Below, piece by piece: positions 1 through 64,000 of a stretch of DNA of 64,000 nucleotides (the stretch's first letter is position 1; each line of letters begins with the position of its first letter). Origin of the DNA: Streptomyces puniciscabiei (GTDB lineage: Bacteria > Actinomycetota > Actinomycetes > Streptomycetales > Streptomycetaceae); the NCBI RefSeq assembly GCF_006715785.1, contig NZ_VFNX01000005.1, positions 165,218-229,217 of the forward strand, read 5' to 3'. The notes beneath the pieces were generated by a model. That model ran no database searches and was not told the origin of the DNA. It saw only the letters and a program-made list of their open reading frames with translations. Made by a program: the position numbers and the translations under genes.

Positions 1-380
1 GTGTTCATGTCCAGGTCTTTCTGTAGCGAGTTTCAAGGACGGAGTTCTCTTCGCCGGCGCCCGATGCACTGCACCGACACTGTCGACCAGGTCACACAGT
101 GGTGGGTACCGACCCATGTCATCCGGCTCGTTCTGATCACACCCGGCATCCGCCTCGCCGAGCGCTGAGGCGGCGCCAACCGAGGGACATTGGATTACAC
201 TCATAATACTGTGCATGAAGACGATGGATGGCAAGCGGGCCCCCGCAGTCGACCGCACTCCATGGTGCGCAAATGAACGCCCCCGAGTGAGGGGATACCG
301 CTCCACCTGGCACGGCACCTCGCCGCCGAACGGGTGGCCGTCGGAGCCTCGAATCCATTGAAGTACGATCGAAATGTAAA
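1..380. other. Intergenic region, no gene recognised
   Basis: No reading frame here has recognisable protein content. The only notable signal is an AT-rich patch near 193-215 (ATTACACTCATAATAC) that shares the 10-mer CACTCATAAT with the TetR operator region near 10909 read on the minus strand. It may be a promoter or operator but has no clear partner gene. Confidence 0.4.
362..375. promoter_or_regulatory. Putative TetR operator copy 1 (AGTACGATCGAAAT)
   Basis: It matches the perfect palindrome ATTACGATCGTAAT found at 4484-4497 at 12 of 14 positions and lies 5 bases upstream of the TetR gene start at 381, where a repressor would block transcription. A third copy is at 17522-17535. Assignment to a specific repressor is inference. 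Confidence 0.5.
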
Positions 381-1040
381 ATGATAAGAGTGCCCGCCAA
401 GAGCAAGCAGCCTCTCCGACGAGCAAAGGAGCGCGCGGTGCGCTACGGGAAAGAGCACAAGCAGGCGACCCGGCAGCGGATCATCGAGGCGGCCGGTCGC
501 CGGTTCAAGCGGGACGGCATCGACGGCTCGGGCATCTCAACCCTCATGACGGACGCGGGGCTGACCAACGGCGCCTTCTACACCCATTTCACGTCGAAAG
601 ACGACCTCGTGGCCACCGCGGTCTCCGACCAATTGCAGGCGCAGAACGCGAGGATCGTCGCGCAGGCGGCACCCGGGCGCGCAGGACTTGAGCAGATCGT
701 GCGCCGGTACCTGTCCGCCCAGCATCGCGACAGCTCCGACGACGGCTGCCCCTCCGCCGCCCTGCTCGACGAAATCCGGCGCTGCACAGACCCGACCAAG
801 CAGGCTTACACCGACGGCGTACTGATGGTCATCGACGGCATCGCCGCCCGCCTGGCACCCGACGATCCCCTCTCGGCCCGCACCAAGGCGCTCGGCGCCT
901 ACGCGATGATGGCCGGGACGCTCCAGCTCTCCCGAGCCCTCACCGACCGGCAGCTTGCCGACGAACTGCTCGAACAGGGCATCCACAACGCCCTCGCCCT
1001 GCTGGGCGTGGAGCACGGGCACTCCAGCCCCGGGATGTGA
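381..1040 (+). CDS. TetR/AcrR family transcriptional regulator
   Basis: A 219-residue TetR-type repressor. The N-terminal DNA-binding domain shows the family pattern: RQRIIEAAGRRF (about residues 31-42), then a helix-turn-helix around 50-70 containing GISTLM and NGAFYTHFTSKDDL. The rest is an all-helical ligand-binding domain of usual length. It is clearly paralogous to the convergent TetR gene at 1315-1917; both share VRY(G/A)KEHKQ and DGIDGSGISTLM. A broken third relative lies at 36844-37170. A palindromic operator-like site sits directly upstream, suggesting autoregulation. The effector is unknown. GTG at 390 is an alternative start. Confidence 0.9.
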   Translation: MIRVPAKSKQPLRRAKERAVRYGKEHKQATRQRIIEAAGRRFKRDGIDGSGISTLMTDAGLTNGAFYTHFTSKDDLVATAVSDQLQAQNARIVAQAAPGRAGLEQIVRRYLSAQHRDSSDDGCPSAALLDEIRRCTDPTKQAYTDGVLMVIDGIAARLAPDDPLSARTKALGAYAMMAGTLQLSRALTDRQLADELLEQGIHNALALLGVEHGHSSPGM

Positions 1041-1058
1041 CACACCCGCACCCCTTGG

Positions 1059-1295
1059 ATGGTTCCGACCCGGAACTCGGTCGACCTGGCGCGCGAGTGC
1101 CGAACGGCGAGTTGGTCCCTCTACCCCGACGCCGGCCATGGCGGCATCTTCCAGTTCCACGGGCAGTTCGTGGAGACGGTTCTCGAGTTCCTCGAGCGGC
1201 AAAAGGCGTGCGGTGCGGTCGTAGTCCGGGCCGAGGGTGGTGCCTCAGGGGCGTGGCGCCCTTTGGGCGAGCGGCTCGAGGCGCCCGTTCACTGA
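1059..1295 (+). pseudogene. C-terminal relic of an alpha/beta hydrolase
   Basis: The first 50 or so codons encode the end of an alpha/beta hydrolase, including YPDAGHGGIFQFH with the family's catalytic histidine. This closely matches the C-terminus of the intact hydrolase at 12106-12972 (YPDSGHGGIFQYH) and the one at 17570-18409. No N-terminal domain, nucleophile elbow or lid is present, and the open frame runs on into unrelated sequence. It looks like the remnant of a deleted TetR-hydrolase pair, since it starts 18 bases after the TetR stop codon. Confidence 0.75.
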
Positions 1296-1314
1296 CGCGA
1301 CCTCGCCTTCCGCC

Positions 1315-1917
1315 TCACCCCATGAACGCGAGAGCGTTCTCGATCCCCAGCTCAAGGACCTCATCGGCGCGCTTCCGGTCGGACAGGGCGCGGGACAGCT
1401 GCATCGTCCCCACCAGCATGGTGAACAGCCCGATGGCCTTGGCCTGAGCGGACCGCGGGTCCTCGGGTGTCAGGCGGGCGGAGATCTCCTCCAGGATGGC
1501 CCGCGCGCCGTCGCTGTAGGCCTGCCTGGTCCCGTCCTCGCAGCGGCCGATCTCGTCGAGAAGGGCGGCGGAGGGGCATCCGAGGCCGGGGTGGTCCCGG
1601 TGCTCGGGAGACAGGTACTCGCGGATGAGGTCCTCGAGTCCCGGGCGGCCGGGCCGCAGGGTGCTGTAACTCGCGACCTGCGTGTGCAGTTCCTCGGCCA
1701 CGACATGGGCGACGAGGTCGTCCTTGGACGCGAAGTGGGCGTAGAAGGCTCCGTTGGTGAGCCCCGCGTCCGCCATCAGCGTGGAGATACCCGAGCCGTC
1801 GATGCCGTCCTGCTTGAACCGGTGGCCGGCCTTTTCGATGATGCGTCGCCGCGTCACCTGCTTGTGCTCCTTGGCGTAGCGCACCACGAGCTTTCTCCGT
1901 TCGCTCCGTAAGGCCAT
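1315..1917 (-). CDS. TetR/AcrR family transcriptional regulator
   Basis: A 200-residue TetR repressor read from the ATG at 1917; an in-frame GTG at 1926 is possible. The N-terminal helix-turn-helix carries GISTLMADAGLTNGAFYAHF and is nearly the same as in the TetR at 381. The C-terminal domain contains STLRPGRPGLEDLIREYLS and ends in ADEVLELGIENALAFMG, both recognisable in the decayed relative at 36844-37170. It lies convergent to a hydrolase fragment and beside an HxlR gene on the same strand. Target genes are not evident, because no intact enzyme gene is divergently paired with it. Confidence 0.9.
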   Translation of the reverse strand: MALRSERRKLVVRYAKEHKQVTRRRIIEKAGHRFKQDGIDGSGISTLMADAGLTNGAFYAHFASKDDLVAHVVAEELHTQVASYSTLRPGRPGLEDLIREYLSPEHRDHPGLGCPSAALLDEIGRCEDGTRQAYSDGARAILEEISARLTPEDPRSAQAKAIGLFTMLVGTMQLSRALSDRKRADEVLELGIENALAFMG

Positions 1918-1960
1918 GCTTCGCACTCAAGGATAATCCATGGCCTGACGCACGTAATAT

Positions 1961-2001
1961 CATGACCGGCGACCCCATGACCGGCGACCCCATGACCGGC
2001 G
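1961..2001. repeat. 15-bp tandem repeat, about 2.7 copies
   Basis: The unit CATGACCGGCGACCC is present twice in full (1961-1975, 1976-1990) and then as an 11-base partial copy. It lies between the start of one TetR gene and the 3' end of the HxlR gene. Copy number might vary between strains. Confidence 0.8.
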
Positions 2002-2004
2002 TGC

Positions 2005-2502
2005 TCACGACCGGATGCGGGCACCGGGTCCGAGTCGGGCGGTGACTTCCGCGGGGCTGAGGGTGGAGTGCTCCGCGGAACACTCGACGACGACGCGGAC
2101 CGGGGCGTCGCAGTCGGTGTGACGGATGTCCAGTACGGGCCCCTCGGGGCCGAGGGCGTACGCCTCGCCCCACTGGCTCAGCGCCATCAGGACAGGCCAC
2201 AGATCCCAGCCCTTGCGGGTCAGGCGGTACTCGTTGCGGGAGCGGCTGCCCGGCTCCTGGTATGGGACGGTCTTCAGGATGCCGGCCGCGATCAGCTTCC
2301 GGAGGCGGTTGCTGAGGACGGCTTCCGACAGGCCGATGTGGCGGTGGAAGTCGTCGAAGCGGCGGACTCCGTTGACGGCGTCACGCAAGATCAGCAACGT
2401 CCATTTCTCTCCGACCACGTCGAGCGTGCGCTGGACGGGGCAGTTCTCCGTGCTCGCCTCAAGCCACTCCATCCCGCCAGCGTAAGGGTCTGGCTTCGTC
2501 AT
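2005..2502 (-). CDS. HxlR family winged helix-turn-helix regulator
   Basis: A 165-residue HxlR-type regulator. The family signature is plain: ENCPVQRTLDVVGEKWTLLILRDAV near residues 18-42, then LSNRLRKLIAAGIL as the recognition region, and the wing SRSRNEYRLTRKG. The HxlR cysteine sits in the usual N-terminal position (NCPVQRTL) and may sense thiol-reactive compounds, as in some family members. It diverges from the thioesterase gene at 2565 across 62 bases, so that gene is its most likely target. Related HxlR genes occur at 21187 and 28862. Confidence 0.92.
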   Translation of the reverse strand: MTKPDPYAGGMEWLEASTENCPVQRTLDVVGEKWTLLILRDAVNGVRRFDDFHRHIGLSEAVLSNRLRKLIAAGILKTVPYQEPGSRSRNEYRLTRKGWDLWPVLMALSQWGEAYALGPEGPVLDIRHTDCDAPVRVVVECSAEHSTLSPAEVTARLGPGARIRS

Positions 2503-2564
2503 TGACAGTCAGGTGAGCGGGAAACTAGCTTCGTTTTCAAAAGTCAGATGGAAGGTGCCCGGCC

Positions 2565-3065
2565 GTGGGACGAACGCGTACGTATCAATGGGAAGATCCC
2601 GCGATCCTGGCGGAAGCCGCCGGACGCATGGCCGGCATCGACTTCCTGCGTGAGTTGCGGGCGGGGCGACTGCCGGCGCCGCCCATCAATTACTCCATCG
2701 ACTTCACTCTGAGCGAGGTGGAGCCCGGCAGGGCGGTCTTCTCCCTGACACCGGGTGAGGAGCACTACAACCCGATCGGCAGCGTGCACGGCGGCATCTT
2801 CGCCACCCTGCTCGACTCGGCGGCCGGCTGCGCGGTCCAGTCGACCCTTCCGCAGGGCGTTGCGTACACCTCGCTCGACCTCACGGTGAAGTTTCTGCGA
2901 CGGATCACCGTGGACACGGGCAGGGTACGCGCCATCGGCACGGTGGTCAGCAAGGGCCGTCAAACCGCCCTGGCCCAGGCGCAGTTGGTCGACGGCTCGG
3001 ACCGTCTGCTCGCCCACGCCACCAGCAGCTGCATGCTCTTCCCGGTGTCACCCTCGCAGGGGTGA
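2565..3065 (+). CDS. PaaI-type hotdog-fold acyl-CoA thioesterase
   Basis: A 166-residue single-domain hotdog thioesterase starting at GTG. The diagnostic motif is NPIGSVHGGIFATLLDSAAG (about residues 68-87): HGG precedes the central helix carrying the catalytic acidic residue. The later strand LDLTVKFLRRI is also typical of PaaI-like enzymes. Members hydrolyse acyl-CoA or aryl-CoA thioesters in the cytoplasm, often releasing CoA from dead-end intermediates. It is divergent from an HxlR regulator that may control it. Substrate cannot be read from sequence. Confidence 0.88.
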   Translation: MGRTRTYQWEDPAILAEAAGRMAGIDFLRELRAGRLPAPPINYSIDFTLSEVEPGRAVFSLTPGEEHYNPIGSVHGGIFATLLDSAAGCAVQSTLPQGVAYTSLDLTVKFLRRITVDTGRVRAIGTVVSKGRQTALAQAQLVDGSDRLLAHATSSCMLFPVSPSQG

Positions 3066-3266
3066 GCCTCGGCGGCGACCGGTATCGGTCCGGGCCGTGA
3101 CGTCGCACTGCCTCGATCGCGGCGCAGACCGCCGGTGTGTGAGGTGAAACCGCTGCGGCGCAGGTCGGTCGCGGCCCGTAACTCCTCGAGTCGTCGGCCT
3201 CCGTGCGCCGCAGCTGTGTCGAGGCGGCGAAGGTGGTGGTTCCCTCGGTCGCCGGGCTGCTCTTCG

Positions 3267-4334
3267 TCAGGCGGCGTGGGTGGGGTAGTCGGTGTAGCCG
3301 GCCGCGCCGCCGCCGTAGAAGGTGGCGGGGTCGGGGGTGTTCAGGGGGGCGCCGGCGCGTACGCGCTCGACGAGGTCGGGATTGGCGAGGGCCATGGTGC
3401 CGACGGTGACGACGTCGGCCAGACCGTCTTCGACGTCCTTGGCGCGGGCGGCGATGTCGGCACCGGCCCGGTTGAGGATCAGCGTGGTCGGCCACAACTT
3501 GCGGAGGGTGGAGAGGAGTTCATCGTCGCCGCCGTGACCGATGTGCAGGTAGGCGAGGTTGAGGGGGGCGAGGGCGCGCAGGAGGTGCGGGTAGAGCTCG
3601 TGCGGGTCGCTCTCCGCGAGGTCGTTGAGCTTGAAGGGGTTGCCGGGAGAGATCCGGATGCCGGTGCGGCCGGCGCCGATCTCGTCGGCCACAGCCGTGG
3701 CGACCTCCACCGCGAAACGGATGCGGTTGTCGAGGGAGCCCCCGTACTGATCCGTGCGCTGGTTGGCGCTGGGGAAGAGGAACTGGTTGACCAGGTAGCC
3801 GTTGGCCCCGTGGATCTCGACGCCGTCGGCGCCGGCCGCGATGGCGGCCGCGGCGGCGCGCCGGAAGTCGTCGACCGTCGCGGCGACCTCCTCGGTGGAC
3901 AGTTCGCGCGGCTCCGGCATCTCCTGGAGCCCGGACGGGGTGAACGTCTGGCCGGCCGGCTTGATAGCGGAGGGTGCCACCGGCTGCCGGTGGTGGGGGG
4001 TGTTGTCCGGGTGGGAGATGCGCCCGGCGTGCATCAGCTGGATGACGATGCGTCCGTCGGCCTTGTGTACGGCGTCGGTGACCTTGCGCCAGCCGGCGAT
4101 GTGTTCCTCGGTGTAGATGCCCGGGGTCATCGGGTAGCCCTGGCCGTCGGCGGAGGGCTGGGTGCCCTCGGTGATGATGAGGGCGTGTGAGGCGCGCTGG
4201 GCGTAGTACTCGGCATTCAGCTCGGTCGGCACCCCTTCGGGGGTGGCCCGGCTGCGGGTCAGGGGTGCCATGGCCAGCCGGTGCGGCAGGGCGATCTTTC
4301 CGACGACGGTCGGGTTCCACAGGGCGTTGAGCAT
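3267..4334 (-). CDS. Old Yellow Enzyme family alkene reductase (NADH:flavin oxidoreductase)
   Basis: A 355-residue FMN-dependent TIM-barrel ene-reductase. ATG at 4334 is chosen because upstream codons are proline-rich non-family sequence and a GAGG lies just before it. Visible motifs: MAPLTRSRA (20s), QLMHAGRISHP (about 99-109), and HGANGYLVNQFLFP (about 175-188), where His175 and Asn178 bind the substrate carbonyl, followed by the family run RTDQYGGSLDNR. The C-terminal VTVGTMALANPDLVERV is the FMN-phosphate region. It reduces activated C=C bonds of enones, nitro compounds or similar electrophiles. An ATTACGATCGTAAT palindrome 150 bases upstream suggests TetR control. Confidence 0.93.
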   Translation of the reverse strand: MLNALWNPTVVGKIALPHRLAMAPLTRSRATPEGVPTELNAEYYAQRASHALIITEGTQPSADGQGYPMTPGIYTEEHIAGWRKVTDAVHKADGRIVIQLMHAGRISHPDNTPHHRQPVAPSAIKPAGQTFTPSGLQEMPEPRELSTEEVAATVDDFRRAAAAAIAAGADGVEIHGANGYLVNQFLFPSANQRTDQYGGSLDNRIRFAVEVATAVADEIGAGRTGIRISPGNPFKLNDLAESDPHELYPHLLRALAPLNLAYLHIGHGGDDELLSTLRKLWPTTLILNRAGADIAARAKDVEDGLADVVTVGTMALANPDLVERVRAGAPLNTPDPATFYGGGAAGYTDYPTHAA

Positions 4335-4483
4335 GGGTGATTCCTCAGGTGATGGGTGGTGGTTTCGAAAGGGCGGGGGCGGACACCGCGTGGACGTGGG
4401 CACCGGGCTCTTCTGCTTCCGGGGCCGAAGACGCACCCGCCCTGCGCACGCCGGCCGAGTCGGAGTCGGCGCCAGCCTATCAA

Positions 4484-4497
4484 ATTACGATCGTAAT
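4484..4497. promoter_or_regulatory. Perfect 14-bp palindromic operator ATTACGATCGTAAT
   Basis: A perfect palindrome in the promoter region of the alkene reductase gene. A one-mismatch copy lies between the TetR gene at 16830-17438 and its divergent hydrolase, and a 12/14 copy lies just before the TetR gene at 381. A TGATAG element next to it on the minus strand could be the -10 box. Confidence 0.65.
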
Positions 4498-4587
4498 GCT
4501 ATGTGGTCGGGTGGGCTGTGGCAAGTGGGCCCCGGCAGGGGCACGAAGTCGCCCGGCGCATTTGGCACAAGAACCTCACGCCAGAGC

Positions 4588-4975
4588 GGATAGGAGTTCC
4601 GCAACGCAAGCTGGAATCGCCTGCTCCGCCCAGATGACCTTGCCCTCGCGGTTGTGCCGTGTGCCCCGGTGTTCGGTGGGGTGGGCGACGAGGAGCAGGC
4701 CGCGGCCGCCCTCGTCGAAGACCCGGGCACGGCGCAGGTGCGGAGCGGTGCTGCTGGTGTCGGAGACTTCGCACGTCAGGGCGGACTGAAGGATCATCCG
4801 CAAATGATGGGGTGCTTGCCGTAGCGGATGGCGGTCGTCACCGGTTCGCTGACTACGAGTTCGGTGGTGAAGGTCAGTTCTTCCAGCCCTCAGGCGGTCA
4901 GATGATCGGATGCTGGGACGCGGGCCGTGAAGACGACTGCCGGGGCGCCGGGGAGACCCAGGTCGCGACATGATC
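4588..4975 (-). pseudogene. Broken ATP-binding (anti-sigma/SpoIIE-type HATPase) protein
   Basis: Minus-strand frames encode pieces of the short Streptomyces GHKL ATPases: ELVVSEPVTTAIRYG (N-box region, where the family normally has an Asn in VTNA), then in another frame LTCEVSDTSSTAPHLRRARV and DEGGRGLLLV (G1 and G2 boxes), ending near IWAEQAIP. A stop codon (at about 4890-4892) and a frameshift between the N-box and G1 segments break the reading frame, and the N-box Asn is replaced by Thr. Members are regulatory ATPases or anti-sigma kinases. This copy cannot make a full protein. Confidence 0.8.
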
Positions 4976-5049
4976 GGCGTCCAAGGCTCCGGTGGGGCAG
5001 TTCGCCGGGCGCGACCGCCCCACCGTAAGCCAGGGGAGGCGACAATCGA

Positions 5050-6939
5050 TCACGGGGTGTGACCGGGGCGGCGGAGAGCGGGGCGCAGGACCTCGATGAC
5101 ACCCGGGTCGTCCACCGTGGACGGGATGGGTTCGTCGCGGCCGTCGGCGATGCCGCGCATGGTCCTGCGCAGAATTTTCCCCGAGCGAGTCTTGGGCAGG
5201 GCGGCCACGACCGTGACGTCCTTGAGGGAGGCGACGGCGCCGATGCGCTCGCGTACGAGCTGGACGAGTTCGGCCTCGACCTCGCCCGGTTCGCGGTCGC
5301 TGCCGGCTTTCAGGACGACGAAGCCGCGCGGGATCTGTCCCTTGAGTTCGTCGGCGACGCCGATGACGGCGCATTCGGCGACGTCGGGGTGGGCGGCCAG
5401 GGCTTCTTCCATGCTGCCGGTGGACAGCCGGTGTCCGGCGACATTGATGACATCGTCGGTGCGGCCCATGACGAAGACGTAGCCGTCGTCGTCGAGGTGG
5501 CCGCTGTCGCCGGTGAGGTAGTAGCCGTCGTAGGCGGAGAGGTAGGAGGCGACGTAGCGGTCGTCGTCCTTCCAGAGCGTGGGGAGCGCGCCGGGCGGCA
5601 GGGGAAGCCTCACGACGATCGCGCCGTCGACGCCCGCGGGCACCGGCTTGCCCGAAGCGTCGAGGACGCGGACGTCCCAGCCCGGCAGCGGGCGGGTCGG
5701 GGAGCCGGGCTTGAGGGGAGCGGCTTCGATACCCACAGGGTTGGCGACGATGGGCCAGCCGGTCTCGGTCTGCCACCAGTGGTCGATCACCGGGACGCCC
5801 AGCAGGTCGCTCGCCCAGTGATAGGTCTCGGGGTCGAGGCGTTCACCGGCCAGGAAGAGATAGCGCAGGTGGGAGAGGTCGTAGCCGGCGGTGAGCGCCC
5901 CCTTCGGGTCCTCCTTCCTGATCGCCCGGAAGGCGGTGGGCGCCGTGAACATGGTCTTGACCCGGTACTCGGCGGCCACCCGCCAGAACTGGCCCGCGTC
6001 CGGGGTGCCGACCGGCTTGCCCTCGTACAGCACCGTGGTCGCGCCGACCAGCAAGGGCGCGTAGACGATGTACGAGTGCCCGACGACCCAGCCGACATCG
6101 GAGCCGGTGAACATGGTCTCGCCCGGGCCCACGTCGTACACGGCCCCCATCGACCAGTGGAGGGCGACCGCGTAGCCGCCGCAGTCACGCACGACTCCCT
6201 TGGGCTTTCCGGTGGTTCCGGAGGTGTAGAGGATGTAGAGGGGGTCGGTTGCGGGGACGGGAACACAGTCGGCCGGTGGCGCGGTAGCCACCAGGTCGGC
6301 CCAGTCGAGATCGTGAGGCCCCAACCCGGCCGCCTCCTGTGGGCGTTGCAGGATCACGCTCTTCTCCGGCTTGTGGCCCGCGAGCTCGATCGCCTCGTCG
6401 AGCAGGGGCTTGTACGCGATGACCCGCTTGCCCTCGATGCCGCAGGAGGCGGAGACGACCACTTTGGGGGCGGCGTCGTCGATGCGAAGGGCGAGTTCAC
6501 GAGGGGCGAACCCGCCGAAGACGACCGAGTGGACCGCGCCGATGCGTGCGCAGGCCAGCATCGCGACAACGGCCTCGGGGACCATTGGCATGTAGATGAC
6601 CACGCGGTCGCCGTGTCCCACGCCGAGCTGTGCGAGGGCTCCGGCGAAGGCCGCCACCTCGTCCCTCAGCTGTTCGTAGGTGTAGGTGCGCCGGGTGCCC
6701 GTCACGGGGGAGTCGTGGACGAGCGCGGGTTGCTCGCCCCGGCCGGCTTCGATGTGCCGGTCGAGCGCGTTGAAGCAGACGTTGAGCCGTCCGTCGGGAA
6801 ACCAGCGGTAGAAGGGTGCGCCCGAGGAGTCCAGAGCGCGTCGCGGAGCGACATCCCAGTCGATGCCCTCCGCCGCCTTCAGCCAGAAGCTCTCCGGGTC
6901 CTCGGTACTGGCGCGGAAGACATCTTCGTATGTTCCCAT
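5050..6939 (-). CDS. prpE: Propionyl/acetyl-CoA synthetase (PrpE-like, AMP-forming)
   Basis: A 629-residue adenylate-forming enzyme. ATG at 6939 is preceded by AAAGGAG and gives MGTYEDVFRAS, the family-like N-terminus. The ACS N-terminal domain is followed by the P-loop YTSGTTGKPKG (about 238-248), GWVVGHSYIVYAPLL, the HWWQTETGWP motif, and a C-terminal PKTRSGKILRR whose lysine is the catalytic, acetylation-regulated one. Length and motif set fit PrpE, which makes propionyl-CoA from propionate, ATP and CoA, better than Acs. The gene stands alone; next on the same strand is a lipase-type hydrolase. Acetate or other short acids remain possible substrates. Confidence 0.88.
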   Translation of the reverse strand: MGTYEDVFRASTEDPESFWLKAAEGIDWDVAPRRALDSSGAPFYRWFPDGRLNVCFNALDRHIEAGRGEQPALVHDSPVTGTRRTYTYEQLRDEVAAFAGALAQLGVGHGDRVVIYMPMVPEAVVAMLACARIGAVHSVVFGGFAPRELALRIDDAAPKVVVSASCGIEGKRVIAYKPLLDEAIELAGHKPEKSVILQRPQEAAGLGPHDLDWADLVATAPPADCVPVPATDPLYILYTSGTTGKPKGVVRDCGGYAVALHWSMGAVYDVGPGETMFTGSDVGWVVGHSYIVYAPLLVGATTVLYEGKPVGTPDAGQFWRVAAEYRVKTMFTAPTAFRAIRKEDPKGALTAGYDLSHLRYLFLAGERLDPETYHWASDLLGVPVIDHWWQTETGWPIVANPVGIEAAPLKPGSPTRPLPGWDVRVLDASGKPVPAGVDGAIVVRLPLPPGALPTLWKDDDRYVASYLSAYDGYYLTGDSGHLDDDGYVFVMGRTDDVINVAGHRLSTGSMEEALAAHPDVAECAVIGVADELKGQIPRGFVVLKAGSDREPGEVEAELVQLVRERIGAVASLKDVTVVAALPKTRSGKILRRTMRGIADGRDEPIPSTVDDPGVIEVLRPALRRPGHTP

Positions 6940-7124
6940 CGCGCACTCCTTTGTGGCATCAAGGGACGGTGATGTGGCTGGGTGGGGAACTGTGTCGGAC
7001 ACAGGCACCGCATGCCGGCCGACATGGTCTGGCAGGATGCCGACGACCGGCGGGAACCGGTCACCGGCATCGCGGTGGTGCGGCGGTCCGGCCGAAGGGC
7101 CGCTCCGCCCAGTGTGCCTTCAGC

Positions 7125-8036
7125 TCACGCGCCGAGGTGCTTGCGCAGCCATTGGCCCATCTGCTGGATCGCCTGGTCCACCTCGGGTACGCGCCCGGCG
7201 CCCAAAATGAACGAGTGCTGCCCTTCGGGCATCGGGTGGACCTCTGAGGTGACCTTGAAGTCCGCGAGGCGTCGGCCGAGTTCGGCGCCGTCGTCGGCGA
7301 GGGTCTCGTACTCGCCGTAGTGGACGGTCGTGGGCGGCAGGCCGGTCAGATCGGCGTTTGCGATGCTGATCGCGGGGTCGGTGAAGTCCACGGCGGGATC
7401 CTGCAGCCAGGCTCCTCGGAAGAGTTCGAGGGTGCTCCTGCTGAGCATCTTGTCGTTGTCCTCGTTCTCGTCCACCGACGCGTTCTGGATGGTGAGGTCG
7501 GTCCACGGCGAGACGCTGACGATCGCGCCCGGCGTCGCCTCGCCCTTCGCGAGCAGGCGCAGCGGGAGCATCACCGCGAGGGTGCCGCCGATCGAGTGGC
7601 CCGTGCTGCCGATGTTCCGCGGCTCGTAGCCCTGCGAGAGCAGCCACCGGTACGCCGTCTCGGCGTCGTCGAGCTGCGCCGGGTAGGGGTGTTCGGGCGC
7701 CAGGCGGAAGTCCACGACGAGGGAGCGGGCTCCGGCTGCCTTGGCGATGTGGCCGGCGGCCTTGCGGTCCGAGTGCATGGAGGCGGTGACGGATCCGCCG
7801 AAGTGGAAGTGGAGCAGTGCCTTGTCGGGGTCGGCGCCCTCGGGGATGGCCCAGAGGGCGGGAACGCCGCCCGCGTCCACCTCGGCGTACGTGACGCCTT
7901 CCGGCTCGGTCGACGCCTTGTGGTTCGAGTCCACGATGTCGCGGATGACGGCCAGGTCGAGACCGGGTGTCGACGACTTCGCGCTCACGCTCGCGAGGAA
8001 CTCCGCGAACTCGTGTGCCTCTCGGCTTACGCCCAT
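7125..8036 (-). CDS. HSL-family alpha/beta hydrolase (esterase)
   Basis: A 303-residue esterase of the hormone-sensitive lipase group. ATG at 8036 follows GAAGGAGCACC, a strong ribosome binding site. The oxyanion-hole segment reads HFHFGG (about 76-81) instead of the textbook HGGG. The nucleophile elbow is GHSIGG with Ser148, RLAPEHPYPAQ is conserved family sequence, and a late DP and GQHSF supply acid and histidine. It should hydrolyse short-chain esters or lactones in the cytoplasm. The upstream 35-bp element (8106-8140) recurs between a reductase and an HxlR gene near 21.15 kb, so it may be under the same regulator. Confidence 0.9.
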   Translation of the reverse strand: MGVSREAHEFAEFLASVSAKSSTPGLDLAVIRDIVDSNHKASTEPEGVTYAEVDAGGVPALWAIPEGADPDKALLHFHFGGSVTASMHSDRKAAGHIAKAAGARSLVVDFRLAPEHPYPAQLDDAETAYRWLLSQGYEPRNIGSTGHSIGGTLAVMLPLRLLAKGEATPGAIVSVSPWTDLTIQNASVDENEDNDKMLSRSTLELFRGAWLQDPAVDFTDPAISIANADLTGLPPTTVHYGEYETLADDGAELGRRLADFKVTSEVHPMPEGQHSFILGAGRVPEVDQAIQQMGQWLRKHLGA

Positions 8037-8105
8037 GGTGGTGCTCCTTCGCAGGTTGCTGCCACGCCCACGTCCCGCGTGCAGCCAGGTTGATGTGCTG
8101 GTCCA

Positions 8106-8140
8106 GACGCTACTGGCTGAGTATAAGAAAGTAAACTCAG
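8106..8140. promoter_or_regulatory. Shared 35-bp promoter/operator element, copy 1
   Basis: This stretch matches 21132-21166 at 30 of 35 bases. Its core (8117-8140) is an imperfect palindrome with arms CTGAGT and ACTCAG. Read on the minus strand, TTACTC, a 17-base spacer and TATACT form a plausible sigma-70-type promoter for the esterase gene, so a protein bound here would block it. The HxlR protein encoded at 21187 is the best candidate. Confidence 0.65.
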
Positions 8141-8470
8141 AAGAGTAAGGGGCACCTCTGGCTGCGGGCGCGGCGGCGCAGTGCGGGCGGCCGAGGGTGA
8201 TCAACGCTCCAGAATCGTTGCGGATCAGCGGTCTGAGGTCCGACTGTCTGGGAGGAGTAATCCCCCCGTCGCCTGGACCGGTGCGGCGGAACGCCTGATG
8301 GTGATGCGTGAGGACGCCGGACTGCAGCCGTGTCTGTCTGCCGGGACCGTCCCGGATCCGACGACCGATTCGCTTGGCGCCGGCCTGCCTGTGGGGCGTA
8401 CAGGGCGGCCGGATGCGGGACTACAAGGCTCTGCACGAACCTCAGCATCACGACAGCGATGCGGACGAGA

Positions 8471-8871
8471 AGACAACTCTGTTCGGGACCGGCGTTCCTG
8501 CCGGTCGCCGCCGTTGTTGACGCGCTCACTCATGCCGTCGAGGCGTACGTGAGCCGCAAGGCCAATCCGTTCTCCGACGGCCTTGCGCTGAACGCTCTCG
8601 TCCGCGCCGGGGCAGATGGCGTGGGGCGAGTCGACCATGGCACGGCATGAGCCGCCCGATCGGCGCGCACTTCCACGTCGCTCATGGTCTGTCGAACGCG
8701 ATGCTCTTCCCCGCGGTGACGGCGTTCTCCGTACCGGCCGCCGAGAGCCGGTACGCCGACTGCGCCCGCGCGTTCGGAGTCGCCGCCGACGGCGACGGCG
8801 ATGCCCTGGCGGCCGGGAGGTTCGTGGAGGCGCTCCGCGACCTGTGCGAGGATCTTGACCTTCAGCCGTAG
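8471..8871 (+). pseudogene. Relic of an iron-containing alcohol dehydrogenase (body)
   Basis: Two plus-strand frames give family III alcohol dehydrogenase sequence: DALTHAVEAYVSRKANPFSD, then, after a deletion and frame change near 8630, HGMSRPIGAHFHVAHGL and SNAMLFPAV, which carries the metal-binding histidines. It ends at a stop codon at 8869-8871. The Rossmann domain is missing. The expected C-terminal tail is present but lies on the opposite strand immediately beyond (8862-8972). Confidence 0.82.
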
Positions 8872-8972
8872 ATCTGCGGGTAGAGGTCCTGGATCTCGTC
8901 CACGGTGGGCACAACGGGGTTGTTGGCGGGGGATCCGGACACGAGCGCCTGCTCAGCCATGAGGGGCGACAT
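8862..8972 (-). pseudogene. Inverted C-terminal tail of the iron-containing alcohol dehydrogenase
   Basis: The minus strand encodes MAEQALVSGSPANNPVVP followed by TVDEIQDLY, the hallmark C-terminus of Fe-dependent alcohol dehydrogenases. The body of such an enzyme is on the plus strand and stops within the same 10 bases. The simplest reading is a local inversion, or two relics joined tail to tail. Confidence 0.75.
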
Positions 8973-9026
8973 TCGGCGACGGAGGAACGGTGATGGCACA
9001 ACAGCCAGGTCCGCGCGGAGTACGAG

Positions 9027-10046
9027 ATGAGACGCATGACTGACATTGCTGAGGGCGAGGTTCTCACCGATGTGCACCGGGGCGTCGGCCGGATCCTTCT
9101 GAACCGACCCAAGGCGCTCAACGCCCTGACGACAGGCATGGTCGCGGCCATTGACGGTGCGCTCGCCGCCTGGGAGGACACACCGCTGGCTGCTGTGGTG
9201 ATCGCCAGCACCAGCGTGAAGGCCTTCTGCGCCGGCGGCGACATCCGCACGATCCGCGAGCACAGCCTCGCTGGGGATGTCGAGGCCAGTGAGCGGTTCT
9301 TCGCCTCCGAGTACCGGCTCAACGCCCGGATCGCTGAGTATCCCGTGCCGGTCGTGTCGCTCATCGACGGCATGTGCATGGGCGGTGGTCTCGGTCTGTC
9401 GGTCCACGGCACCTTCCGCGTCGTCACCGAGCGTGCGGTGCTGGCGATGCCCGAGACCGGGATCGGTTTCTTCCCCGACATCGGGGCCAGCTACTTTCTG
9501 CCGCGGCTGCCCGGCGCGATAGGCATGTACCTGGGACTGACCGGGCACCGTCTCGACGCTGCCGACGCCCTGTACACGGGGCTGGCCACGCACTTCGTCC
9601 CCACGGACGGGCTCGGTGCGGTCGGAGACGCCCTGGCGGACAGCCCAGGCGCCCCGGTGGACGTCGTCCTGAACCGCCTTGCCGACCGTTCGCCGGTGGG
9701 GGCGAGCAGGCTGGCGGAGGTACGCGGGGAGATGGACTGGGCGTTCGGCGCGCCAACTCTCGGTGAGATCGAGAAACGCCTGCGTCACCTCGACACCGCC
9801 TGGGCGTCAGACGCGTTGATCGCCTTGGAGTCCGCCTCGCCGCAGAGCTTGGAGATCACTCACAACCTGCTGGCCCGGGGCAGACAGCAGACGTTGCGCG
9901 AGTGCCTTGACGCCGAGCTCACTCTCACGCGCACGACCATCCGCACGCCGGACTTCCTGGAGGGCGTCCGAGCGGCCTTGGTCGACAAGGACCGCAGTCC
10001 CATCTGGGAACGTGAGGCGCAGGGCGGACAGACGCCGCCGGCCTGA
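9027..10046 (+). CDS. 3-hydroxyisobutyryl-CoA hydrolase-like / enoyl-CoA hydratase family protein
   Basis: A 339-residue crotonase-fold protein of the ECH_2 (HIBCH) type. ATG at 9027 follows GGAG at 5-6 bases; ATG at 9036 is an alternative. Oxyanion-hole segments are FCAGGDIR (67-74) and GMCMGGGLGLS (115-125). MPETGIGFFPDIGAS (141-155) carries the Glu/Asp pair typical of 3-hydroxyisobutyryl-CoA hydrolases. The long C-terminal helical region also fits that subgroup rather than simple hydratases of about 260 residues. The known reaction is in valine catabolism: thioester hydrolysis to 3-hydroxyisobutyrate. It stands alone after a broken dehydrogenase. Confidence 0.87.
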   Translation: MRRMTDIAEGEVLTDVHRGVGRILLNRPKALNALTTGMVAAIDGALAAWEDTPLAAVVIASTSVKAFCAGGDIRTIREHSLAGDVEASERFFASEYRLNARIAEYPVPVVSLIDGMCMGGGLGLSVHGTFRVVTERAVLAMPETGIGFFPDIGASYFLPRLPGAIGMYLGLTGHRLDAADALYTGLATHFVPTDGLGAVGDALADSPGAPVDVVLNRLADRSPVGASRLAEVRGEMDWAFGAPTLGEIEKRLRHLDTAWASDALIALESASPQSLEITHNLLARGRQQTLRECLDAELTLTRTTIRTPDFLEGVRAALVDKDRSPIWEREAQGGQTPPA

Positions 10047-10119
10047 CCGGGAGTGCAGGGTTAGGGACAGGGTTTGCGGCTGTCCGTTGTCCGGACTGCC
10101 GAACCGGACTGCCGCACTG

Positions 10120-10216
10120 CCGGACAGGATGTTCTTGCCGAGTTGCGCGGCGCGGATCGCGGTGACGTGCCCGCGCTTCCGCCGCCGATGGTGACCACGC
10201 CGTAGCGCGTGCTCAC
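10120..10216 (-). pseudogene. N-terminal relic of a FAD/NAD disulfide oxidoreductase
   Basis: From a GTG at 10216 the minus strand reads STRYGVVTIGGGSAG and, after a one-base shift, HVTAIRAAQLGKNIL. This is the first beta-alpha-beta FAD-binding unit of a dihydrolipoyl-dehydrogenase-like enzyme. It resembles the start of the intact gene at 33153 ([22 protein letters not shown]). Nothing after this first unit is recognisable. Confidence 0.65.
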
Positions 10217-10262
10217 GAAGTGCCCCCGTTCCGGGGACATGGTCGGCTCGTGGAGCGAGCGG

Positions 10263-10886
10263 TCATGCGGCGCGGATGTGCTGCGCAAGGGTGGCGTGGA
10301 CCTGGTCGCGGATGTCGGCGAGCACGGCCTCGTCGCTGCGGTGCGGGCACACGGTGGCGGTGGTGCTGATGTGGATGATTGCGGTGATCACCCGCGCCAG
10401 CGTTGCCGCGTCGGCGGCGCCGATGTCCTCGTTGCGCGTGAGCAGGCCGGTGATGCCGTCCTCGACGCGGCCGGCAAGGGTCAGACCCACTTGCCGGTAT
10501 GGCTCGGCCGGGTCGCCGAAGACAAGTTCGCGCAGATAGGTGCGGCCGTTCTCGATGTGCTCCCGCACGCACTCCACCAGGGGGCGGATGAGAGCGATGA
10601 CCCGCTCCAGCGCGCCCTGTCCTACGGCGGCGTCGGCGGCGGCGAGGCCGGAATCGACGGCGGCGGCGAACTTCTCGTTCTGCACCATGATCAGCAGCTC
10701 GGCCTTCGTGGACGCGTACAGGTAGAGCGTCCCGATGGCGACATCGGCCCGGCGGGCGACCTGCTGCGTCGTGACCCTGTCCACGCCGTGTTCGGCGAAC
10801 AGCTCGCGGGCGGCGGTCATGATGCGCTCGCGCTTGTCCTGTTTGGCCCTCTCGCGGCGCCCGATCGGCATGTGATCGCTTCCCAT
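10263..10886 (-). CDS. TetR/AcrR family regulator of the divergent reductase operon
   Basis: A 207-residue TetR repressor. ATG at 10886 is preceded by AAGGGGGT; an internal ATG at 10871 gives MPIGRRERAKQDK. The DNA-binding domain includes RIMTAARELFAEHGVDRVTTQQVARRAD and GTLYLYASTKAELL. It is a clear paralogue of the TetR at 15896; they share GRRER, the HTH and NGRTYLRE(L/M)VFGDP. The upstream stretch 10909-10936 carries two TGAGT/ACTCA palindromes, matching a site before the paralogue. It is divergent from the four-gene operon beginning at 11044, its likely target. Confidence 0.92.
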   Translation of the reverse strand: MGSDHMPIGRRERAKQDKRERIMTAARELFAEHGVDRVTTQQVARRADVAIGTLYLYASTKAELLIMVQNEKFAAAVDSGLAAADAAVGQGALERVIALIRPLVECVREHIENGRTYLRELVFGDPAEPYRQVGLTLAGRVEDGITGLLTRNEDIGAADAATLARVITAIIHISTTATVCPHRSDEAVLADIRDQVHATLAQHIRAA

Positions 10887-10908
10887 GGGGACCCCCTTGA
10901 CAATAATT

Positions 10909-10936
10909 ATGAGTGGACTCATAGTTGAGTGTACTC
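10909..10936. promoter_or_regulatory. Tandem palindromic TetR operator
   Basis: ATGAGTGGACTCAT (10909-10922) is a palindrome with 6-base arms, followed at 10927 by GAGTGTACTC with 4-base arms. The block lies in the divergent promoter region between the TetR gene and the reductase operon. Read on the minus strand it aligns at 19 of 28 positions with the site upstream of the paralogous TetR at 15896. Confidence 0.65.
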
Positions 10937-11043
10937 GGATTGACCGGATGGGGCGAGGTTGTGAGGCCCCCGGATGTCGCGCCGCGTTTACCGATCCAGT
11001 CTCAGAACTGGATAAATAGGACAAGTATCAGGAGTGGCGCCCC

Positions 11044-12039
11044 ATGCGAGCGTTCGTCGTCACCAAGTACAAGGAGCCGCTGCAGGAGGCGGAGGTCCCC
11101 GAGCCCACCGTGGGGGAGCACGACGTGCTTGTGCGAGTGGAGGCCGCCGGGCTGAACCCGCTGGATGAGAAGATCCGCGCCGGTGAGTTCAAGCAGATCC
11201 TGCCCTACAAGCTGCCGCTGATCCTGGGCAACGACGTCGCGGGCACCGTCGTCCGCGTCGGGAAGGCGGTTCGCGGCTTCAAGCCCGGAGACGAGGTCTA
11301 CGCCCGGCCCCACCAGGACCGCATCGGCACGTTCGCCGAGCGCATCGCCGTAGCGGAGGGCGACTTGGCGCTCAAGCCCGCTTCGATCAGCATGGAAGAG
11401 GCCGGCTCGCTGCCGCTGGCGGCGCTCACGGCATGGCAGGCGCTGGTGGAGCGCGGGAAGCTGCGGCCCGGGCAGAAGGTGCTCATCCACGCCGGCGCCG
11501 GCGGGGTCGGTTCGATCGCGATCCAGCTCGCCGCGCACCTCGGCGCGAGTGTCGCCACCACTGCCAGCGGTTCCAACGCGGCCTACGTGCGCGCGCTCGG
11601 CGCGGACACGGTGATCGATTACCGCACCCAGGACTTCGAGCAGCTCCTGACCGGCTACGACCTGGTGTTGGACAGCCTCGGTGGAGAGACCCTCGAGAAG
11701 TCCCTGCGGGTGCTCAAGCCCGGCGGCAAGGCCATCGGGATCGCCGGTCCCCCGGACCCCGCGTTCGCCCGCCAGGCCGGCCTGAACCCGCTGCTGCGCC
11801 TCGCGGTCACAGCCCTGAGTCGCAAGATCCGCAAGCAGGCGAAGAAGCTCGGCGTGACGTACGAGTTCCTGTTCATGCACGCCAGCGGCGACCAGCTCCG
11901 CCAGATCACCACCCTCATCGACCAGGGCGCGGTGCGCCCGGTCGTGGGAAAGGTGTTCCCCTTCGACCAGACCCCGCACGCGCTGCAGTCCCTGTCCCAG
12001 GGCGGCATCCGCGGCAAGGCCGTCATCGGCAACAGCTGA
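11044..12039 (+). CDS. NADP-dependent medium-chain oxidoreductase (quinone reductase-like)
   Basis: A 331-residue zinc-free medium-chain dehydrogenase/reductase. GroES-like N-terminal part: PTVGEHDVLVRVEAAGLNPLD, then LGNDVAGTVVRVG. The cofactor-binding motif HAGAGGVGSIAIQLA (about 149-163) is the NADP-binding Rossmann fold, and no zinc-ligand cysteines are present. Such enzymes reduce quinones, enones or related electrophiles. It is the first gene of a four-gene operon and a paralogue of 20070-21083 (shared SRKIRKQAKKLGV-type segment). Regulation by the divergent TetR is likely. The substrate is unknown. Confidence 0.9.
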   Translation: MRAFVVTKYKEPLQEAEVPEPTVGEHDVLVRVEAAGLNPLDEKIRAGEFKQILPYKLPLILGNDVAGTVVRVGKAVRGFKPGDEVYARPHQDRIGTFAERIAVAEGDLALKPASISMEEAGSLPLAALTAWQALVERGKLRPGQKVLIHAGAGGVGSIAIQLAAHLGASVATTASGSNAAYVRALGADTVIDYRTQDFEQLLTGYDLVLDSLGGETLEKSLRVLKPGGKAIGIAGPPDPAFARQAGLNPLLRLAVTALSRKIRKQAKKLGVTYEFLFMHASGDQLRQITTLIDQGAVRPVVGKVFPFDQTPHALQSLSQGGIRGKAVIGNS

Positions 12040-12105
12040 CCCGCCGCAACCGCGACGGGCGACACGAAACACACAGCGACACAGAACACCCAAGGAGAAT
12101 CGGTC

Positions 12106-12972
12106 ATGAGCAGCACAGACGCCCCGAACGAACCCGTCATCACCTCCTACGCGAAGGCCCCGGCCCGCACCGTCCGCGCAGGCGGCGTCACCTACGCCTA
12201 CCGCGAGCTGGGACCGAAGGGCGGCATCCCCGTCGTCTTCTTCGTCCACCTCGCCGCGACCCTGGACAACTGGGACCCCCGCATCATCGACCCCATCGCG
12301 AAGGGACGTCACGTCATCGCCTTCGACAACCGCGGTGTCGGGGCGTCCACCGGCCAGGTGCCGGACAGTGTCGAGGCGATGGCCGACGACGCCTACACCT
12401 TCATCAGGGCCCTCGGGTTCGACAAGATCGACGTCTTCTCGTTCTCCCTCGGCGGCATGGTCGCCCAGGCCCTGGTGGTGAAGCACCCCGAGCTCGTCCG
12501 CAAGCTGGTCCTCACCGGCACCGGGCCCAAGGGCGGCAAGGACATGGACAAGGTCGCCAGAGTCACCTACTGGGACATCCTGCGTGCCACGTTGACCCGT
12601 TCGGACCCCAAGGAGTTCCTGTTCTTCAACCGCAATGCCACCGGCAAGCCCGCCGCACGCGCGTTCGTCAACCGGCTCAAGGAGCGCACCGTCGACCGCG
12701 ACGCGGACATCAAGACCAAGGCGTTCCAGACGCAGCTGAAGGCGATCAAGAAGTGGGGGCGCTCCGCCCCCGACGACCTGTCGTCGATCACGCAGCCCAC
12801 CCTGATCGCCAACGGCGACAACGACCGCATGGTGCCGTCGGTCCTGTCGGAGGACCTGCACCGGCGCATCAAGGGCAGTGAGCTGATCATCTACCCCGAC
12901 TCCGGGCACGGCGGCATCTTCCAGTACCACGACCGGTTCGCCCCCGTGGCGGTCGAGTTCCTGGCCCGATGA
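12106..12972 (+). CDS. Alpha/beta hydrolase
   Basis: A 288-residue alpha/beta hydrolase; the ATG follows AAGGAGAATCGGTC. FFVHLAATLDNWDP supplies the oxyanion loop, FSFSLGGMVAQ the nucleophile elbow (Ser114), NGDNDRMVP the acid and YPDSGHGGIFQYH the histidine. The combination DNWDP plus HGGIFQ recurs in the hydrolase at 17570-18409 and in the fragment at 1059, so a local gene family is present. It is second in the reductase operon. Haloperoxidase-like or ester/lactone hydrolase activity is possible; exact chemistry cannot be set. Confidence 0.9.
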   Translation: MSSTDAPNEPVITSYAKAPARTVRAGGVTYAYRELGPKGGIPVVFFVHLAATLDNWDPRIIDPIAKGRHVIAFDNRGVGASTGQVPDSVEAMADDAYTFIRALGFDKIDVFSFSLGGMVAQALVVKHPELVRKLVLTGTGPKGGKDMDKVARVTYWDILRATLTRSDPKEFLFFNRNATGKPAARAFVNRLKERTVDRDADIKTKAFQTQLKAIKKWGRSAPDDLSSITQPTLIANGDNDRMVPSVLSEDLHRRIKGSELIIYPDSGHGGIFQYHDRFAPVAVEFLAR

Positions 12973-13002
12973 CCGCCATCTGGCCAGGAAAAGGGCAACA
13001 TC

Positions 13003-13809
13003 ATGAGCACGTCGCCGGTCGCCGCGCCCCCGGAAGTGAAGAAGCCTCTCACCTCCTCGATCCTGCTGTGGGTGCGCACCGACCAGCCCCGCCAGACCGG
13101 CATGGACCACTGGAAGGGCCCGCACTCAGGGATCATCTCCGCCACCCCGGGGCTGGAGGAGTACCGGCAGATCCACCTCGCCGAGCAGAACACGGGCCTG
13201 TGGCCGGCCATCGACGGGGTCCAGACCGCGATCCCCGCCGACCGGAAGATCGACGGCGTCGCGGAAGTCACCTTCCAATCGGCGCTTGCACCCCTGAAAG
13301 GGCGCAAGCAGAAGAAGCTGGCCTACGCCGACGAGATCAACGTGTTCCGCCGCACCCTGCTCTACGCCGGCCCGCCGAACTCCTCCCGGTGGTACGACGT
13401 CGCGGGCCCCGGAGAGACGGTCGGTGCCCGCGCGCTGATCTACCTGCGCCGCAGGGACGGGGTCGGCGCCGGCGCCTTGCGGAAGTTCGTCAACGAGGAG
13501 CTCGCCCCCGCGCTCGCCGGCACCGGAGTGCTGAAGGAACTGCGCACGCAGACGTTCCTGCCCTGGACGAAAAAGCTCTGGGACACCCCGGACGTCGCCC
13601 ACGACAACCCCCACGACCAGCGCTTCCACGCCTCGGTCAGCCTCGGGTTCACCGACACCGCGGCACGGGACGCCTTCTTCAGCGGCAACGCGATCGAGGA
13701 CCTGTCCGACCGGCTGGCACCGCAGGTCTCCGCGATCCACGCCTACGACGTCGCCGCCGCCCTCACCTACGTCAAGAACGGCGAGATCCTCCCGCACTAC
13801 CAGGAGTGA
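13003..13809 (+). CDS. EthD-like dimeric alpha-beta barrel protein
   Basis: A 268-residue protein, third in the reductase operon. The N-terminal half contains WVRTDQPRQTGMDHWKGPHSG and LEEYRQIHLAE, the pattern of EthD/dimeric alpha-beta barrel domains, which act as small cytoplasmic enzymes or chaperones in ether and polyketide metabolism. A second half-domain is suggested by GETVGARALIYLRRRDG and RFHASVSLGFTD, so it may be a tandem fusion of two barrels. No catalytic residues can be assigned. Position between a hydrolase and a hydratase-fold gene suggests a role in the same degradative path. Confidence 0.7.
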   Translation: MSTSPVAAPPEVKKPLTSSILLWVRTDQPRQTGMDHWKGPHSGIISATPGLEEYRQIHLAEQNTGLWPAIDGVQTAIPADRKIDGVAEVTFQSALAPLKGRKQKKLAYADEINVFRRTLLYAGPPNSSRWYDVAGPGETVGARALIYLRRRDGVGAGALRKFVNEELAPALAGTGVLKELRTQTFLPWTKKLWDTPDVAHDNPHDQRFHASVSLGFTDTAARDAFFSGNAIEDLSDRLAPQVSAIHAYDVAAALTYVKNGEILPHYQE

Positions 13810-13928
13810 GCAGCGCAGACGGGAAACGGGACCGCCGGATCTGCTCGGCACATCCATCCGCCCCGGCTTCCTTGCCCTCCTCGCACCCCAATCGCCGTCT
13901 GATACCCACCACGCATCCGGAGCCAGCC

Positions 13929-14762
13929 ATGAGCGAGCAGCAGAGCACCATCCACTACGAGCGCACCTCACCGCAGATCGCGAAGATCACCTTCGCCAAC
14001 CCGCCCGTCAACCTCATCGTCGGCGAGACCGTCCTGCGCCTCATCGAGATCGTCACCGAACTGGCCACTGACCCGGACATCCAGGTCGTGCTGTTCGACA
14101 GCGCCACCCCCGACTTCTTCTACAACCACTTCGACCTGGCCGCCGCTGCCGACTTCCCCGCCCCCGAGGACCCGGACGCGGTGCCGGCCTGGACGAATCT
14201 GGTCCTGGAACTCTCCAAAGCGCCGTACATCACGATCGCGGTCATCCGTGGACGCACCCGCGGCGGCGGGAACGAGCTCGCCCTCGCTCTCGATCTGCGC
14301 TACGCCAGTCGTGAGAAGGCGATCTTCGGACAGCCCGAGGTCGGCAGCGGACTGCTGCCCGGCGGTGGTGGCAGCGAACGCCTGCCCCGGGCCATCGGAC
14401 GCGACCGCGCCCTGGAAGCCATCCTCACCAGCGACGACTACGACGCCGACACCGCCGAACGCTGGGGCTGGATCACCCGCGCCCTCCCCGACAGCGAACT
14501 CGACGCCTTCGTCGGCACCGTCGCCGCCCGACTCGCCTCCTTCGACCGCGCCTCACTCGCCTCGGCCAAAGCCCAGATCAACCGGGCAACCCTGCCCCCG
14601 GACGGGGACCTGGTCGCCGCGTACGGCGAGTTCGCCCACTCCCTCACGCTTCCCGGTTTCCTCACCCGGGCCGCAGGCACGCAGGCCGTCGTCGAACAGG
14701 CCGGCATCGACTTCGAGTACCGTCTCGGGCACTACATCGGCATCGCCAACCAGCAAAGCTGA
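13929..14762 (+). CDS. Enoyl-CoA hydratase/isomerase (crotonase) family protein
   Basis: A 277-residue crotonase-fold protein. ATG at 13929 is chosen because homology begins there and GGAG precedes it by 6 bases; the open frame extends far upstream in unrelated sequence. Crotonase features are RTRGGGNELALALDLRYAS and GQPEVGSGLLPGGGGSERLPRAIG. The usual first oxyanion segment is atypical (FFYNHFDL), and standard hydratase glutamates are not clearly conserved, so the reaction may be other than hydration. Last gene of the operon; the 119-base gap before it could hold an internal promoter. Confidence 0.85.
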   Translation: MSEQQSTIHYERTSPQIAKITFANPPVNLIVGETVLRLIEIVTELATDPDIQVVLFDSATPDFFYNHFDLAAAADFPAPEDPDAVPAWTNLVLELSKAPYITIAVIRGRTRGGGNELALALDLRYASREKAIFGQPEVGSGLLPGGGGSERLPRAIGRDRALEAILTSDDYDADTAERWGWITRALPDSELDAFVGTVAARLASFDRASLASAKAQINRATLPPDGDLVAAYGEFAHSLTLPGFLTRAAGTQAVVEQAGIDFEYRLGHYIGIANQQS

Positions 14763-15014
14763 CACCCATCAGAAAGTGAGCACGGATGCAGCGGATGCTG
14801 CGTCCGTCCTCATTTGCCGCGGGGCCCACCTGATTTCCGACGTCTTCGGCACGATGGTCGGATCGGGCTGCTGCCGGATCGACCGCCGATGTCCTCCACC
14901 GCTCGATGGCCGCGACGGTGCACCGCTTCTGGACACTGGTCGGCCGACCGTTCGCACGCCATGGATCACTGGGTCCCCGACGTGAAGAGATCGCGTCGGG
15001 ACCGAACAACAAGC
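14763..15014. other. Intergenic gap between convergent genes
   Basis: No family-like frame was seen on either strand in these 252 bases between the crotonase gene and the convergent SDR gene. No convincing terminator stem was found by eye. Confidence 0.4.
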
Positions 15015-15728
15015 TCAGGCTTCCGTGCTGTGCAGGTCCGGGTAAAGCGCCTCGACCGGGCCGCTCAGAGCCGCCTTGACCCCCTTGGTCAAGTCGTCGG
15101 CCAGGACCTCGTATTCTCCGGCCTCGACGGCGTCGTAGACGGTCGTCACCAGCTGTGTCGGCAGCATCTTGGGGCCGTCGGCGTGCGCGGCCATATCGGT
15201 GTCGACGTAGCCCATGTGCACCCCCGTCACGTGGACGCCCATGGGTGCGAACTCGATGCGCAGCGAGTTGGTGGCCGACCACAGTGCGGCCTTGGAGGCG
15301 CTGTAGGCGCCGCCGAAGGCATACCAGCTGGCAACGGAGTGCACGTCGATGAGGACTGACCCCTTGTTGGCGGCGAGGATCGGTGCGAAGGCGCGGGCGA
15401 GGAAGACCGGTCCGAAGAAGTTCGTCTCCATGTTCGCCCGGATGTCTGCCTCGGTGACGTCCAGCAGGCTCGCGCTCGGCGGGGTGGCGCCCGCGTTGTT
15501 GACGAGCACGGTGACATCCGCCGCGGCGGCCACGGCCGCGTCGATCGACGTGCGGTCGGTCACGTCAAGGGTCAGGGGGACGATGCGGTCGTCGTCCCAG
15601 GCGCGGGGGGAGCGGGCGGTGGCGTAGACCTTGACGGCGCCGCGCGCCAGGGCGTCGTGGACGAAGTGGGTGCCGATACCGCCATTGGCGCCGGTGACGA
15701 GGACGACTGCTCCATCGAGGGAGGGCAT
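15015..15728 (-). CDS. SDR family oxidoreductase
   Basis: A 237-residue classical short-chain dehydrogenase; ATG at 15728 follows AAGAAGGAA. TGANGGIG (12-19) binds the nucleotide, NNAG is at 77-80, and the catalytic pair is Tyr142/Lys146 in AYSASKAALW with an upstream Ser in DVHSVASWYAFGG. The arginine in ATARSPR suggests NADPH preference. It is divergent from the TetR at 15896 over a region with a TetR-type operator, so it is probably that repressor's target. Substrate unknown. Confidence 0.9.
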   Translation of the reverse strand: MPSLDGAVVLVTGANGGIGTHFVHDALARGAVKVYATARSPRAWDDDRIVPLTLDVTDRTSIDAAVAAAADVTVLVNNAGATPPSASLLDVTEADIRANMETNFFGPVFLARAFAPILAANKGSVLIDVHSVASWYAFGGAYSASKAALWSATNSLRIEFAPMGVHVTGVHMGYVDTDMAAHADGPKMLPTQLVTTVYDAVEAGEYEVLADDLTKGVKAALSGPVEALYPDLHSTEA

Positions 15729-15843
15729 GGGTTCCTTCTTTCCGAGGGGGATGTGAAGTACGTGGCTGCGCACGGATGGGGCAAGGACACATCGCCCCGC
15801 GATGGGAGAATGAGCGGAGCCACATTCGAGCCCACATGACATT

Positions 15844-15871
15844 GAGTACAATCATAACTGATTACAGTCAG
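15844..15871. promoter_or_regulatory. Putative TetR operator between SDR and TetR genes
   Basis: The block begins GAGTACAATCATAA and contains the imperfect palindrome CTGATTACAGTCAG. Nineteen of 28 positions agree with the minus strand of the operator at 10909-10936, which lies before a paralogous TetR gene. It lies in the divergent promoter region 25 bases upstream of the TetR start. Confidence 0.55.
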
Positions 15872-15895
15872 AATCTATTCCTGGAGGACACCGCC

Positions 15896-16483
15896 ATGCC
15901 TCTCGGACGGCGCGAGCGGAACAAGCAGGAGAAACTCGACCGCATTGTCGCTGCCGCCAGTGATCTGTTCGCCGAGCACGGCGTCGATGAGGTCACGACC
16001 CAGCAGATCGCGGACAAGGCCGACATCGGCACCGGGACCCTGTTCCTTTATGCCAAGACCAAGGGCGAACTCCTCCTCCTTGTCCAGAACGCCAAGTACG
16101 TCGAAGCACTTGAGCGGGGCCGGGCGGACGCCGAGACCGTCCCAGGCGTGCTGGACGCGGTGCTGGCGATCGTCCGGCCGATCGTCGAGTGCAACCGCGT
16201 CCAGATCGACAACGGACGCACCTACCTGCGAGAGATGGTCTTCGGTGACCCCGAGGAGCCCCGGCACGGCGCGGCACTCGCCATCGTCGCGCAGACCGAG
16301 GAGGCCGTCGCCGCCGTGCTGCGCCGAGACGAGCGGGTCACCGAGGGCGACGCCGCGACGCTGGCACACATCGTGTCCGCCGTGATGTTCCTCAGCATGG
16401 CGGTGAGCGTGAACATCGCCTTGAGCGTGGAGGAGATCGTGCAGGACATCCGGGGGCAGGTCGAGGTCCTGCTGCCTCGCTGA
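15896..16483 (+). CDS. TetR/AcrR family regulator
   Basis: A 195-residue TetR repressor. The ATG at 15896 follows GGAGG at 8 bases. HTH: RIVAAASDLFAEHGVDEVTTQQIADKAD and GTGTLFLYAKTKGELLLL. It shares the leader MPLGRRERNKQEK and the ligand-domain block NGRTYLREMVFGDP with the TetR at 10263-10886; the two are paralogues and may have overlapping operators. Divergent SDR is the likely target. Confidence 0.92.
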   Translation: MPLGRRERNKQEKLDRIVAAASDLFAEHGVDEVTTQQIADKADIGTGTLFLYAKTKGELLLLVQNAKYVEALERGRADAETVPGVLDAVLAIVRPIVECNRVQIDNGRTYLREMVFGDPEEPRHGAALAIVAQTEEAVAAVLRRDERVTEGDAATLAHIVSAVMFLSMAVSVNIALSVEEIVQDIRGQVEVLLPR

Positions 16484-16537
16484 AGTGCGGCCCGGTCTCC
16501 GGCCCGGGTGACCATCCGGGCAGTCCTCGGTTGCGGT

Positions 16538-16657
16538 ATGGCCCGAATCCCCGAATGGCAGGTCATCCGGACGTTGCTGCCCATACCGGTACGACTGGAC
16601 GGCTGGGGCGGCCGGCCGGAGGGCTACCGCCACCGCGTGCTGCTGGGATTCCCGAGA
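16538..16657 (+). pseudogene. N-terminal relic of an IS5-family transposase
   Basis: The plus strand reads EWQVIRTLLPIPVRLDG and GGRPEGYRHR, matching the conserved N-terminus of Streptomyces IS5-type transposases (normally W..V..LLP..WL.GRGGRPEGYCHR). The frame then degenerates, no DDE residues follow, and no inverted repeats are visible. It occupies part of the 346-base gap between two TetR genes; the rest of the gap shows nothing. Confidence 0.65.
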
Positions 16658-16829
16658 TTGCCCACCTGTACGGCGTCGGGTCACACTCCCACCCCGCGCC
16701 TGGACCGCGTTGAAAATGGTCGCCCGAAAGGGCGGCGGGGTGGTGCTGCCGGTGTTAGTGCTGAGGTAATTGGGAGCTGGCCTCGTGCTGTTCAAGGTAT
16801 TGGGCTGGGCTTGCGTCGGTCGGCTGCGG

Positions 16830-17438
16830 TCAGGTCTCCGGACTGCTTGCCGCCAGCTGGTCGCTGTTGACCTGTGCCAGTGACGCGAGAATCTCCTTGC
16901 GGCAGACATCGAGGATCTCGTCCGCCAGCGGAGAGCCGTCCGGGCATGCCCGCGACAACATGATCGCGCCGACCGAATGGGCGAGCATGTCGATCACCAT
17001 CATGCGGGCCGCGCGCTGGTCCGCATCTCCCGGTGTATCGCCTTGGGGCTGAAGGGCCGTCAGCAGGTTCTCGATCCCGGCTGCGAACTCTGTTCTGATG
17101 TCCGCCGGCTGACGTGCGGCGTCGCCGCCGAGGGCCGCGATGGTGCAGCCGTCGCTGCGCCCGTCGCGATGCTCCCGCGAGACGTAGCGCTCGACGAACT
17201 CGGCGGGGTCCAGACCTTGTGCCCGTGCCACGGTCTGCGAGAGCCCGCTCGCGGACGCTTCGGCCATCAGGTCGGCCTTGGAGCGGAAGTGCTTGTAGAA
17301 CCCGCCGTGGGTGAACCCGGCGGCCGCCATCAGCTCTGCCACACCGACACCGTCATAGCCGCGCTCACGGAACAGCCTGGAGGCTGTCGCGACGATGTGG
17401 GCACGGTTCTGCTCTGCCTGTGCCTTGGTGACCCGCAT
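16830..17438 (-). CDS. TetR/AcrR family regulator of the divergent hydrolase
   Basis: A 202-residue TetR repressor. ATG at 17438 gives MRVTKAQAEQNR, the usual N-terminus; an open frame upstream reaches 17501 but overlaps the operators. HTH features are IVATASRLFRERGYDGVGVAELMAAAG and THGGFYKHFRSKADLMAEA. The motif YVSREHRD, then DGCTIAALGGDAAR, marks a large TetR subgroup. Two palindromes (17487-17502 and 17522-17535) sit between it and the hydrolase at 17570. The second is the ATTACGATCGT site shared with the alkene reductase promoter, so this protein may also control that gene. Confidence 0.92.
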   Translation of the reverse strand: MRVTKAQAEQNRAHIVATASRLFRERGYDGVGVAELMAAAGFTHGGFYKHFRSKADLMAEASASGLSQTVARAQGLDPAEFVERYVSREHRDGRSDGCTIAALGGDAARQPADIRTEFAAGIENLLTALQPQGDTPGDADQRAARMMVIDMLAHSVGAIMLSRACPDGSPLADEILDVCRKEILASLAQVNSDQLAASSPET

Positions 17439-17486
17439 GTCCAGCCGTCCCTTCGTCGATCGGCGCTCGACGGTCCAGCATACATA

Positions 17487-17502
17487 GATGTCGATCGACA
17501 TC
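17487..17502. promoter_or_regulatory. Perfect 16-bp palindrome GATGTCGATCGACATC
   Basis: A perfect palindrome upstream of the TetR start codon in the divergent TetR-hydrolase spacer. It probably serves as an autoregulatory operator and differs in sequence from the ATTACGATCGT site 20 bases away. Confidence 0.6.
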
Positions 17503-17521
17503 GAAGAGGTTGACTTTTTAG

Positions 17522-17535
17522 ATTACGATCGTCAT
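17522..17535. promoter_or_regulatory. ATTACGATCGTCAT operator copy 3
   Basis: It differs by one base from the perfect palindrome at 4484-4497 and continues into CGTAT, so ATACGAT occurs on the other strand as well. It lies 34 bases before the hydrolase start codon, overlapping the expected promoter. Confidence 0.65.
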
Positions 17536-17569
17536 CGTATTGCTCACCCCCTCCAGAAAGGCTCAGGCC

Positions 17570-18409
17570 ATGAGTGACACGCATGTGACCGCACCGACTC
17601 AGTACATCGAGGTTGACGGCGACCGGTTCGCCTACCGGCGCTGGGGCAAGCCCTCGGGCGTCCCGATCTTCCTGGTCCAGCACTTCCGTGGAGGGATGGA
17701 CAACTGGGACCCGCTGCTCACCGACGGCTTGGCGGAAGGCCGTGAGGTCGTCCTGTTCAACGGCCGCGGCGTCGCCTCGTCATCGGGCACGCCCCGTAAT
17801 CGGATCGAGGACATGGCCGACGACATCGCCGCGGTCATCCGGGCACTGGGGCTGGAGCAGGTCGACCTGCTCGGCTTCTCGCTCGGCGGTTTCCAGGCGC
17901 AGGAAGTCACGCTGCGCCACCCCCAGCTGGTGCGCAAGCTCCTCCTGCTCGGCACCGGCCTCCGAGGCGGGGACCCGACAAGTGACCCCCAGGTGCCTCA
18001 GTACGCCCTGAACCCGGTCCCCACCCTGGAGGACTTCCTCTTCCTGTTCTTCGGCCGCTCGGAAGCCGCGAAGCAAGCGGGCAAGGCCTTCTGGGAGCGC
18101 CGTCACCAGCGGGTCGACCAGGACCCGCCGAGCTCGCCCGCGGTCGCACAGGCGCAGTTCGAAGCGACTATGGCCTACGCGGAACCGCTGCCGGGCGAGA
18201 ACCCCTACGCCCACCTGAACGCGATCACCCAGCCGACGCTGGTCCTCAACGGCGAGAACGACGTGATGATCGCTTCGATCAACTCCTGGCACCTCGCCCA
18301 GAACATCCCCAACGCTCAGCTGCTGATCTACCCCGATGCCGGGCATGGAGCGCAGTTCCAGTATCCCGAGCGGTTTCTGAAGCACGCCATTCAGTTCCTC
18401 GACGAGTAA
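17570..18409 (+). CDS. Alpha/beta hydrolase
   Basis: A 279-residue alpha/beta hydrolase. ATG at 17570 follows AAAGG; an upstream TTG at 17540 is less likely. FLVQHFRGGMDNWDP is the oxyanion loop, LGFSLGGFQAQ the nucleophile elbow (Ser104), NGENDVM the acid loop and YPDAGHGAQFQ the histidine. It is paralogous to the hydrolase at 12106 and to the relic at 1059. Divergent from its likely TetR repressor. Related proteins are annotated as non-haem chloroperoxidases or ester hydrolases, but substrate is not inferable. Confidence 0.92.
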   Translation: MSDTHVTAPTQYIEVDGDRFAYRRWGKPSGVPIFLVQHFRGGMDNWDPLLTDGLAEGREVVLFNGRGVASSSGTPRNRIEDMADDIAAVIRALGLEQVDLLGFSLGGFQAQEVTLRHPQLVRKLLLLGTGLRGGDPTSDPQVPQYALNPVPTLEDFLFLFFGRSEAAKQAGKAFWERRHQRVDQDPPSSPAVAQAQFEATMAYAEPLPGENPYAHLNAITQPTLVLNGENDVMIASINSWHLAQNIPNAQLLIYPDAGHGAQFQYPERFLKHAIQFLDE

Positions 18410-18439
18410 CGCCTGCAAGGCTTCGGTGCAGTCGCTGAC

Positions 18440-18905
18440 GCCTGGTCCGTGCGCGAGAATCCGGCAGGCCGGACCCCGGCCGCCGGAGCGGCTGGCCGAG
18501 GTAGGCGCATCCTCCGTGAGCGAGGCGGGGTGCGCCGTCGCCCGGCTGCCCTGCCCGCTCCCACGGTGTCCACCGCCGCGACCCTCCGGCCGGGACGGCT
18601 GATACGTGCCGCACGGGCGTCGAAGACGTGGGCGCCGGCCGCGCCGTCGGTGACCACGACGAGGAGCGCCTGAGGTCCAGCCACTGGGCGGCGATCCGCT
18701 CGATCGTGGTATCCGGGCAGAGCCACTCGACGCCCTCGCTGCTGGCCTTGACGACGTGGGCGACGCCGCTCCTTCCAGCGTGCCCCGGGCCGGTCCGCTG
18801 GGCGAGTCGGCCCGGGGGCGGCGGGGATAGTCGCCGGACCGGTCCCTGAGGCTCCGCTCGCCGAGACGGGGTCGTACAGGGCCTGACCGCCGCCGCCGAA
18901 CTGCC
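18440..18905 (-). pseudogene. Relic of a PfkB-family carbohydrate kinase
   Basis: Minus-strand frames encode HVVKASSEGVEWLCPD and TIERIAAQWLDL, then, after a frameshift, LLVVVTDGAAGAHVFDAR and RRVAAVDTVGAG, the anion-hole region of fructokinase-like PfkB kinases. The catalytic Asp that should follow GAG is lost through another shift. Upstream segments (possibly YDP) are too degraded to assign. Confidence 0.75.
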
Positions 18906-20069
18906 CGAGCTCGGTCATCAGCGCAACGCCTCTGGATCTCGTCCGCCGTCCAGGAGGTGATTCCTTGATCATCGGTAGTCGGCTGCGCGCCACGCCCGAC
19001 GTCCTTTCGCACGCCAGGCGCCTGGGGGGTGTCGGATTCAGGAGGGCCCGGGCGGCGCGGGCCTGCTGCGGTTGGCAGTGGAAGAACGGTGCCGCCGCTG
19101 TGCAGTGCGCCGATTTCGAGAGCCGGCCGGCGGATGGCCTCCTCGTACAGAGCCAGAGTGCGCGCAGGTCGGTGTTCTCCTTCCGTGGCCGGCTCAGGTT
19201 GGCTTCCGTACGTACGTCGGATCCGGAGGGTTCCGTCGGCGTCGCAGGCCGGGCCGGCGCCGGGATGCGGGGCCGGAAGCGCACGTCGACCAGGGCGGCG
19301 TAGTGCCGCGGCCGGCACTTGCCGCACCATCGTGCCGCCAGCCCCGTCCCGCCACGGCGACCACACCGAAGCCCGCGCGCTGACGGATGGGATCGGCCCT
19401 GACGACGTCCTGCCCACAGGTAGAAGTCGTTGACCGTGGACACCTCCCGGTCCCAACTCGCCTTTCCGAACGAGGGCCACGCTCATCACGACGCCGCCGC
19501 CACTCGAACGCCGCTCGGTGGTCCATGGACGCGTCACGCCGGTCCCGCCTGCGTCGCGTGAACCACAGGAAGGCCACGTATGTGCGCAGGTCCCGGGCAT
19601 GAGCGTGTCGGCGAACGTTCAGCCCGTCGCGCGCAGCAGATCGGGACTCGGCGCGGCGAGGTTGTCCTCGGCGAGGGCGTGCGGGCGCACTGGCAGGTGC
19701 GGTCATCGTGCTGACGTCCTTCGGGCTTCGACAACTCGAAGATCAGCCGATGGCCGTTCATCTATGCGGGCACCGACCCGATGCCGGAGCAAACCCCGGA
19801 TCAGGTCGAACCCGTACACCACTTCCCTGGATGCAATCCAAGGCACTCGGGGCACGGGGCTCCGCAGACTGTTGCGGCCGCCGGCAGCCCTCGGATTCGG
19901 GGCCGGAGCAGAGGACGCCGTTGGACAACTCCCGTGTCCGTCATGAGCGTCGGGACACGCGAGCCGTCGATGGTGTTCCTCCCGACGCGGCGAGCGCCTC
20001 TCGCCCCTGCCGTCGCGTCGTCGGCCCCGCGTGATCATGCCAGGAGGATGCCGTGTGACCGGCCTGATC
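18906..20069. other. Degenerate region, no intact gene
   Basis: Several long overlapping open frames exist on both strands but none carries family motifs or a convincing ribosome binding site, and they look like open frames of high-GC non-coding DNA. The region lies between a PfkB kinase relic and a reductase gene and is probably decayed coding sequence. Confidence 0.5.
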
Positions 20070-21083
20070 TCAGTTGCTGTCGGGCGTCATCGAGACCACG
20101 ACCTTGCCGGCCGTGGTGCGACCCTGCTCGACGTAAGCCATCGCCTCGAGCGTCTGATCGAACGGGAAGGTGCTGTCGATGACCGGGCGGAGCTTCCCGC
20201 TGTCGTAGAGGGCGCCGAGCTCGCGCAACTGGGAGCCATTGGCCTGCATGAAGAAGAACTGGTAGCGAACGCCCAGGGCCTTCGCCTGCTTGCGGATCTT
20301 GCGACTGAGCACGTTCATGACCAGCCCCAGGAAGGAGGGAGCGCCGAGCTGCCTGGCGAACCCGGCGTCCGGCGGGCCCACGACGCTCACAGCCAGGCCG
20401 CCGGGCTTCAGCACGGTCAGCGACTTCTCCAGGTTCGCCCCGCCCACGGCGTCCAGCACCAGGTCGTAGCCGGACAGCACCTTGGAGAAGTCCTCTTTGG
20501 TGTAGTCGACGACGACGTCGGCACCCAGGCTTCGGACCAGCTTCTCGGAATCAGTGCTCGCGGTCGTCGCCACGGTGGCACCGAGGTGTTTGGCGAGCTG
20601 GATGACCGTCGATCCGAGTCCGCCGGCACCGGCGTGGACGAGCACCTTCTGACCCGGCTTCACATGGGCCTGGTCCACGAGGACCTGCCAGGCGGCCAGG
20701 GCCACCAGCGGCACCGCGGCCGCCTCCTGCGGGGTGAGCGAGACCGGCTTGGGCGCGACGTCGTCCATGTCGATCGCGATGTACTCCGCGAAGCCTCCGA
20801 TCCGCAGGTCGCGCGGACGGGCGTAGACCTCGTCGCCGACTTCGAAGCCGCGCACGGCGGAACCGACCCGCGTCACGACGCCGGCCACGTCATGACCGAG
20901 CACGAACGGAGGCTTGTACTTCAACAGCTGTTTGAACTCCCCGTTGCGGACCATCTTGTCCAGCGGGTTGATGCTCGCGGCGCTCACCCTGACCAGAACA
21001 TCGCGGTCACCGACGCTGGGCTCGGGTACCTCGGCGGCGCGCACGCCGTCCTTGCCGTACTTTTCGACGACGAATGCCTTCAT
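20070..21083 (-). CDS. NADP-dependent medium-chain oxidoreductase (quinone reductase-like)
   Basis: A 337-residue zinc-free MDR protein. ATG at 21083 yields MKAFVVEKYGKDGVRAAEVPEPSVG, aligned with the paralogue at 11044. Cofactor motif HAGAGGLGSTVIQLAKHLGA; GroES-like LGHDVAGVVTRVG. The C-terminal SRKIRKQAKALGV segment is also shared with the paralogue. It should reduce quinones or alpha,beta-unsaturated carbonyls using NADPH. It diverges from an HxlR gene at 21187 across the 35-bp element, so HxlR control is likely; electrophile-responsive HxlR/quinone-reductase pairs are a known arrangement. Confidence 0.92.
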   Translation of the reverse strand: MKAFVVEKYGKDGVRAAEVPEPSVGDRDVLVRVSAASINPLDKMVRNGEFKQLLKYKPPFVLGHDVAGVVTRVGSAVRGFEVGDEVYARPRDLRIGGFAEYIAIDMDDVAPKPVSLTPQEAAAVPLVALAAWQVLVDQAHVKPGQKVLVHAGAGGLGSTVIQLAKHLGATVATTASTDSEKLVRSLGADVVVDYTKEDFSKVLSGYDLVLDAVGGANLEKSLTVLKPGGLAVSVVGPPDAGFARQLGAPSFLGLVMNVLSRKIRKQAKALGVRYQFFFMQANGSQLRELGALYDSGKLRPVIDSTFPFDQTLEAMAYVEQGRTTAGKVVVSMTPDSN

Positions 21084-21131
21084 GTCGGCCGCCTTTCCAT
21101 GTGATCTTCTCGGTCGTCTGCGTGTGGTCAT

Positions 21132-21166
21132 GACGCTACTTGTTGAGTATGGAAAAGTAAACTCAG
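21132..21166. promoter_or_regulatory. Shared 35-bp promoter/operator element, copy 2
   Basis: It begins GACGCTACT and ends AAAGTAAACTCAG, as does 8106-8140, and the imperfect palindrome TTGAGT/ACTCAG is retained. It lies between the divergent reductase and HxlR genes, upstream of the TAGAAT box at 21174. Confidence 0.65.
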
Positions 21167-21186
21167 GTCGGGTTAGAATCACCCCC

Positions 21187-21696
21187 ATGGATGCGAGGAC
21201 GGAAGCTCTTCAGGACGCCGGCATGGACACCCGACTCGACCGGGACATGTCGAACTGCTCGATCGCCCGGACCCTTGAGGTCGTGGGGGAGAAGTGGACG
21301 ATCCTGATCCTGCGCGAGGTCTGGTACGGCTCGTCCCGCTTCAGTGACTTCGAACGGGTCCTGGGCTGTCCCCGCAACCTTCTCGCTGCCCGGCTCCGGA
21401 TGCTTGTCGAGGAAGGGATCCTGGCCACCGAGACCTACAAGGAGCCGGGTTCGCGGAGTCGGCCGAAGTACGTGATCACACCCAAGGGCGTGGATCTGGT
21501 CCCGGCCGTGATGGGGCTCCTGCAGTGGGGCGACCGCTACCGCGCCGACCCGGAGGGCCCGGCCGTACTGACGCGACACCGCGGATGCGGTGCGCACGTC
21601 GATGCCCAGATCCGCTGCGAACGCGGCCACGCCGTGCAGGCGGAGGACATCGAGAGTGTCCCCGGCCCCGCATTTCGTCTGAGGCCCGCGGAGTGA
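21187..21696 (+). CDS. HxlR family regulator
   Basis: A 169-residue HxlR regulator: NCSIARTLEVVGEKWTILILREV (about residues 21-43), LLAARLRMLVEEGIL for DNA recognition, and the wing SRSRPKYVITPKG. A conserved Cys sits in the usual N-terminal place. A C-terminal cysteine pair (GCGAHVDAQIRCERGH) could be a metal or redox site. TAGAAT at 21174-21179, 8 bases before the ATG, suggests a leaderless transcript; ATG at 21223 is a shorter alternative. It probably controls the divergent reductase and, through the shared element, the esterase at 7125-8036. Confidence 0.92.
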   Translation: MDARTEALQDAGMDTRLDRDMSNCSIARTLEVVGEKWTILILREVWYGSSRFSDFERVLGCPRNLLAARLRMLVEEGILATETYKEPGSRSRPKYVITPKGVDLVPAVMGLLQWGDRYRADPEGPAVLTRHRGCGAHVDAQIRCERGHAVQAEDIESVPGPAFRLRPAE

Positions 21697-21730
21697 GCTG
21701 AGCGCGGTGGCGGCAGGAGTCCGGGTGGGC

Positions 21731-22351
21731 TCAGTCCGCCGGGGTGCGCTCACTCCGTCTGGCTCGGGCCTGGTGGAGGCGGACTTTGGTGCGGTTGCCG
21801 CAGCGGGACATCGAGCACCAGCGGCGGTTGTGGGCGGGCGAGCGGTCCAGGAAGCGTAGGGCGCACGTGTCCGCGCCGCACACGCGTACGCGCCGGATCT
21901 CGGTCGACAGGAGCAGGTCTACGGCGTCCTGCGCGATCAGTGCCAGCGCGGTCGCGGAATCAGGTGCCATGGTCGTGGTGCCGGCGGGCTCCAAGTGGCC
22001 GCCCTTGATGGTGATTTGCGGCGCCGGCCGGGGCACCTGTGCTGCCGATTCGTTGAGCAGCACGACGTCGCTGGAGGAGGGCAGTCGGCCGTCGGAGACC
22101 GCGAGTACGGCCCGGTCGACCGCCTCGCGCAGCCGTCGGCCCGATGCCAGGACGGCGGCATCCACGGGATCCGGGATGCCCGGTGTGAGCAGTCCGGCCC
22201 GCTGAAGCCAGAGGGTGAGATCACCCGGGTTCCGGAGCGTCTCCCCCGGCGTGGGCCGCCACCGGTGGCGGAGGGTGTTGGTGAAGTCCAGACAGACCCG
22301 CCCGCCGTCCCAGATCCACCTGTCGTCCGTTGTCACGCCTTCATTCTGCAC
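21731..22351 (-). CDS. CGNR zinc finger / ABATE domain regulator
   Basis: A 206-residue protein with an N-terminal ABATE domain (FTNTLRHRWRPTPGETL, a stress-linked module) and a C-terminal CGNR zinc finger: CGADTCALRFLDRSPAHNRRWCSMSRCGNR supplied by Cys residues at the usual spacing, followed by a basic KVRLHQARAR tail. Members are probable transcription factors in actinobacteria. Read from GTG at 22351. Divergent from the hydrolase at 22402, with an inverted repeat between them, so it is probably that gene's regulator. Confidence 0.9.
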   Translation of the reverse strand: MQNEGVTTDDRWIWDGGRVCLDFTNTLRHRWRPTPGETLRNPGDLTLWLQRAGLLTPGIPDPVDAAVLASGRRLREAVDRAVLAVSDGRLPSSSDVVLLNESAAQVPRPAPQITIKGGHLEPAGTTTMAPDSATALALIAQDAVDLLLSTEIRRVRVCGADTCALRFLDRSPAHNRRWCSMSRCGNRTKVRLHQARARRSERTPAD

Positions 22352-22359
22352 GTTAGGTT

Positions 22360-22378
22360 TAACCCCCTAAGAGGGTTA
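22360..22378. promoter_or_regulatory. Inverted repeat TAACCC-7-GGGTTA
   Basis: Arms TAACCC (22360-22365) and GGGTTA (22373-22378) flank CCTAAGA in the 50-base spacer between the CGNR regulator and the hydrolase. A candidate operator for the CGNR protein. Confidence 0.5.
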
Positions 22379-22401
22379 GTTCATGCCGGGGAGGCGCATC
22401 C

Positions 22402-23274
22402 ATGGGACAGCCCACTGTGACCACAGGCGTGACGCAGGTGGACGGGGTCCGCCTGCACTACCTCCGAGCGGGATCCGGTCCTCTGCTCGTCCTGCTCCAC
22501 GGCTGGCCGCAGACCTCCGACTGCTGGCAGCCGGTGCTGGCGGATCTTGCCGCAGACCACACCGTTGTGGCACCCGACCTGCGTGGCTACGGCCTGAGCG
22601 ACAAGCCCTCGACCGGATACGACAAGCGGCGGATGGCCGCCGACATGGCGAGCCTCGTCGAAGCACTCGGTTTCGAGACGACCGCCGTCGTGGGTCACGA
22701 CCGGGGCGCTCGCGTGGGGCACCGCTGGGCGCTGGACCGCCCCGATCAGGTGGAGCGGCTGGCTGTGCTCGACATCGTGCCGACCCGGGAGATGTTCCGC
22801 CGGCTGGACGCCTCGCTCGCCTCCGGGTACTGGCACTGGCTGTTCCAGATGCAGCCGGACCTTCCCGAGCGGCTCGTGGGGCACGACGTACGCGGGTATC
22901 TCGAGTACTTCTTCGAGCGGTGGACCTATAACCGGCACGGGCTGACACCCGAAGCGGTCGACAGATATGTCCGAGCCTTCTCCCGCCCTGGTGCCATGCG
23001 CGCGAGTTTCGACGACTACCGCGCCATGGAGCAGGACGTCGCCCTCGACGACATCGACGCCGCCGAGGGCCGCCGCCTCACCATGCCGGTACTGGCGCTC
23101 TGGGGTTCCACAGGGCTGCCCTCCCGCCTGCCGACGCTGGAGATCTGGCGCGCCTACGCGGACGACGTCACCGGAGCAGAAATCCCGGAGTGCGGCCACT
23201 TCATCCCGGAAGAGCAACCAGATGCACTGCTGGGCCATTTGCGGTCGTTCCTGGCCCACGAGGCGAGTCGGTGA
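22402..23274 (+). CDS. Alpha/beta hydrolase, haloacetate dehalogenase/epoxide hydrolase-like
   Basis: A 290-residue hydrolase with an aspartate nucleophile: VVGHDRGARVGHR (Asp100) instead of a serine elbow. LLHGWPQTSDCW is the oxyanion loop, DLRGYGLSDKP is conserved, and HFIPEEQPD supplies the histidine. The DRGxR arrangement plus a cap segment YWHWLFQMQPDLPERL resembles fluoroacetate/haloacetate dehalogenases, whose HW pair holds the leaving halide. Ring epoxide substrates are the main alternative. ATG at 22402; the first 26 bases after the CGNR operator form the leader. Likely controlled by the CGNR protein. Confidence 0.87.
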   Translation: MGQPTVTTGVTQVDGVRLHYLRAGSGPLLVLLHGWPQTSDCWQPVLADLAADHTVVAPDLRGYGLSDKPSTGYDKRRMAADMASLVEALGFETTAVVGHDRGARVGHRWALDRPDQVERLAVLDIVPTREMFRRLDASLASGYWHWLFQMQPDLPERLVGHDVRGYLEYFFERWTYNRHGLTPEAVDRYVRAFSRPGAMRASFDDYRAMEQDVALDDIDAAEGRRLTMPVLALWGSTGLPSRLPTLEIWRAYADDVTGAEIPECGHFIPEEQPDALLGHLRSFLAHEASR

Positions 23275-23503
23275 CCCAGCCACCACGACGAGAGCGGCGC
23301 CCCTGCGGTTCCACAGTCTCACTGGCCGGCCGGGGCAAGTCGTCCGAGCCGCCTCCCGGACCGAGGGGCGGCCCAGTTGCTTCCGGTCGGGCCGCCACGC
23401 AGTCAGATCCGGGCCGAGACCGGGACACCCGCCGAAGCGTCCCCCGCGGCCGCGCTGTCGGATGTGTGCTGCCTGGGCATCCAGGCTCGGCGCGCGGTGA
23501 ATC

Positions 23504-24970
23504 TCAGGAAGCCGCGACGTGGGCAGCGCGCAAGGAGGCTTTGTCGATCTTCCCGACCGCGTTCTTCGCTATGGCCTCCACCACGAAGAACTCGGTCGGA
23601 CGCTTGAAGCCGGTGAGGTTGCGCGCACAGAGCTCCCGCAGGGCCGTCGGATCCACGGTCATGCCTGGTCGCGGCTGTATGTAGGCCACGACCACCTCTC
23701 CCCACTTCTCGTCGGGTACGCCGATCACGGCAGCTTCGAGCACCGATGGGTCGCCTGTGAGGACGTCCTCGATTTCCTTGGGGTAGATGTTCTCCCCGCC
23801 GCGGATGATCATGTCTTTCGAGCGCCCGACCAGGGTCAGATAGCCCTCGGCGTCGAGGTGACCCACATCGCCCGTGTGCAACCAGCCGTCGACGATGACT
23901 CTGGCCGTTTCCTCAGGGCGGCCGAGGTAGCCACGCATGACGTTGGGGCCCTTCACGAGGACCTCACCGTCCGTGCCCGGCCCCACCTCGGTACCTTCGG
24001 CGTCGACGATCCGAATCTGCTGGCCGGGGAAGGGAAGTCCCACGGTGCCGGCACGTCGCGGGCCCGCGACGGGGTTGACGGTGGACCCGCAGGTTCCTTC
24101 GGACAGGCCGTACCCCTCGACAAGAGGGAACCCGTAGCGGGCTTCGAACCGGTTCAGCAGTTCGGCGGAGGCAGGTGCGGCGCCACAGACTCCGAACCTC
24201 AGCGACGATGTGTCGGGCCGCACGTCGTCCGGGAGCGCAGCGAGCATGCCGTAGATCGTCGGCACGGCGCTGAAGAAGGTGGGGCGCTCCTGCTCGACGA
24301 GGTCGAAGAAGCTGTGTGGGTCGAACCGGCCGCCCGCGATGACGACGCTCGCCCCCGCGAGAAGAGGCGTGAGAATGCTGACCACGATGCCGTTGACGTG
24401 GAAGAGCGGCAGGATCAGCAGGCACCGGTCGGCGGGCCCGATGTCCAGGGACAGGCGGCCCATCTCCGTCATGGCGTCGATGTTGGCGTGGTCCAGCATC
24501 ACGCCCTTGGGCGTCCCGGTGGTGCCGCTGGTGTATATGAGAAGAGCCAGCGCGGACGAGTCCACATGCGGTGCGTGATCCGAACTCGCCCCTTCCTTAT
24601 ACAGTGCGCCGACGGCGAGTACGGCAGTACCGTCTGTGACGGGTGCCGCGTGGTCTTCGACCACCAGCAGACGCGCACCGGAGTCCTTGACCTGTCGGTC
24701 CACCTCGACGTCGGTCATGCTCGGGTTGACCGGCGTGATGGTGGCGCCGATCCGCCAGGCGGCGAACAACAGCAGCACGAACTCGATGCGGTTCGTCAGC
24801 TTGAGGGCCACGACATCGCCGGGACCGATGCCGAGGTCCTGGAGCTGAAGCGCTGCGGCACGGACGCGGTCCAGCAACTGGGCGTTGGTGAGTGACTGGC
24901 GCCCGTCCGAGACCGCTGCCCCATCGGGGTCGTGAGCGGCGCGGCGGTCGGGCAGTGAAGCGAAGTTCAT
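23504..24970 (-). CDS. AMP-dependent acyl-CoA synthetase/ligase
   Basis: A 488-residue ANL-superfamily ligase. ATG at 24970 begins MNFASLPDRRAAHDPDG. P-loop: YTSGTTGTPKGVML; adenine motif: VEGYGLSEGT; hinge: DGWLHTGDVGHLD; and the C-terminal catalytic lysine lies in NAVGKIDKASLR. It activates an aliphatic or aromatic acid as acyl-AMP, then acyl-CoA. Last gene of a three-gene minus-strand operon after the crotonase (26908-25934) and hydrolase (25926-25006) genes. The set resembles a beta-oxidation-like side path. Confidence 0.92.
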   Translation of the reverse strand: MNFASLPDRRAAHDPDGAAVSDGRQSLTNAQLLDRVRAAALQLQDLGIGPGDVVALKLTNRIEFVLLLFAAWRIGATITPVNPSMTDVEVDRQVKDSGARLLVVEDHAAPVTDGTAVLAVGALYKEGASSDHAPHVDSSALALLIYTSGTTGTPKGVMLDHANIDAMTEMGRLSLDIGPADRCLLILPLFHVNGIVVSILTPLLAGASVVIAGGRFDPHSFFDLVEQERPTFFSAVPTIYGMLAALPDDVRPDTSSLRFGVCGAAPASAELLNRFEARYGFPLVEGYGLSEGTCGSTVNPVAGPRRAGTVGLPFPGQQIRIVDAEGTEVGPGTDGEVLVKGPNVMRGYLGRPEETARVIVDGWLHTGDVGHLDAEGYLTLVGRSKDMIIRGGENIYPKEIEDVLTGDPSVLEAAVIGVPDEKWGEVVVAYIQPRPGMTVDPTALRELCARNLTGFKRPTEFFVVEAIAKNAVGKIDKASLRAAHVAAS

Positions 24971-25005
24971 GGCGGGCGTACCTGTCTCGGTGTTGTGCGG
25001 TCCGG

Positions 25006-25926
25006 TCAAGGAGTCGATGCCGACGCGGGGTGCAACTGCCGAGTGAGGAACTCGACCTGGTCGCGGACCAGGGCCTCGAAGGTCTCGCCGGTGTAGAAGT
25101 CGAAGTGGCCGGCGTCGTACCTCTTGATCTCTCCCCGGGGTGCGGTGCGCGCGTACCTGAGGGTCTGGGCGGGAGGCGTGACGGAGTCGGTGTTGCTGAC
25201 GCAGAAGAGGATCGGCATGGCGACCTTCTTCGCCGCACGCCCGGGCCGGTAGGTGGCGATGGTCGGAATGACCCGTGCCGCCACCTCGTTGCGGAACGTC
25301 GTCCCCGCCGGTTGCAGCGCCTGATATCCGGGCAGGGCGTCCGGAGCGTTCATGAGGGCCGGCGAACCGGGGGCGGAGGCGATGGGAACCATCGCGGGTG
25401 CCTTGCCGCGCAGTCTGGCCGCCATGTCCCGAGCGACCACGGGGGTCATCCTGAGCGAGGCGACCGGGCCGAGCGCGAGCGCGGAGGCGAGACCATCGGT
25501 GAACGGGCACTGGGACACGGCCGCGCGCAGTTCGGGATGCCGAGAGGCGACGGTGATGGCATGGCCTCCGCCGAAGGAGCTGCCCCACACCGCGACGCGG
25601 GAGCGGTCGACGTCGGGGCGGCCCTTGACGTAGGCGATGGCGGCGTCCCAGTCGGCGAGCTGACGCTTGATCGACAGGAGCTGGCGCGGGTGGCCGCCGC
25701 TGTCGCCGAAGTGCCGGTAGGTGAAGGCCACGGCGGCGATGCCGGCCTGGGCGAAACGCTCGGCGAAGGCGTCCAGGCGCATCTCGCGGGTGGCGCCGAG
25801 GCCGTGCCCGAGGATGACGACGGGCGGGGAGGTGACGCCGGTCGGGAGGTAGAGCCATCCGGCACAGGTGCTGTCGCCGGAGGGGAAGGTGATGTCGTGA
25901 CGGGTGAAGGAGTGCGCAGTGGTCAT
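25006..25926 (-). CDS. Alpha/beta hydrolase (dienelactone/acetylxylan-esterase-like)
   Basis: A 306-residue serine hydrolase with a central domain ILGHGLGATREMRLDAFAERF, a nucleophile elbow WGSSFGGGHA, an acid in CVSNTDSVTPP and histidine in DAGHFDFYTGE. Related proteins are alpha/beta hydrolases of the dienelactone or X-Pro peptidase-like group. Its start lies 7 bases after the crotonase stop and its end 35 bases before the ligase start, so it is co-transcribed. It may hydrolyse an ester or CoA thioester product of the pathway. Confidence 0.88.
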   Translation of the reverse strand: MTTAHSFTRHDITFPSGDSTCAGWLYLPTGVTSPPVVILGHGLGATREMRLDAFAERFAQAGIAAVAFTYRHFGDSGGHPRQLLSIKRQLADWDAAIAYVKGRPDVDRSRVAVWGSSFGGGHAITVASRHPELRAAVSQCPFTDGLASALALGPVASLRMTPVVARDMAARLRGKAPAMVPIASAPGSPALMNAPDALPGYQALQPAGTTFRNEVAARVIPTIATYRPGRAAKKVAMPILFCVSNTDSVTPPAQTLRYARTAPRGEIKRYDAGHFDFYTGETFEALVRDQVEFLTRQLHPASASTP

Positions 25927-25933
25927 CGTCGGC

Positions 25934-26908
25934 TCACCGCCGCGTCGACTTCGTCGAGCGCTGCCCGGGCACGCTGCCCGAGGCGAGCGCCTGGGCGTAG
26001 GTGTCCGGGGCGTAGAGCGGGAGCTCGCCGGTGGCGTCCGTCGTCTTCATGTAGTCGAGCATCAGTTCCTGACCGTCCTTCGACATGACTCTGGTGAAGA
26101 ACTCGGCGCGTTCGACGTGGAGTCCGTCCTCCAGGGACATCGAGCCGCCGAAGTACACCGACCTCTTGGCGGCCGCGACCGACCCCTTCGACCGTCGGCC
26201 GAAGTGCTCCGCGAGTTCGACCGCCTGCGCGACGACCTTGTCCTGGGGTACGACCTTGTCGACCGCCCCGTTGGCGAGCGCCTCCGCGGGCGTGAACGGC
26301 TTGCCTTCGAGGATCGCGGCCAGGGACCGGTGGGTGCCGATCAGGCGGGTCAGCCGCTGGGTGCCGCCTCCGCCCGGGATGATGCCGAGGAGGATTTCGG
26401 GCTGGCCGATGAAGAAGTCCCCGTCGGCCATGACCCGCAAATCGCAGGCCCAGGCGAACTCGGCGCCGAGGCCGAGAGCCGAACCGTTGAGGGCGGCGAC
26501 GAAGAGGACACCGCTGGCGTTCATCCGGAGGTAGGTCGTGTGCAGGCGCTCCAGCTGGAGGGCTCCGCGCATCGGGGTCCTGCGCATCACGGGCCCGAGG
26601 AGACGGGACCGGTCCACGTGCTTGGCCATGCGTACGACGGCGGCGGCACCGCGCCGGCCGACCGTAGGGCTCGTGGCGCCCTCTTCCTGCAGCCACTGGA
26701 CCGCGGCATGGCTGACGAACCGCTCGGGATGTGCCCCGGTGAAGACGACGGCACGGACGCTCGGATCGCGGTCGACCCGGGTCACCAGCTTGTCCAGCTG
26801 CCGGGCGATGTCGAGGCCGAACAACTGGTGCGGGCCGCCGTCGACCCGGACGACAAGGACGGCTCCGCGGTCCTCGATCTCCAGATGACCCTTGTCTTTG
26901 TATGGCAT
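25934..26908 (-). CDS. Enoyl-CoA hydratase/isomerase family protein
   Basis: A 324-residue crotonase-fold protein; ATG at 26908 follows GGGAG at 8 bases. Oxyanion hole: FTGAHPERFVSHA and NGSALGLGAEFAWACDLRVM; signature region GQPEILLGIIPGGGGTQRLTRLIG. Its Glu in PEILLG corresponds to one of the two hydratase glutamates, but the other is not evident. First gene of the operon hydratase-hydrolase-ligase, divergent from a TetR gene with an ATAACnnnGTTAT operator between them. Confidence 0.9.
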   Translation of the reverse strand: MPYKDKGHLEIEDRGAVLVVRVDGGPHQLFGLDIARQLDKLVTRVDRDPSVRAVVFTGAHPERFVSHAAVQWLQEEGATSPTVGRRGAAAVVRMAKHVDRSRLLGPVMRRTPMRGALQLERLHTTYLRMNASGVLFVAALNGSALGLGAEFAWACDLRVMADGDFFIGQPEILLGIIPGGGGTQRLTRLIGTHRSLAAILEGKPFTPAEALANGAVDKVVPQDKVVAQAVELAEHFGRRSKGSVAAAKRSVYFGGSMSLEDGLHVERAEFFTRVMSKDGQELMLDYMKTTDATGELPLYAPDTYAQALASGSVPGQRSTKSTRR

Positions 26909-27074
26909 GGATTCTGCTCCCGTGCTGGGTTCATGGGGGAGTGCAAAGCGAGTGAGGGAGGGGCTGCCGGCGCCAGGAATCTGGGACAGTGCGTGAAAGC
27001 CCGTCCGGGGAGGCGCGCCCCGTGTCCGAAACGGCACGTCGCTCGAGATGTGTACTATTGCCGTGACGAGTTAC

Positions 27075-27087
27075 ATAACCAAGTTAT
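27075..27087. promoter_or_regulatory. TetR operator ATAACCAAGTTAT
   Basis: A 13-bp palindrome, ATAAC-3-GTTAT, in the spacer between the TetR gene at 27121 and the divergent hydratase operon. An identical-arm site occurs at 28764-28776 upstream of the SDR gene. Confidence 0.65.
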
Positions 27088-27120
27088 TTCAAGAGTGTCA
27101 ATGGTGGAGGCGCGAGAGGC

Positions 27121-27804
27121 ATGGCAGGGCGGCCGAAGCTCGATGACGCACCGGAGCGGCTGGTGCGAGCCGCTGTCGGTCTGCTGGCCGAACAGGGGCC
27201 GTCGGCCATCAAGGCGCGTACGGTGGCGTCCGCGAGCGGGCTGTCGACGATGGTCGTCTACGGCCACTTCGGTGGGATCCCCGAGCTGATGCGCGCCGTC
27301 GCCGACCACGGCTTCAGGGAGCTCGCCGGGGCGTTCGCCCAGGTGCCGGTGACGGATGATCCGATCGCGGATCTCTTCGCCATGGCTTTGACCTGCCGCC
27401 GAGTGGCCCACGAGAACCCTCACCTGTATGACCTGATGTTCGGCCTGTCCACTCGTGCGACGTACCGGCCGCTGTCGGACGCGGACCTTCGCTTGAGCGG
27501 CCATTCGCCGGCCTTCAGGGATGCCCACGTCCATATCGCCGCGGCATGTCAACGGCTCGTGGACTCGGGCAGGGCCGAGCGGCAGAAACCTGAAGTCATA
27601 GCCGCCCAGTTGTGGAGTCTGGTCCACGGGTACATCACCCTTGAGCTGGCCGAGCACTTCGGCGAGTTCGAGGACCCCGTGGCGCAGGTGATGCGGCCGA
27701 TGGGCGTGAACTTCTCTGTCGGTCTGGGCGACGAGCGGGAACGGGCCGAAGCCTCGCACGAGGCGGGCGCGCGCCTTTACGACTCGATCGTTCAAGGTCG
27801 GTGA
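27121..27804 (+). CDS. TetR/AcrR family regulator
   Basis: A 227-residue TetR repressor. It lacks a long leader: MAGRPKLDDAPERLVRAAVGLLAEQGPSAI starts the DNA-binding domain directly, with helix-turn-helix VASASGLSTMVVYGHFGGIPELM. A TetR C-terminal domain of the WHG group follows (LWSLVHGYITLELAEHF). It is divergent from the hydratase operon and convergent with the SDR at 28754. Both targets carry ATAACnnnGTTAT, so it probably represses both. Confidence 0.92.
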   Translation: MAGRPKLDDAPERLVRAAVGLLAEQGPSAIKARTVASASGLSTMVVYGHFGGIPELMRAVADHGFRELAGAFAQVPVTDDPIADLFAMALTCRRVAHENPHLYDLMFGLSTRATYRPLSDADLRLSGHSPAFRDAHVHIAAACQRLVDSGRAERQKPEVIAAQLWSLVHGYITLELAEHFGEFEDPVAQVMRPMGVNFSVGLGDERERAEASHEAGARLYDSIVQGR

Positions 27805-27830
27805 GAGTCGGCAGGGCAGGGCAGGTCGCG

Positions 27831-27844
27831 GTCCCGCGCGGGAC
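27831..27844. terminator. Candidate bidirectional hairpin between convergent genes
   Basis: GTCCCGCGCGGGAC is a perfect 14-bp palindrome in the 53-base gap between the convergent TetR and SDR genes. No T-run follows on either side, so a terminator role rests on position and stem strength only. Confidence 0.35.
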
Positions 27845-27857
27845 TGCTTATGTGCGG

Positions 27858-28754
27858 CTAGGGCGACTTGGTCTCCGCGGCAGAGGTACCGGTGCCCGGC
27901 GTGAGTTGGTCATGCCTCCCCAGCGCCGCGACCTCCCGTTCGAGGGACGGAACGGCACGGGCCGCGAAGCGCCTCGCCCATGGCCAGGCCAGTGGCGAAT
28001 TCAGCGCTGCCTTGGCCCAGTTGGCCACGACGACCGCGCGCGGGACGTACACACGGCTGCGGCGGCGCACGAGCCCGTCGACGATCGCGGCAGCCGCCCG
28101 GTCGGCACTCGTGGTGACATTGCCCGGGTAGGGAAGTCGGTTGCGCAGGCCCTGGAACGAGGGGAGGTCCGCCTCGGCGCCCCGGACGAGATCCGTGTCG
28201 ATCCAAGAGGGGTGCACCAGGCCGACCGTGACGCCGAGGTGCGCCACCTCCTGGCGGTAGGTCAGGGCGAGCAGCTCGGCCGCAGCCTTGCTGGCGCCGT
28301 AGGAGGCCATCGCCGCCAGCGGCATGAAGGACAGCGCGGACGCCACGACCAGCACGTGTCCCCGGCTGCGCTCCAGATGGGGCGTCACGTACTTGAGGGT
28401 CCGGAAGACACCGTTCAGATTGATGTCCAGGACCCGCTCGAACGACGCCTCGTCCGTCTGTCGCACGGTCCCGTACGCCACGACGCCGGCATTGGCGACG
28501 ACCAGATCGATGCCGCCCATGACCCCCGCAGCCTCGTCGATCGCTGACCGCAGGACGGCGCCGTCGCGCACATCGGCCTCCCGCCAGGAAGCGGCGGGGC
28601 CCAGCTCGCGGGCGAGGTCACGGAGCCGATCGGGCTCCAGTCCGATCAAGGCCACCTGAGCGCCTCGGGCGATGGCCAGGCGGGCCACCTTCTCGCCGAT
28701 GCCGCGCGCCGCTCCGGTGACAACCAGCTTTCTGCCCAGCAAGTCACGTTTCAT
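27858..28754 (-). CDS. SDR family oxidoreductase
   Basis: A 298-residue short-chain dehydrogenase: VTGAARGIGEKVAR binds the nucleotide, VANAGVV is the NNAG variant, and SYGASKAAAE carries the catalytic Tyr/Lys. LIGLEPDR after the second strand, with its acidic residue, suggests NADH. Unlike typical 250-residue SDRs it has a C-terminal extension rich in Arg and Ala (PLAWPWARRFAARAVPSL). An ATAACTTCGTTAT palindrome lies 9 bases upstream of the start codon. Confidence 0.9.
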   Translation of the reverse strand: MKRDLLGRKLVVTGAARGIGEKVARLAIARGAQVALIGLEPDRLRDLARELGPAASWREADVRDGAVLRSAIDEAAGVMGGIDLVVANAGVVAYGTVRQTDEASFERVLDINLNGVFRTLKYVTPHLERSRGHVLVVASALSFMPLAAMASYGASKAAAELLALTYRQEVAHLGVTVGLVHPSWIDTDLVRGAEADLPSFQGLRNRLPYPGNVTTSADRAAAAIVDGLVRRRSRVYVPRAVVVANWAKAALNSPLAWPWARRFAARAVPSLEREVAALGRHDQLTPGTGTSAAETKSP

Positions 28755-28763
28755 GGCCGCAAC

Positions 28764-28776
28764 ATAACTTCGTTAT
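28764..28776. promoter_or_regulatory. TetR operator ATAACTTCGTTAT
   Basis: The second ATAACnnnGTTAT site, 9 bases upstream of the SDR start codon, where it would overlap the transcription or translation start region. Its arms are identical to those of the site at 27075-27087. Confidence 0.65.
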
Positions 28777-28861
28777 TTTTCGAGCGCAAGATGTCGCGCG
28801 GATGAATTGTCAACGCTCCACCTGCTGGGTCCTACGACTGGACGAACCTAAGCTGACGGTC

Positions 28862-29359
28862 ATGAGGCGGACATCCTTTGCGCACTGGCCCTGCTCGATC
28901 GCACGCACCATGGACCTGCTCGGGGACTGGTGGACGCCGTTGGTGCTGCGTGAGGCGTTCTACGGAATCCGGCGGTTCGACGCGTTCCAGGTGTCACTGG
29001 GGATCGCGCGCAACACATTGACGGACCGGTTGCGCCGGCTGGTGGACGAGGGGCTGCTGGAGAAACGGCCGTACCAGACGGAGCCGGTTCGGTACGACTA
29101 CGTGCTCACGGAGAAGGGGCGCGACTTCTACGGTGTGCTGCTGGTGATGAACCGGTGGGGGGACCGCTGGCTGTCCGGTGAACAGGGCCCGCCGGTAGTC
29201 ATGCGTCACGAGGCCTGCGGACAGGAAGCCCACGCCGAGGTGGTGTGTTCTTCCTGCGGTGAGCAGATGACCGCGGAGAACACCAGTCCTCGGATGGGCC
29301 CCGGCTATCCGCCACACCTGGCCGAACGGCCGGATGTGCGGGAGCGTTTCGCCGGCTGA
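28862..29359 (+). CDS. HxlR family regulator
   Basis: A 165-residue HxlR regulator: WPCSIARTMDLLGDWWTPLVLREAFYG (about residues 8-34), then NTLTDRLRRLVDEGLLEKRPY. It keeps the N-terminal cysteine in the usual place and has a late Cys cluster (HEACGQEAHAEVVCSSCGE) that may bind metal. ATG at 28862 has no clear ribosome binding site, but TAAGCT lies 9-14 bases upstream, suggesting a leaderless message. It is followed on the same strand by the SRPBCC and flavin oxidoreductase genes, which may be its targets. Confidence 0.92.
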   Translation: MRRTSFAHWPCSIARTMDLLGDWWTPLVLREAFYGIRRFDAFQVSLGIARNTLTDRLRRLVDEGLLEKRPYQTEPVRYDYVLTEKGRDFYGVLLVMNRWGDRWLSGEQGPPVVMRHEACGQEAHAEVVCSSCGEQMTAENTSPRMGPGYPPHLAERPDVRERFAG

Positions 29360-29474
29360 CTCAGCGGCTCTGCCGGGGCTGCGCTTTCCCTTGACAGGTG
29401 AGTCCATCTACGCAACTTTACTGGTCACGTCAGGTCATGGGAGTTCTCGGATCGGCATGGAGGCTGCAGGAAAC

Positions 29475-30008
29475 ATGGAGTGGACAGGCGCGCGCTATGC
29501 GGACAAGCCGACGGTGGAGGTCCGCACCTGGATCGCGGCCCCGCCCGAACAGGTGTGGACGCTCGTGTCCGACATCGAGTTGATGCCGCGTATGAGCTCC
29601 GAACTGCAGTCCGTCGAATGGCTGGACGGCAGGACCGCCCCTGCCCTGGGAGCCCGGTTCATCGGCCGGAGCAAGCACGAGGCACTCGGGGAGTGGGCCA
29701 CCACCTCCCACATCGTCGAGTGCGAGCCGCCGAGGCTGCTTGCCTGGGCCGTCGAGAACCCGCAGAACCCGACGGCGATCTGGCGGTTCACGTTGGAGCC
29801 GCAGGGCGGTGGCACTCTGCTGAGCGAATGGATGCAGATGGGGCCGGCCCGTTCGGGCCTCTCCTTCGCCATCGATCGCATGCCGGAGAAGGAGCAGAAG
29901 ATCGTCTTCGTGCGCATGCGGGAGTTCGAGGCCAACATGACCATCACCCTCGAAGAGATCAAGAAGCTGGCCGAGAGGGCCCGGCCCGCGGGCGAGGCGA
30001 GGCTCTGA
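29475..30008 (+). CDS. SRPBCC (START-like) family protein
   Basis: A 177-residue START/Bet v1-fold protein. It has the usual opening TVEVRTWIAAPPEQVWTLVSDIELMPRMS, a hydrophobic ligand-cavity fold, and no catalytic residues in the family. ATG at 29475 has AGGAA close by; ATG at 29457 is possible. Members bind hydrophobic ligands or act as cyclase/aromatase-like proteins. Its stop codon overlaps the next start by one base (TGATG), so it is translationally coupled to the LLM flavin oxidoreductase. Confidence 0.87.
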   Translation: MEWTGARYADKPTVEVRTWIAAPPEQVWTLVSDIELMPRMSSELQSVEWLDGRTAPALGARFIGRSKHEALGEWATTSHIVECEPPRLLAWAVENPQNPTAIWRFTLEPQGGGTLLSEWMQMGPARSGLSFAIDRMPEKEQKIVFVRMREFEANMTITLEEIKKLAERARPAGEARL

Positions 30009-31069
30009 TGCGTACCTCCACCACGATCGAGGCTTCCGGGGGCGACTGGCGGGAGATCGTCGCCTATGTCACCGAGGCGGAGAAGCTCGGTCTTGACATC
30101 TGCTGGGTGGCGGAGGCGTGGGGCTCCGAGGCCCCCTCGCCGTTGGGCTACCTCGCGGCGAAGACCGAGCGCATGCTCCTCGGATCCGGAATCATCCAAC
30201 TCGGCACCCGCACGCCGATGGCCATCGCCCGCGCCGCGATCACACTGTCGCAGATCTCCGAGGGGCGCTTCCTTCTCGGCCTGGGCCCCTCCGGGCCGCA
30301 GGTGATCGAGGGGCTGCACGGCGTGCCCTTCGCCCGGCCGCTGGTGCGGATGCGGGAGACCGTCGAGATCGTGCGGGAGGCCGCCGCGGGCGGCAAAGTC
30401 TCCTACTCAGGAAAGGAGTTCCGGATTCCGCTGCCGGGCGGGCAGGCGAAGCCCATGCGTCTGTCGATGCGTGCCGAGCATGACATTCCGGTCTACCTCG
30501 CCACTCTCTCGCCGAAGATGCTGCACCTGACCGGTGAGATCGCCGATGGGTGGCTGGGCACCAGTTTCGTGCCCGAGGGCGCCAAGGAGGCGTACTTCGA
30601 CCACCTGGACCAGGGCCTTGCCGCCGCCGGTCGCGCCCGTGCCGACCTCGACATCTGCCAAGGCGCCGAGGTCGCCTTCGCGGACGACGAGGACGCGCTG
30701 AGCGCGATGGTGGCCGGACGCAAGAAGGAACTTGCCTTCAGCCTCGGCGGCATGGGTTCCGCGACCACGAACTTCTACAACAACGCCTACAGCCGCCAGG
30801 GTTGGGCCGAGGTGGCGGCCGAAGTCGTCACACGTTGGCAGGCCGGTGACCGGGACGGCGCGGCCGGCCTGGTCACCGACGAAATGGTGCTGGCGACCAC
30901 TCTGATCGGAACCGAGGGCATGGTGCGCCAACGGCTGCGCGTGTGGCGCGACGCCGGTGTGGACACCGTACGTTTCTATCCGGCCGGAGAGACCCTCGAC
31001 GCTCGGCTCACCACTATCGGCCGGGCCATCGACCTGGTCCGTGACATCGAGAACGAGGCGGCACGGTAG
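30008..31069 (+). CDS. LLM class flavin-dependent oxidoreductase
   Basis: A 353-residue bacterial luciferase-like monooxygenase fold. IVAYVTEAEKLGLDICWVAEAWGSEAPSPLGYLA and ERMLLGSGIIQLGTRTPMAIARAA are typical LLM/F420-dependent motifs, and later GRFLLGLGPSGPQVIEGLHG is the flavin site. It may use FMN or coenzyme F420; many actinobacterial relatives use F420. Coupled to the SRPBCC gene, suggesting that the latter presents a hydrophobic substrate. Confidence 0.92.
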   Translation: MRTSTTIEASGGDWREIVAYVTEAEKLGLDICWVAEAWGSEAPSPLGYLAAKTERMLLGSGIIQLGTRTPMAIARAAITLSQISEGRFLLGLGPSGPQVIEGLHGVPFARPLVRMRETVEIVREAAAGGKVSYSGKEFRIPLPGGQAKPMRLSMRAEHDIPVYLATLSPKMLHLTGEIADGWLGTSFVPEGAKEAYFDHLDQGLAAAGRARADLDICQGAEVAFADDEDALSAMVAGRKKELAFSLGGMGSATTNFYNNAYSRQGWAEVAAEVVTRWQAGDRDGAAGLVTDEMVLATTLIGTEGMVRQRLRVWRDAGVDTVRFYPAGETLDARLTTIGRAIDLVRDIENEAAR

Positions 31070-31119
31070 CGGCACGGCCGGGTGCGGTCGAGGAGTGCTG
31101 TTGCAGGCGTTGGTCGACG

Positions 31120-31758
31120 TCAACCGGGCGCGCTGACGCCGTCCGCCGCCAGGCCCGACATCAGCAGGGTGATCGTGTGGAACGTCCTGGCCAGGGCGTC
31201 CTCCCGGTCCGCCGCGGCGGCGATGATCTGGTTACCCTCGCACAGGACGGCCAACAGCAGGCGGGCGACGGTGGCGACCGGAACATCCGATTCCACGTCA
31301 CCGCGTTCGGCCAGGACAGTCAAGAGCCGTTCGATCGGCGGCTGGGCCACCGTGTCGTTGATGTGCCGGTACTGCTCCACCAGCACCGAGGGCGCCTGGG
31401 CCATGAGCTCTCGATGCAGGGGATCGTCGATGGTCCGCCGCAAGAAGGCGTGCGTGAGGTTCGACACGGCGGTCAAGGCAGGCTTGCCCGGTGTCGCACG
31501 GATCGCCTCGGACGCCGCGTCGGCGAGCGCTCCGACCGGCTGGAGCAACTGCGTGTAGAGCTCGGCGAACATCGCCTTCTTGTCCGGGAAGTGGTGGTAG
31601 AAGGTGCCCTTGCTCACTTGCGCCGCCGCGGTGATGGCCTCCACCGACGTGTCCGCGAACCCGTTGTCGACGAAGAGTTTGCGCGCGGCCGCCACCAGGT
31701 CCGCCCGGGTCTGCTCCGCATACAACTGTCGTCGGTTTGGCCCTCTCATGTTGACCAT
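31120..31758 (-). CDS. TetR/AcrR family regulator
   Basis: A 212-residue TetR repressor: RADLVAAARKLFVDNGFADTSVEAITAAAQVSKGTFYHHFPDKKAMFAEL is a canonical DNA-binding domain. A 23-bp imperfect palindrome (31765-31787) lies directly beside its start codon, in the spacer to the divergent saccharopine-dehydrogenase-like gene, suggesting autoregulation and control of that gene. Confidence 0.93.
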   Translation of the reverse strand: MVNMRGPNRRQLYAEQTRADLVAAARKLFVDNGFADTSVEAITAAAQVSKGTFYHHFPDKKAMFAELYTQLLQPVGALADAASEAIRATPGKPALTAVSNLTHAFLRRTIDDPLHRELMAQAPSVLVEQYRHINDTVAQPPIERLLTVLAERGDVESDVPVATVARLLLAVLCEGNQIIAAAADREDALARTFHTITLLMSGLAADGVSAPG

Positions 31759-31764
31759 CGTATA

Positions 31765-31787
31765 TTCAATGACCTGAAGTCAGTGAA
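31765..31787. promoter_or_regulatory. 23-bp imperfect palindrome, TetR operator candidate
   Basis: Arms TTCAATGAC and GTCAGTGAA flank CTGAA, giving TTCAnTGAC symmetry. It starts 7 bases upstream of the TetR ATG and lies on the divergent side of the oxidoreductase gene. Confidence 0.6.
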
Positions 31788-31845
31788 TGACTCGTGGTCG
31801 GTCAGTGGTCGTCGTGACAGTGCCCTCCGGAAGGCAGACGTAGCC

Positions 31846-33021
31846 GTGGAAAAGCGCAGAATCCTGTTGCTGGGTGCGACGGGGTACACCGGGCGGCGAG
31901 TTCTCAGGGAACTGCTCGCACGAGGTGAGAAGCCGACCTTGGTCGGGCGAAGCCGAACGAAGATGCTGACCCTGGCCGACCGCTTCGAGGCGGAACTGCC
32001 GGTGGCGGAAGTGGACGTCACCTCTTCCGCCCGCCTCACGCGCCTTCTGGGCCCCAGCGATGTGGTCGTCTCCACGGTCGGGCCGTTCATGCAACTGGGC
32101 ATGGCCACGGTCACGGCCGCCGCGCGGGCGGGAGCGCGCTACTTCGACTCCACGGGGGAGGGCCCCTTCGCCCGCCGGGTCCTCCTTGAACTGGACTCCG
32201 TCGCGGCCGCCCGGGGAGCGACTCTCGTGCCCGCGTTCGGCTACGACTACGTGCCCGGCAACCTCGCCGGCGCCCTGGCCCTGGAACAGGCGGGCGAGCG
32301 CGCATGCCATGTCGAGATCGGCTACTTCATCACCCGTTCGGGGCGCGGGAGTGAGCTGCATTACCGGAGCACCCTGCGCGACTCCTGGGACCTGACCACG
32401 GGTGGCACGCGCCAGACGCTGGTCGCCGCGGTGGCCGAGGACGGGTTCGCCTACCGCTCCCCAGGTCCTGGAGCCTCTTCCCGACTGGTCGACGAGCGGG
32501 CCGCCAAGCGTGTCCTCACCTTCCGCTACGCCGGTGTGCGACGCCCGGCCATGACCGTCCCGGGCACGGAGCATCTCGGCCTGCCCGAGGTCTTCCCTCG
32601 GCTGGAGAGCGTCGAGGTGGGGATGGGCTGGCTCGGGCGGTGGACGCGTCCGGTACAGATCGCCGCCATGCTCCAGGCGCCCTTGCTGAGGTCGGCGAAG
32701 GTGCGGGCTGCTCTGACGCGGTGGTCCGGGAGGCTCCCGGGAGCACATCGTGAGCCGGACACCGACGGCCGTTCCCTGGTGATCGCGGTCGCCCGCGACG
32801 GCCACGGTCGTCCCCTGGCCACGACGGCCCTCACCGGACCCGATCCCTACGAGATGACGGGCTCCCTCCTGGCGTGGGGTGCAGTCCATGCGGCGGCGCC
32901 GGATGCCGTCCTCAAGCCCGGTGTGCACGGTCCGGTCGCGGCCTTCGGGCTCGACACCCTCAGGCTCGGCGCCGCCGAGGCGGGAGTACACGAAGTCGAC
33001 GGGGCCTCGGCACGTCGGTGA
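31846..33021 (+). CDS. Saccharopine dehydrogenase-like NAD(P)-binding oxidoreductase
   Basis: A 391-residue protein with an N-terminal Rossmann fold, RRILLLGATGYTGRRVLRELLARG, followed by VGRSRTKMLTLADRFE and VVSTVGPFMQLG. This is the pattern of trans-acting enoyl reductases and saccharopine-dehydrogenase-like proteins. GTG at 31846 is chosen because homology begins there. Later VPAFGYDYVPGNLAG is family sequence. Mycobacterial relatives take part in lipid modification. No membrane segment is obvious. Divergent from a TetR regulator. Confidence 0.87.
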   Translation: MEKRRILLLGATGYTGRRVLRELLARGEKPTLVGRSRTKMLTLADRFEAELPVAEVDVTSSARLTRLLGPSDVVVSTVGPFMQLGMATVTAAARAGARYFDSTGEGPFARRVLLELDSVAAARGATLVPAFGYDYVPGNLAGALALEQAGERACHVEIGYFITRSGRGSELHYRSTLRDSWDLTTGGTRQTLVAAVAEDGFAYRSPGPGASSRLVDERAAKRVLTFRYAGVRRPAMTVPGTEHLGLPEVFPRLESVEVGMGWLGRWTRPVQIAAMLQAPLLRSAKVRAALTRWSGRLPGAHREPDTDGRSLVIAVARDGHGRPLATTALTGPDPYEMTGSLLAWGAVHAAAPDAVLKPGVHGPVAAFGLDTLRLGAAEAGVHEVDGASARR

Positions 33022-33152
33022 TCGCTGCGCGGGCATGGATCACGGCATCGGGGCGTTGAATCACAGCGACTGAGTTGACGAACAGGTTGTGCGATCGGGA
33101 GCGAGTCGGCCACCGACGTGGAGTCGACCGTCCCAGTGGAAAGGAATGGTCC

Positions 33153-34565
33153 ATGGACGAGCAGGGTGAGCACTTCGACGTCGTCGTACTCGGCGCGGGC
33201 CCGGGCGGGTACGTAGCCGCCGTCAGGGCCGCCCAACTGGGCAAGCGCGTAGCGGTCGTCGAGGAGAGGTACTGGGGCGGCGTATGCCTGAACGTGGGCT
33301 GCATCCCCACCAAGGCCCTGCTGCGCAACGCCGAACTGGCGCACGTCTTCACGCGCGAGGCGGAGACCTTTGGCATCAAGGTCGATGGTGAGGTCTCCTT
33401 CGACTACGGGGAGGCATTCCGCCGTAGTCGGAAGGTCGCGGACGGCCGGGTCAAGGGCGTCCACTACCTGATGAAAAAGAACAAGATCACCGAAATCAGC
33501 GGACGCGGCTCGTTCCTCGACCCGCACACACTCCAGGTGGCCGACTACGACGGCAACACCCGCACCATCGGCTTCGAGAACTGCATCATCGCCGCCGGGG
33601 CGACCCCCAAGCTGCTGCCCGGCACCAAGCGCAGCGCGCGCGTGGTGACGTACGAGGAGCAGATCCTCGCCGAGGACCTGCCGCAGTCGATCGTGATCGC
33701 CGGCGCCGGGGCCATCGGCGTCGAGTTCGCCTATGTGCTGCACAACTACGGCGTCAAGGTCACTGTCGTCGAGTTCCTGGACCGTATCGCCCCGCTGGAG
33801 GACGCCGAGGTCTCCGCCGAACTGGCCAAGCAGTACCGGAAGTTGGGCATCGACGTGCTCACCTCGACCCGCGTCGAGTCGATTGACGAGTCCGGCCCGC
33901 AGGTCCGAGTCACCGTCACCGGCAAGGACGGCACCCAGCAGGTGCTGGAGGCCGACAAGGTCCTGCAGGCCATCGGCTTCGCCCCGAACGTCACCGGATA
34001 CGGCCTGGAGAACACCGGCGTCCGCGTCACCGAGCGCGGCGCGATCGACGTGGACGGCCGCTGCCGCACCTCCGTACCGCACATCTACGCCATCGGCGAC
34101 GTCACCGCGAAGCTGATGCTCGCGCACGCCGCCGAGGCGATGGGCGTGGTCGCCGCCGAGACGATCGCGGACGCGGAGACCATGGAGCTGGACTACGTGA
34201 TGATCCCGCGATCCACCTTCTGCCAGCCGCAGATCGCCAGCTTCGGCTACACCGAGGCGCAGGCGAGGGAGAAGGGGTACGACGTCCAGGTCGCCAAGTT
34301 CCCGTTCACCGCGAACGCCAAGGCCCACGGCCTGGGCGACGCGGGCGGCTTCGTGAAGCTGATCAGCGACGGCAAGTACGGCGAACTCCTCGGCGGCCAC
34401 CTCATCGGCCCCGACGTCACCGAACTCCTTCCCGAGCTGACCCTGGCCCAGCAGTGGGACCTCACCGTCCATGAGGTCGCCCGCAACGTCCACGCCCACC
34501 CCACCCTGGGCGAGGCGGTCAAGGAAGCCGTCCACGGCCTCGCGGGCCACATGATCAACATGTAA
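33153..34565 (+). CDS. lpdA: Dihydrolipoyl dehydrogenase
   Basis: A 470-residue flavoprotein disulfide reductase. FAD-binding [20 protein letters not shown] starts at residue 12; the redox-active pair is Cys45/Cys50 in [18 protein letters not shown]; the NAD site is [15 protein letters not shown]; and the C-terminal HAHPTLGE holds His449 and Glu454. All residues needed for dihydrolipoamide oxidation are present. AAAGGA precedes the ATG. No E1/E2 genes lie nearby, so this is an orphan copy, perhaps serving a branched-chain or other 2-oxoacid complex elsewhere. Confidence 0.93.
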
Positions 34566-34580
34566 CAGGGCGCTGCCCCC

Positions 34581-35203
34581 TCAAAACGAACAGGTCGATG
34601 CCGGCGAGCGCGTTGTCATACACGTTGCGGTGACGCAGCTCTGCGCTTGGGGTGGCCGGTGGTGCCGGACGTGTAGGGGACTACCGCTGTGTCGTCTTCG
34701 TCGCGTTCGACCGTCCGGAACGTCAGGGGCTGCTCGGCTACGACCGAGGTGTAGGACTCCGGCGTCTCGTTCCCGGACTACGGCGCGCCGCCGCTCTCGA
34801 TCAGGAAGAACTGGGTGCAGTCCGCCCTCTCGCGGAATCCCTTCCAGGCGGCCTTTCCGATCGGCAGCTCCGGGGTGCCCTCGAAGGCGAAGTACGCCCT
34901 TCGCGTCGGAGTCGGTGAGGTGGTAGGCGACCTCGCGGCCCTGCAACAGCGCGTTCAGCGGCACGACCGCGGTGCCGGCCTTGAGGATGCCGAAGTAGAT
35001 GCCGGAGAATCGGGGCAGGACAGCGCGACCTTGTCCCCGGGCTGGATCCCGCGCGAGACGAGCAGGTTCGCCCCCCGGTTGGCCGCGGCGTCGAGGGCCT
35101 CGTACGTGATGCGGTCGTCGCCGAAGACGATCGCGGTGCGTTCCGGGTAGCGGGACGCGGAATCCGTCAGCAGTCGTGACGCGTTGCGGCTCAAGCCGTG
35201 CAT
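34581..35203 (-). pseudogene. Truncated, frameshifted AMP-dependent acyl-CoA ligase
   Basis: It begins at 35203 with MHGLSRNASRLLTDSASRYP and IVFGDDRITYEALDAAANRG, a normal ligase N-terminus, then shifts frame near VALSCPDSP into FSGIYFGILKAGTAVVPLNAL. Further shifts scramble the middle; the P-loop region survives only in pieces (the GTTGHPKG-like part is out of frame), and a stop ends it at 34581. The C-terminal two-thirds is absent. It lies directly beyond an amidase gene on the same strand. Confidence 0.85.
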
Positions 35204-35233
35204 CGTCGTTCTTCGGGGTCTTCGGGCGGGTGG

Positions 35234-36754
35234 TCAGGGTCCAGTGGTGGGGGTCTGGACGAAGGCCGGAGGCGGCACGAAGCCGTCTACTTCCCGGCCC
35301 AGCAGGGCGGCGAACTCGATGGTGGTGAGATCGCCCCCGCTCGGGCCCATGGCCTGCAGACCGATGGGCAGTCCGCTCCTGCCTCGGCGCACCGGGATGG
35401 TCGTCGCCGGCCCCCCGGAGACGTTGGCGACGGCGCTCCACTTGACCTGGTCCCAGTAAGGGCGTCGCACACCTTCGACTTCGAATGGCCGCCCGAACCA
35501 GTCGATCAGCTTGTTGTGGTGGGCGGGGGCGGCCGTCGGGGTGACCGGCATGAGCACGATGTCGAAGTCCTGGAAGAACTCGAACCATCGCTGCCGGATC
35601 TCATTGCGCACCATGTGGGCCTGCAGCCAGTGATAGTGGGACTGGAAGGTTCCGAGCAGGGCGGGACCGGCGTCACCCCGCGGGTGCTGGACGAACCGGG
35701 CCAGCACCGCGGCGCTGGAGGCAGGAGCGAGGCCGGTGCGGTCGCCCGCGCCGAAGAGCAGGGGCTGGAAGGCCTTCTCGTGATTCGTCGCGATGTCGAC
35801 AGGGAGGCCGGCGGGCTGGACCGTGATCTTCGCGCCGGCCGCCCGCAGCACAGTGACTGCATCGTCCACGGCTGCCGCGACGTCGCTGTCGACGGGACAC
35901 GCGGGATCCTCACTCCAGACGGCGACCCGGAAGTCGGCGAGCTTGGTCGCGCGCGGCGGTGCGAGTGTGTAGCTGAAACCGCCGTCGTAGTCGGCGGGCC
36001 CGACCGTTGCCCGCAAGATCGGGACGAGGTCACGGGCGTCGCGGACCTGCGCGCCGCCGCAGCCCATGTCGGCCTCGGTCCATCGTCCCGGGCCCGGGCC
36101 GTAGGGCACATGCCCGATGAGGGGTATGGACCGCCAGGTCGACTTGTGCCCGTACAGGCCGTTGAAGTGGGACGGGATCCTGGTCGATCCGCCGATTTCC
36201 GAGCCGAAGTCGAACGCCGTTAGGCCCGCGGCGGTGGCGACGGCGCCGCCCCCGGCGGATCCGCCCGAGGTACGGGTCGTGTCCCACGGGTTCGATGAAG
36301 GACCGAACACCGGGTTGTCGGCCTGGACGTCCTGGTTACCCGGAGGCATGTTGCTCTTCCCCATGATCACGGCACCGGCCGAACGCAGCCGCTTGACCGC
36401 CTCGGCGTCCTGGTCGGGCACGTAGTCCTTGAGGTCTGTTCGCCCGCAGACGGTGCGCATCCCGGCTGTCTCGAAGCTGTCCTTGACCGTGATGGGCACA
36501 CCGTGCAGAGGACCGAGGTCTCGCCCGGCCGCCCGCGCGGCGTCCGCTTCCCCGGCCTCGCGACGGGCCCGCTCGGGGTCAAGGGTCACCACCGCGTTCA
36601 ACACGGTGCTATGGGTGGCGATCCGCTCAAGATAGAGCTCGACGAGTTCTCGGCTCGAGATCTCACCCGCGGCCAGCGCGCGTGACTGCTCCACTGCGGG
36701 CTGGAAGGGGACGTCACTCACGGCATGCCTCATCTCTGACTCTGACGGCGCCAT
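35234..36754 (-). CDS. Amidase (amidase signature family)
   Basis: A 506-residue amidase with the Ser-Ser-Lys triad intact: Lys91 in GVPITVKDSF, Ser166 in RTSGGSAGGGAV and Ser190 in GSEIGGSTRIP. NMPPGNQDVQADNPVFG is conserved family sequence. It hydrolyses an amide to acid and ammonia in the cytoplasm; the substrate is unknown. ATG at 36754 is used; an internal ATG at 36733 (MRHAVSDVPFQ) is plausible, and no strong ribosome binding site separates them. The neighbouring broken acyl-CoA ligase suggests the two once formed an amide-to-acyl-CoA route. Confidence 0.92.
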   Translation of the reverse strand: MAPSESEMRHAVSDVPFQPAVEQSRALAAGEISSRELVELYLERIATHSTVLNAVVTLDPERARREAGEADAARAAGRDLGPLHGVPITVKDSFETAGMRTVCGRTDLKDYVPDQDAEAVKRLRSAGAVIMGKSNMPPGNQDVQADNPVFGPSSNPWDTTRTSGGSAGGGAVATAAGLTAFDFGSEIGGSTRIPSHFNGLYGHKSTWRSIPLIGHVPYGPGPGRWTEADMGCGGAQVRDARDLVPILRATVGPADYDGGFSYTLAPPRATKLADFRVAVWSEDPACPVDSDVAAAVDDAVTVLRAAGAKITVQPAGLPVDIATNHEKAFQPLLFGAGDRTGLAPASSAAVLARFVQHPRGDAGPALLGTFQSHYHWLQAHMVRNEIRQRWFEFFQDFDIVLMPVTPTAAPAHHNKLIDWFGRPFEVEGVRRPYWDQVKWSAVANVSGGPATTIPVRRGRSGLPIGLQAMGPSGGDLTTIEFAALLGREVDGFVPPPAFVQTPTTGP

Positions 36755-36843
36755 CAAATGTGAGTCATAACATTACATTCGACAGACCATAGGCTCGGGA
36801 TGACGTGCAAGGCAATGGCCCTGCGGAATGAACGGAGGATCCT

Positions 36844-37170
36844 GTGGCGTCAGAGGATCCTGTGGCATCAGGGGCCGACCTCGTCGCCAACGTCGTCGTA
36901 GAGGAGCTACGCATGCAGGCGGCGCGGCGCGGCACTCTGCGGCCCGGCTGCCCAGCTTCGAGGATCTCGTTCTCGGCTATCTGTCGCCCGAGCACCGGGA
37001 CCAGTGCGGCCTCGGATGTCCCTCCGGGCCCTGCTCGACTAGTTCGACCGCTGCGAAGGCCCAGGTCGCTGCAGCTGTCCCGCGCCGCCTTCGACTCGAA
37101 GCTCGCCGATGAGGTCCTCGAGAAGGGCATTGCGAAGGGCATCGAGAACGCCCTCGCGTTCATCGACTGA
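36844..37170 (+). pseudogene. Broken TetR regulator relic
   Basis: Fragments match the ligand domain of the TetR at 1315-1917: DLVANVVVEELRMQAARRGTL, then in another frame LSPEHRDQCGLGCPS, then ADEVLEKGIAKGIENALAF. The helix-turn-helix half is missing and there are at least two frameshifts and an internal deletion. It is evidence that this TetR subtype was once paired with the neighbouring amidase or SDR gene. Confidence 0.8.
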
Positions 37171-37181
37171 GCAGTGTGGGA

Positions 37182-38009
37182 TCAGGCCGGATCGACGAAT
37201 ATGTCGAGCGCGAGATCGCCTTCGAAGTCGGCAGGGCTGTAGACGGACAGGTCGGTGACGCCCTCGTCCGACAGGACCTCGTCGTCGATGAACAGGTTGG
37301 CGGTGCACTTCCGCGCGTCACGCGTGAGGATGGCGTACGCGGCGTCCGCCATGATCCGCGGACTACGGGCTTGTCCGGCGCCGCCGACCACGTTGCGCAC
37401 GGCGGCCGTGTCGATCAGGGTCCGCGGCCACAACGAGTTGGCGGCGATGCCGTCGGCGGCGAGCTCCTCGGCGAGCCCGATGGTGCACAGACTCATGCCG
37501 TACTTCGACAGCGTGTAACCGAGGTGCTTCCCCACCCAGTGCGGCGCGAGGTTCAACGGCGGGGAGAGCGTGAGGATATGCGGGTTGCCCGCTTTGCGCA
37601 GGTGCGGGATAGCGGCCTTGCTCAGCAGGAACGTGCCGCGCGTGTTGATGTCCTGCATCAGGTCGTACCGCTTCATCTCCAGCTGCTCCGACGACGACAG
37701 GTCGATGGCGCTGGCGTTGTTCACCACGATGTCTATGCCACCGAAGGCGCTGACCGCCGCGTTGACAGCGGTGCGCACATCGTCCTCGTCGCGGACGTCA
37801 CCGACGACGGCCAGCCCCTTGCCGCCCGCGCGCTCAATCTCGTCAACGGCGGTGTGGACCGTGCCTTCGAGCTTCGGATGCGGCACGGCGGTCTTGGCGA
37901 GCATCACCACGTTCGCACCGTCGCGAGCCGCGCGCAGAGCGATGGCGAGTCCGATGCCGCGGCTGCCTCCCGACATCAGGATGGTCTTGTCGGCCAGCGT
38001 CTGTGTCAT
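37182..38009 (-). CDS. SDR family oxidoreductase (HSDL2-like)
   Basis: A 275-residue short-chain dehydrogenase; the ATG at 38009 follows GGAGG. MSGGSRGIGLAIALRAARDGANVVMLAKT is the nucleotide-binding part; NNASAI replaces the usual NNAG; YTLSKYGMSL holds Tyr/Lys. The KTAVPHPKLEGTVHTA stretch is diagnostic of the HSDL2-like subgroup, usually linked to fatty acid metabolism. Divergent from the acyl-CoA dehydrogenase at 38073, a functional fit for an acyl chain pathway. Confidence 0.92.
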   Translation of the reverse strand: MTQTLADKTILMSGGSRGIGLAIALRAARDGANVVMLAKTAVPHPKLEGTVHTAVDEIERAGGKGLAVVGDVRDEDDVRTAVNAAVSAFGGIDIVVNNASAIDLSSSEQLEMKRYDLMQDINTRGTFLLSKAAIPHLRKAGNPHILTLSPPLNLAPHWVGKHLGYTLSKYGMSLCTIGLAEELAADGIAANSLWPRTLIDTAAVRNVVGGAGQARSPRIMADAAYAILTRDARKCTANLFIDDEVLSDEGVTDLSVYSPADFEGDLALDIFVDPA

Positions 38010-38036
38010 GGTCGAACCTCCAAAATAGATTGTCGA

Positions 38037-38062
38037 ACTAATGGTACGTGGTACTAATGGTA
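38037..38062. promoter_or_regulatory. Direct repeat ACTAATGGTA x2 in a divergent promoter
   Basis: Two exact copies of ACTAATGGTA (38037-38046, 38053-38062), spaced 16 bases start to start, in the 63-base spacer between the SDR and acyl-CoA dehydrogenase genes. It may bind the MarR protein encoded at 39433 or another regulator. Confidence 0.5.
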
Positions 38063-38072
38063 TCTTCCCCGT

Positions 38073-39299
38073 ATGACTTCCACTCCCACACGCCAGATCG
38101 ACCGGCTCTACCACGAGCTCCTCGCCCCCAAAGAGACACAGTCCGTTCGCGCTGCCGTGCGCCGGATCGCAGAGCACGAAGTGGCTCCCCACGCCGTGGC
38201 GATCGCGGGGGGCGACGAGCGCACGGACGGCTTTCCCCGGCATGTGTTTGACGCGCTTGCGTCGGCGGGCGTCTTCCGGATCCCCTTCCCCAGCGAGGTC
38301 GGCGGCGACGGTCTGACCCATCCGGCGAGCGCCACCGCCGCGGCCATCGAGGAACTGGCCTACTACTCCAGCAGCGTCGCGGCCGTCTTCGACGTGCACT
38401 GCATCCTGGCGGGCAACGCCCTGCGGCAGGGCACCGAGGAGCAGCAGCAGCGATGGCTGCGAAAGGTCGCGGAGGGCTCAGTGGTCGGCGCGTTCGCCAC
38501 CACCGAGCCGAACGCCTCAAGTGACCTGTCCCCGCAGGCGGTTCAGACCGAGGCGATACGCACCGAGGCCGGCTGGGTGCTGAACGGCCACAAGCGGTGG
38601 ATCTCCAACTCGCCCGTCGCCGGGTTCGTGGTGGTTCTCGCCCGCACCGGCACCCGGCTGAGCATGTTCATCGTCGACACGGCACTTCCCGGAGTGGAAG
38701 TCGGCCTTCCAGACCGCAAGATGGGCAACCGCGGCCAGCTCACCGCGGACATCCGCTTCACGGATGTGCACCTGACCGACGACGACCTTCTCGGTGGCGC
38801 CGAGGGACACGGACTACGCCATGCGCTGTCCACTCTGACCTACGGCCGGATCGGTATCGCGGCTGCCGGGGTCGGAATGGCGCAGGCCGCCTTCGACCAC
38901 ACCGTGGCCCACCTGTCGACGCGACACGCCTTCGGCAAGCCGGTGGCCGCCAACCAGCACTGGCAGTTCCTGCTCGCCGAACGGGCCACCGAGATCGAGA
39001 ACGCCCGCACCCTCTACACCAAGGCCGCCCTGCGCCTGGACGCGGGCAACCCGTCCCCGGAGCCCGAGGCCGCGATGGCGAAGTACTACGCCACCAAGCT
39101 GTCGGTGGACATGGCGCGCGACGCCGTCCAGGCCTTCGGAGGCCTCGGCTTCGCGCGCGAACTGGGTGCCGACGGCAGCCCCGGACCCGTCGAGGCGATC
39201 TACCGGGACAGCAAGATCGGCGAAATCTATGAGGGCACCAACGAGATCCAGAAGTGGGTCATAGCCCGGCAGATCTTCGGTCGGGCCATCGTCGGCTGA
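38073..39299 (+). CDS. Acyl-CoA dehydrogenase
   Basis: A 408-residue acyl-CoA dehydrogenase. The middle FAD-contact region VGAFATTEPNASSDLSPQAVQTEA and the hydrophobic binding run ANQHWQFLLAERATEIENARTL are family hallmarks, as is the C-terminal EAIYRDSKIGEIYEGTNEIQ, which includes the catalytic glutamate position. It oxidises an acyl-CoA to the trans-2-enoyl-CoA using FAD. Chain length is not inferable. Divergent SDR and downstream MarR frame a small acyl-CoA module. Confidence 0.93.
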   Translation: MTSTPTRQIDRLYHELLAPKETQSVRAAVRRIAEHEVAPHAVAIAGGDERTDGFPRHVFDALASAGVFRIPFPSEVGGDGLTHPASATAAAIEELAYYSSSVAAVFDVHCILAGNALRQGTEEQQQRWLRKVAEGSVVGAFATTEPNASSDLSPQAVQTEAIRTEAGWVLNGHKRWISNSPVAGFVVVLARTGTRLSMFIVDTALPGVEVGLPDRKMGNRGQLTADIRFTDVHLTDDDLLGGAEGHGLRHALSTLTYGRIGIAAAGVGMAQAAFDHTVAHLSTRHAFGKPVAANQHWQFLLAERATEIENARTLYTKAALRLDAGNPSPEPEAAMAKYYATKLSVDMARDAVQAFGGLGFARELGADGSPGPVEAIYRDSKIGEIYEGTNEIQKWVIARQIFGRAIVG

Positions 39300-39381
39300 C
39301 CACCCAGGACGCACCGGCCGTAAGCCGGCGGAAGGTGGGGAATCCCGCCGGCCTGCAGTGGTCCTGGTGCCTCGGGCGTTC

Positions 39382-39410
39382 TCGTACGATGGACAGGACC
39401 ATACGTACGA
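39382..39410. promoter_or_regulatory. MarR-type inverted repeat
   Basis: TCGTACG (39382-39388) plus ATGG mirror CCAT and CGTACGA (39404-39410) with one extra base on the right, upstream of the MarR gene. Typical MarR operators are palindromes of this length, so autoregulation is likely. Confidence 0.6.
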
Positions 39411-39432
39411 CTAACCATGGGCGGGATAAACA

Positions 39433-39927
39433 ATGTCCGAGGCTCCGCTGGTTCCGGGGACAGTGGCCGAACACACCATCTGCCTGCTGGTCAAACTCGG
39501 GCAGGTGGCGTTCAGGATCGCCGAGGACGGCATCGGCGGGACCGGCTTGCGGGTGCGGCATTACAGCGTCCTGCAGGCTTTGGCGGACAACGGTGCCATG
39601 CCGCAACTGGCACTTGGCTCGTTCCTGCGCATCGACCCCGCGACGATGGTGACGAGTCTCGACGACCTGGAGCGCGCCGGATACGCGGAGCGGACACGAG
39701 ATCCGCAGGATCGTCGCCGCTACGCCGTGGACATCACCGCCGAAGGGCGCAAGGTCCTGGCCCGCCTCAACCGCACGCTCGTCGATCTCGACGCCGAAAT
39801 CCTCGCAGACCTGGGCACCGCGGACCGACAGTCGCTTCACGTCCTGCTGGACAGTCTCGCCGGAAGTCCCGCTCTGACCTCCCTGTTCGACACCGTCCGG
39901 GAGCAGAACGGTGGGAAACGGGCTTAA
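39433..39927 (+). CDS. MarR family transcriptional regulator
   Basis: A 164-residue MarR-type protein: RHYSVLQALADNGAMPQLALGSFLRIDPATMVTSLDDLERAGYAERTRDPQDRRRYAVDIT is a full winged helix, with recognition helix and wing (DPQDRRRYAV). It dimerises through terminal helices. An inverted repeat precedes it. Following the acyl-CoA dehydrogenase on the same strand after 133 bases, it probably responds to a small aromatic or acyl ligand. Confidence 0.93.
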   Translation: MSEAPLVPGTVAEHTICLLVKLGQVAFRIAEDGIGGTGLRVRHYSVLQALADNGAMPQLALGSFLRIDPATMVTSLDDLERAGYAERTRDPQDRRRYAVDITAEGRKVLARLNRTLVDLDAEILADLGTADRQSLHVLLDSLAGSPALTSLFDTVREQNGGKRA

Positions 39928-40215
39928 CGGCTCTAGGGGATCGCCCCGGGGTATAGCGCTATGCCCCGGTTCTGGCGAAGTCGGCTTGCCGGGCCGTATG
40001 CCATCCGGCGGTCTCCGGCGGACTCGTTGTGGTGGGCAGGGGGCGCCCTGTTCGTAGGCCATGCGTCAATTGGGTCGAGCATGGGGCAACACCCGAGTCG
40101 CTGACCGTGATCGAGGTGTTCGTTCCCGGCAGGTTCGTCACCACGTTCGCCGAGCGGTTTGTGTGGTGGGCTCGGAGGGTTGGGCGACCGGGCTCCACGA
40201 AAAGTGCGCCGGTCG

Positions 40216-40573
40216 GCAGACTGAGTCTGGAGGGGCACGCGCTCGTCCCCGTCGAGGGGGGACGTCGTCTACAACGGCGTGCACCTCTCGCTCGCGGAAT
40301 CCGAGGGTGGTGGCCGCGACGCGCGAAGGGCACCCCGCCAAGTGAAGGCGCTCGGAGTGGAGTTCGTGGTGGCCGGCCACCAAGACCCGGCCCGCCCGGA
40401 CGACGCGGCCCACATCGGCCGCACGAGGCGCTACCTCGACGCTGCGGACCGGCAACCGAAGAACTCCACCACAACGATGGAGTTCTTTGAGGGGATGACG
40501 GGTTTCCACCCCGAGTGCATCAACCCGGGCGTGCTGTGGTCGGGAGCCCTCACGCTTTGTCCGGCGACTAGGT
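40216..40573 (+). pseudogene. Relic of an MBL-fold metallo-hydrolase
   Basis: Frames give LSLEGHALVPVE and, after a deletion near 40255, GDVVYNGVHLSLAESEGGG, then VKALGVEFVVAGHQDPARPDD and HPECINPGVLWSGA. These match the second half of MBL-fold hydrolases, including the AGH histidine. The N-terminal HxHxDH metal site is missing. The 280 bases between the MarR gene and this point contain no recognisable gene. Confidence 0.78.
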
Positions 40574-40802
40574 TCAGCAATGCTGATACCCCAGTCCCTC
40601 ACCTACTCGGCCAACCGTTCCTGCCCAGGAGGTCGAAGACGCGCGTTGTCCCTCTGCTTCGCCAACGATCGACACGATGGGGCTGTGACGGCTGGGTGGG
40701 ATCTGCCACGGACCGCCACACGGCACCGTCGCGCACCAGGCACACGAAGCGGAACGGAGAATGGCGTCGACGGCAGGGGCCGTCGGCGGCAGGATCCGCG
40801 GC

Positions 40803-41115
40803 TCAGGCCACAGGCACGGCGGGCTGGATGACGAGGGAGGCGTCACCACCCTGTACGACGTTTCGGATGCCGGCGGAGGTTTCGTGGGGCACTCCGAACG
40901 GGAGGGCGCTGACGTCGGACAGGTGTGCGAACTGCTTCGAGGTGAGTTGGACGTCCAGCGCACCCAGGTTGTCGTCGAGTTGCGCGAGATTGCGCGGGCC
41001 GATGATCGGGACGAACGAGGTGGACGCCTGGGCAGCACGCTCACGGACCCAGCCGACCGACACCTGGGCGGGCGTGGCGCCGCTCTCTTCGGCGATGGCC
41101 AGGGGGTCACTCAAA
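40803..41115 (-). pseudogene. C-terminal relic of an aldo/keto reductase
   Basis: The minus strand encodes AIAEESGATPAQVSVGWVRE and SFVPIIGPRNLAQLDDNLGAL, the NADPH-binding C-terminal part of aldo/keto reductases, ending in a stop at 40803. The barrel's N-terminal half, with the Asp-Tyr-Lys-His catalytic tetrad, is absent. The DNA between this relic and the metallo-hydrolase relic has no recognisable content. Confidence 0.82.
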
Positions 41116-41706
41116 GCAGCGGAAGTGTCCGGCCCGCGCCCACAGTTTCGCCGAAGTGAGGTTGCACCAGGAGAGGGAGGCGGAGACGCAGCGACAGATG
41201 AAGGGCGTGTCGGTTGCCGCGGTGACCCTTGACTGCGGCCTCCCCGCCAGGGGCGACGAATGGCGTACGGCAGCATTGGCCCCTGCTCGGTCTGTTGAGG
41301 AGCTTCAAGAAGGTGAGCAGCACCTCTGAGTAGCCTGCAGCGGCTGGCGACGCGCCCCGTGCCGACTGCGCCAGCGGTCGGCTGTGCGTAGGGCTGGTGA
41401 CCTTGACCTTGCACTGCCGGTGCTGAACAGTGCGGTGGTGGCGGAGCGGATTTCGTCGACAACCGGAAGCGTCCCGGACGATCAGCTTCCCAGCGTCGTA
41501 CGACTGGACGATATTTGACGAGATACGCTTCGGTCGCGTGACCTTAGGGGCGTATTTCGGTGGGGTCCGTGCAGTCAGTGACGGCGACGCTGTAGGAGTC
41601 TGCTGGCCGGGGGCAGGGTCTCATCGAGGCATAGGGGAGCTCACGGGATGTCGCACACTGGGCGCAGAGGCACAGCCGGGCTGAAGGTAGGCTTGGTGGT
41701 CGGTTG
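41116..41706. other. Gene-free flank beside the Tn7-like operon, possible transposon left end
   Basis: No family-like frame is visible in 590 bases. The stretch contains GTCGTACGAC (a perfect palindrome near 41495) and the inverted pair ATACGC/GCGTAT near 41524-41554. TnsB-binding repeats and a TGT...ACA terminus would be expected somewhere here or in the other flank, but I could not match the two flanks convincingly by eye. Confidence 0.4.
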
Positions 41707-43626
41707 TCAGGGACGCTTGCGAGTAGCTGGTCCCTCAGCTCCATCGGCTCCCTCGTTCAGCGCTTGGGCGAAGTCATCGGCGTATTCGCTGATGCGCTGA
41801 AGGATGCGGAGTCTGGCGCCTCTGCGGTTGCTGGGGGTCTGCAACTGTCCGATGGCGGAGACCAAGGGCTTGGTACTTTGCCTCGCTCTGCGAAGTGCTT
41901 CGATCGATGGGCTGTGCAGATGGTCGCCCTGGGTGACTCGAGCCCACACGAGCGCGGTTACCGCAGCCCGGGTCAAGGGGGACTCCACGTTGGCAAGGCG
42001 GACCAGGCCTTCCGTGAGCGCAGCAAGGTCCTTGACAGGGATCTGCCAGGTACGCAGCGCTCGACGACGCGCAGCGAAATTCACGTTCAGTGGATCAGCG
42101 TCCAATTCCTGCGCGAGGGTCTCGACTGCAGTGTCGAGCAGTGGCCAGAGACCGCCGGGCAGCAGGCTTCGCTTGAGGACGGCAAGGCTACGTTGGGCGG
42201 CGATCCACGGTACTCCCAGGATGACGGCGCATTGTGGCCAGGTTCCGCCGCCAGCCATTTCGACGAGCTTGAGGGAGGCTACTCGGCGTAGATGCCGTGG
42301 CTTCCAGACATCACCGGAGTCCCACAGGGACGTCAGATCACCGAAGTGCGCACCGATCCATGCCTCGGGCAAGAGAGCGGGGACATGCTCGATCCCGAAA
42401 TGGACCTGACGTGAGGGAACGTGCTGTCTGGCGTGGTGATGGCCACCCGCACGGTTGAAGCCAAGGGACCGCTGGGCCAGGGCTCTTGACAGGTCTGGGG
42501 AGACGTCCATGCGTCGGAAGGCGGCACCGGTGTTCGCTTCGTTTCGCGTGAACGCTGCGGTCGCGAGCGGCTGGATCCGCTCGCGAAGGGCCAGGTCGTC
42601 CTGGCCCCGGCCGCCGAGCAGGGTGTCCGCGGCCAGCAGCAGTGCTCCGCACTCGGCCGGGTCTTTGGGCGCCGCCCATGCATCACGGACGCGCCTGCCC
42701 GGGCTGCGGTTTTCCCGGAGGGCGGTCCAGGCGGCAACGTGGCGGGCAATCAGGTCGGCGACGGCGCTGGAGGGGGCAAAGCGTGCACTGTCGGGCCAGC
42801 TGAGCCGGATGAGTTGAGCGGCTGCTATCAGGTCGGAAAAGAAGTGCTGCTCTGGATTCGAGTAGTTGCTGCTGATCGCGGGCGGATGTTCAGTGGGCGT
42901 CAAATGCCGGTCGATACGTCGCTGTAGGGCGAGCATCATGACCAGGTCACTGTCCGGTTGCTCGGCTACCCGGGCCGTCTGGTCGAGTCGCGCTGCACAC
43001 GGCGGTATCCGGACGCTGGTACCGACAGGGCCGGGCGCGAGGCGATGGCGGCACTGCGCGGGGTGTAGTCCACCGATCGTGCGCTGTGTGATGAGCCCTT
43101 GCCGTTCGGTGTTCGAGGACCGGTTCGGATGACCTCCGCACTGTGGACATCCGCTCTCCAGGACGCGGCTGTGGGCAGTGCACGCGAAGGAGACCGGGAC
43201 ATGCCAGCGCAGTCTCCACGGGCCTCCGTACGCGCTCTGAATCGCGCTTCCGTCTCCAGCCAGGCAGTCGGGGCAGTAACGGCTGGACAAGCTGAAGGCC
43301 CAGGTGCGTCGGGCGGAGGCCATATTGCGACTGCCGCCCAGACGCATGTTGGCCAGTGGCGGATAGGCCGCGGCCATGGCTGACAGGGTGAGCGCGTCGG
43401 CTTCGCCTTCGCGGAGGGATGCAGCTGCCTCGAGAGACTCGGTGGCTTCTGCGGACAAGGTGATCAAGTACTCGGCTGGCAATCGGTGTTGGTGACGGCT
43501 CAGTCCGCACAGCGCGGCGATCCTGGCCGGCGAGCGATCCAGTCGGTAGGCAAGACGCAGGAGCAGGCCTGGCAGGGACTCTTCCGGCAGCGGAGCGAGA
43601 CTTCGTGCCAGTGGACGGGTCGTCAA
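41707..43626 (-). CDS. tniQ: TniQ family protein, second copy (target-site selection)
   Basis: A 639-residue TniQ/TnsD-type protein starting at TTG overlapping the previous stop (TTGA). N-terminal PLARSLAPLPEESLPGLLLRLAYRL is the TniQ opening. The zinc site SSRYCPDCLAGDG, a spacer with HVPVSF, and CTAHSRVLESGCPQCGG give a CxxC...C..H...CxxC pattern. The C-terminal 350 residues are helical and presumably bind target DNA as in TnsD. It differs substantially from the adjacent paralogue, so the two probably recognise different targets. Last gene of the operon. Confidence 0.9.
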   Translation of the reverse strand: MTTRPLARSLAPLPEESLPGLLLRLAYRLDRSPARIAALCGLSRHQHRLPAEYLITLSAEATESLEAAASLREGEADALTLSAMAAAYPPLANMRLGGSRNMASARRTWAFSLSSRYCPDCLAGDGSAIQSAYGGPWRLRWHVPVSFACTAHSRVLESGCPQCGGHPNRSSNTERQGLITQRTIGGLHPAQCRHRLAPGPVGTSVRIPPCAARLDQTARVAEQPDSDLVMMLALQRRIDRHLTPTEHPPAISSNYSNPEQHFFSDLIAAAQLIRLSWPDSARFAPSSAVADLIARHVAAWTALRENRSPGRRVRDAWAAPKDPAECGALLLAADTLLGGRGQDDLALRERIQPLATAAFTRNEANTGAAFRRMDVSPDLSRALAQRSLGFNRAGGHHHARQHVPSRQVHFGIEHVPALLPEAWIGAHFGDLTSLWDSGDVWKPRHLRRVASLKLVEMAGGGTWPQCAVILGVPWIAAQRSLAVLKRSLLPGGLWPLLDTAVETLAQELDADPLNVNFAARRRALRTWQIPVKDLAALTEGLVRLANVESPLTRAAVTALVWARVTQGDHLHSPSIEALRRARQSTKPLVSAIGQLQTPSNRRGARLRILQRISEYADDFAQALNEGADGAEGPATRKRP

Positions 43627-45539
43627 TGGACCGGACCCTGCTGTCGTGCGCCAGTGGGGGTGGTGGGGTTCGGCACTTCGATTCGCAGGTCAGTTCCTTC
43701 GTCGCAGGCTCGGGCGAGCTGGGCAGCGTAGGATGCCAGCCACCGACTCAGCGTCGTGTAGGACGGCCTGCGCTGAGTCCTGCTTGCGAATAGCGCTGCC
43801 TCTTCGGTCAGTCGGCGGGGAGAGTACGAAGCGGAGCGGCGATGGGTCACCGTCGGGCTGTGAAGGTAGCTGGCCTGGTTGACCATGCACCAAACGACGG
43901 CCTCGCCGACTCGGGGGTCCCCCGTTGCCTGGCGCTGCTCAAGACCGGGTATGCCCTCGCACAATGCTTTCCAATCTGCGAGCGAAAGACACCAGTCGGC
44001 TGTGGAACGGCGGCGGTGGGCGTAGTTGACTCGGCGGTCCTGTTCATGCAGTTGATGTGCAACCAGGTCGACCGCGTCCTCAAATACAGGCCAGAGGCCA
44101 GGAGTTGTCAGCTGCTTACCCAGCACATTCATCGTCCGGCGAGCGCTATTCTGAGGGATCCCCAGAGCCTGCGCGCACGCTGGCCATGTCTGATCACAGA
44201 CCAACTCGGCGAGCCTCAATGAGGCAGCCCAACGCAGATGGCGCTCCAAGAGCGTGGTCATCTTCGGCAGGCGATGCACGAGAGGCTGGAAGTACGCGTC
44301 GAACCATTCTCTTGGGAGGAGAGGAGGGATTTCGGCAGTGCTGAAACGGTAGAAATTCGGGGCGACACGCAATATGGAGCGCTTCTGGAATCCGTAGACG
44401 CGCTGTGCGGTGGCGCGCAGCAAGATAGCCGAGACGTTGCTGTCCTTGAAGAGCTTGTCGCCGATGGAGGCCGACCGGCGGTACGCCTCGCGAGCGAGGG
44501 GCTCGATACGCTCACGCAGAGGGACAAGAGCCCGATCGCCGAGCGCAGTCGCGGCTGCGAGCAGAAGGGCCGAGGTTTCGGCCGTTCCGCGGGGTGCGCT
44601 ACGCCGGATCTGAAGTCCGCGTTGAGACGGATTGTGCAGATAGGGCGTGGCGTACTCGTCCACGAGGTCCGCCAGTGCTGTGGAGGGGAGGAACGAGGCG
44701 CCCTTCGGCCAGCTCAGCGTGATCAGGCGCGCGGTCGTGATCAGGTCGGGAAAGTAGGTGTGCGGTGTCCTTCTGTCGGCAGTACACACCAGTTGACCTG
44801 GATCCAGCCGCAGGTTCAGGTTGTGCTGGAGGTCAAGGATGTGCTGCATGTCCAGTGGCGACAGCACGGCGGCAACGTCTCGCGGGGCGTCCAGCCGTGC
44901 GCCGCACGGCACGGCGCGGGCCCGCGGTTTGGGCAGTGGTCTGGGAGCCCGGTTGCGGCACTGGCTCGGGTGTAGTCCGGAGACGTGGGGAATCTGGACA
45001 AGGCTGTATCGCCGGATAACGCGTCCGCTGAGCGGCTGAGTGCATCGGGGGCAGGTGTTTTCGAGGAGGCACAAGTGCTGCGTGCAGGCGAACGTGACGG
45101 GCAGATGCCAGCGCAGTTGCCAGGCACCGCCGAAGGCCTGCTGCACGGGACTGCCGTCCCCTCGCAGGCAGTGGGGGCAGTAACGGCTGTCGGGATTCGT
45201 GGCCCAGTTGATGTGGGACTTGGATCCGACGTCTGCCTTGCCGGCGCGAAGCTTGGCAAGCGGTGTGTAGGTTGTGGCGAGATCCTGCAAGGTCAGGGCC
45301 TGAACCTCGGACATGGTCAGGTGCGCGGCCCGGGCCAGTTGTTCGGCGGTTTCCGGGTTCAGTCCGCGAAGTTGGTCCTGGGGGATGCTGTCGCTTCGGC
45401 AGGTCAGGCCACACAGGGTTGCCACGCGCTGAGGGGTGCATCCCATTCGATAGGACAGGCGCAGGACGAAACCGGCCAAAGATTCACCGGGCAGCGGATC
45501 GAGGCTGCGTGCAAGCGGACGAAGAGTCGGTTGGATCAT
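43623..45539 (-). CDS. tniQ: TniQ family protein, first copy (target-site selection)
   Basis: A 638-residue TniQ/TnsD-type protein; ATG overlaps the TnsC stop (ATGA). Opening PLARSLDPLPGESLAGFVLRLSYRMG; zinc site DSRYCPHCLRGDG, HLPVTFACTQH, ENTCPRCTQ. Another conserved block, PLLPREWFDAYFQPL, also occurs in the second TniQ as ALLPEAWIGAHFGDL, confirming a tandem duplication followed by divergence. TniQ proteins bring the TnsC filament to a target; in Tn7 TnsD binds a specific chromosomal site. No CRISPR-type partner is present. Confidence 0.9.
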   Translation of the reverse strand: MIQPTLRPLARSLDPLPGESLAGFVLRLSYRMGCTPQRVATLCGLTCRSDSIPQDQLRGLNPETAEQLARAAHLTMSEVQALTLQDLATTYTPLAKLRAGKADVGSKSHINWATNPDSRYCPHCLRGDGSPVQQAFGGAWQLRWHLPVTFACTQHLCLLENTCPRCTQPLSGRVIRRYSLVQIPHVSGLHPSQCRNRAPRPLPKPRARAVPCGARLDAPRDVAAVLSPLDMQHILDLQHNLNLRLDPGQLVCTADRRTPHTYFPDLITTARLITLSWPKGASFLPSTALADLVDEYATPYLHNPSQRGLQIRRSAPRGTAETSALLLAAATALGDRALVPLRERIEPLAREAYRRSASIGDKLFKDSNVSAILLRATAQRVYGFQKRSILRVAPNFYRFSTAEIPPLLPREWFDAYFQPLVHRLPKMTTLLERHLRWAASLRLAELVCDQTWPACAQALGIPQNSARRTMNVLGKQLTTPGLWPVFEDAVDLVAHQLHEQDRRVNYAHRRRSTADWCLSLADWKALCEGIPGLEQRQATGDPRVGEAVVWCMVNQASYLHSPTVTHRRSASYSPRRLTEEAALFASRTQRRPSYTTLSRWLASYAAQLARACDEGTDLRIEVPNPTTPTGARQQGPVH

Positions 45540-46798
45540 CCGGCGGACTCCGCTGCCGGTCCCGAGTCGTCGAACACGGTGTTCCTGCCCTTCGGCTTCT
45601 TCCGGGGCCGAGACTCGACCGGCGGGATCAGTGGCTGTTCACCGGAATCGGCGTCCAGGTCGGGCAAATCGGTCGGGAGGACGGCACAGCGGTTGAGTAG
45701 CTCTTTGCTCAGCCGCTCGCTGCCGTCCTCGATCGCGACTCGGCAGCCTCGCTGCACCAGCTTCTCCAGGAGCCCGACGACCCCATTCGTTCGCTGGAAC
45801 AGATACTCAGGCATGGATCCGGATGTGAGCATGCCCTCGGTGTCGTGCAGGAGCCGCAAGCTCTTCTCGAGCGCCGCCAGGTGGTCGACCCAGGCCTTGA
45901 TTTGCCCGGGAGTGTCGTAGTCGAACGGCTGCAAATTGACCATTTCGAAGCGCCGCTCATGCTGGGTCGCAGCGTCCGGATTTGGGCTGCGCCCGCGGTC
46001 TTTCACTGGAGGAATGACCCACTGCTTGGCAACCGGATCGAAGCTGCCGCGGCGCAATAGTCCGGAAGTGGGGATACCGACACCCACCAGAATGAGGGTG
46101 ACGGACATGCTCATCACCTCCAAGAGAAGGTCCAAGACGTCCTGGTCGCTCTCGCGATGCAGTTTGAGTCGCGTGATGTCGTCGATCACGAGTGCCTTGG
46201 TGGCGTGCGCGGCGATGGCGGCGTTCACCGTCCGGATCAAGTCTTCCTGGCGCATGTTCTTGTAATCCTCGCCGTAGAAGTCGAGGATGCGCTGGCAGGT
46301 GGAGACGGGGGTTGCCTTGACCGGGCAGCGCACATACGCAACAGGAGCGAGGAGATCCCTGGTGCCGGCCATGGCCTCCGGATTCATGTACTCGTTCACC
46401 TCCAGCCATTCTTCCTCGAAGGCCGCGATCGCCGCGCAGACCGTTTCGGTCTTTCCCTGGGCGCCACCCCCGTTGACCATGACCCCGGTCCGGATTCCGG
46501 CCTTGTGGCTGTAGGCGGCGTCCTCGATCCGTGCTTTCACCAGCCACGCCACGGCATCGCCCATTGGGGTGGACTGCACTGGCAGGCTGCTGTGGGTGGC
46601 CAGACGGTGCAGGTCGTGAATTCGCCGTCGGCGGGGCGTCAACTGCAGATATTGCTCCGTGCTCAGTATGGGCGCCGGCACGAAAAGCTCGCGGGTACGG
46701 ACCCACCGGTGCCAGCCCTCCACCCGGGTCCGGTCGATCGGCGGCCCAGGCAGGAACGAAGTGACGGCCCGGGCGGGCGGCTTGGTGGGCTCGCTCAC
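45536..46798 (-). CDS. tniB: TnsC/TniB-type AAA+ ATPase
   Basis: A 420-residue AAA+ protein from a GTG that overlaps the TnsB stop (GTGA). Walker A is NGGGAQGKTET (about 109-119), Walker B is ALVIDD (202-207), and LILVGVGIPTSGLL is the sensor-1 region with the TniB-like following segment. In Tn7-like systems this ATPase forms a filament on target DNA, links TniQ to the transposase and sets target immunity. The C-terminal 40 residues are Pro/Arg/Lys-rich and probably disordered, perhaps contacting the TniQ proteins. Confidence 0.92.
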   Translation of the reverse strand: MSEPTKPPARAVTSFLPGPPIDRTRVEGWHRWVRTRELFVPAPILSTEQYLQLTPRRRRIHDLHRLATHSSLPVQSTPMGDAVAWLVKARIEDAAYSHKAGIRTGVMVNGGGAQGKTETVCAAIAAFEEEWLEVNEYMNPEAMAGTRDLLAPVAYVRCPVKATPVSTCQRILDFYGEDYKNMRQEDLIRTVNAAIAAHATKALVIDDITRLKLHRESDQDVLDLLLEVMSMSVTLILVGVGIPTSGLLRRGSFDPVAKQWVIPPVKDRGRSPNPDAATQHERRFEMVNLQPFDYDTPGQIKAWVDHLAALEKSLRLLHDTEGMLTSGSMPEYLFQRTNGVVGLLEKLVQRGCRVAIEDGSERLSKELLNRCAVLPTDLPDLDADSGEQPLIPPVESRPRKKPKGRNTVFDDSGPAAESAG

Positions 46799-49098
46799 GG
46801 CTGGCCTCCAGGCTCAGCGGCGGATTCGTCCTCATCGTCGAGCAGGTCCATCAGGCTGCGCCCCCGCAACCGCTGGCCAAGGGTGGACGTCGCAGCCGGT
46901 TCCTCGGAGACTGCCTCCCGTCGGCGTCGGCGCTCGCCGTCGATCGCAGCCCGGCCCTGCTCGGCCCGCTCACGCCATCGCAACGTGACGACATTGTCGA
47001 CCTCACCGCCTTGGCGTGGCACAAACGGTGCCACCTCGTCGGCGCAGGCAGGGGCAGGGGAGGGCTTCGGTCGGTCGGCTGCCGCCGCTGTGGCCTGGGC
47101 CTCTTCGCGGGCGTGCTCGGTTCGCTGGGCCTTGGTCATACGGGTGGGCCATTGGTCCACGGGGACATTGCTCCCGATCAAGTCCAGCAACAGGGGCAGC
47201 AGATCTTTGTCGGACTTCGGCTTCAGCCCCTGATTGCGCAGCTCGCGCATTACCTGCCGTACACGGGCGTCACTGAACGCGGGCATTCGGCCCTCGTCCG
47301 GAAGGCCCACCCAACGCAACTGATGCCATTCATGAGTGAGCGGATCTTGGAAGAAAACGAAACATGGATCACGTGGATCCCGGTGGAACACGTACTTGTT
47401 CTTCGCCGCCCCGCCCCGGCCAGACGGACGGAAACGCCACTCGTTCAGTGCCTCCCCGTCGTACCAGAGATTTCTGATTTTTACGCCGCGTCGGCCGTGA
47501 ATCATCACCCGATGAGTAGGAAGCAGTTGGTAGTACAACTCCGCCGGCGGGATCTGCAGTGCAAAGCCGCCCTGGGCCATGGACGCCGCGACCAGGGTAT
47601 TCGGACTGTGATCACCAGCAGGATCCCAACTGGGTGCGTAGGAACCGAACCTGCGGTTCTGCCAGATCCTGACGACCCAGGTGGCAATCAAGTGCTCCAT
47701 CTCCGCCACGGTGATGCATGCGTCACTTTCCGGATCGATGCCGCGATCTGAGCTGTCGACGCCCTGGTAGCCCGGAAGAATCCGGAACAGCAGGGACTGG
47801 ATCGCGCCGAAGGCTCGCTCCACCGCCTGCTTGTCGGTCGGCCGCAGCACCCGACTCGGCCGGATCGTCGCGCCGATCACCCGCTGAACCTCGATCAGGT
47901 GGTGATTCTTGTACACCGAGCCGTGGTCGGTGGTCACGGTCTCCGGGGCGAAGAACGGTAGCCCAGCGACCTTGCCATCAGTGAATTCCGCGATCACGCT
48001 GCCGAGGACCCCGGGATAGGCCCACGCCATCTCCTCGCCCCAGTCCGGGCGCATGGGCAGCGGCATCATGACGTCCCGCAAGATCATGGCGACGTCTACT
48101 GAGGTGTCCGAGACCAACGTGAGTCGGAAAGCCACGATCGAATGCGTGTATACGTCCAGAGCCAGCGTCAGATGCACTGACACCGGGTCGCCAAAGACCT
48201 GCTCACGGACTTTGACCGGGAGTACCGTCGTGTCGAGCGCCACTACTTGCCCGGGCCGACTGACCACCACGTGCCTACCTGTCGCCACCGCTTGAGCCCG
48301 TGCAGCTGAAACGGCATAGCGCTGACGGGCTCCGGTTGATCCGAACCACTCCTTCCACACGACCCGGAGGGTTTCGTAACTGGGTACCGGCTCGTCCTTC
48401 CCGAACTCCTCGCGTACGTACTGATGGATCAGCCGTTCACGGTCTTTTGCTGTCAGCTTGGAGCGGTGCAGGGTCTCGTGGCGTACCGCAAAGATCGCCT
48501 CACGTACCGCGGCTGAGATCTGACGGCCGGTCGCCTCCCGCAGCCACCGGTCGTCCGCACATCCCACCGGCCCGAAGCGGCGGCGGTCCAGATCCCAGCG
48601 GATCAGAGTGCGGTAGCTGACCTTGTCCAAGCAGTGGGCGGCGGCCAGATCCGGGTTGCGTATCGTGTCCTGCCGCAGCTCCCGCACCTTGGCATGACGG
48701 CGCTCGGTCAACGTGGTGGAGTTCGGATCGTATTGCGGCTTCGGCTCTCCGGGGAGCGCGTTCAGCGGATCACCGCTGCGAAACCCGGTCTCCACCTCCC
48801 GCAAATGGTCCACCCGCAACATCACGAGTGGCCGCTTGCTCGGCGGCAGATCGAGAACGCCCTTTGGCTGCCGCCCGCGGCTGGCGGCCGGAAGGTCCTT
48901 CCTCGTTCGTGTCGACGGCCTGATGTTCGGATGGTGCATCAACTGCCGCACCGACGTCTTCCAAGCCTCATGCTCGGGCCGGACCAGCACCACCTTTCCG
49001 ACTTGGGGTTGAAATGCCTCCACTGTCCACGGCACGCCGTTCACGACGAACTCGTTTCCCGGCGAGAGGTCCCAGGCAACCGCAGCGGTCACTGTCAC
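46795..49098 (-). CDS. tnsB: TnsB/Mu-type DDE transposase
   Basis: A 767-residue transposase of the TnsB/TniA/MuA family. GTG at 49098 is chosen because it overlaps the TnsA-like stop (GTGA) and homology begins there. The RNase H-like catalytic core has VVALDTTVLPVKV (Asp289), VTTDHGSVYKNHH (Asp391) and PTDKQAVERAFG (Glu427). N-terminal helix-turn-helix domains precede it (KVSYRTLIRWDLDRRR; VPSYETLRVVWKEWF) and a Mu-type beta-barrel follows. It cuts and joins the 3' ends of the element. The C-terminal acidic tail (LMDLLDDEDESAAE) may bind TnsC. Confidence 0.93.
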   Translation of the reverse strand: MTVTAAVAWDLSPGNEFVVNGVPWTVEAFQPQVGKVVLVRPEHEAWKTSVRQLMHHPNIRPSTRTRKDLPAASRGRQPKGVLDLPPSKRPLVMLRVDHLREVETGFRSGDPLNALPGEPKPQYDPNSTTLTERRHAKVRELRQDTIRNPDLAAAHCLDKVSYRTLIRWDLDRRRFGPVGCADDRWLREATGRQISAAVREAIFAVRHETLHRSKLTAKDRERLIHQYVREEFGKDEPVPSYETLRVVWKEWFGSTGARQRYAVSAARAQAVATGRHVVVSRPGQVVALDTTVLPVKVREQVFGDPVSVHLTLALDVYTHSIVAFRLTLVSDTSVDVAMILRDVMMPLPMRPDWGEEMAWAYPGVLGSVIAEFTDGKVAGLPFFAPETVTTDHGSVYKNHHLIEVQRVIGATIRPSRVLRPTDKQAVERAFGAIQSLLFRILPGYQGVDSSDRGIDPESDACITVAEMEHLIATWVVRIWQNRRFGSYAPSWDPAGDHSPNTLVAASMAQGGFALQIPPAELYYQLLPTHRVMIHGRRGVKIRNLWYDGEALNEWRFRPSGRGGAAKNKYVFHRDPRDPCFVFFQDPLTHEWHQLRWVGLPDEGRMPAFSDARVRQVMRELRNQGLKPKSDKDLLPLLLDLIGSNVPVDQWPTRMTKAQRTEHAREEAQATAAAADRPKPSPAPACADEVAPFVPRQGGEVDNVVTLRWRERAEQGRAAIDGERRRRREAVSEEPAATSTLGQRLRGRSLMDLLDDEDESAAEPGGQP

Positions 49099-49976
49099 CA
49101 ACTCCCACTCGCCGGGCGGCGAGAGAGGGACAGGCGGATCGTGCTCGCGTCGGTCAGAGGGCCAGAAATCTGCAGGCCCAATTGGCGATGCCACAACAGA
49201 TGGATCGCATGAGCCCGGGCAACGGCTTCCAGGCTGCAGCGCCTTACCAGGGTCCCGAACGGCTGTGGACCGTCTTCTGCCGCCAGAAGCAGCTGCTCCT
49301 GTAGCCGCAGTGGGTCGGTCAAGTGCCTTCGTCCGGCGGACAGCGTATCGATCAGGCCTACTACATGGTCGTGCCAACCAGCAACCACCGCGTAGTTCCA
49401 CCCAGCAACCAGGGCGACCTCGGCCGCAGCGGCGAACTTGACCTCGTCCTCAGGTTCTATCCGTGCTGAAGGCCGCACATCGATGAGCCACGGCGTGTCG
49501 TCGGTCAGCAGAAGATAGTCCGGGATGTGCTCGACGCTGCCGTTGACGCTCTGGAAGCGCAGACGGAACGGTTGAGTCAGCGCCTCCACAAGAGATCCTG
49601 AGAAGTCAGCTGCCAGAAGGAGGAGTTCCTCCTCGAAACTCTCGAAACCGTGGTGACGGTCGGTACTGACCAGATATCCAAGGCCGGGGCGATGCCACTG
49701 ATCGGTACGCCAAGTGAAGCGGCGCACAGGAACACTTGAGAGCACGTCGACCTCGCCCAGGTTCCTGACGGTGCAACCGACGAGCGTCCGTCCGAAACGC
49801 CACGCCGTAGTCCACCGGGCAGTCCAGTCCGACGGCATGGCCAGTTGACTGACGGCGTCAGCTGAGATGGCATGCATTCGGGCGAGATCGCGCAATGTCG
49901 ATGTGTCCGACCAGGGGACAGTAGCGCTCGATGCGCCAACTGGCGAGTGATCGAGCAGCGGGGGCTGGGGAGCCAC
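49095..49976 (-). CDS. tnsA: TnsA-like transposase endonuclease subunit
   Basis: A 293-residue protein starting at GTG 49976 behind AAGGCGGAG. The PD-(D/E)xK core is visible: FESFEEELLLL (acidic residue of the first helix), EHIPDYLLL (Asp) and WLIDVRPSARI, where D-V-R stands where the classical E/Q-x-K would be. In Tn7, TnsA nicks the 5' ends so that transposition is a clean cut-and-paste. The C-terminal half (LRLQEQLLLAAE...) has a winged-helix feel as in TnsA. First gene of the operon; a long inverted repeat lies upstream. Confidence 0.85.
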   Translation of the reverse strand: MAPQPPLLDHSPVGASSATVPWSDTSTLRDLARMHAISADAVSQLAMPSDWTARWTTAWRFGRTLVGCTVRNLGEVDVLSSVPVRRFTWRTDQWHRPGLGYLVSTDRHHGFESFEEELLLLAADFSGSLVEALTQPFRLRFQSVNGSVEHIPDYLLLTDDTPWLIDVRPSARIEPEDEVKFAAAAEVALVAGWNYAVVAGWHDHVVGLIDTLSAGRRHLTDPLRLQEQLLLAAEDGPQPFGTLVRRCSLEAVARAHAIHLLWHRQLGLQISGPLTDASTIRLSLSRRPASGSW

Positions 49977-50320
49977 GTCTCCGCCTTACATGCCAAGAGT
50001 GCGATGGATTACGAAGATCATCTTAAGGGCCTCTGGATCTTCGTAACGCCGCCTCATCGCACCGGGATACCAGGGGTGCGCCTCCCACGGTCATCACGCA
50101 GCACCCTTGCTGGGCGGTCTCAGGGAGATGTCCCGAGGTGCTGAGCCCCCCACTGATCAAGTCCAGCAAAGGCTGACGGTCCAACCAGGGGGCGCGTAGG
50201 CCGGAGGTGAGTCGCCATATGGCAGTGATCTGAGCGGGGAAGAGCGGAGGCCCCCGCGACACGCTCACCCGAGCAGCGTCGTCGGCAGATAGAAGACCGC
50301 CGCCCCGTTTTCGAGGGAGT
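49977..50320. other. Upstream flank of the Tn7-like operon, possible right end
   Basis: No coding frame was recognised. The flank contains the operon promoter, the inverted repeat at 49999-50062 and then about 250 GC-rich bases up to an IS5-family insertion. The transposon's right terminus may lie here or beyond the IS. Confidence 0.45.
49999..50062. promoter_or_regulatory. 64-bp two-part inverted repeat upstream of tnsA
   Basis: Outer arms GTGCGATG (49999-50006) and CATCGCAC (50055-50062) and inner arms TTACGAAGATC (50009-50019) and GATCTTCGTAA (50036-50046) are all perfect matches, separated by 2 and 8 bases on the two sides, with a 16-base loop. It lies 23 bases upstream of the tnsA start. 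It could be an operator pair, a transposase-binding site or an RNA hairpin in the leader of the operon. Confidence 0.75.
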
Positions 50321-50340
50321 GAGCCTTTTCAGCGTGGCCA
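50321..50340. repeat. IS5-family left terminal inverted repeat
   Basis: It pairs with 51175-51194; 17 of the first 19 bases match, starting GAGCCTTTTCA. The AGT duplication is immediately outside. Confidence 0.88.
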
Positions 50341-50436
50341 CCGATCGGGTGATGACCTTGGTGCCCGCAACGGACAGGGCTCCCGTGCCGTTGGGTGAGG
50401 TGTTCGAAGTCTCAACCTGCCGGTCCAGGAGCCCTG

Positions 50437-51186
50437 TTGGTTCCCTATCCTGCCGCACTCGACCTGCCTCATGCGCTGGTCGAGTGGGTCACGATGCTTA
50501 TCGTCACCCGCGAGGGTGACCGCCGCTGCAAGCTCCCGCCGCACCAGCGCGCCCTCGTCGCTCTCGCCTACCTGCGCAAGCACGAGACTCTCGCGCAGAT
50601 CGCCGCCGGGTTCGGCATATCCGTCGGCACCGCCCACGCCTACACCACCGCCGTCGTGCGGCTCCTCGCCGACCGGGCGCCGGGCCTGCTCAAGACCCTG
50701 CGCGAGCACGACCCGGACTACGTACTCCTGGACGGCACCCTCAGCGAGTGCGACCGCCTGGGCGACGGACGCGCCGATTACTCCCACAAGCACCGGCGCC
50801 ACGGCGTGAACGTGCAGGTCGTCACCGATCCCGTAGGCCAGCTTCTGTGGATCTCGCCGGCCTTGCCGGGCCGTGCTCACGATCTGACCGCCGCACGCAC
50901 CCACCGCATCATCCGAATCTGCGAACGCCAGGGCGTCCCGATCGTCGCCGACCGCGCCTACATCGGCGCCGGCTCCTGGGCCACCACCGCCATCCGCCGC
51001 CCGCCCAACGGCGAACTGTCACCGACCGAGCGGACGCTGAACCGGGCACTCGCCCAGGCCCGCGCTCCCGTCGAACGAGGTGTCGCCCGCCTGAAGTCCT
51101 GGCGGATCTTCCGCCGCAGCCGCTGCAGCCCGAACCGCATGACGGACATCGCCGCCGCAGTCCTCACCCTGGAGAGGCAACGTTGA
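50437..51186 (+). CDS. IS5-family DDE transposase
   Basis: A 249-residue transposase. TTG at 50437 is used because GGAG lies 6 bases before it and family-like sequence ([17 protein letters not shown]) starts there. An N-terminal helix-turn-helix, [24 protein letters not shown], is followed by DDE catalytic residues: [25 protein letters not shown] and [17 protein letters not shown]. The last motif is the IS5 Y/ExxxR/K form. All three acidic positions are present, so it may be active. Confidence 0.92.
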
Positions 51187-51194
51187 AAAGGCTC
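51175..51194. repeat. IS5-family right terminal inverted repeat
   Basis: Inverted partner of 50321-50340. It overlaps the last codons of the transposase gene, and AGT follows at 51195. Confidence 0.88.
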
Positions 51195-51407
51195 AGTGAT
51201 CCAGCGGCCCTCTGGGAAGGATGCCGACGTGACGTCGTGGTTGGGGATGGGCCATTGGAGGCAACCGGAGGAGGAAGGGGCGTCGTCAGTGCAGGCAGGG
51301 AGGCCTTCGAATCTGTACCGATGTGCCAAGAATCCTCGGCAGACAGCTCCCCATACTGCTGAATGTGGTTGGCAAAAGTGCAGGTCAGCGCAGTGCTCCG
51401 GAGACAC
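51195..51407. other. Gap after the IS, nothing recognised
   Basis: The 213 bases continue whatever lay beside the Tn7-like module before the IS inserted. No gene-like frame or clear transposon terminus was seen. Confidence 0.4.
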
Positions 51408-51608
51408 CTAGCGTCTGTGGTCACACACGTCGATGACGAGGACAGTGTGCGCGGCCTCGAACAGCTGCTGCCCGGCGACCGAGGTGCCCAGGGCGTCCGC
51501 CGGCCTGTTGAGCGTCGCCGAGGTCGGGTCGGCAGGCCCTTCCTCCAGGTGGGCCAGGTAGCCGGGCGCCATCCGGGCCCGGCCTGCTGTTTCCTCCGGG
51601 GCCGGCAC
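51408..51608 (-). pseudogene. Relic of an XRE helix-turn-helix (pyridoxamine-oxidase-fused) protein
   Basis: The minus strand gives EETAGRARMAPGYLAHLEEG and NRPADALGTSVA, matching the N-terminal XRE domain of the Streptomyces regulators fused to a flavin/pyridoxamine oxidase domain (normally AGMAPGYLAYLEERP..P...L.RLADALGTS). After GTSVA it runs into unrelated sequence and stops; the oxidase domain is gone. Confidence 0.72.
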
Positions 51609-51648
51609 GTCGTAGGGGGGAGTCGGGTGTGGCGTCCGAGGCCGGACC

Positions 51649-51924
51649 TCAAGCGGTCCGAGGGCTGTTGGGCCGGCGTGCCGCCACGCCTTGCATGTCG
51701 CGCTCGGCGGTCTCCAGCAGCTGGTGAGCCAGATCGACCATGGCCCTGCCCGCCGCCAGCTCGTCGCCGATCTCCGGCACGTTCATGTCCGCCGGATGGC
51801 AGTGCGCGGTTCCGCGGCCGGTGAGCGCCGTGGTGCCGGTGTCCAGCACCAGGTGCGCCTTCGTCGTTCCGTCGTCGTCCTCGAAGAGGTCGAGACGTAC
51901 CTTCCACTGTCCTGTGTGCGACAT
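51649..51924 (-). CDS. DUF1876 domain-containing protein
   Basis: A 91-residue small protein starting ATG behind GGAG. MSHTGQWKVRLDLFEDDDGTTKAHLVLDTG and the following GRGTAHCHPADMNVPEIGDELAAGRAM are characteristic of DUF1876, a dsRBD-like fold found in actinobacteria, often within dormancy or hypoxia regulons beside universal stress proteins. Molecular role is unknown. Here it is flanked by such stress genes in decayed form. Confidence 0.88.
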   Translation of the reverse strand: MSHTGQWKVRLDLFEDDDGTTKAHLVLDTGTTALTGRGTAHCHPADMNVPEIGDELAAGRAMVDLAHQLLETAERDMQGVAARRPNSPRTA

Positions 51925-52205
51925 CGCCCTCTCCTTGCCTTCGCGATGCGGTCACGTCCGGAAAGACCTCCGAGCCCCCTGTCGCCCAAGGGCGGTCGCC
52001 GCGTCACCGTGCGACACCTCCTCTCCGCCGCCTGCCACGGCCGCGGCCCGCCTCTCCACGGGTCCACATGCGCCGTGGCCAAGCGAGGGGGATCCTCGAA
52101 TGGGAGAACGCGTCGCGCCCGGTATGCAGGCGACGTCCGGACCATCCACACGGTCGGACTCGTCCACCGTCCCCTCCAGCTTCTTACGAGACGGAGGCCG
52201 CCGCC
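51925..52205. other. Divergent spacer between DUF1876 and universal stress protein relic
   Basis: 281 bases without a recognisable gene. It should hold promoters for both directions and ends in GGAGG before the ATG at 52206. No obvious dormancy-regulator palindrome was found by eye. Confidence 0.4.
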
Positions 52206-52364
52206 ATGCAACCAGTCGTCACCGTGGGCCTCGACGGCTCGCCCGAAAGTCCGGCCGCCGCACCTCGGACCGCCGACGAGGCCGAGAGGCGCGAACTCGC
52301 CCGGTTGGCGCGGGCCGCCGTCCATCACGGGCGCTGCCCGGTCGCTGTCGGTGCTCATGACTGA
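52206..52364 (+). pseudogene. Universal stress protein with large internal deletion
   Basis: The 52 codons join a UspA N-terminus (VVTVGLDGSPESPAAA) to a UspA C-terminal end (LARAAVHHGRCPVAVGAHD). All ATP-binding motifs between, including the G-2x-G-9x-G loop, are deleted in frame. Its ribosome binding site is intact, so a short peptide could still be made. It overlaps the next gene start. Confidence 0.8.
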
Positions 52365-53925
52365 GCCAAGCCTCCACCAGCCGCGGGCCGGCACGCCCGC
52401 CCCCACGTCGGGTGGCCGGGACGACGGCGTGGCCCTGTCGCGCGCCGGGGTGTGTGAGACCCACACCGCGACGCTGTTCTTCGTGGGCGACCGGGCCTAC
52501 AAGGTGAAGAAGCCGGTCGATCTGGGATTCCTGGACTACACCACGGTCGAGGCACGCCGGGCCGGGTGCGAGCGGGAAATAGCCCTCAACCGCCGGTTCG
52601 CCCCCGACGTCTACGTGGGTCTGGGCGAATTCCGCAGCCCTGAGGGGAAGACACCCGAACCGCTCGTGGTGATGCGCCGCATGCCGGAGGAACGCCGCCT
52701 CTCCCGCCTGGTGCGGGTGGGCGTTGCCGTCGACGACGTCCTGCGCACCGTCGCCCGGCAGCTGGCCGCGTGGCACGCGGCTGCCCCCCGCGGCCGCGAC
52801 GTGGACGAACAGGGCACGCGCGATGCGCTGTCGGCACGTTGGGAGGCGAGTTTCGCGCAGGTTCACGCGCTGGCGGCGGAGGGCGTCGTGCTCGACTGCC
52901 TGACGGAGACCGAACAGCTGGTGCGGCGCTATCTCGCCGGTCGCGAGCGGCTGTTCGACACCCGCATCGAGCAAGGACGGGTCGTCGACGGTCACGGCGA
53001 CCTGCTCGCCGAGGACGTCTTCTGTCTCGACGACGGTCCACGCGTCCTGGACTGCCTGGAGTTCGACGACCGTCTCCGCTATGTCGACGGCCTGGACGAC
53101 GCCGCCTTCCTCGCCATGGATCTGGAGCAGCTCGGAGCCCCTCAGGCGGCGACGTTTTTCCTTGCCCGGTACGGCGAGTACTCAGGGGATCCCGCGCCCC
53201 CTTCCCTGTGGCACCACTACGTCGCCTACCGCGCCTTCGTCCGTGCCAAGGTCTCTGCGATCCAGACGCGCCAGGGCGCCGCCGGTTCCGAAACGGCGTC
53301 GCGGCGGCTCGCTTCCATGGCGTTGCGCCACCTGCGTACCTCCGCCGTCGGCCTCACCCTTGTCGGCGGACTGCCGGGCAGCGGGAAGTCGACGCTCTCG
53401 GGAGCCCTGGCCGACCGGCTGGGGGTCACCCTGCTCAGCAGCGACCGCGTCCGCAAGGAGCTGGCGGGCATCCCGGCGGAGCAGTCCGCCGCGGCGGGCT
53501 ACGGCGAGGGGCTGTACACGCCCGAGTGGACGGCCCGGACGTACGCCGCACTGCTCGACCGCGCAGCCGTACTGCTCGCCTCCGGCGAATCGGTGGTCCT
53601 CGACGCCACCTGGTCCGATGCCGCACAGCGCGAAGCCGCTGTCCGCGCGGCCGAACGCGCCGACGCCGACCTGGTCGCGCTGCACTGCCACGTGCCGGGC
53701 GACGTGTCGGCGGCCCGGCTGCGCACGCGCGCCCCCGGCCCGTCCGACGCCGGCCCCGAGATCGTCAGCGCCATGGCCGCGAGGGAACCGCCGTGGCCCG
53801 AAGCCGTACCGGTCGACACCAGCGGTGCGCTGGAGTCCGCCGTCGCTCAGGCGCTGGCGGCCGTACGCCCGTGGGGCACCGGTCAGGCACCGGTCTTCCG
53901 CCGCCCGTACAGGGGACCGGACTGA
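52357..53925 (+). CDS. Phosphotransferase-like kinase fused to P-loop AAA/zeta-toxin-type ATPase
   Basis: A 522-residue two-domain cytoplasmic protein. The N-terminal domain (about 40-320) is aminoglycoside-phosphotransferase-like: FFVGDRAYKVKKPVDLGFLDY (ATP lysines), then VVDGHGDLLAEDVF (catalytic HGD) and LDCLEFDDRLRYVDGLDD (metal Asp). The C-terminal domain has Walker A VGGLPGSGKSTLSGAL and LSSDRVRKELAG, like small-molecule kinases. The same fusion is widespread in actinobacteria among stress genes; substrate unknown. The start overlaps the stress protein relic by 8 bases. Confidence 0.87.
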   Translation: MTEPSLHQPRAGTPAPTSGGRDDGVALSRAGVCETHTATLFFVGDRAYKVKKPVDLGFLDYTTVEARRAGCEREIALNRRFAPDVYVGLGEFRSPEGKTPEPLVVMRRMPEERRLSRLVRVGVAVDDVLRTVARQLAAWHAAAPRGRDVDEQGTRDALSARWEASFAQVHALAAEGVVLDCLTETEQLVRRYLAGRERLFDTRIEQGRVVDGHGDLLAEDVFCLDDGPRVLDCLEFDDRLRYVDGLDDAAFLAMDLEQLGAPQAATFFLARYGEYSGDPAPPSLWHHYVAYRAFVRAKVSAIQTRQGAAGSETASRRLASMALRHLRTSAVGLTLVGGLPGSGKSTLSGALADRLGVTLLSSDRVRKELAGIPAEQSAAAGYGEGLYTPEWTARTYAALLDRAAVLLASGESVVLDATWSDAAQREAAVRAAERADADLVALHCHVPGDVSAARLRTRAPGPSDAGPEIVSAMAAREPPWPEAVPVDTSGALESAVAQALAAVRPWGTGQAPVFRRPYRGPD

Positions 53926-54184
53926 GGCGTGCGGGTGGCCGCGTTGCCCAGGGGCACGGCGAGGACGACCGTGGAGGTGGGGGGAACGAGGGGGACCTCC
54001 TGGGACACCGTCCCCGATCTCCACACCGTGGTGTTCGCACAGGGCATCGCCACGGGCGCCCTCAAAGTCGTTCTGCGCCGCGAGTGAGGTCCGGGCACCG
54101 GTGCGAGCAGTCGTCTGTCCTGGCAGACGTGGTACGCCGTCTCACCGTGAGTCCACTGTGTCGCAGGACACGGTCACCGGGGTT
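53926..54184. other. Gap, no gene recognised
   Basis: A GTG-initiated 53-codon frame starting near 53928 (ending VVLRRE) is open but has no recognisable homology, and nothing else coding-like is visible. It may be decayed sequence. Confidence 0.35.
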
Positions 54185-54600
54185 TCGGCCTGTGGGCGGC
54201 GAGCCGTTCGTGCGCCTCGGTGTAGGTGTCCGCGTCGATCTCGCCCGAGGCGAAGCGGCGGTCGAGGATCTCCTCCGGTGTCTCTCGTGGCGGCTGCCCC
54301 GGGCTTTGCCCCATGCCGCTGAGGGCCCATGCTCGGCTCCGGCCTCAGGAGGCGGCCCCGGCGGCTCCTGCAGCACGCTCCAGGCGACCGGACCCAGCAG
54401 GTCGGCGAACCGGCGGAAGAGATCGAGGAACAGGTCGTCGACCGTCAGCACGCCCACCACCCGGCCCGCGTCCAGGACCGGAAGGCGACGGACCCCGGTG
54501 CGGCGGAACGTCCGGTAGGCCACCTGGAGGTCGTCGACGGCCTCAACCGTGACGACGCGCGGCGACATGACGGCATCGGCCCGGGCCCTCGGGCCCAGGC
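54185..54600 (-). pseudogene. CBS-domain and SHOCT-domain relics joined out of frame
   Basis: The minus strand has half of a CBS pair, MSPRVVTVEAVDDLQVAYRTF and RRLPVLDAGRVVGVLTVDD. Then, in a different frame, PEEILDRRFASGEIDADTYT and HERLAAHRP appear: the C-terminal SHOCT motif. The first CBS domain and the SHOCT protein's N-terminus are missing, so a deletion appears to have fused two neighbouring stress genes. Confidence 0.75.
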
Positions 54601-55364
54601 CGCCTCCCAGGCCACGGACGGCGAGGTCGCGGTCGGCGTTTCCGTGGCCTCCGACCTCGGTGCGCCGTCGGAGGAGGTGATGGCCGAGGACATCGTCGGA
54701 ACTGCGGAGCGGCGTGCTCGCCGCCGGCAGCCGGGTGTGGAGGTGACCACCGACGTGCTGCCCGAGGAGCCGGGGTACGCACTGGTGCGGGAGAGCCGCA
54801 ACGCTGTGGTGATGGTGCTGGGCCGGCGCGGTCGCAGCGGCGTGACCGGGGCATTCCTCGGCTCGGTCAGCGTCGCTGTAGCAGGGCACGCGCACTGTCC
54901 CGTGATCGTGCTGCGCGGGAGCCACGACAACCGGGCAGGCTCTGGGGCGCGCGGTCGCATCGTTCTGGGTGTGGGGGAGAGGTCCCCGGGTTCGGCCGTG
55001 GCACGGTTCGCGTGCGAAGAGGCCCTGCTGCGCGGGGTCCCGATCGAGGCCGTACGGGCCTGGCGCCGGCCCCTGCACGAGCCCGCCGCTGTTGGTCGGC
55101 GAGCCGGCCCACTTGCAGGAGCAGCGGGCTGTGGAAATGGTGGAGGAGGCGCTGCGGGACGCCCCCTCCGACTTGCAGGTGGCACGGCGTGCGGTCGAGG
55201 GCCACGCGCGCGACGTCCTGCCGGCCGTGTCCCATGAGGCCGACCTGCTCGTCGTCGGTGCCCGGCGGCGCCAGGGCCACTTCGGGCTCCAACTGGGTCG
55301 TGTCGCCCACGGCGTGCTCCACCACGCGGCCTCCCCGGTGGCGGTCGTACCTGAGCCCGGCTGA
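54590..55364 (+). pseudogene. Frameshifted tandem universal stress protein
   Basis: Plus-strand frames encode most of a two-domain UspA protein: VRESRNAVVMVLGRRGRSGV and GSVSVAVAGHAHCPVIVLRG (end of domain 1, with the G-2x-G-9x-G ATP loop). Domain 2 starts RIVLGVGERSPGSAVARFA and, after a shift near 55090, continues VEMVEEALRDAP to GRVAHGVLHHAASPVAVVPE. The start of domain 1 is lost; the region overlaps the CBS relic on the other strand. Confidence 0.8.
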
Positions 55365-55474
55365 TCCCCGCACGTACGGCGGCCGCCGCACACACGGTGA
55401 GCCAAGGAGACAGGAGGTGTCCGGATTGGCCTCTAGCGTCGTGATGCCGGAACCCGCCGAAAGGAGACCAAGCC

Positions 55475-56344
55475 ATGCGCATCGCAGTCACGACGCCCAC
55501 CGGCAACGTGGGACGGCACGTGGTCGCCATGCTCCTGCGAGCCGGAGTCCGCCCACGGGTACTCGCGCGCGAACCCGGCCGGCTCGCCCCCGACATGCGC
55601 CACGAGGTCGACGCGGTCCAGGTGGACCAGCGCGACGCCGAGGCGGTCGTCGCCGCCACTGCCGGGGTCGACGCGCTGTTCTGGGTGGATCCCCCGTCGT
55701 CGGGCGAAGATCCGCTCGCGGACTACGAGTTGGCCACGGAGGCTCTGGTGAGCGCCGTCAGGACGAACGGCATCGAGCGGACGGTCTTCCAGAGCAGCGT
55801 CGGCGCCGAAAAGCGCGACGGAGCCGGCGAGATCGACGGCCTCGCGGGCACCGAGCTCGCCCTCGACGCCCTCGGTGCCACCGTCACACACCTGCGCTGC
55901 GGCTACTTCTTCACCAACCTGGAGCTCCAGCTCCAGGCCGTACGCTCCGGCGTCATACCCGTGATCCTGCCCCTGGACCAGCCTCTCGCCTGGGTGGCGC
56001 CGCGCGACATAGCGGAGGTCGCCGTGACACGGCTGCTGTCGACCGACTGGTCCGGACGCTGTGTCCAGGCCGTGCACGGTCCGGCCGACCTCACCTGGCC
56101 GCAGGCCGCCGAGATCGTGTCCGCCGCCATCGGTCGTCCGCTGCGCGTCGAGCGGATCAGCGACGACGCGATGCGGAACCTGCTGCGCGCATCCGGGATG
56201 ACCGACGGCCTGGTCGAGGCGGTCATCGGGATGTCGACCGGCCTGCGGGACGGCTTCGTCCCGGAACAGCCGCGAACTCCGTACACCACCACGCCCACCA
56301 CGCTGGCGGCCTGGGCCTACGACGTGCTCCGTCCCCGGTTGTGA
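55475..56344 (+). CDS. NmrA-like NAD(P)H-binding protein
   Basis: A 289-residue atypical SDR/NmrA-like protein; the ATG follows AAAGGAG. MRIAVTTPTGNVGRHVVAMLLRAG is a Rossmann start with GNVG in place of GATG. RVLAREPGRL gives NADP-type arginines and VFQSSVGAEKRDGAG follows. The active-site Tyr-x3-Lys of true SDRs is missing, as in NmrA and HSCARG sensors. It may sense redox state or reduce a quinone. It is intact within a region of decayed stress genes. Confidence 0.88.
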   Translation: MRIAVTTPTGNVGRHVVAMLLRAGVRPRVLAREPGRLAPDMRHEVDAVQVDQRDAEAVVAATAGVDALFWVDPPSSGEDPLADYELATEALVSAVRTNGIERTVFQSSVGAEKRDGAGEIDGLAGTELALDALGATVTHLRCGYFFTNLELQLQAVRSGVIPVILPLDQPLAWVAPRDIAEVAVTRLLSTDWSGRCVQAVHGPADLTWPQAAEIVSAAIGRPLRVERISDDAMRNLLRASGMTDGLVEAVIGMSTGLRDGFVPEQPRTPYTTTPTTLAAWAYDVLRPRL

Positions 56345-56466
56345 CCCGACGGGCTGCCCGCGCGGGCAGGCCGGTCGTCGGCCACCGTGAAGTCCGCCGC
56401 CACGCGCGGCTGTTGGGCTCCTTCGCGCGGTGCGGGGTGGTGGGGCGCGGCGGGGTCTCGGCGGGC

Positions 56467-56562
56467 CCCCGGCCAGGCCAGGTCGCGGGTGACGCCGGCG
56501 ACGGCGAGGATGCCGATGACACCTCCCTCGTCGAGAACCACCGCGCGGCGCACGGGGCTCAT
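56467..56562 (-). pseudogene. CBS domain fragment
   Basis: MSPVRRAVVLDEGGVIGILAVAGVTRDL is a single CBS beta-alpha-beta core (usual form PVRRAVVVDE.G.VVGIV...DV). Nothing else of a CBS protein is recognisable on either side. Confidence 0.55.
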
Positions 56563-57076
56563 CTCCAGTCATGGCAGCAGGTCGGGCGCCGGCTCCTCGG
56601 ACCCGGCCGAGAGGTCAGGAGAGGTGACGATGACACGGACACGTCCCGCGACGGTCACCCCGGTGCGTCTGTGCGCCGGCGGAACCCGCTGCGGCGGCAC
56701 AGCGATGTGGCCGAGGCCTGGATCCTGCTCGTCCCCCGGGTGATCGCTCTACTCGCCAGGGGTTCTCGCCGTGCACGCCGTCCTCACCGTTCAAGCGGCG
56801 AGGGTCCCGGCTGCCGTTCGCCGGACCGACGCGGACGGCTCGGCGCACACGGGAGACGAGCCCGCGCCCGTCACCGGGACCGCGGCGCCCTTGCAGACGG
56901 TCGTGACCGGCGCCCTTGTCGCTCCGCCGGGTCGCTGCCTGCTGGTCTGCGTGTGGGCGCCGGGCAGGCCACGTCCGGGCTCTTCCCTCCTGCCGTCTCA
57001 CCCTTCGCGGCGAGTGAATGATCCACTGGCAAACCGGGCAGATACTCAGGTCGACGGCGACACGAGGTGACAACCA
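56563..57076. other. Decayed region, no gene recognised
   Basis: Several open frames exist on both strands, none with motif content. It is probably further remains of the stress cluster before the oxygenase gene. Confidence 0.4.
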
Positions 57077-57943
57077 ATGGCTGTGATCACACCTTTGGGC
57101 ATGGGCGACCCCGGGCTGTTCACGCCGAACTCGGTGACCTGGCAGATGCACGGCGACCCGATGATGTGGGTCGCCGGCATCCGCGCGCTCTACCTCCAGG
57201 CCCTGCACCCGCGCGCGGTGCGCGGCGTCCTGCAGAACTCCGACTTCCGGCGCGACGCGTGGGGCCGGCTGATGCGCACCGCGAACTTCGTCGGGACGAC
57301 GACGTACGGCACCACAGAGGCCGCCGAACGGGCCGGCGCACGGGTGCGGAAGATCCACCGCATGCTGACGGCGACCGACCCGGAGACCGGCGAGCGGTAC
57401 GGCGTCGACGAACCCGGGCTGCTGCTCTGGGTGCACTGCGCGGAGATCGACTCCTATCTGCACGTCCTGCGGCGCTCCGGCTTCCCGCTCACCGACGCCC
57501 AGGCCGACCGGTACATGGCCGAACACCGGGTCAGCGCCCGCCTGGTGGGCCTCGAGCCGGAGACCGTACCGGCGAGCCGGGCCGAACTCGCCGCGTACTT
57601 CGAGAAGGTGCGGCCACAACTGGCGGCGGGACCCGAGGCACGCGAGGTGGACGACTTCCTCCTCCGGCCGCCGACGCATCCCCTTCTCATCCCGGCGCGC
57701 GAGGTGCTGTGGCGGCGCGTGGCCCAACTGGCGTACGCCGCACTGCCGCCGTACGCCCATGAGCTGTACGGCAGACCGGCCCCCGCACCCACCGTCGTCA
57801 CCCGCCGGCTGCGGGCCATGGGCGCGCTGCTGCGCGGCATTCCCGCACGTCTGCGCTGGCAGCTGCCGCCCAAACACATCCTGCGGGCCATGGCGCGGCT
57901 CGGACCGGCGGCGCGTCCGGCACCGTACAAAGTCGGACGATAG
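57077..57943 (+). CDS. MpaB-type oxygenase (DUF2236)
   Basis: A 288-residue protein of the MpaB/latex-clearing-protein fold. Typical motifs: VTWQMHGDPMMWVAGIRALYLQALHPRAVRGV (with the His proposed to bind haem), AWGRLMRTANFVGTTTYG, and LLLWVHCAEIDSYLHVLRR. Members are haem b oxygenases that cleave polyprenyl or sterol-like double bonds, or have unknown roles. No signal peptide is visible. Followed 115 bases later by a protein kinase gene on the same strand. Confidence 0.9.
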   Translation: MAVITPLGMGDPGLFTPNSVTWQMHGDPMMWVAGIRALYLQALHPRAVRGVLQNSDFRRDAWGRLMRTANFVGTTTYGTTEAAERAGARVRKIHRMLTATDPETGERYGVDEPGLLLWVHCAEIDSYLHVLRRSGFPLTDAQADRYMAEHRVSARLVGLEPETVPASRAELAAYFEKVRPQLAAGPEAREVDDFLLRPPTHPLLIPAREVLWRRVAQLAYAALPPYAHELYGRPAPAPTVVTRRLRAMGALLRGIPARLRWQLPPKHILRAMARLGPAARPAPYKVGR

Positions 57944-58058
57944 GCCGCCATACTGGACGAGCAGGGGGGTGTTGCGCGGATCGGGCCGGTGCGTGGGGCG
58001 CGGCTCGGGGCCGGCCTCCTGGCGGCGGGGCGGACGGCGACGGGGGCGGCGGATCGCT

Positions 58059-60284
58059 ATGGGGGAGAACAGGCTGGTTCAGGGCCGGTACCGGCTGCTC
58101 GACCTGATCGGGCGGGGCGGTATGGGCGAGGTGTGGCGGGCCCGGGACGAATCCCTGGGCCGGCAGGTCGCGGTCAAGTGCCTCAAGCCGCTCGGCCCGC
58201 ACCACGACCCGTCCCTCGCCCAGGTCCTGCGCGAGCGCTTCCGCCGAGAGGCCCGGGTGGCCGCCGGCCTCTCGCACCGCGGGGTGACCGTCGTCCACGA
58301 CTTCGGCGAGTCCGACGGGGTCCCGTATCTGGTGATGGAACTCCTCGAGGGCCGCGATCTGAGCCGGCTGCTGCAGGACAACAAGGGTCATCCGCTGCCG
58401 GTGGACGACGTGGAGGACATCGCCGCCCAGGTCGCCGCCGCTCTCGCCTACACCCATCAACAGGGCATAGTCCACCGCGACTTGAAACCGGCCAACATCG
58501 TCCGGCTCACCGACGGAACGGTGAAGATCTGCGACTTCGGTATCGCCCGCCTCGGCCACGACATCGGCTTCACCACCCGGCTGACCGGCACCGGGGTCGC
58601 GCTGGGCACCCCGCACTACATGTCTCCGGAACAGATCGGCGGCGATGCGGTGGACCGGCGCAGCGACCTGTACTCGCTGGGCTGCGTGCTGTACGAAATC
58701 GCCACCGGCGCACCGCCGTTCGACCTGGAGGACGCCTGGGCGATCCTCGTCGGCCACCGCGACACCCCGCCCCGGCCCCCACGCGAGGTGCGCCCGGAGC
58801 TGCCCGGCCGCCTCGAGCGGATCATCCTCGACCTGCTGGCCAAACGGCCCGAGGAACGGCCCTGCGACGCGGGGGAGTTGGCCCGCCGGATCCGGGAGCC
58901 ACGCGGGGCGGCCGCCTCCATCCCGGCCGCGGAGATCCCGCAGGTGACCGGCGCCGCCCGCCTGCCGTCCTGGACGTGCGGCATGACCACCGGCCACAAG
59001 GCGCTGGGTGCCGGGCCCGGTGCCTTGCCGCCGGACCCGGGGGCGGCCCTGTCGGGCCGATGGAAGGTGCCCCGGCGGGACACGCCGCCAAGGGGCGCGG
59101 GGCTGTACCCGACAGGCGACTGTCGTCGCGAGGGAGGACCCCCCGGGTTCGAGCGGAGCCGAGAACGTGGGGGAGCGACCAGCCACCACGGCCCCCGGGA
59201 CGCTCGGCGGCCCGTACCGCCCCTCCCCGCGGAGCGCCCGGCACCACCCGTGGAGCGCACCGGGCCCGACCACCCCGAGGCCCTGGCCGGCCGCTACGAG
59301 GCCGCCTTCGCGCTCGTCCGCGCCGGCCGGGTCGCCGAGGCGCTGGCCGCCTACACGGATCTCGCGGCGGCCCGGGCCCGCGTCCTCGGCCCCGACCACC
59401 CCGACACGCTCGCCGTCCGCCAGGAGACCGCCTATGCGCTGGGCCGTCTGGGCCGTCACTTCGAGGCCCACCAGGTGTACGCGGAGGTGCTGGCCGCCCG
59501 GGTGCGCGTCATGGGCCCCGACCACCCCGACACCCTGCGCTGCCGCCACAACCTCGCCTGCACCCTCGGCCGGCTCGGCCGCCTGGACGACGCCTGCCGC
59601 ACGGCCCGGGAGGTGGCCGCGGCCCGGGCCCGGGTGCTCGGCCCCGACCACCCCGAAACGCTCGTATCGCGCTGTGAACTTGCCTACGCCCAGGGGCAGT
59701 CGGGCCACTGGGAGGAGGCGCTGCGCATCTACCGGGAGGTCGCCGGGGCCAGAGCGCGCGTCCTCGGCGCCGACCACCCCGACACCCTCGCCGCCCGCTA
59801 CGAGACCGCCCTCAGCCTCGGCCGCCTCGGCCGCAGCGCGGACGCCCTGCACGTGTACCGCGAGCTGATCGTGGACCGCACCCGCGTCCAGGGCCCTCAC
59901 CACCCCGAGACCCTGCGCGCCCGGCACGGCCTCGGGGTCAACCTCGGCCGGCTGGGCCACTGGGCGGAGGCCCTCGCCGAGGCCCGGGACGTCTGCCTGC
60001 TCCGCGAGCAGGTCCTCGGGCCCGCCCACCCCGACACGCTCGTCAGCCGCCGCGAGATCGCGGTCGCCCTCGGCTGGCTGGGGCGCTGGGCCGAGGCCCT
60101 GACCGAGTACCGGCGGGTCGCCGCCACCCGCGAACAGCTCCTCGGCGCCGACCACCCCGACACCCTCGCCGCCCGCAACGACGAGGCCCACTGCCTGGAA
60201 CGGCTCGGCCGGGGCGCGGAGGCGGTCGAGCTCTACCGGAGCGTGGCGGTGTTGCGGCAGCAACGGGCGTTCGGCGGCCACTGA
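58059..60284 (+). CDS. Serine/threonine protein kinase with C-terminal TPR-like repeats
   Basis: A 741-residue fusion. The kinase domain (about 11-275) is complete: GRGGMGEVW (G-loop), VAVK (Lys40), HRDLKPANIV (catalytic loop), CDFGIARL and TPHYMSPEQIGG. A 100-residue linker rich in Pro/Arg follows, partly encoded by a palindromic repeat (59131-59179). Then come eight similar units of about 42 residues, each containing GxxHPxTL and AL/YR pairs (tetratricopeptide-like, as in kinesin-light-chain-type TPR proteins). No membrane helix is present, so it is cytosolic. The repeats probably bind protein partners. Start at ATG 58059; no nearby phosphatase. Confidence 0.93.
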   Translation: MGENRLVQGRYRLLDLIGRGGMGEVWRARDESLGRQVAVKCLKPLGPHHDPSLAQVLRERFRREARVAAGLSHRGVTVVHDFGESDGVPYLVMELLEGRDLSRLLQDNKGHPLPVDDVEDIAAQVAAALAYTHQQGIVHRDLKPANIVRLTDGTVKICDFGIARLGHDIGFTTRLTGTGVALGTPHYMSPEQIGGDAVDRRSDLYSLGCVLYEIATGAPPFDLEDAWAILVGHRDTPPRPPREVRPELPGRLERIILDLLAKRPEERPCDAGELARRIREPRGAAASIPAAEIPQVTGAARLPSWTCGMTTGHKALGAGPGALPPDPGAALSGRWKVPRRDTPPRGAGLYPTGDCRREGGPPGFERSRERGGATSHHGPRDARRPVPPLPAERPAPPVERTGPDHPEALAGRYEAAFALVRAGRVAEALAAYTDLAAARARVLGPDHPDTLAVRQETAYALGRLGRHFEAHQVYAEVLAARVRVMGPDHPDTLRCRHNLACTLGRLGRLDDACRTAREVAAARARVLGPDHPETLVSRCELAYAQGQSGHWEEALRIYREVAGARARVLGADHPDTLAARYETALSLGRLGRSADALHVYRELIVDRTRVQGPHHPETLRARHGLGVNLGRLGHWAEALAEARDVCLLREQVLGPAHPDTLVSRREIAVALGWLGRWAEALTEYRRVAATREQLLGADHPDTLAARNDEAHCLERLGRGAEAVELYRSVAVLRQQRAFGGH
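59131..59179. repeat. REP-like palindrome inside the kinase linker
   Basis: The stretch begins AGGGAGGACCCCCCGGGTTC and ends GAGAACGTGGGGGAGC, so CCCCC/GGGGG and GTTC/GAAC arms can pair. It resembles GC-rich intergenic palindromes frequent in Streptomyces genomes. Here it is translated in frame as part of the linker (GGPPGFERSRERGG), which suggests insertion of a mobile palindrome into the gene. Confidence 0.55.
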
Positions 60285-60401
60285 GCCGGGCCTGCCCCCA
60301 GCGGCGGTTCCCGGGTCGGGCGGTTTCGGATGCGGCCCTCCCTGTCGCATCCCGTCGGCACGCCTCTGGCCGCCGTAGATCACCACGTGTTACGAAGGAC
60401 C

Positions 60402-61968
60402 ATGCCTGCCAACGAGGGAACCCGGACGTACGACGCCGTCATCGTCGGCGGCGGCCACAACGGCCTGGTCGCCGCCGCCTACCTGGCCCGGGCGGGCCGC
60501 TCCGTGCTGGTGCTGGAACGGCTCGGGCACACCGGCGGCGCCGCCGTCTCCACCCGCCCGTTCGCCGGGGTGGACGCCCGTCTGTCGCGCTACTCCTACC
60601 TGGTCAGCCTGCTGCCGCAGAAGATCGTGCGCGACCTCGGTCTGGACTTCCGGGTGCGCGGGCGCACCATCTCCTCGTACACGCCCGTGGAGCGCGGCGG
60701 ACGCCACACCGGACTCCTCGTCGGCGGCGGCGAGCAGCGCACCCGGGAGGCCTTCGCCCGGCTGACCGGCGGCGAGCGCGAGTACGAGGCCTGGCAGCGC
60801 TTCTACGGCATGACCACGCGCGTCGCCGAACGCGTCTTCCCGACCCTCACCGAACCGCTGCCCACCCGCGACGAACTGCGCCGCCGCATCGACGACGAGA
60901 CGGCCTGGCGAGCCCTGTTCGAGGAGCCGATCGGGGTCGCCGTCGAGGAGAACTTCGGGGACGACCTGGTCCGGGGCGTGGTCCTGACCGACGCCCTGAT
61001 CGGCACCTTCGCCGACGCCCATGACCCCTCCCTCACCCAGAACCGCTGCTTCCTCTACCACGTCATCGGCGGCGGCACCGGCGCCTGGGACGTGCCCGTC
61101 GGCGGCATGGGCGCCCTCACCGACGCCCTGGCAGCCGCGGCCCGCGCGGCGGGCGCGGTCATCGCGACCGGACACGAGGCGGTCCGCATCGCCACCGACG
61201 GACACACCGCCGAGGTCACCTACCGCACGGCCGACGGCGAGGGCGTCGCCGCCGCCCGGCACGTCCTGGTGAACGCCTCTCCGCAGGAGCTGGCCGGCCT
61301 GACGGGAGACCCGTCGCCCGAGCCTCCCGAGGGTGCCCAGCTCAAGGTCAACATGCTGCTCACCCGGCTGCCCCGGCTGCGCGACACGGCCGTCGACCCG
61401 CGCGAGGCCTTCGCCGGCACCTTCCACATCGCCGAGGGCTACCGGCAGCTCGCCACCGCCCACGCCCAGGCCGCTGCCGGTGAACTCCCCGCCGTGCCGC
61501 CCTCGGAGATCTACTGCCACTCCCTGACCGACCCCACCATCCTCGGCCCCGAGCTCGCCGGGCGCGGCTACCAGACCCTCACCCTGTTCGGCCTGCACAC
61601 CCCCGCCCGGCTCTTCGACCGGGACAACGACGCCGTACGCGAGGAGCTGCTGAAGTCCACCCTCGCCCAGCTCGACGCCCACCTCGCCGAACCCCTCGCC
61701 GACTGCCTGGCCCACCGACGCCGACGGCCGCCCCTGCATCGAGGCCAAGACCCCGCTCGACCTCGAACGCGACCTGCGGCTGCCCGGCGGCAACATCTTC
61801 CACCGCGCCCTGTCCTGGCCCTACGTCCAGGAGGGGACGGGCCGTTGGGGAGTGGAGACCCGGCACGCGAACGTGCTGCTGTGCGGCTCGGGCGCGGTGC
61901 GCGGGGGAGGGGTGAGCGGGGTACCGGGACACAATGCGGCGATGGCGGTGCTGGAGGCCGCCTCGTGA
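60402..61968 (+). pseudogene. Phytoene-desaturase-like FAD oxidoreductase with one frameshift
   Basis: ATG at 60402 follows AAGGA. The first 435 codons are in frame: VIVGGGHNGLVAAAYLARAG with GGAAVSTRPF (FAD-binding), and GGMGALTDALAAAARAAGA, as in phytoene desaturase and pyridine nucleotide-disulfide oxidoreductase-domain 2 proteins. Near 61710 one extra C in a CCC run (CTGGCCCACC) shifts the frame. The other frame continues seamlessly as TDADGRPCIEAKTPLDLERD to GVSGVPGHNAAMAVLEAAS and stops at 61966-61968. A real frameshift or a sequencing error are both possible; without it the product would be about 521 residues. Confidence 0.85.
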
Positions 61969-62045
61969 GGCGCCGCCCGAAAAGAATCTGACGGAACGTC
62001 AGAAATCCTCTTCCGTCGTCCGGCCGGCTGCGGCATCCTGCGCCC

Positions 62046-63155
62046 ATGCAGACGGAGCTGAGCAGGAAACTGGGAGTCGAGCACGCCGTCTTCGGCTTCA
62101 CGCCGTTCCCCGCCGTCGCCGCGGCCATCAGCCGGGCCGGCGGCTTCGGCGTGCTCGGCGCGGTCCGCTACAACCGCCCCCGACGACCTCAAGCGCGACC
62201 TCGACTGGCTCGACGAGCACGCCGGCGGCCGGCCCTACGGGCTGGACGTCGTCATGCCGGCGAAGAGGTCGAGGGCGTGACCGAGGCGGAGGTCGAGGCG
62301 ATGATCCCCGAGGGGCACCGGCAGTTCGTGCGGGACACCCTCGCCAAGTACGGCGTCGCCGAACTGGCCGAGGGCGAGGCGTCCGGGTGGCGCATCACCG
62401 GATGGATGGAGCAGGTCGCCAGCACCCAGCTCGACGTCGCCTTCGACTACCCGATCAAGCTGCTCGCCAACGCCCTCGGCTCGCCGCCCCCCGACGTCGT
62501 CGCCCGCGCCCACGACCGGGGCGTGCTGGTCGCCGCCCTCGCCGGCAGCGCCCGGCACGCCCGCAAGCACCAGGAGGCGGGCATCGACATCGTCGTCGCG
62601 CAGGGCTACGAGGCCGGCGGTCACACCGGCGAGATCGCCACCATGGTGCTCACCCCCGAGATCGTGGACGCCGTCGACCCGCTGCCCGTCCTGGCGCGGG
62701 CGGCATCGGCAGCGGGCACAGGTGGCTGCCGCACTCACACTCGGCGCGGCAGGGTGTGTGGCTTGGTCTCGATATGGCTGACCACCACAGAAGCCGACCT
62801 GCACTCGCCCGCCCTGACCCGCAAGCTGCTCGCCGCCGGGTCCGGCGACACCGTCCGCTCCCGTGCCCTCACGGGCAAGCCCGCACGCCAGCTGCGTACC
62901 GAGTGGACCGACGCCTGGGACGACCCGGCCGGTCCCGGCACCCTGCCCATGCCGCTGCAGGGGCTGCTGGTGGCCGAGGCGGTGTCCCGGATCCAGAAGT
63001 ACGAGGTCGAACCGCTGCTCGGCACGCCGGTCGGGCAGATCGTCGGCCGGATGAGCAGCGAACGCAGCGTCCAGGCCGTCTTCGACGACCTCACCCGCGG
63101 CTTCGAGAAGGCCGTGGACCGCATCAACCGCATCGCCGGAAGGAGCGGCAAGTGA
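62046..63155 (+). CDS. Nitronate monooxygenase (2-nitropropane dioxygenase family)
   Basis: A 369-codon open frame encoding an FMN TIM-barrel NMO: GFTPFPAVAAAISRAGGFGVLGAVRYN, GIDIVVAQGYEAGGHTGEIATMVL with the flavin-binding AGGHTG, and SIWLTTTEADLHS. Two inner segments are out of family sequence: about codons 43-75, where the other frame reads PDDLKRDLDWLDEHAGGRPY, and about 220-240, where GGIGSG is scrambled. Both are explained by paired +1/-1 single-base changes that restore the frame. The product as written would be damaged at the flavin phosphate site. It ends in a GTGA overlap with the next gene. Confidence 0.82.
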   Translation: MQTELSRKLGVEHAVFGFTPFPAVAAAISRAGGFGVLGAVRYNRPRRPQARPRLARRARRRPALRAGRRHAGEEVEGVTEAEVEAMIPEGHRQFVRDTLAKYGVAELAEGEASGWRITGWMEQVASTQLDVAFDYPIKLLANALGSPPPDVVARAHDRGVLVAALAGSARHARKHQEAGIDIVVAQGYEAGGHTGEIATMVLTPEIVDAVDPLPVLARAASAAGTGGCRTHTRRGRVCGLVSIWLTTTEADLHSPALTRKLLAAGSGDTVRSRALTGKPARQLRTEWTDAWDDPAGPGTLPMPLQGLLVAEAVSRIQKYEVEPLLGTPVGQIVGRMSSERSVQAVFDDLTRGFEKAVDRINRIAGRSGK

Positions 63156-64000
63156 CCAGCACGCCCCCCGCCGGATTCTGGGCCCAGGCCACGGGCGACC
63201 CCGACCGCACGGTGCTCATCGCCCCCGACGGCGAGGAGTGGACCGCCGGACGGCTGCACGGCGCCGCCAACCGGCTCGTCCACGGCCTGCGCGCGGCCGG
63301 CCTGGAGCGCGGCGACGCCTTCGCCGTCGTCCTGCCGAACGGCGTCGAGTTCCTCACCGCCTACCTGGCCGCCACCCAGGCCGGCCTCTATCTGGTCCCG
63401 GTCAACCACCACCTGGTCGGCCCCGAGATCGCCTGGATCGTCGCCGACTCCGGCGCCAAGGTGCTCATCGCGCACGAGCGGTTCGGCGACGCGGCGCGCC
63501 GGGCCGCCGACGAGGCCGGCTGCCGGGCACGCACCGGTACGCGGTCGGCGCGGTCGAGGGCTTCCGGCCGTACGCCCACTGCTGGACGGGCGACCGGAGT
63601 CCGCACCCGACGGCCGGGAACTCGGCTGGGTCATGAACCACCTCCGGTACGACGGACGCCCGCGCGGCATTCGCCGCCCGCTGCCCGGCAAGATCCCGAG
63701 GAGGCCTACCTGGGCGGTTTCCTCGGGATCTTCGGCATCAAGCCCTTCGACGACAACGTCCACCTGGTCTGCTCGCCGCTGTACCACACGGCGGTCCTGC
63801 AGTTCGCGGGCGCGTCCTGCACATCGGCCACCGTCTGGTCTGATGGACAGGTGGCCCGCAGGAGATGCTGCGCCTGATCGACACCCACCGGTGACGCACC
63901 CATATGGTCCCGACCCAGTTCCACCGGCTCTCGCCCTCCCCGACGAGGTGAAGGCCGCTACGACGTCTCGTCCATGCGGCACGCCATCACGGCGCCGCCC
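63152..64000 (+). CDS. Acyl-CoA synthetase (AMP-dependent), frameshifted and cut by the window end
   Basis: Starting at GTG 63152 with a 4-nt overlap to the NMO gene, it shows a ligase N-terminus: GFWAQATGDPDRTVLIAPDGEEW, VVLPNGVEFLTAYLAATQAGLYLVPVN and DSGAKVLIAHERFGDAAR. From about 63520 the frame shifts repeatedly; pieces such as EAYLGGFLGIFGIKPFDDNVH and VCSPLYHTAVLQFAGAS remain recognisable, and the P-loop region (near 63630, normally YTSGTTG) is distorted. It continues beyond the window. Long-chain fatty acid ligase is the best family guess. Confidence 0.75.

Follow-up and report, generated by a model that had tools for sequence, protein, structure and literature searches.

Tn7 enters its attachment site, attTn7, at glmS by means of TnsA, TnsB, TnsC and the target selector TnsD, and the insertion point lies about 20 bp past the glmS stop codon and about 25 bp from the TnsD site in the account given in PMC2918618. 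According to the conventions set out in PMC11406308, the right end of such an element is the one upstream of the tns genes; the side that faces the attachment site varies, and it tends to be the end in which the sites overlap. For actinobacteria, the text of Benler et al. 2021 describes a Tn7-like clade and reports that none of its members has been characterised by experiment (PMC8649781). Another actinobacterial Tn7-like element, Tn7706 of Rhodococcus erythropolis NI86/21, is described as having tnsA, tnsB, tniB and tniQ (PMC12915292). The presence of two TniQ/TnsD proteins is itself a known layout, with 998 loci given by Faure et al. 2023 (PMC10293859).

Here we describe an element of this kind from Streptomyces puniciscabiei. 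The stretch of DNA that was analysed (64,000 nucleotides; hereafter the window) is the right end of the 229,217-bp contig C5. With a probability of about 0.8, we read the locus as a complete Tn7-like transposon, 68.6 kb long and site-specific, whose TniQ2 protein reads the 3' end of an acyl-CoA dehydrogenase gene and which inserts directly past the stop codon of that gene.

Operon, ends and cargo

Five genes, tnsA, tnsB, tnsC, tniQ1 and tniQ2, comprise one minus-strand operon at window positions 41707-49976, and their reading frames overlap or abut. An initial annotation, made from the sequence alone, had named these five genes with their positions and strand, and our frame calls and family searches agree with it on all of the genes and protein types. 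The tnsA product (49095..49976) matches the NCBIfam family NF033179, 'TnsA-like heteromeric transposase endonuclease subunit', with 114.2 bits against a cut-off of 110. The tnsB frame extends over 46795..49401, with a likely start near 49098-49101, and its product matches in sequence the solved TnsB chains of ShCAST (7svw) and Tn6677 (9y7b) as well as a PADLOC TnsB model; its sole Pfam match, to rve, is sub-threshold. Numbered from the GTG at 49098, the DDE triad of this TnsB is D289, D391 and E427, exactly the residues named in the initial annotation (290, 392 and 428 if numbered one codon earlier). The tnsC gene (45536..46798) encodes an AAA ATPase with AAA_22 (PF13401) over the cut-off and GGAQGKT as its Walker A motif, and no match was found among solved TnsC structures at E 0.1. 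Both TniQ1 (638 aa; 43623..45539) and TniQ2 (639 aa; 41707..43626) exceed the cut-off of PF06527, with 78.4 and 68.5 bits, respectively. The sole further TniQ match in the source genome, at C1:4526702, has 27.8 bits against a cut-off of 27.

Two side observations concern tnsA. The TnsA of Tn7 has a catalytic lysine at a position where all of the 14 TnsA proteins that we aligned (the window and 13 relatives) have arginine, the segment after the conserved PD being D-V/I-R-P in 14/14. Just 5' of tnsA, at window positions 50009-50046, is an 11-bp inverted repeat (TTACGAAGATC / GATCTTCGTAA) with an operator-like look.

We found relatives of the window TnsB at seven loci in genome contigs (L004-L010). 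In L004, L005, L006 and L010, similarity to the window upstream of tnsA extends to 51425-51441, the terminus TGTGACCAC (read inwards) stands at the base matching 51425, and the DNA beyond differs in each. This conserved terminus defines the right end of the element, at 51196..51425, where the minus strand reads TGTGACCAC. A 16-position end motif, built from such right ends and from the ends of a related plasmid element (pFRL, see below), was then run over the whole of C5. It matched the right end at 16/16 positions and one place, C5:148005, at 15/16, and there were 14 matches of 13/16. The left end was thus located at C5:148005, 17,212 bases before window base 1, from the motif of other ends, and it was noticed only afterwards that its flank, CACGT (C5:148000-148004, outside the window), is identical to the right flank at 51426..51430 (plus strand). 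CACGT borders both ends of an element with a total length of 68,638 bp, and both ends start TGTGACC. The initial annotation, which had not found the ends and had considered that the element might be partly degraded, proposed to look for a 5-bp duplication and TGT...ACA ends; both exist, all five genes are open, and partial degradation is not supported. A shorter candidate of about 10 kb, with an end near 41.3 kb where L004 is similar to the window (41327-41605), was dropped once the left end had been found.

Site-like repeats are present in the left end at positions 17, 37 and 90, of which those at 17 and 37 are closely spaced, and the right end has none at the threshold used for the left end. 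Within the right-end region lies an insertion sequence of the IS5 family (50320..51195, plus strand; family matches), which is missing from L005 and, in comparison with L005, is bounded by a 3-bp AGT repeat. The G+C content is about 63-69% in the element and rises to 72-78% on its right side (window 51000-52500). From the left edge of the insertion sequence to the contig end (window 50318-64000, 13.7 kb), the DNA recurs as a 99.8% copy in reverse orientation at C2:937235-950932, which may be a chromosome-end inverted repeat. This copy was considered as an empty site and rejected, since the duplicated 13.7 kb contain the right end as well.

Cargo had been thought absent, and about 59 kb of it, mainly metabolic genes, was found between the operon and the left end (window 1..41700, continuing to C5:148005; genes were called by simple GC-frame selection, and family scans covered part of the called frames). 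Adjoining the left end are a transposase fragment, a LacI-type regulator, a Gfo/Idh/MocA oxidoreductase, two xylose-isomerase-like proteins, an aldehyde dehydrogenase, a TPP enzyme, a KduI/IolB protein and a Cgl0159-like protein. We take this group to be an inositol-catabolism cluster, and it is followed by a sugar-type permease and a binding protein. The cargo in the window includes an acyl-CoA synthetase-like enzyme, enoyl-CoA hydratases, alpha/beta hydrolases, dehydrogenases, an amidase, a second acyl-CoA dehydrogenase and regulators. No CRISPR-like direct repeats (at least 22 nt, within 120 nt) occur across the element, and no Cas protein was found among the called proteins scanned with Pfam and NCBIfam or among the nine proteins scanned with PADLOC, which has Cas models; a CRISPR-guided element was rejected on these grounds. 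Nor does the window contain a tRNA or any Rfam match, and a tRNA was therefore rejected as the target. The initial annotation, too, had seen no Cas or tRNA context.

The attachment site at acd

The CACGT of the left end directly abuts the TAG of a gene encoding a 406-aa acyl-CoA dehydrogenase (named acd here), the product of which has the C-terminus IGLGMPRVRR. Where the initial annotation had seen no context that could describe the target logic, the 3' end of acd was thus found as the target. The left-end pattern was matched in all seven genomes of the TnsB-relative loci, and in six of them the left end is at acd, at stop+5 in L004, L006, L007, L008 and L010 and at stop+3 in L005. In the L009 genome, the near-match is not at acd and lies 5 bp from the right end of another element (L078, L083), a spacing as expected if an older element had occupied this address and a newer one had then entered it. 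The flanking 5-bp repeats are equal in four of the five acd elements with both ends known (the window, L004, L006 and L010) and unequal in L005; the right ends of the L007 and L008 elements were looked for and not found.

Empty sites in relatives, a check proposed in the initial annotation, were found as uninterrupted junctions in G007 and G177, where CCTGC and GGGC are all that stands between the acd stop and the ATG of a gene for an MpaB-like oxygenase. G001 and G121 resemble these two, with other bases between the genes. Since the right end of the L006 element is followed by TCTGC and then by GGGCATG of the MpaB-like gene, the empty site reads across the insertion. On the evidence of G007 and G177, the MpaB-like gene of the window (PF09995; 57077..57943, plus strand, likely start 57099) is the natural downstream neighbour of acd. 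A second right-end-like terminus (57002..57091, minus strand, terminus at 57091; 13/16 motif positions) is as far from the ATG of this gene as the right end is in L006, and a similar sequence exists in L044. It is probably left from an older element, and the 5.7 kb between 51430 and 57091 would then be a remnant of an earlier occupant of the acd site. A simple two-step tandem history is not supported, as the flanks differ (CACGT at the element and CCTTT at 57091). Farther right, window 57759-60284 encodes a fusion of a Ser/Thr kinase with a tetratricopeptide array, and the DNA of this gene contains strong internal repeats.

We then investigated how common this occupation is. A pattern consisting of the acd C-terminus, the stop, five bases and TGYGACC, with one mismatch allowed, matched in 25 of 199 Streptomyces genomes, and the reversed-pattern control gave 0. 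The TnsB-site core AGTTGKCAC lies within 60 bases in 17 of these 25 matches and is absent in eight. In an order-wide sample, which shares some genomes with the set of 199 and was counted without the core filter, the pattern was present in 19 of 147 genomes, all of them Streptomyces, and in 0 of the 15 genomes of other genera. The acd motif is present in 104 of 150 genomes. Among 30 acd loci, selected by search listing and not drawn at random, the left end lies 5-7 nt past the acd stop in nine, compared with 0 of 10,428 shifted control windows of the same loci. The element ends form two subfamilies, TGTGACCAC and TGTGACGAGG. In G146, which belongs to the TGTGACGAGG subfamily, tnsA, tnsB, tnsC and two tniQ genes are beside the acd left end (67% identity for TnsB and 68% for TnsC). 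Seven of the 15 genomes picked for their acd ends gave no TniQ match, and G016 and G171 retain TniQ2-like fragments only; many acd islands are decayed, or the TniQ link is unproven in the seven TniQ-less genomes.

Related elements are also found on plasmids. The Streptomyces linear plasmids pFRL3, pFRL4 and pFRL6 (L022, L023 and L024) carry one 30-kb element at three sites, the copies being 99-100% identical in 250-base blocks near the element ends. Both of its ends start TGCGAC, and its 5-bp flanking repeats (CCACC, TCGGC and GGCAC) are equal in 3/3. On all three plasmids, the left end adjoins fxlM at its 3' end. The distance past the annotated stop is 12 nt in pFRL3, and the frames annotated as fxlM in pFRL4 and pFRL6 enter the left end by about 20 nt. 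The cargo includes phoX, pst and arsenic genes. No credible 5-bp flank pair was found for the elements of L182, L183 and L173. In an S. nojiriensis plasmid (L021, 18967-27085), the end of another such element, 8.1 kb long, coincides with the stop codon of a DNA methylase gene, the first bases of the left end supplying the stop that is annotated for this gene.

Two TniQ proteins and alternative readings

A second tree was made from 25 TniQ sequences; the TniQ2 of L010, which has a broken frame, was left out of both this tree and the first, and the plasmid TniQs of L179, L181 and L184 were left out of the second. The TniQ2 proteins of the window, L004, L006, L008, G146, G139 and G156, which are all of the seven placed acd elements, form one clade (support 100/99) together with that of G116, which is not one of the placed elements, and this clade includes none of the eight TniQs from elements elsewhere (pFRL, L021, L180, L182, L183, G177 and two of G099). 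In G139 and G156, TniQ2 and the acd left end are linked by a shared contig only, about 89 kb and about 79 kb apart, and the right end seen in G156 has a different flank. Because the clade holds TniQ2 of all placed acd elements and none from elsewhere, this correlation suggests that TniQ2 is probably the reader of the acd address. A label test on the 'acd' rows gave five changes, a number as low in 9 of 500 shuffles, and since it pools the TniQ1 and TniQ2 types, it is no separate test of the TniQ2 clade. An AlphaFold model of TniQ2 has a mean pLDDT of 86.5, and its first part aligns with TnsD and TniQ chains; Foldseek alone returned nothing for this model at E 0.001 or better, and a weak DnaA-like match is the only one of the C-terminal part. 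By analogy with Tn7, the binding site of TniQ2 would lie in the last codons of acd, and TniQ1 may serve as a second selector.

The pFRL TniQ pairs in the tree with the TniQ of G177, a genome with an empty acd site. From this pairing, the G177 element was predicted to use fxlM as its address, which was not confirmed on inspection. Several TniQ relatives of 719-864 aa (P0086, P0090, P0096, P0109, P0112 and others) have a predicted extra PF13340 domain ahead of or beside TniQ.

Alternatively, acd might be read by TniQ1, or by an obligatory pair of TniQ1 and TniQ2, instead of TniQ2 alone. Both proteins are indeed encoded in the acd elements of the window, L004, L006, L008 and G146, and the TniQ adjoining the left end in G139 is of the TniQ1 type. 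However, the TniQ1 clade (support 98/99) takes in a protein of G099, whose element is far from its acd gene (the left end of that element was searched for and not found), and the second TniQ of G156 falls outside the clade. TniQ1 also diverges faster: the window protein is 34-43% identical to the second TniQs of G146, G139, G156 and G116, versus 48-55% for TniQ2 and its counterparts in the same four genomes. We regard this alternative as doubtful and retain TniQ2 as the probable reader.

It is still less likely that the locus is an inherited island whose ends are intact and which is no longer mobile. The five open genes and the intact ends and duplication argue against such an island, and although the operon is at the same site in most relatives, the 5-bp flank repeats and the cargo vary among genomes, with other DNA beside the operon in close relatives. 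This outweighs, in our opinion, the IS5-family element between tnsA and the right terminus and the fact that no second-site copy with identical letters was seen in the source genome. The initial annotation would have doubted a transposon if the operon had stood at one site in all relatives without mobile ends, and we found both ends and empty sites.

That the insertions mark a general hotspot picked by structure (an intergenic gap or a terminator) and not by the acd sequence is very improbable. In 9/9 clear cases, the element begins 5-7 nt past the acd stop while the bases at the insertion point vary, and in three plasmids the sister element is found at a different gene, fxlM, again at the 3' end. 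Against this, the plasmid elements of the window's kind in L179 and L180 sit between genes and not at gene 3' ends (these two sites were themselves found by searching for equal 5-bp flanks). Given L179 and L180, targeting of 3' ends by every element of this kind is not supported.

In the transposition reaction that we propose by homology, TnsB would bind the repeated sites at both ends and, with TnsA, excise the element, and TnsC would pass on the target choice. The TnsD-like TniQ2 would recognise the conserved 3' coding end of acd. As the ends, the flanks and the empty sites show, insertion takes place directly past the acd stop, duplicates 5 bp and turns the left end towards the gene; acd remains intact, and the downstream MpaB-like gene is displaced.

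Position among Tn7-like elements

The self-contained heteromeric transposon of the initial annotation is supported, as every Tn7-like feature that we tested is present: a TnsB-type DDE transposase, TnsC in the same operon, a TniQ/TnsD protein, a 5-bp duplication, TGT/ACA ends with repeated sites (in the left end) and, judged by its family match, a putative TnsA subunit. In kind, the element is known and Tn7-like, and its mode of action resembles the TnsD pathway of Tn7. It shares with Tn7 the set of TnsA, TnsB, TnsC and a TniQ/TnsD selector, the 5-bp duplication and the insertion just past a conserved protein-coding gene that is left intact, as these are described in PMC2918618 and PMC11406308. 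It is not a prototypic glmS-targeting Tn7, because the target is acd, and insertion is directly behind the stop instead of about 20 bp past it. Tn7 faces its gene with the right end, whereas here the left end is proximal; since this end also has the closely spaced repeats, the orientation agrees with the rule given in PMC11406308, unlike that of Tn7 itself. The element further differs in having a second full-length TniQ, and no TnsE was found in the family scans made. Without CRISPR-like repeats and Cas among the scanned proteins, it does not qualify as a CRISPR-associated transposon either.

Compared with the pFRL elements, TnsB is 77% and TnsC 72% identical, the ends are colinear, both have 5-bp repeats, and the left end lies close to a gene's 3' end, at about 20 nt or less; the pFRL elements differ in their single TniQ, in fxlM as the gene and in their phosphate and arsenic cargo. 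The clade in the text of Benler et al. likewise has actinobacterial hosts (PMC8649781). In the loci described by Faure et al., the second TniQ is usually much smaller, whereas both are about 640 aa here (PMC10293859). Tn7706, by its description (PMC12915292), differs in being 19.4 kb long and multicopy. We found no acd attachment site in our searches of open-licence PMC texts. As far as searched, three things are apparently new: acd as an address, how often it is used in Streptomyces, and the two full-length TniQs, one conserved and one diversifying.

More tentatively, these elements may form a two-address Tn7-like family that uses neither TnsE nor CRISPR. The conserved TniQ2 would direct them to chromosomal acd, and the fast-diversifying, full-length TniQ1 to a changing second address, for example a plasmid gene. 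In such a family, acd could be a main docking bay of Streptomyces for large metabolic islands, filled in about one third of the listed acd genes and re-used by successive elements.

The actinobacterial Tn7-like elements gain a testable address, with its distance, orientation, probable reader and empty sites. A mechanism is thereby offered for a recurrent insertion hotspot of Streptomyces that receives islands with a large metabolic load. The system may also provide a protein-programmed insertion tool native to high-GC actinomycetes.
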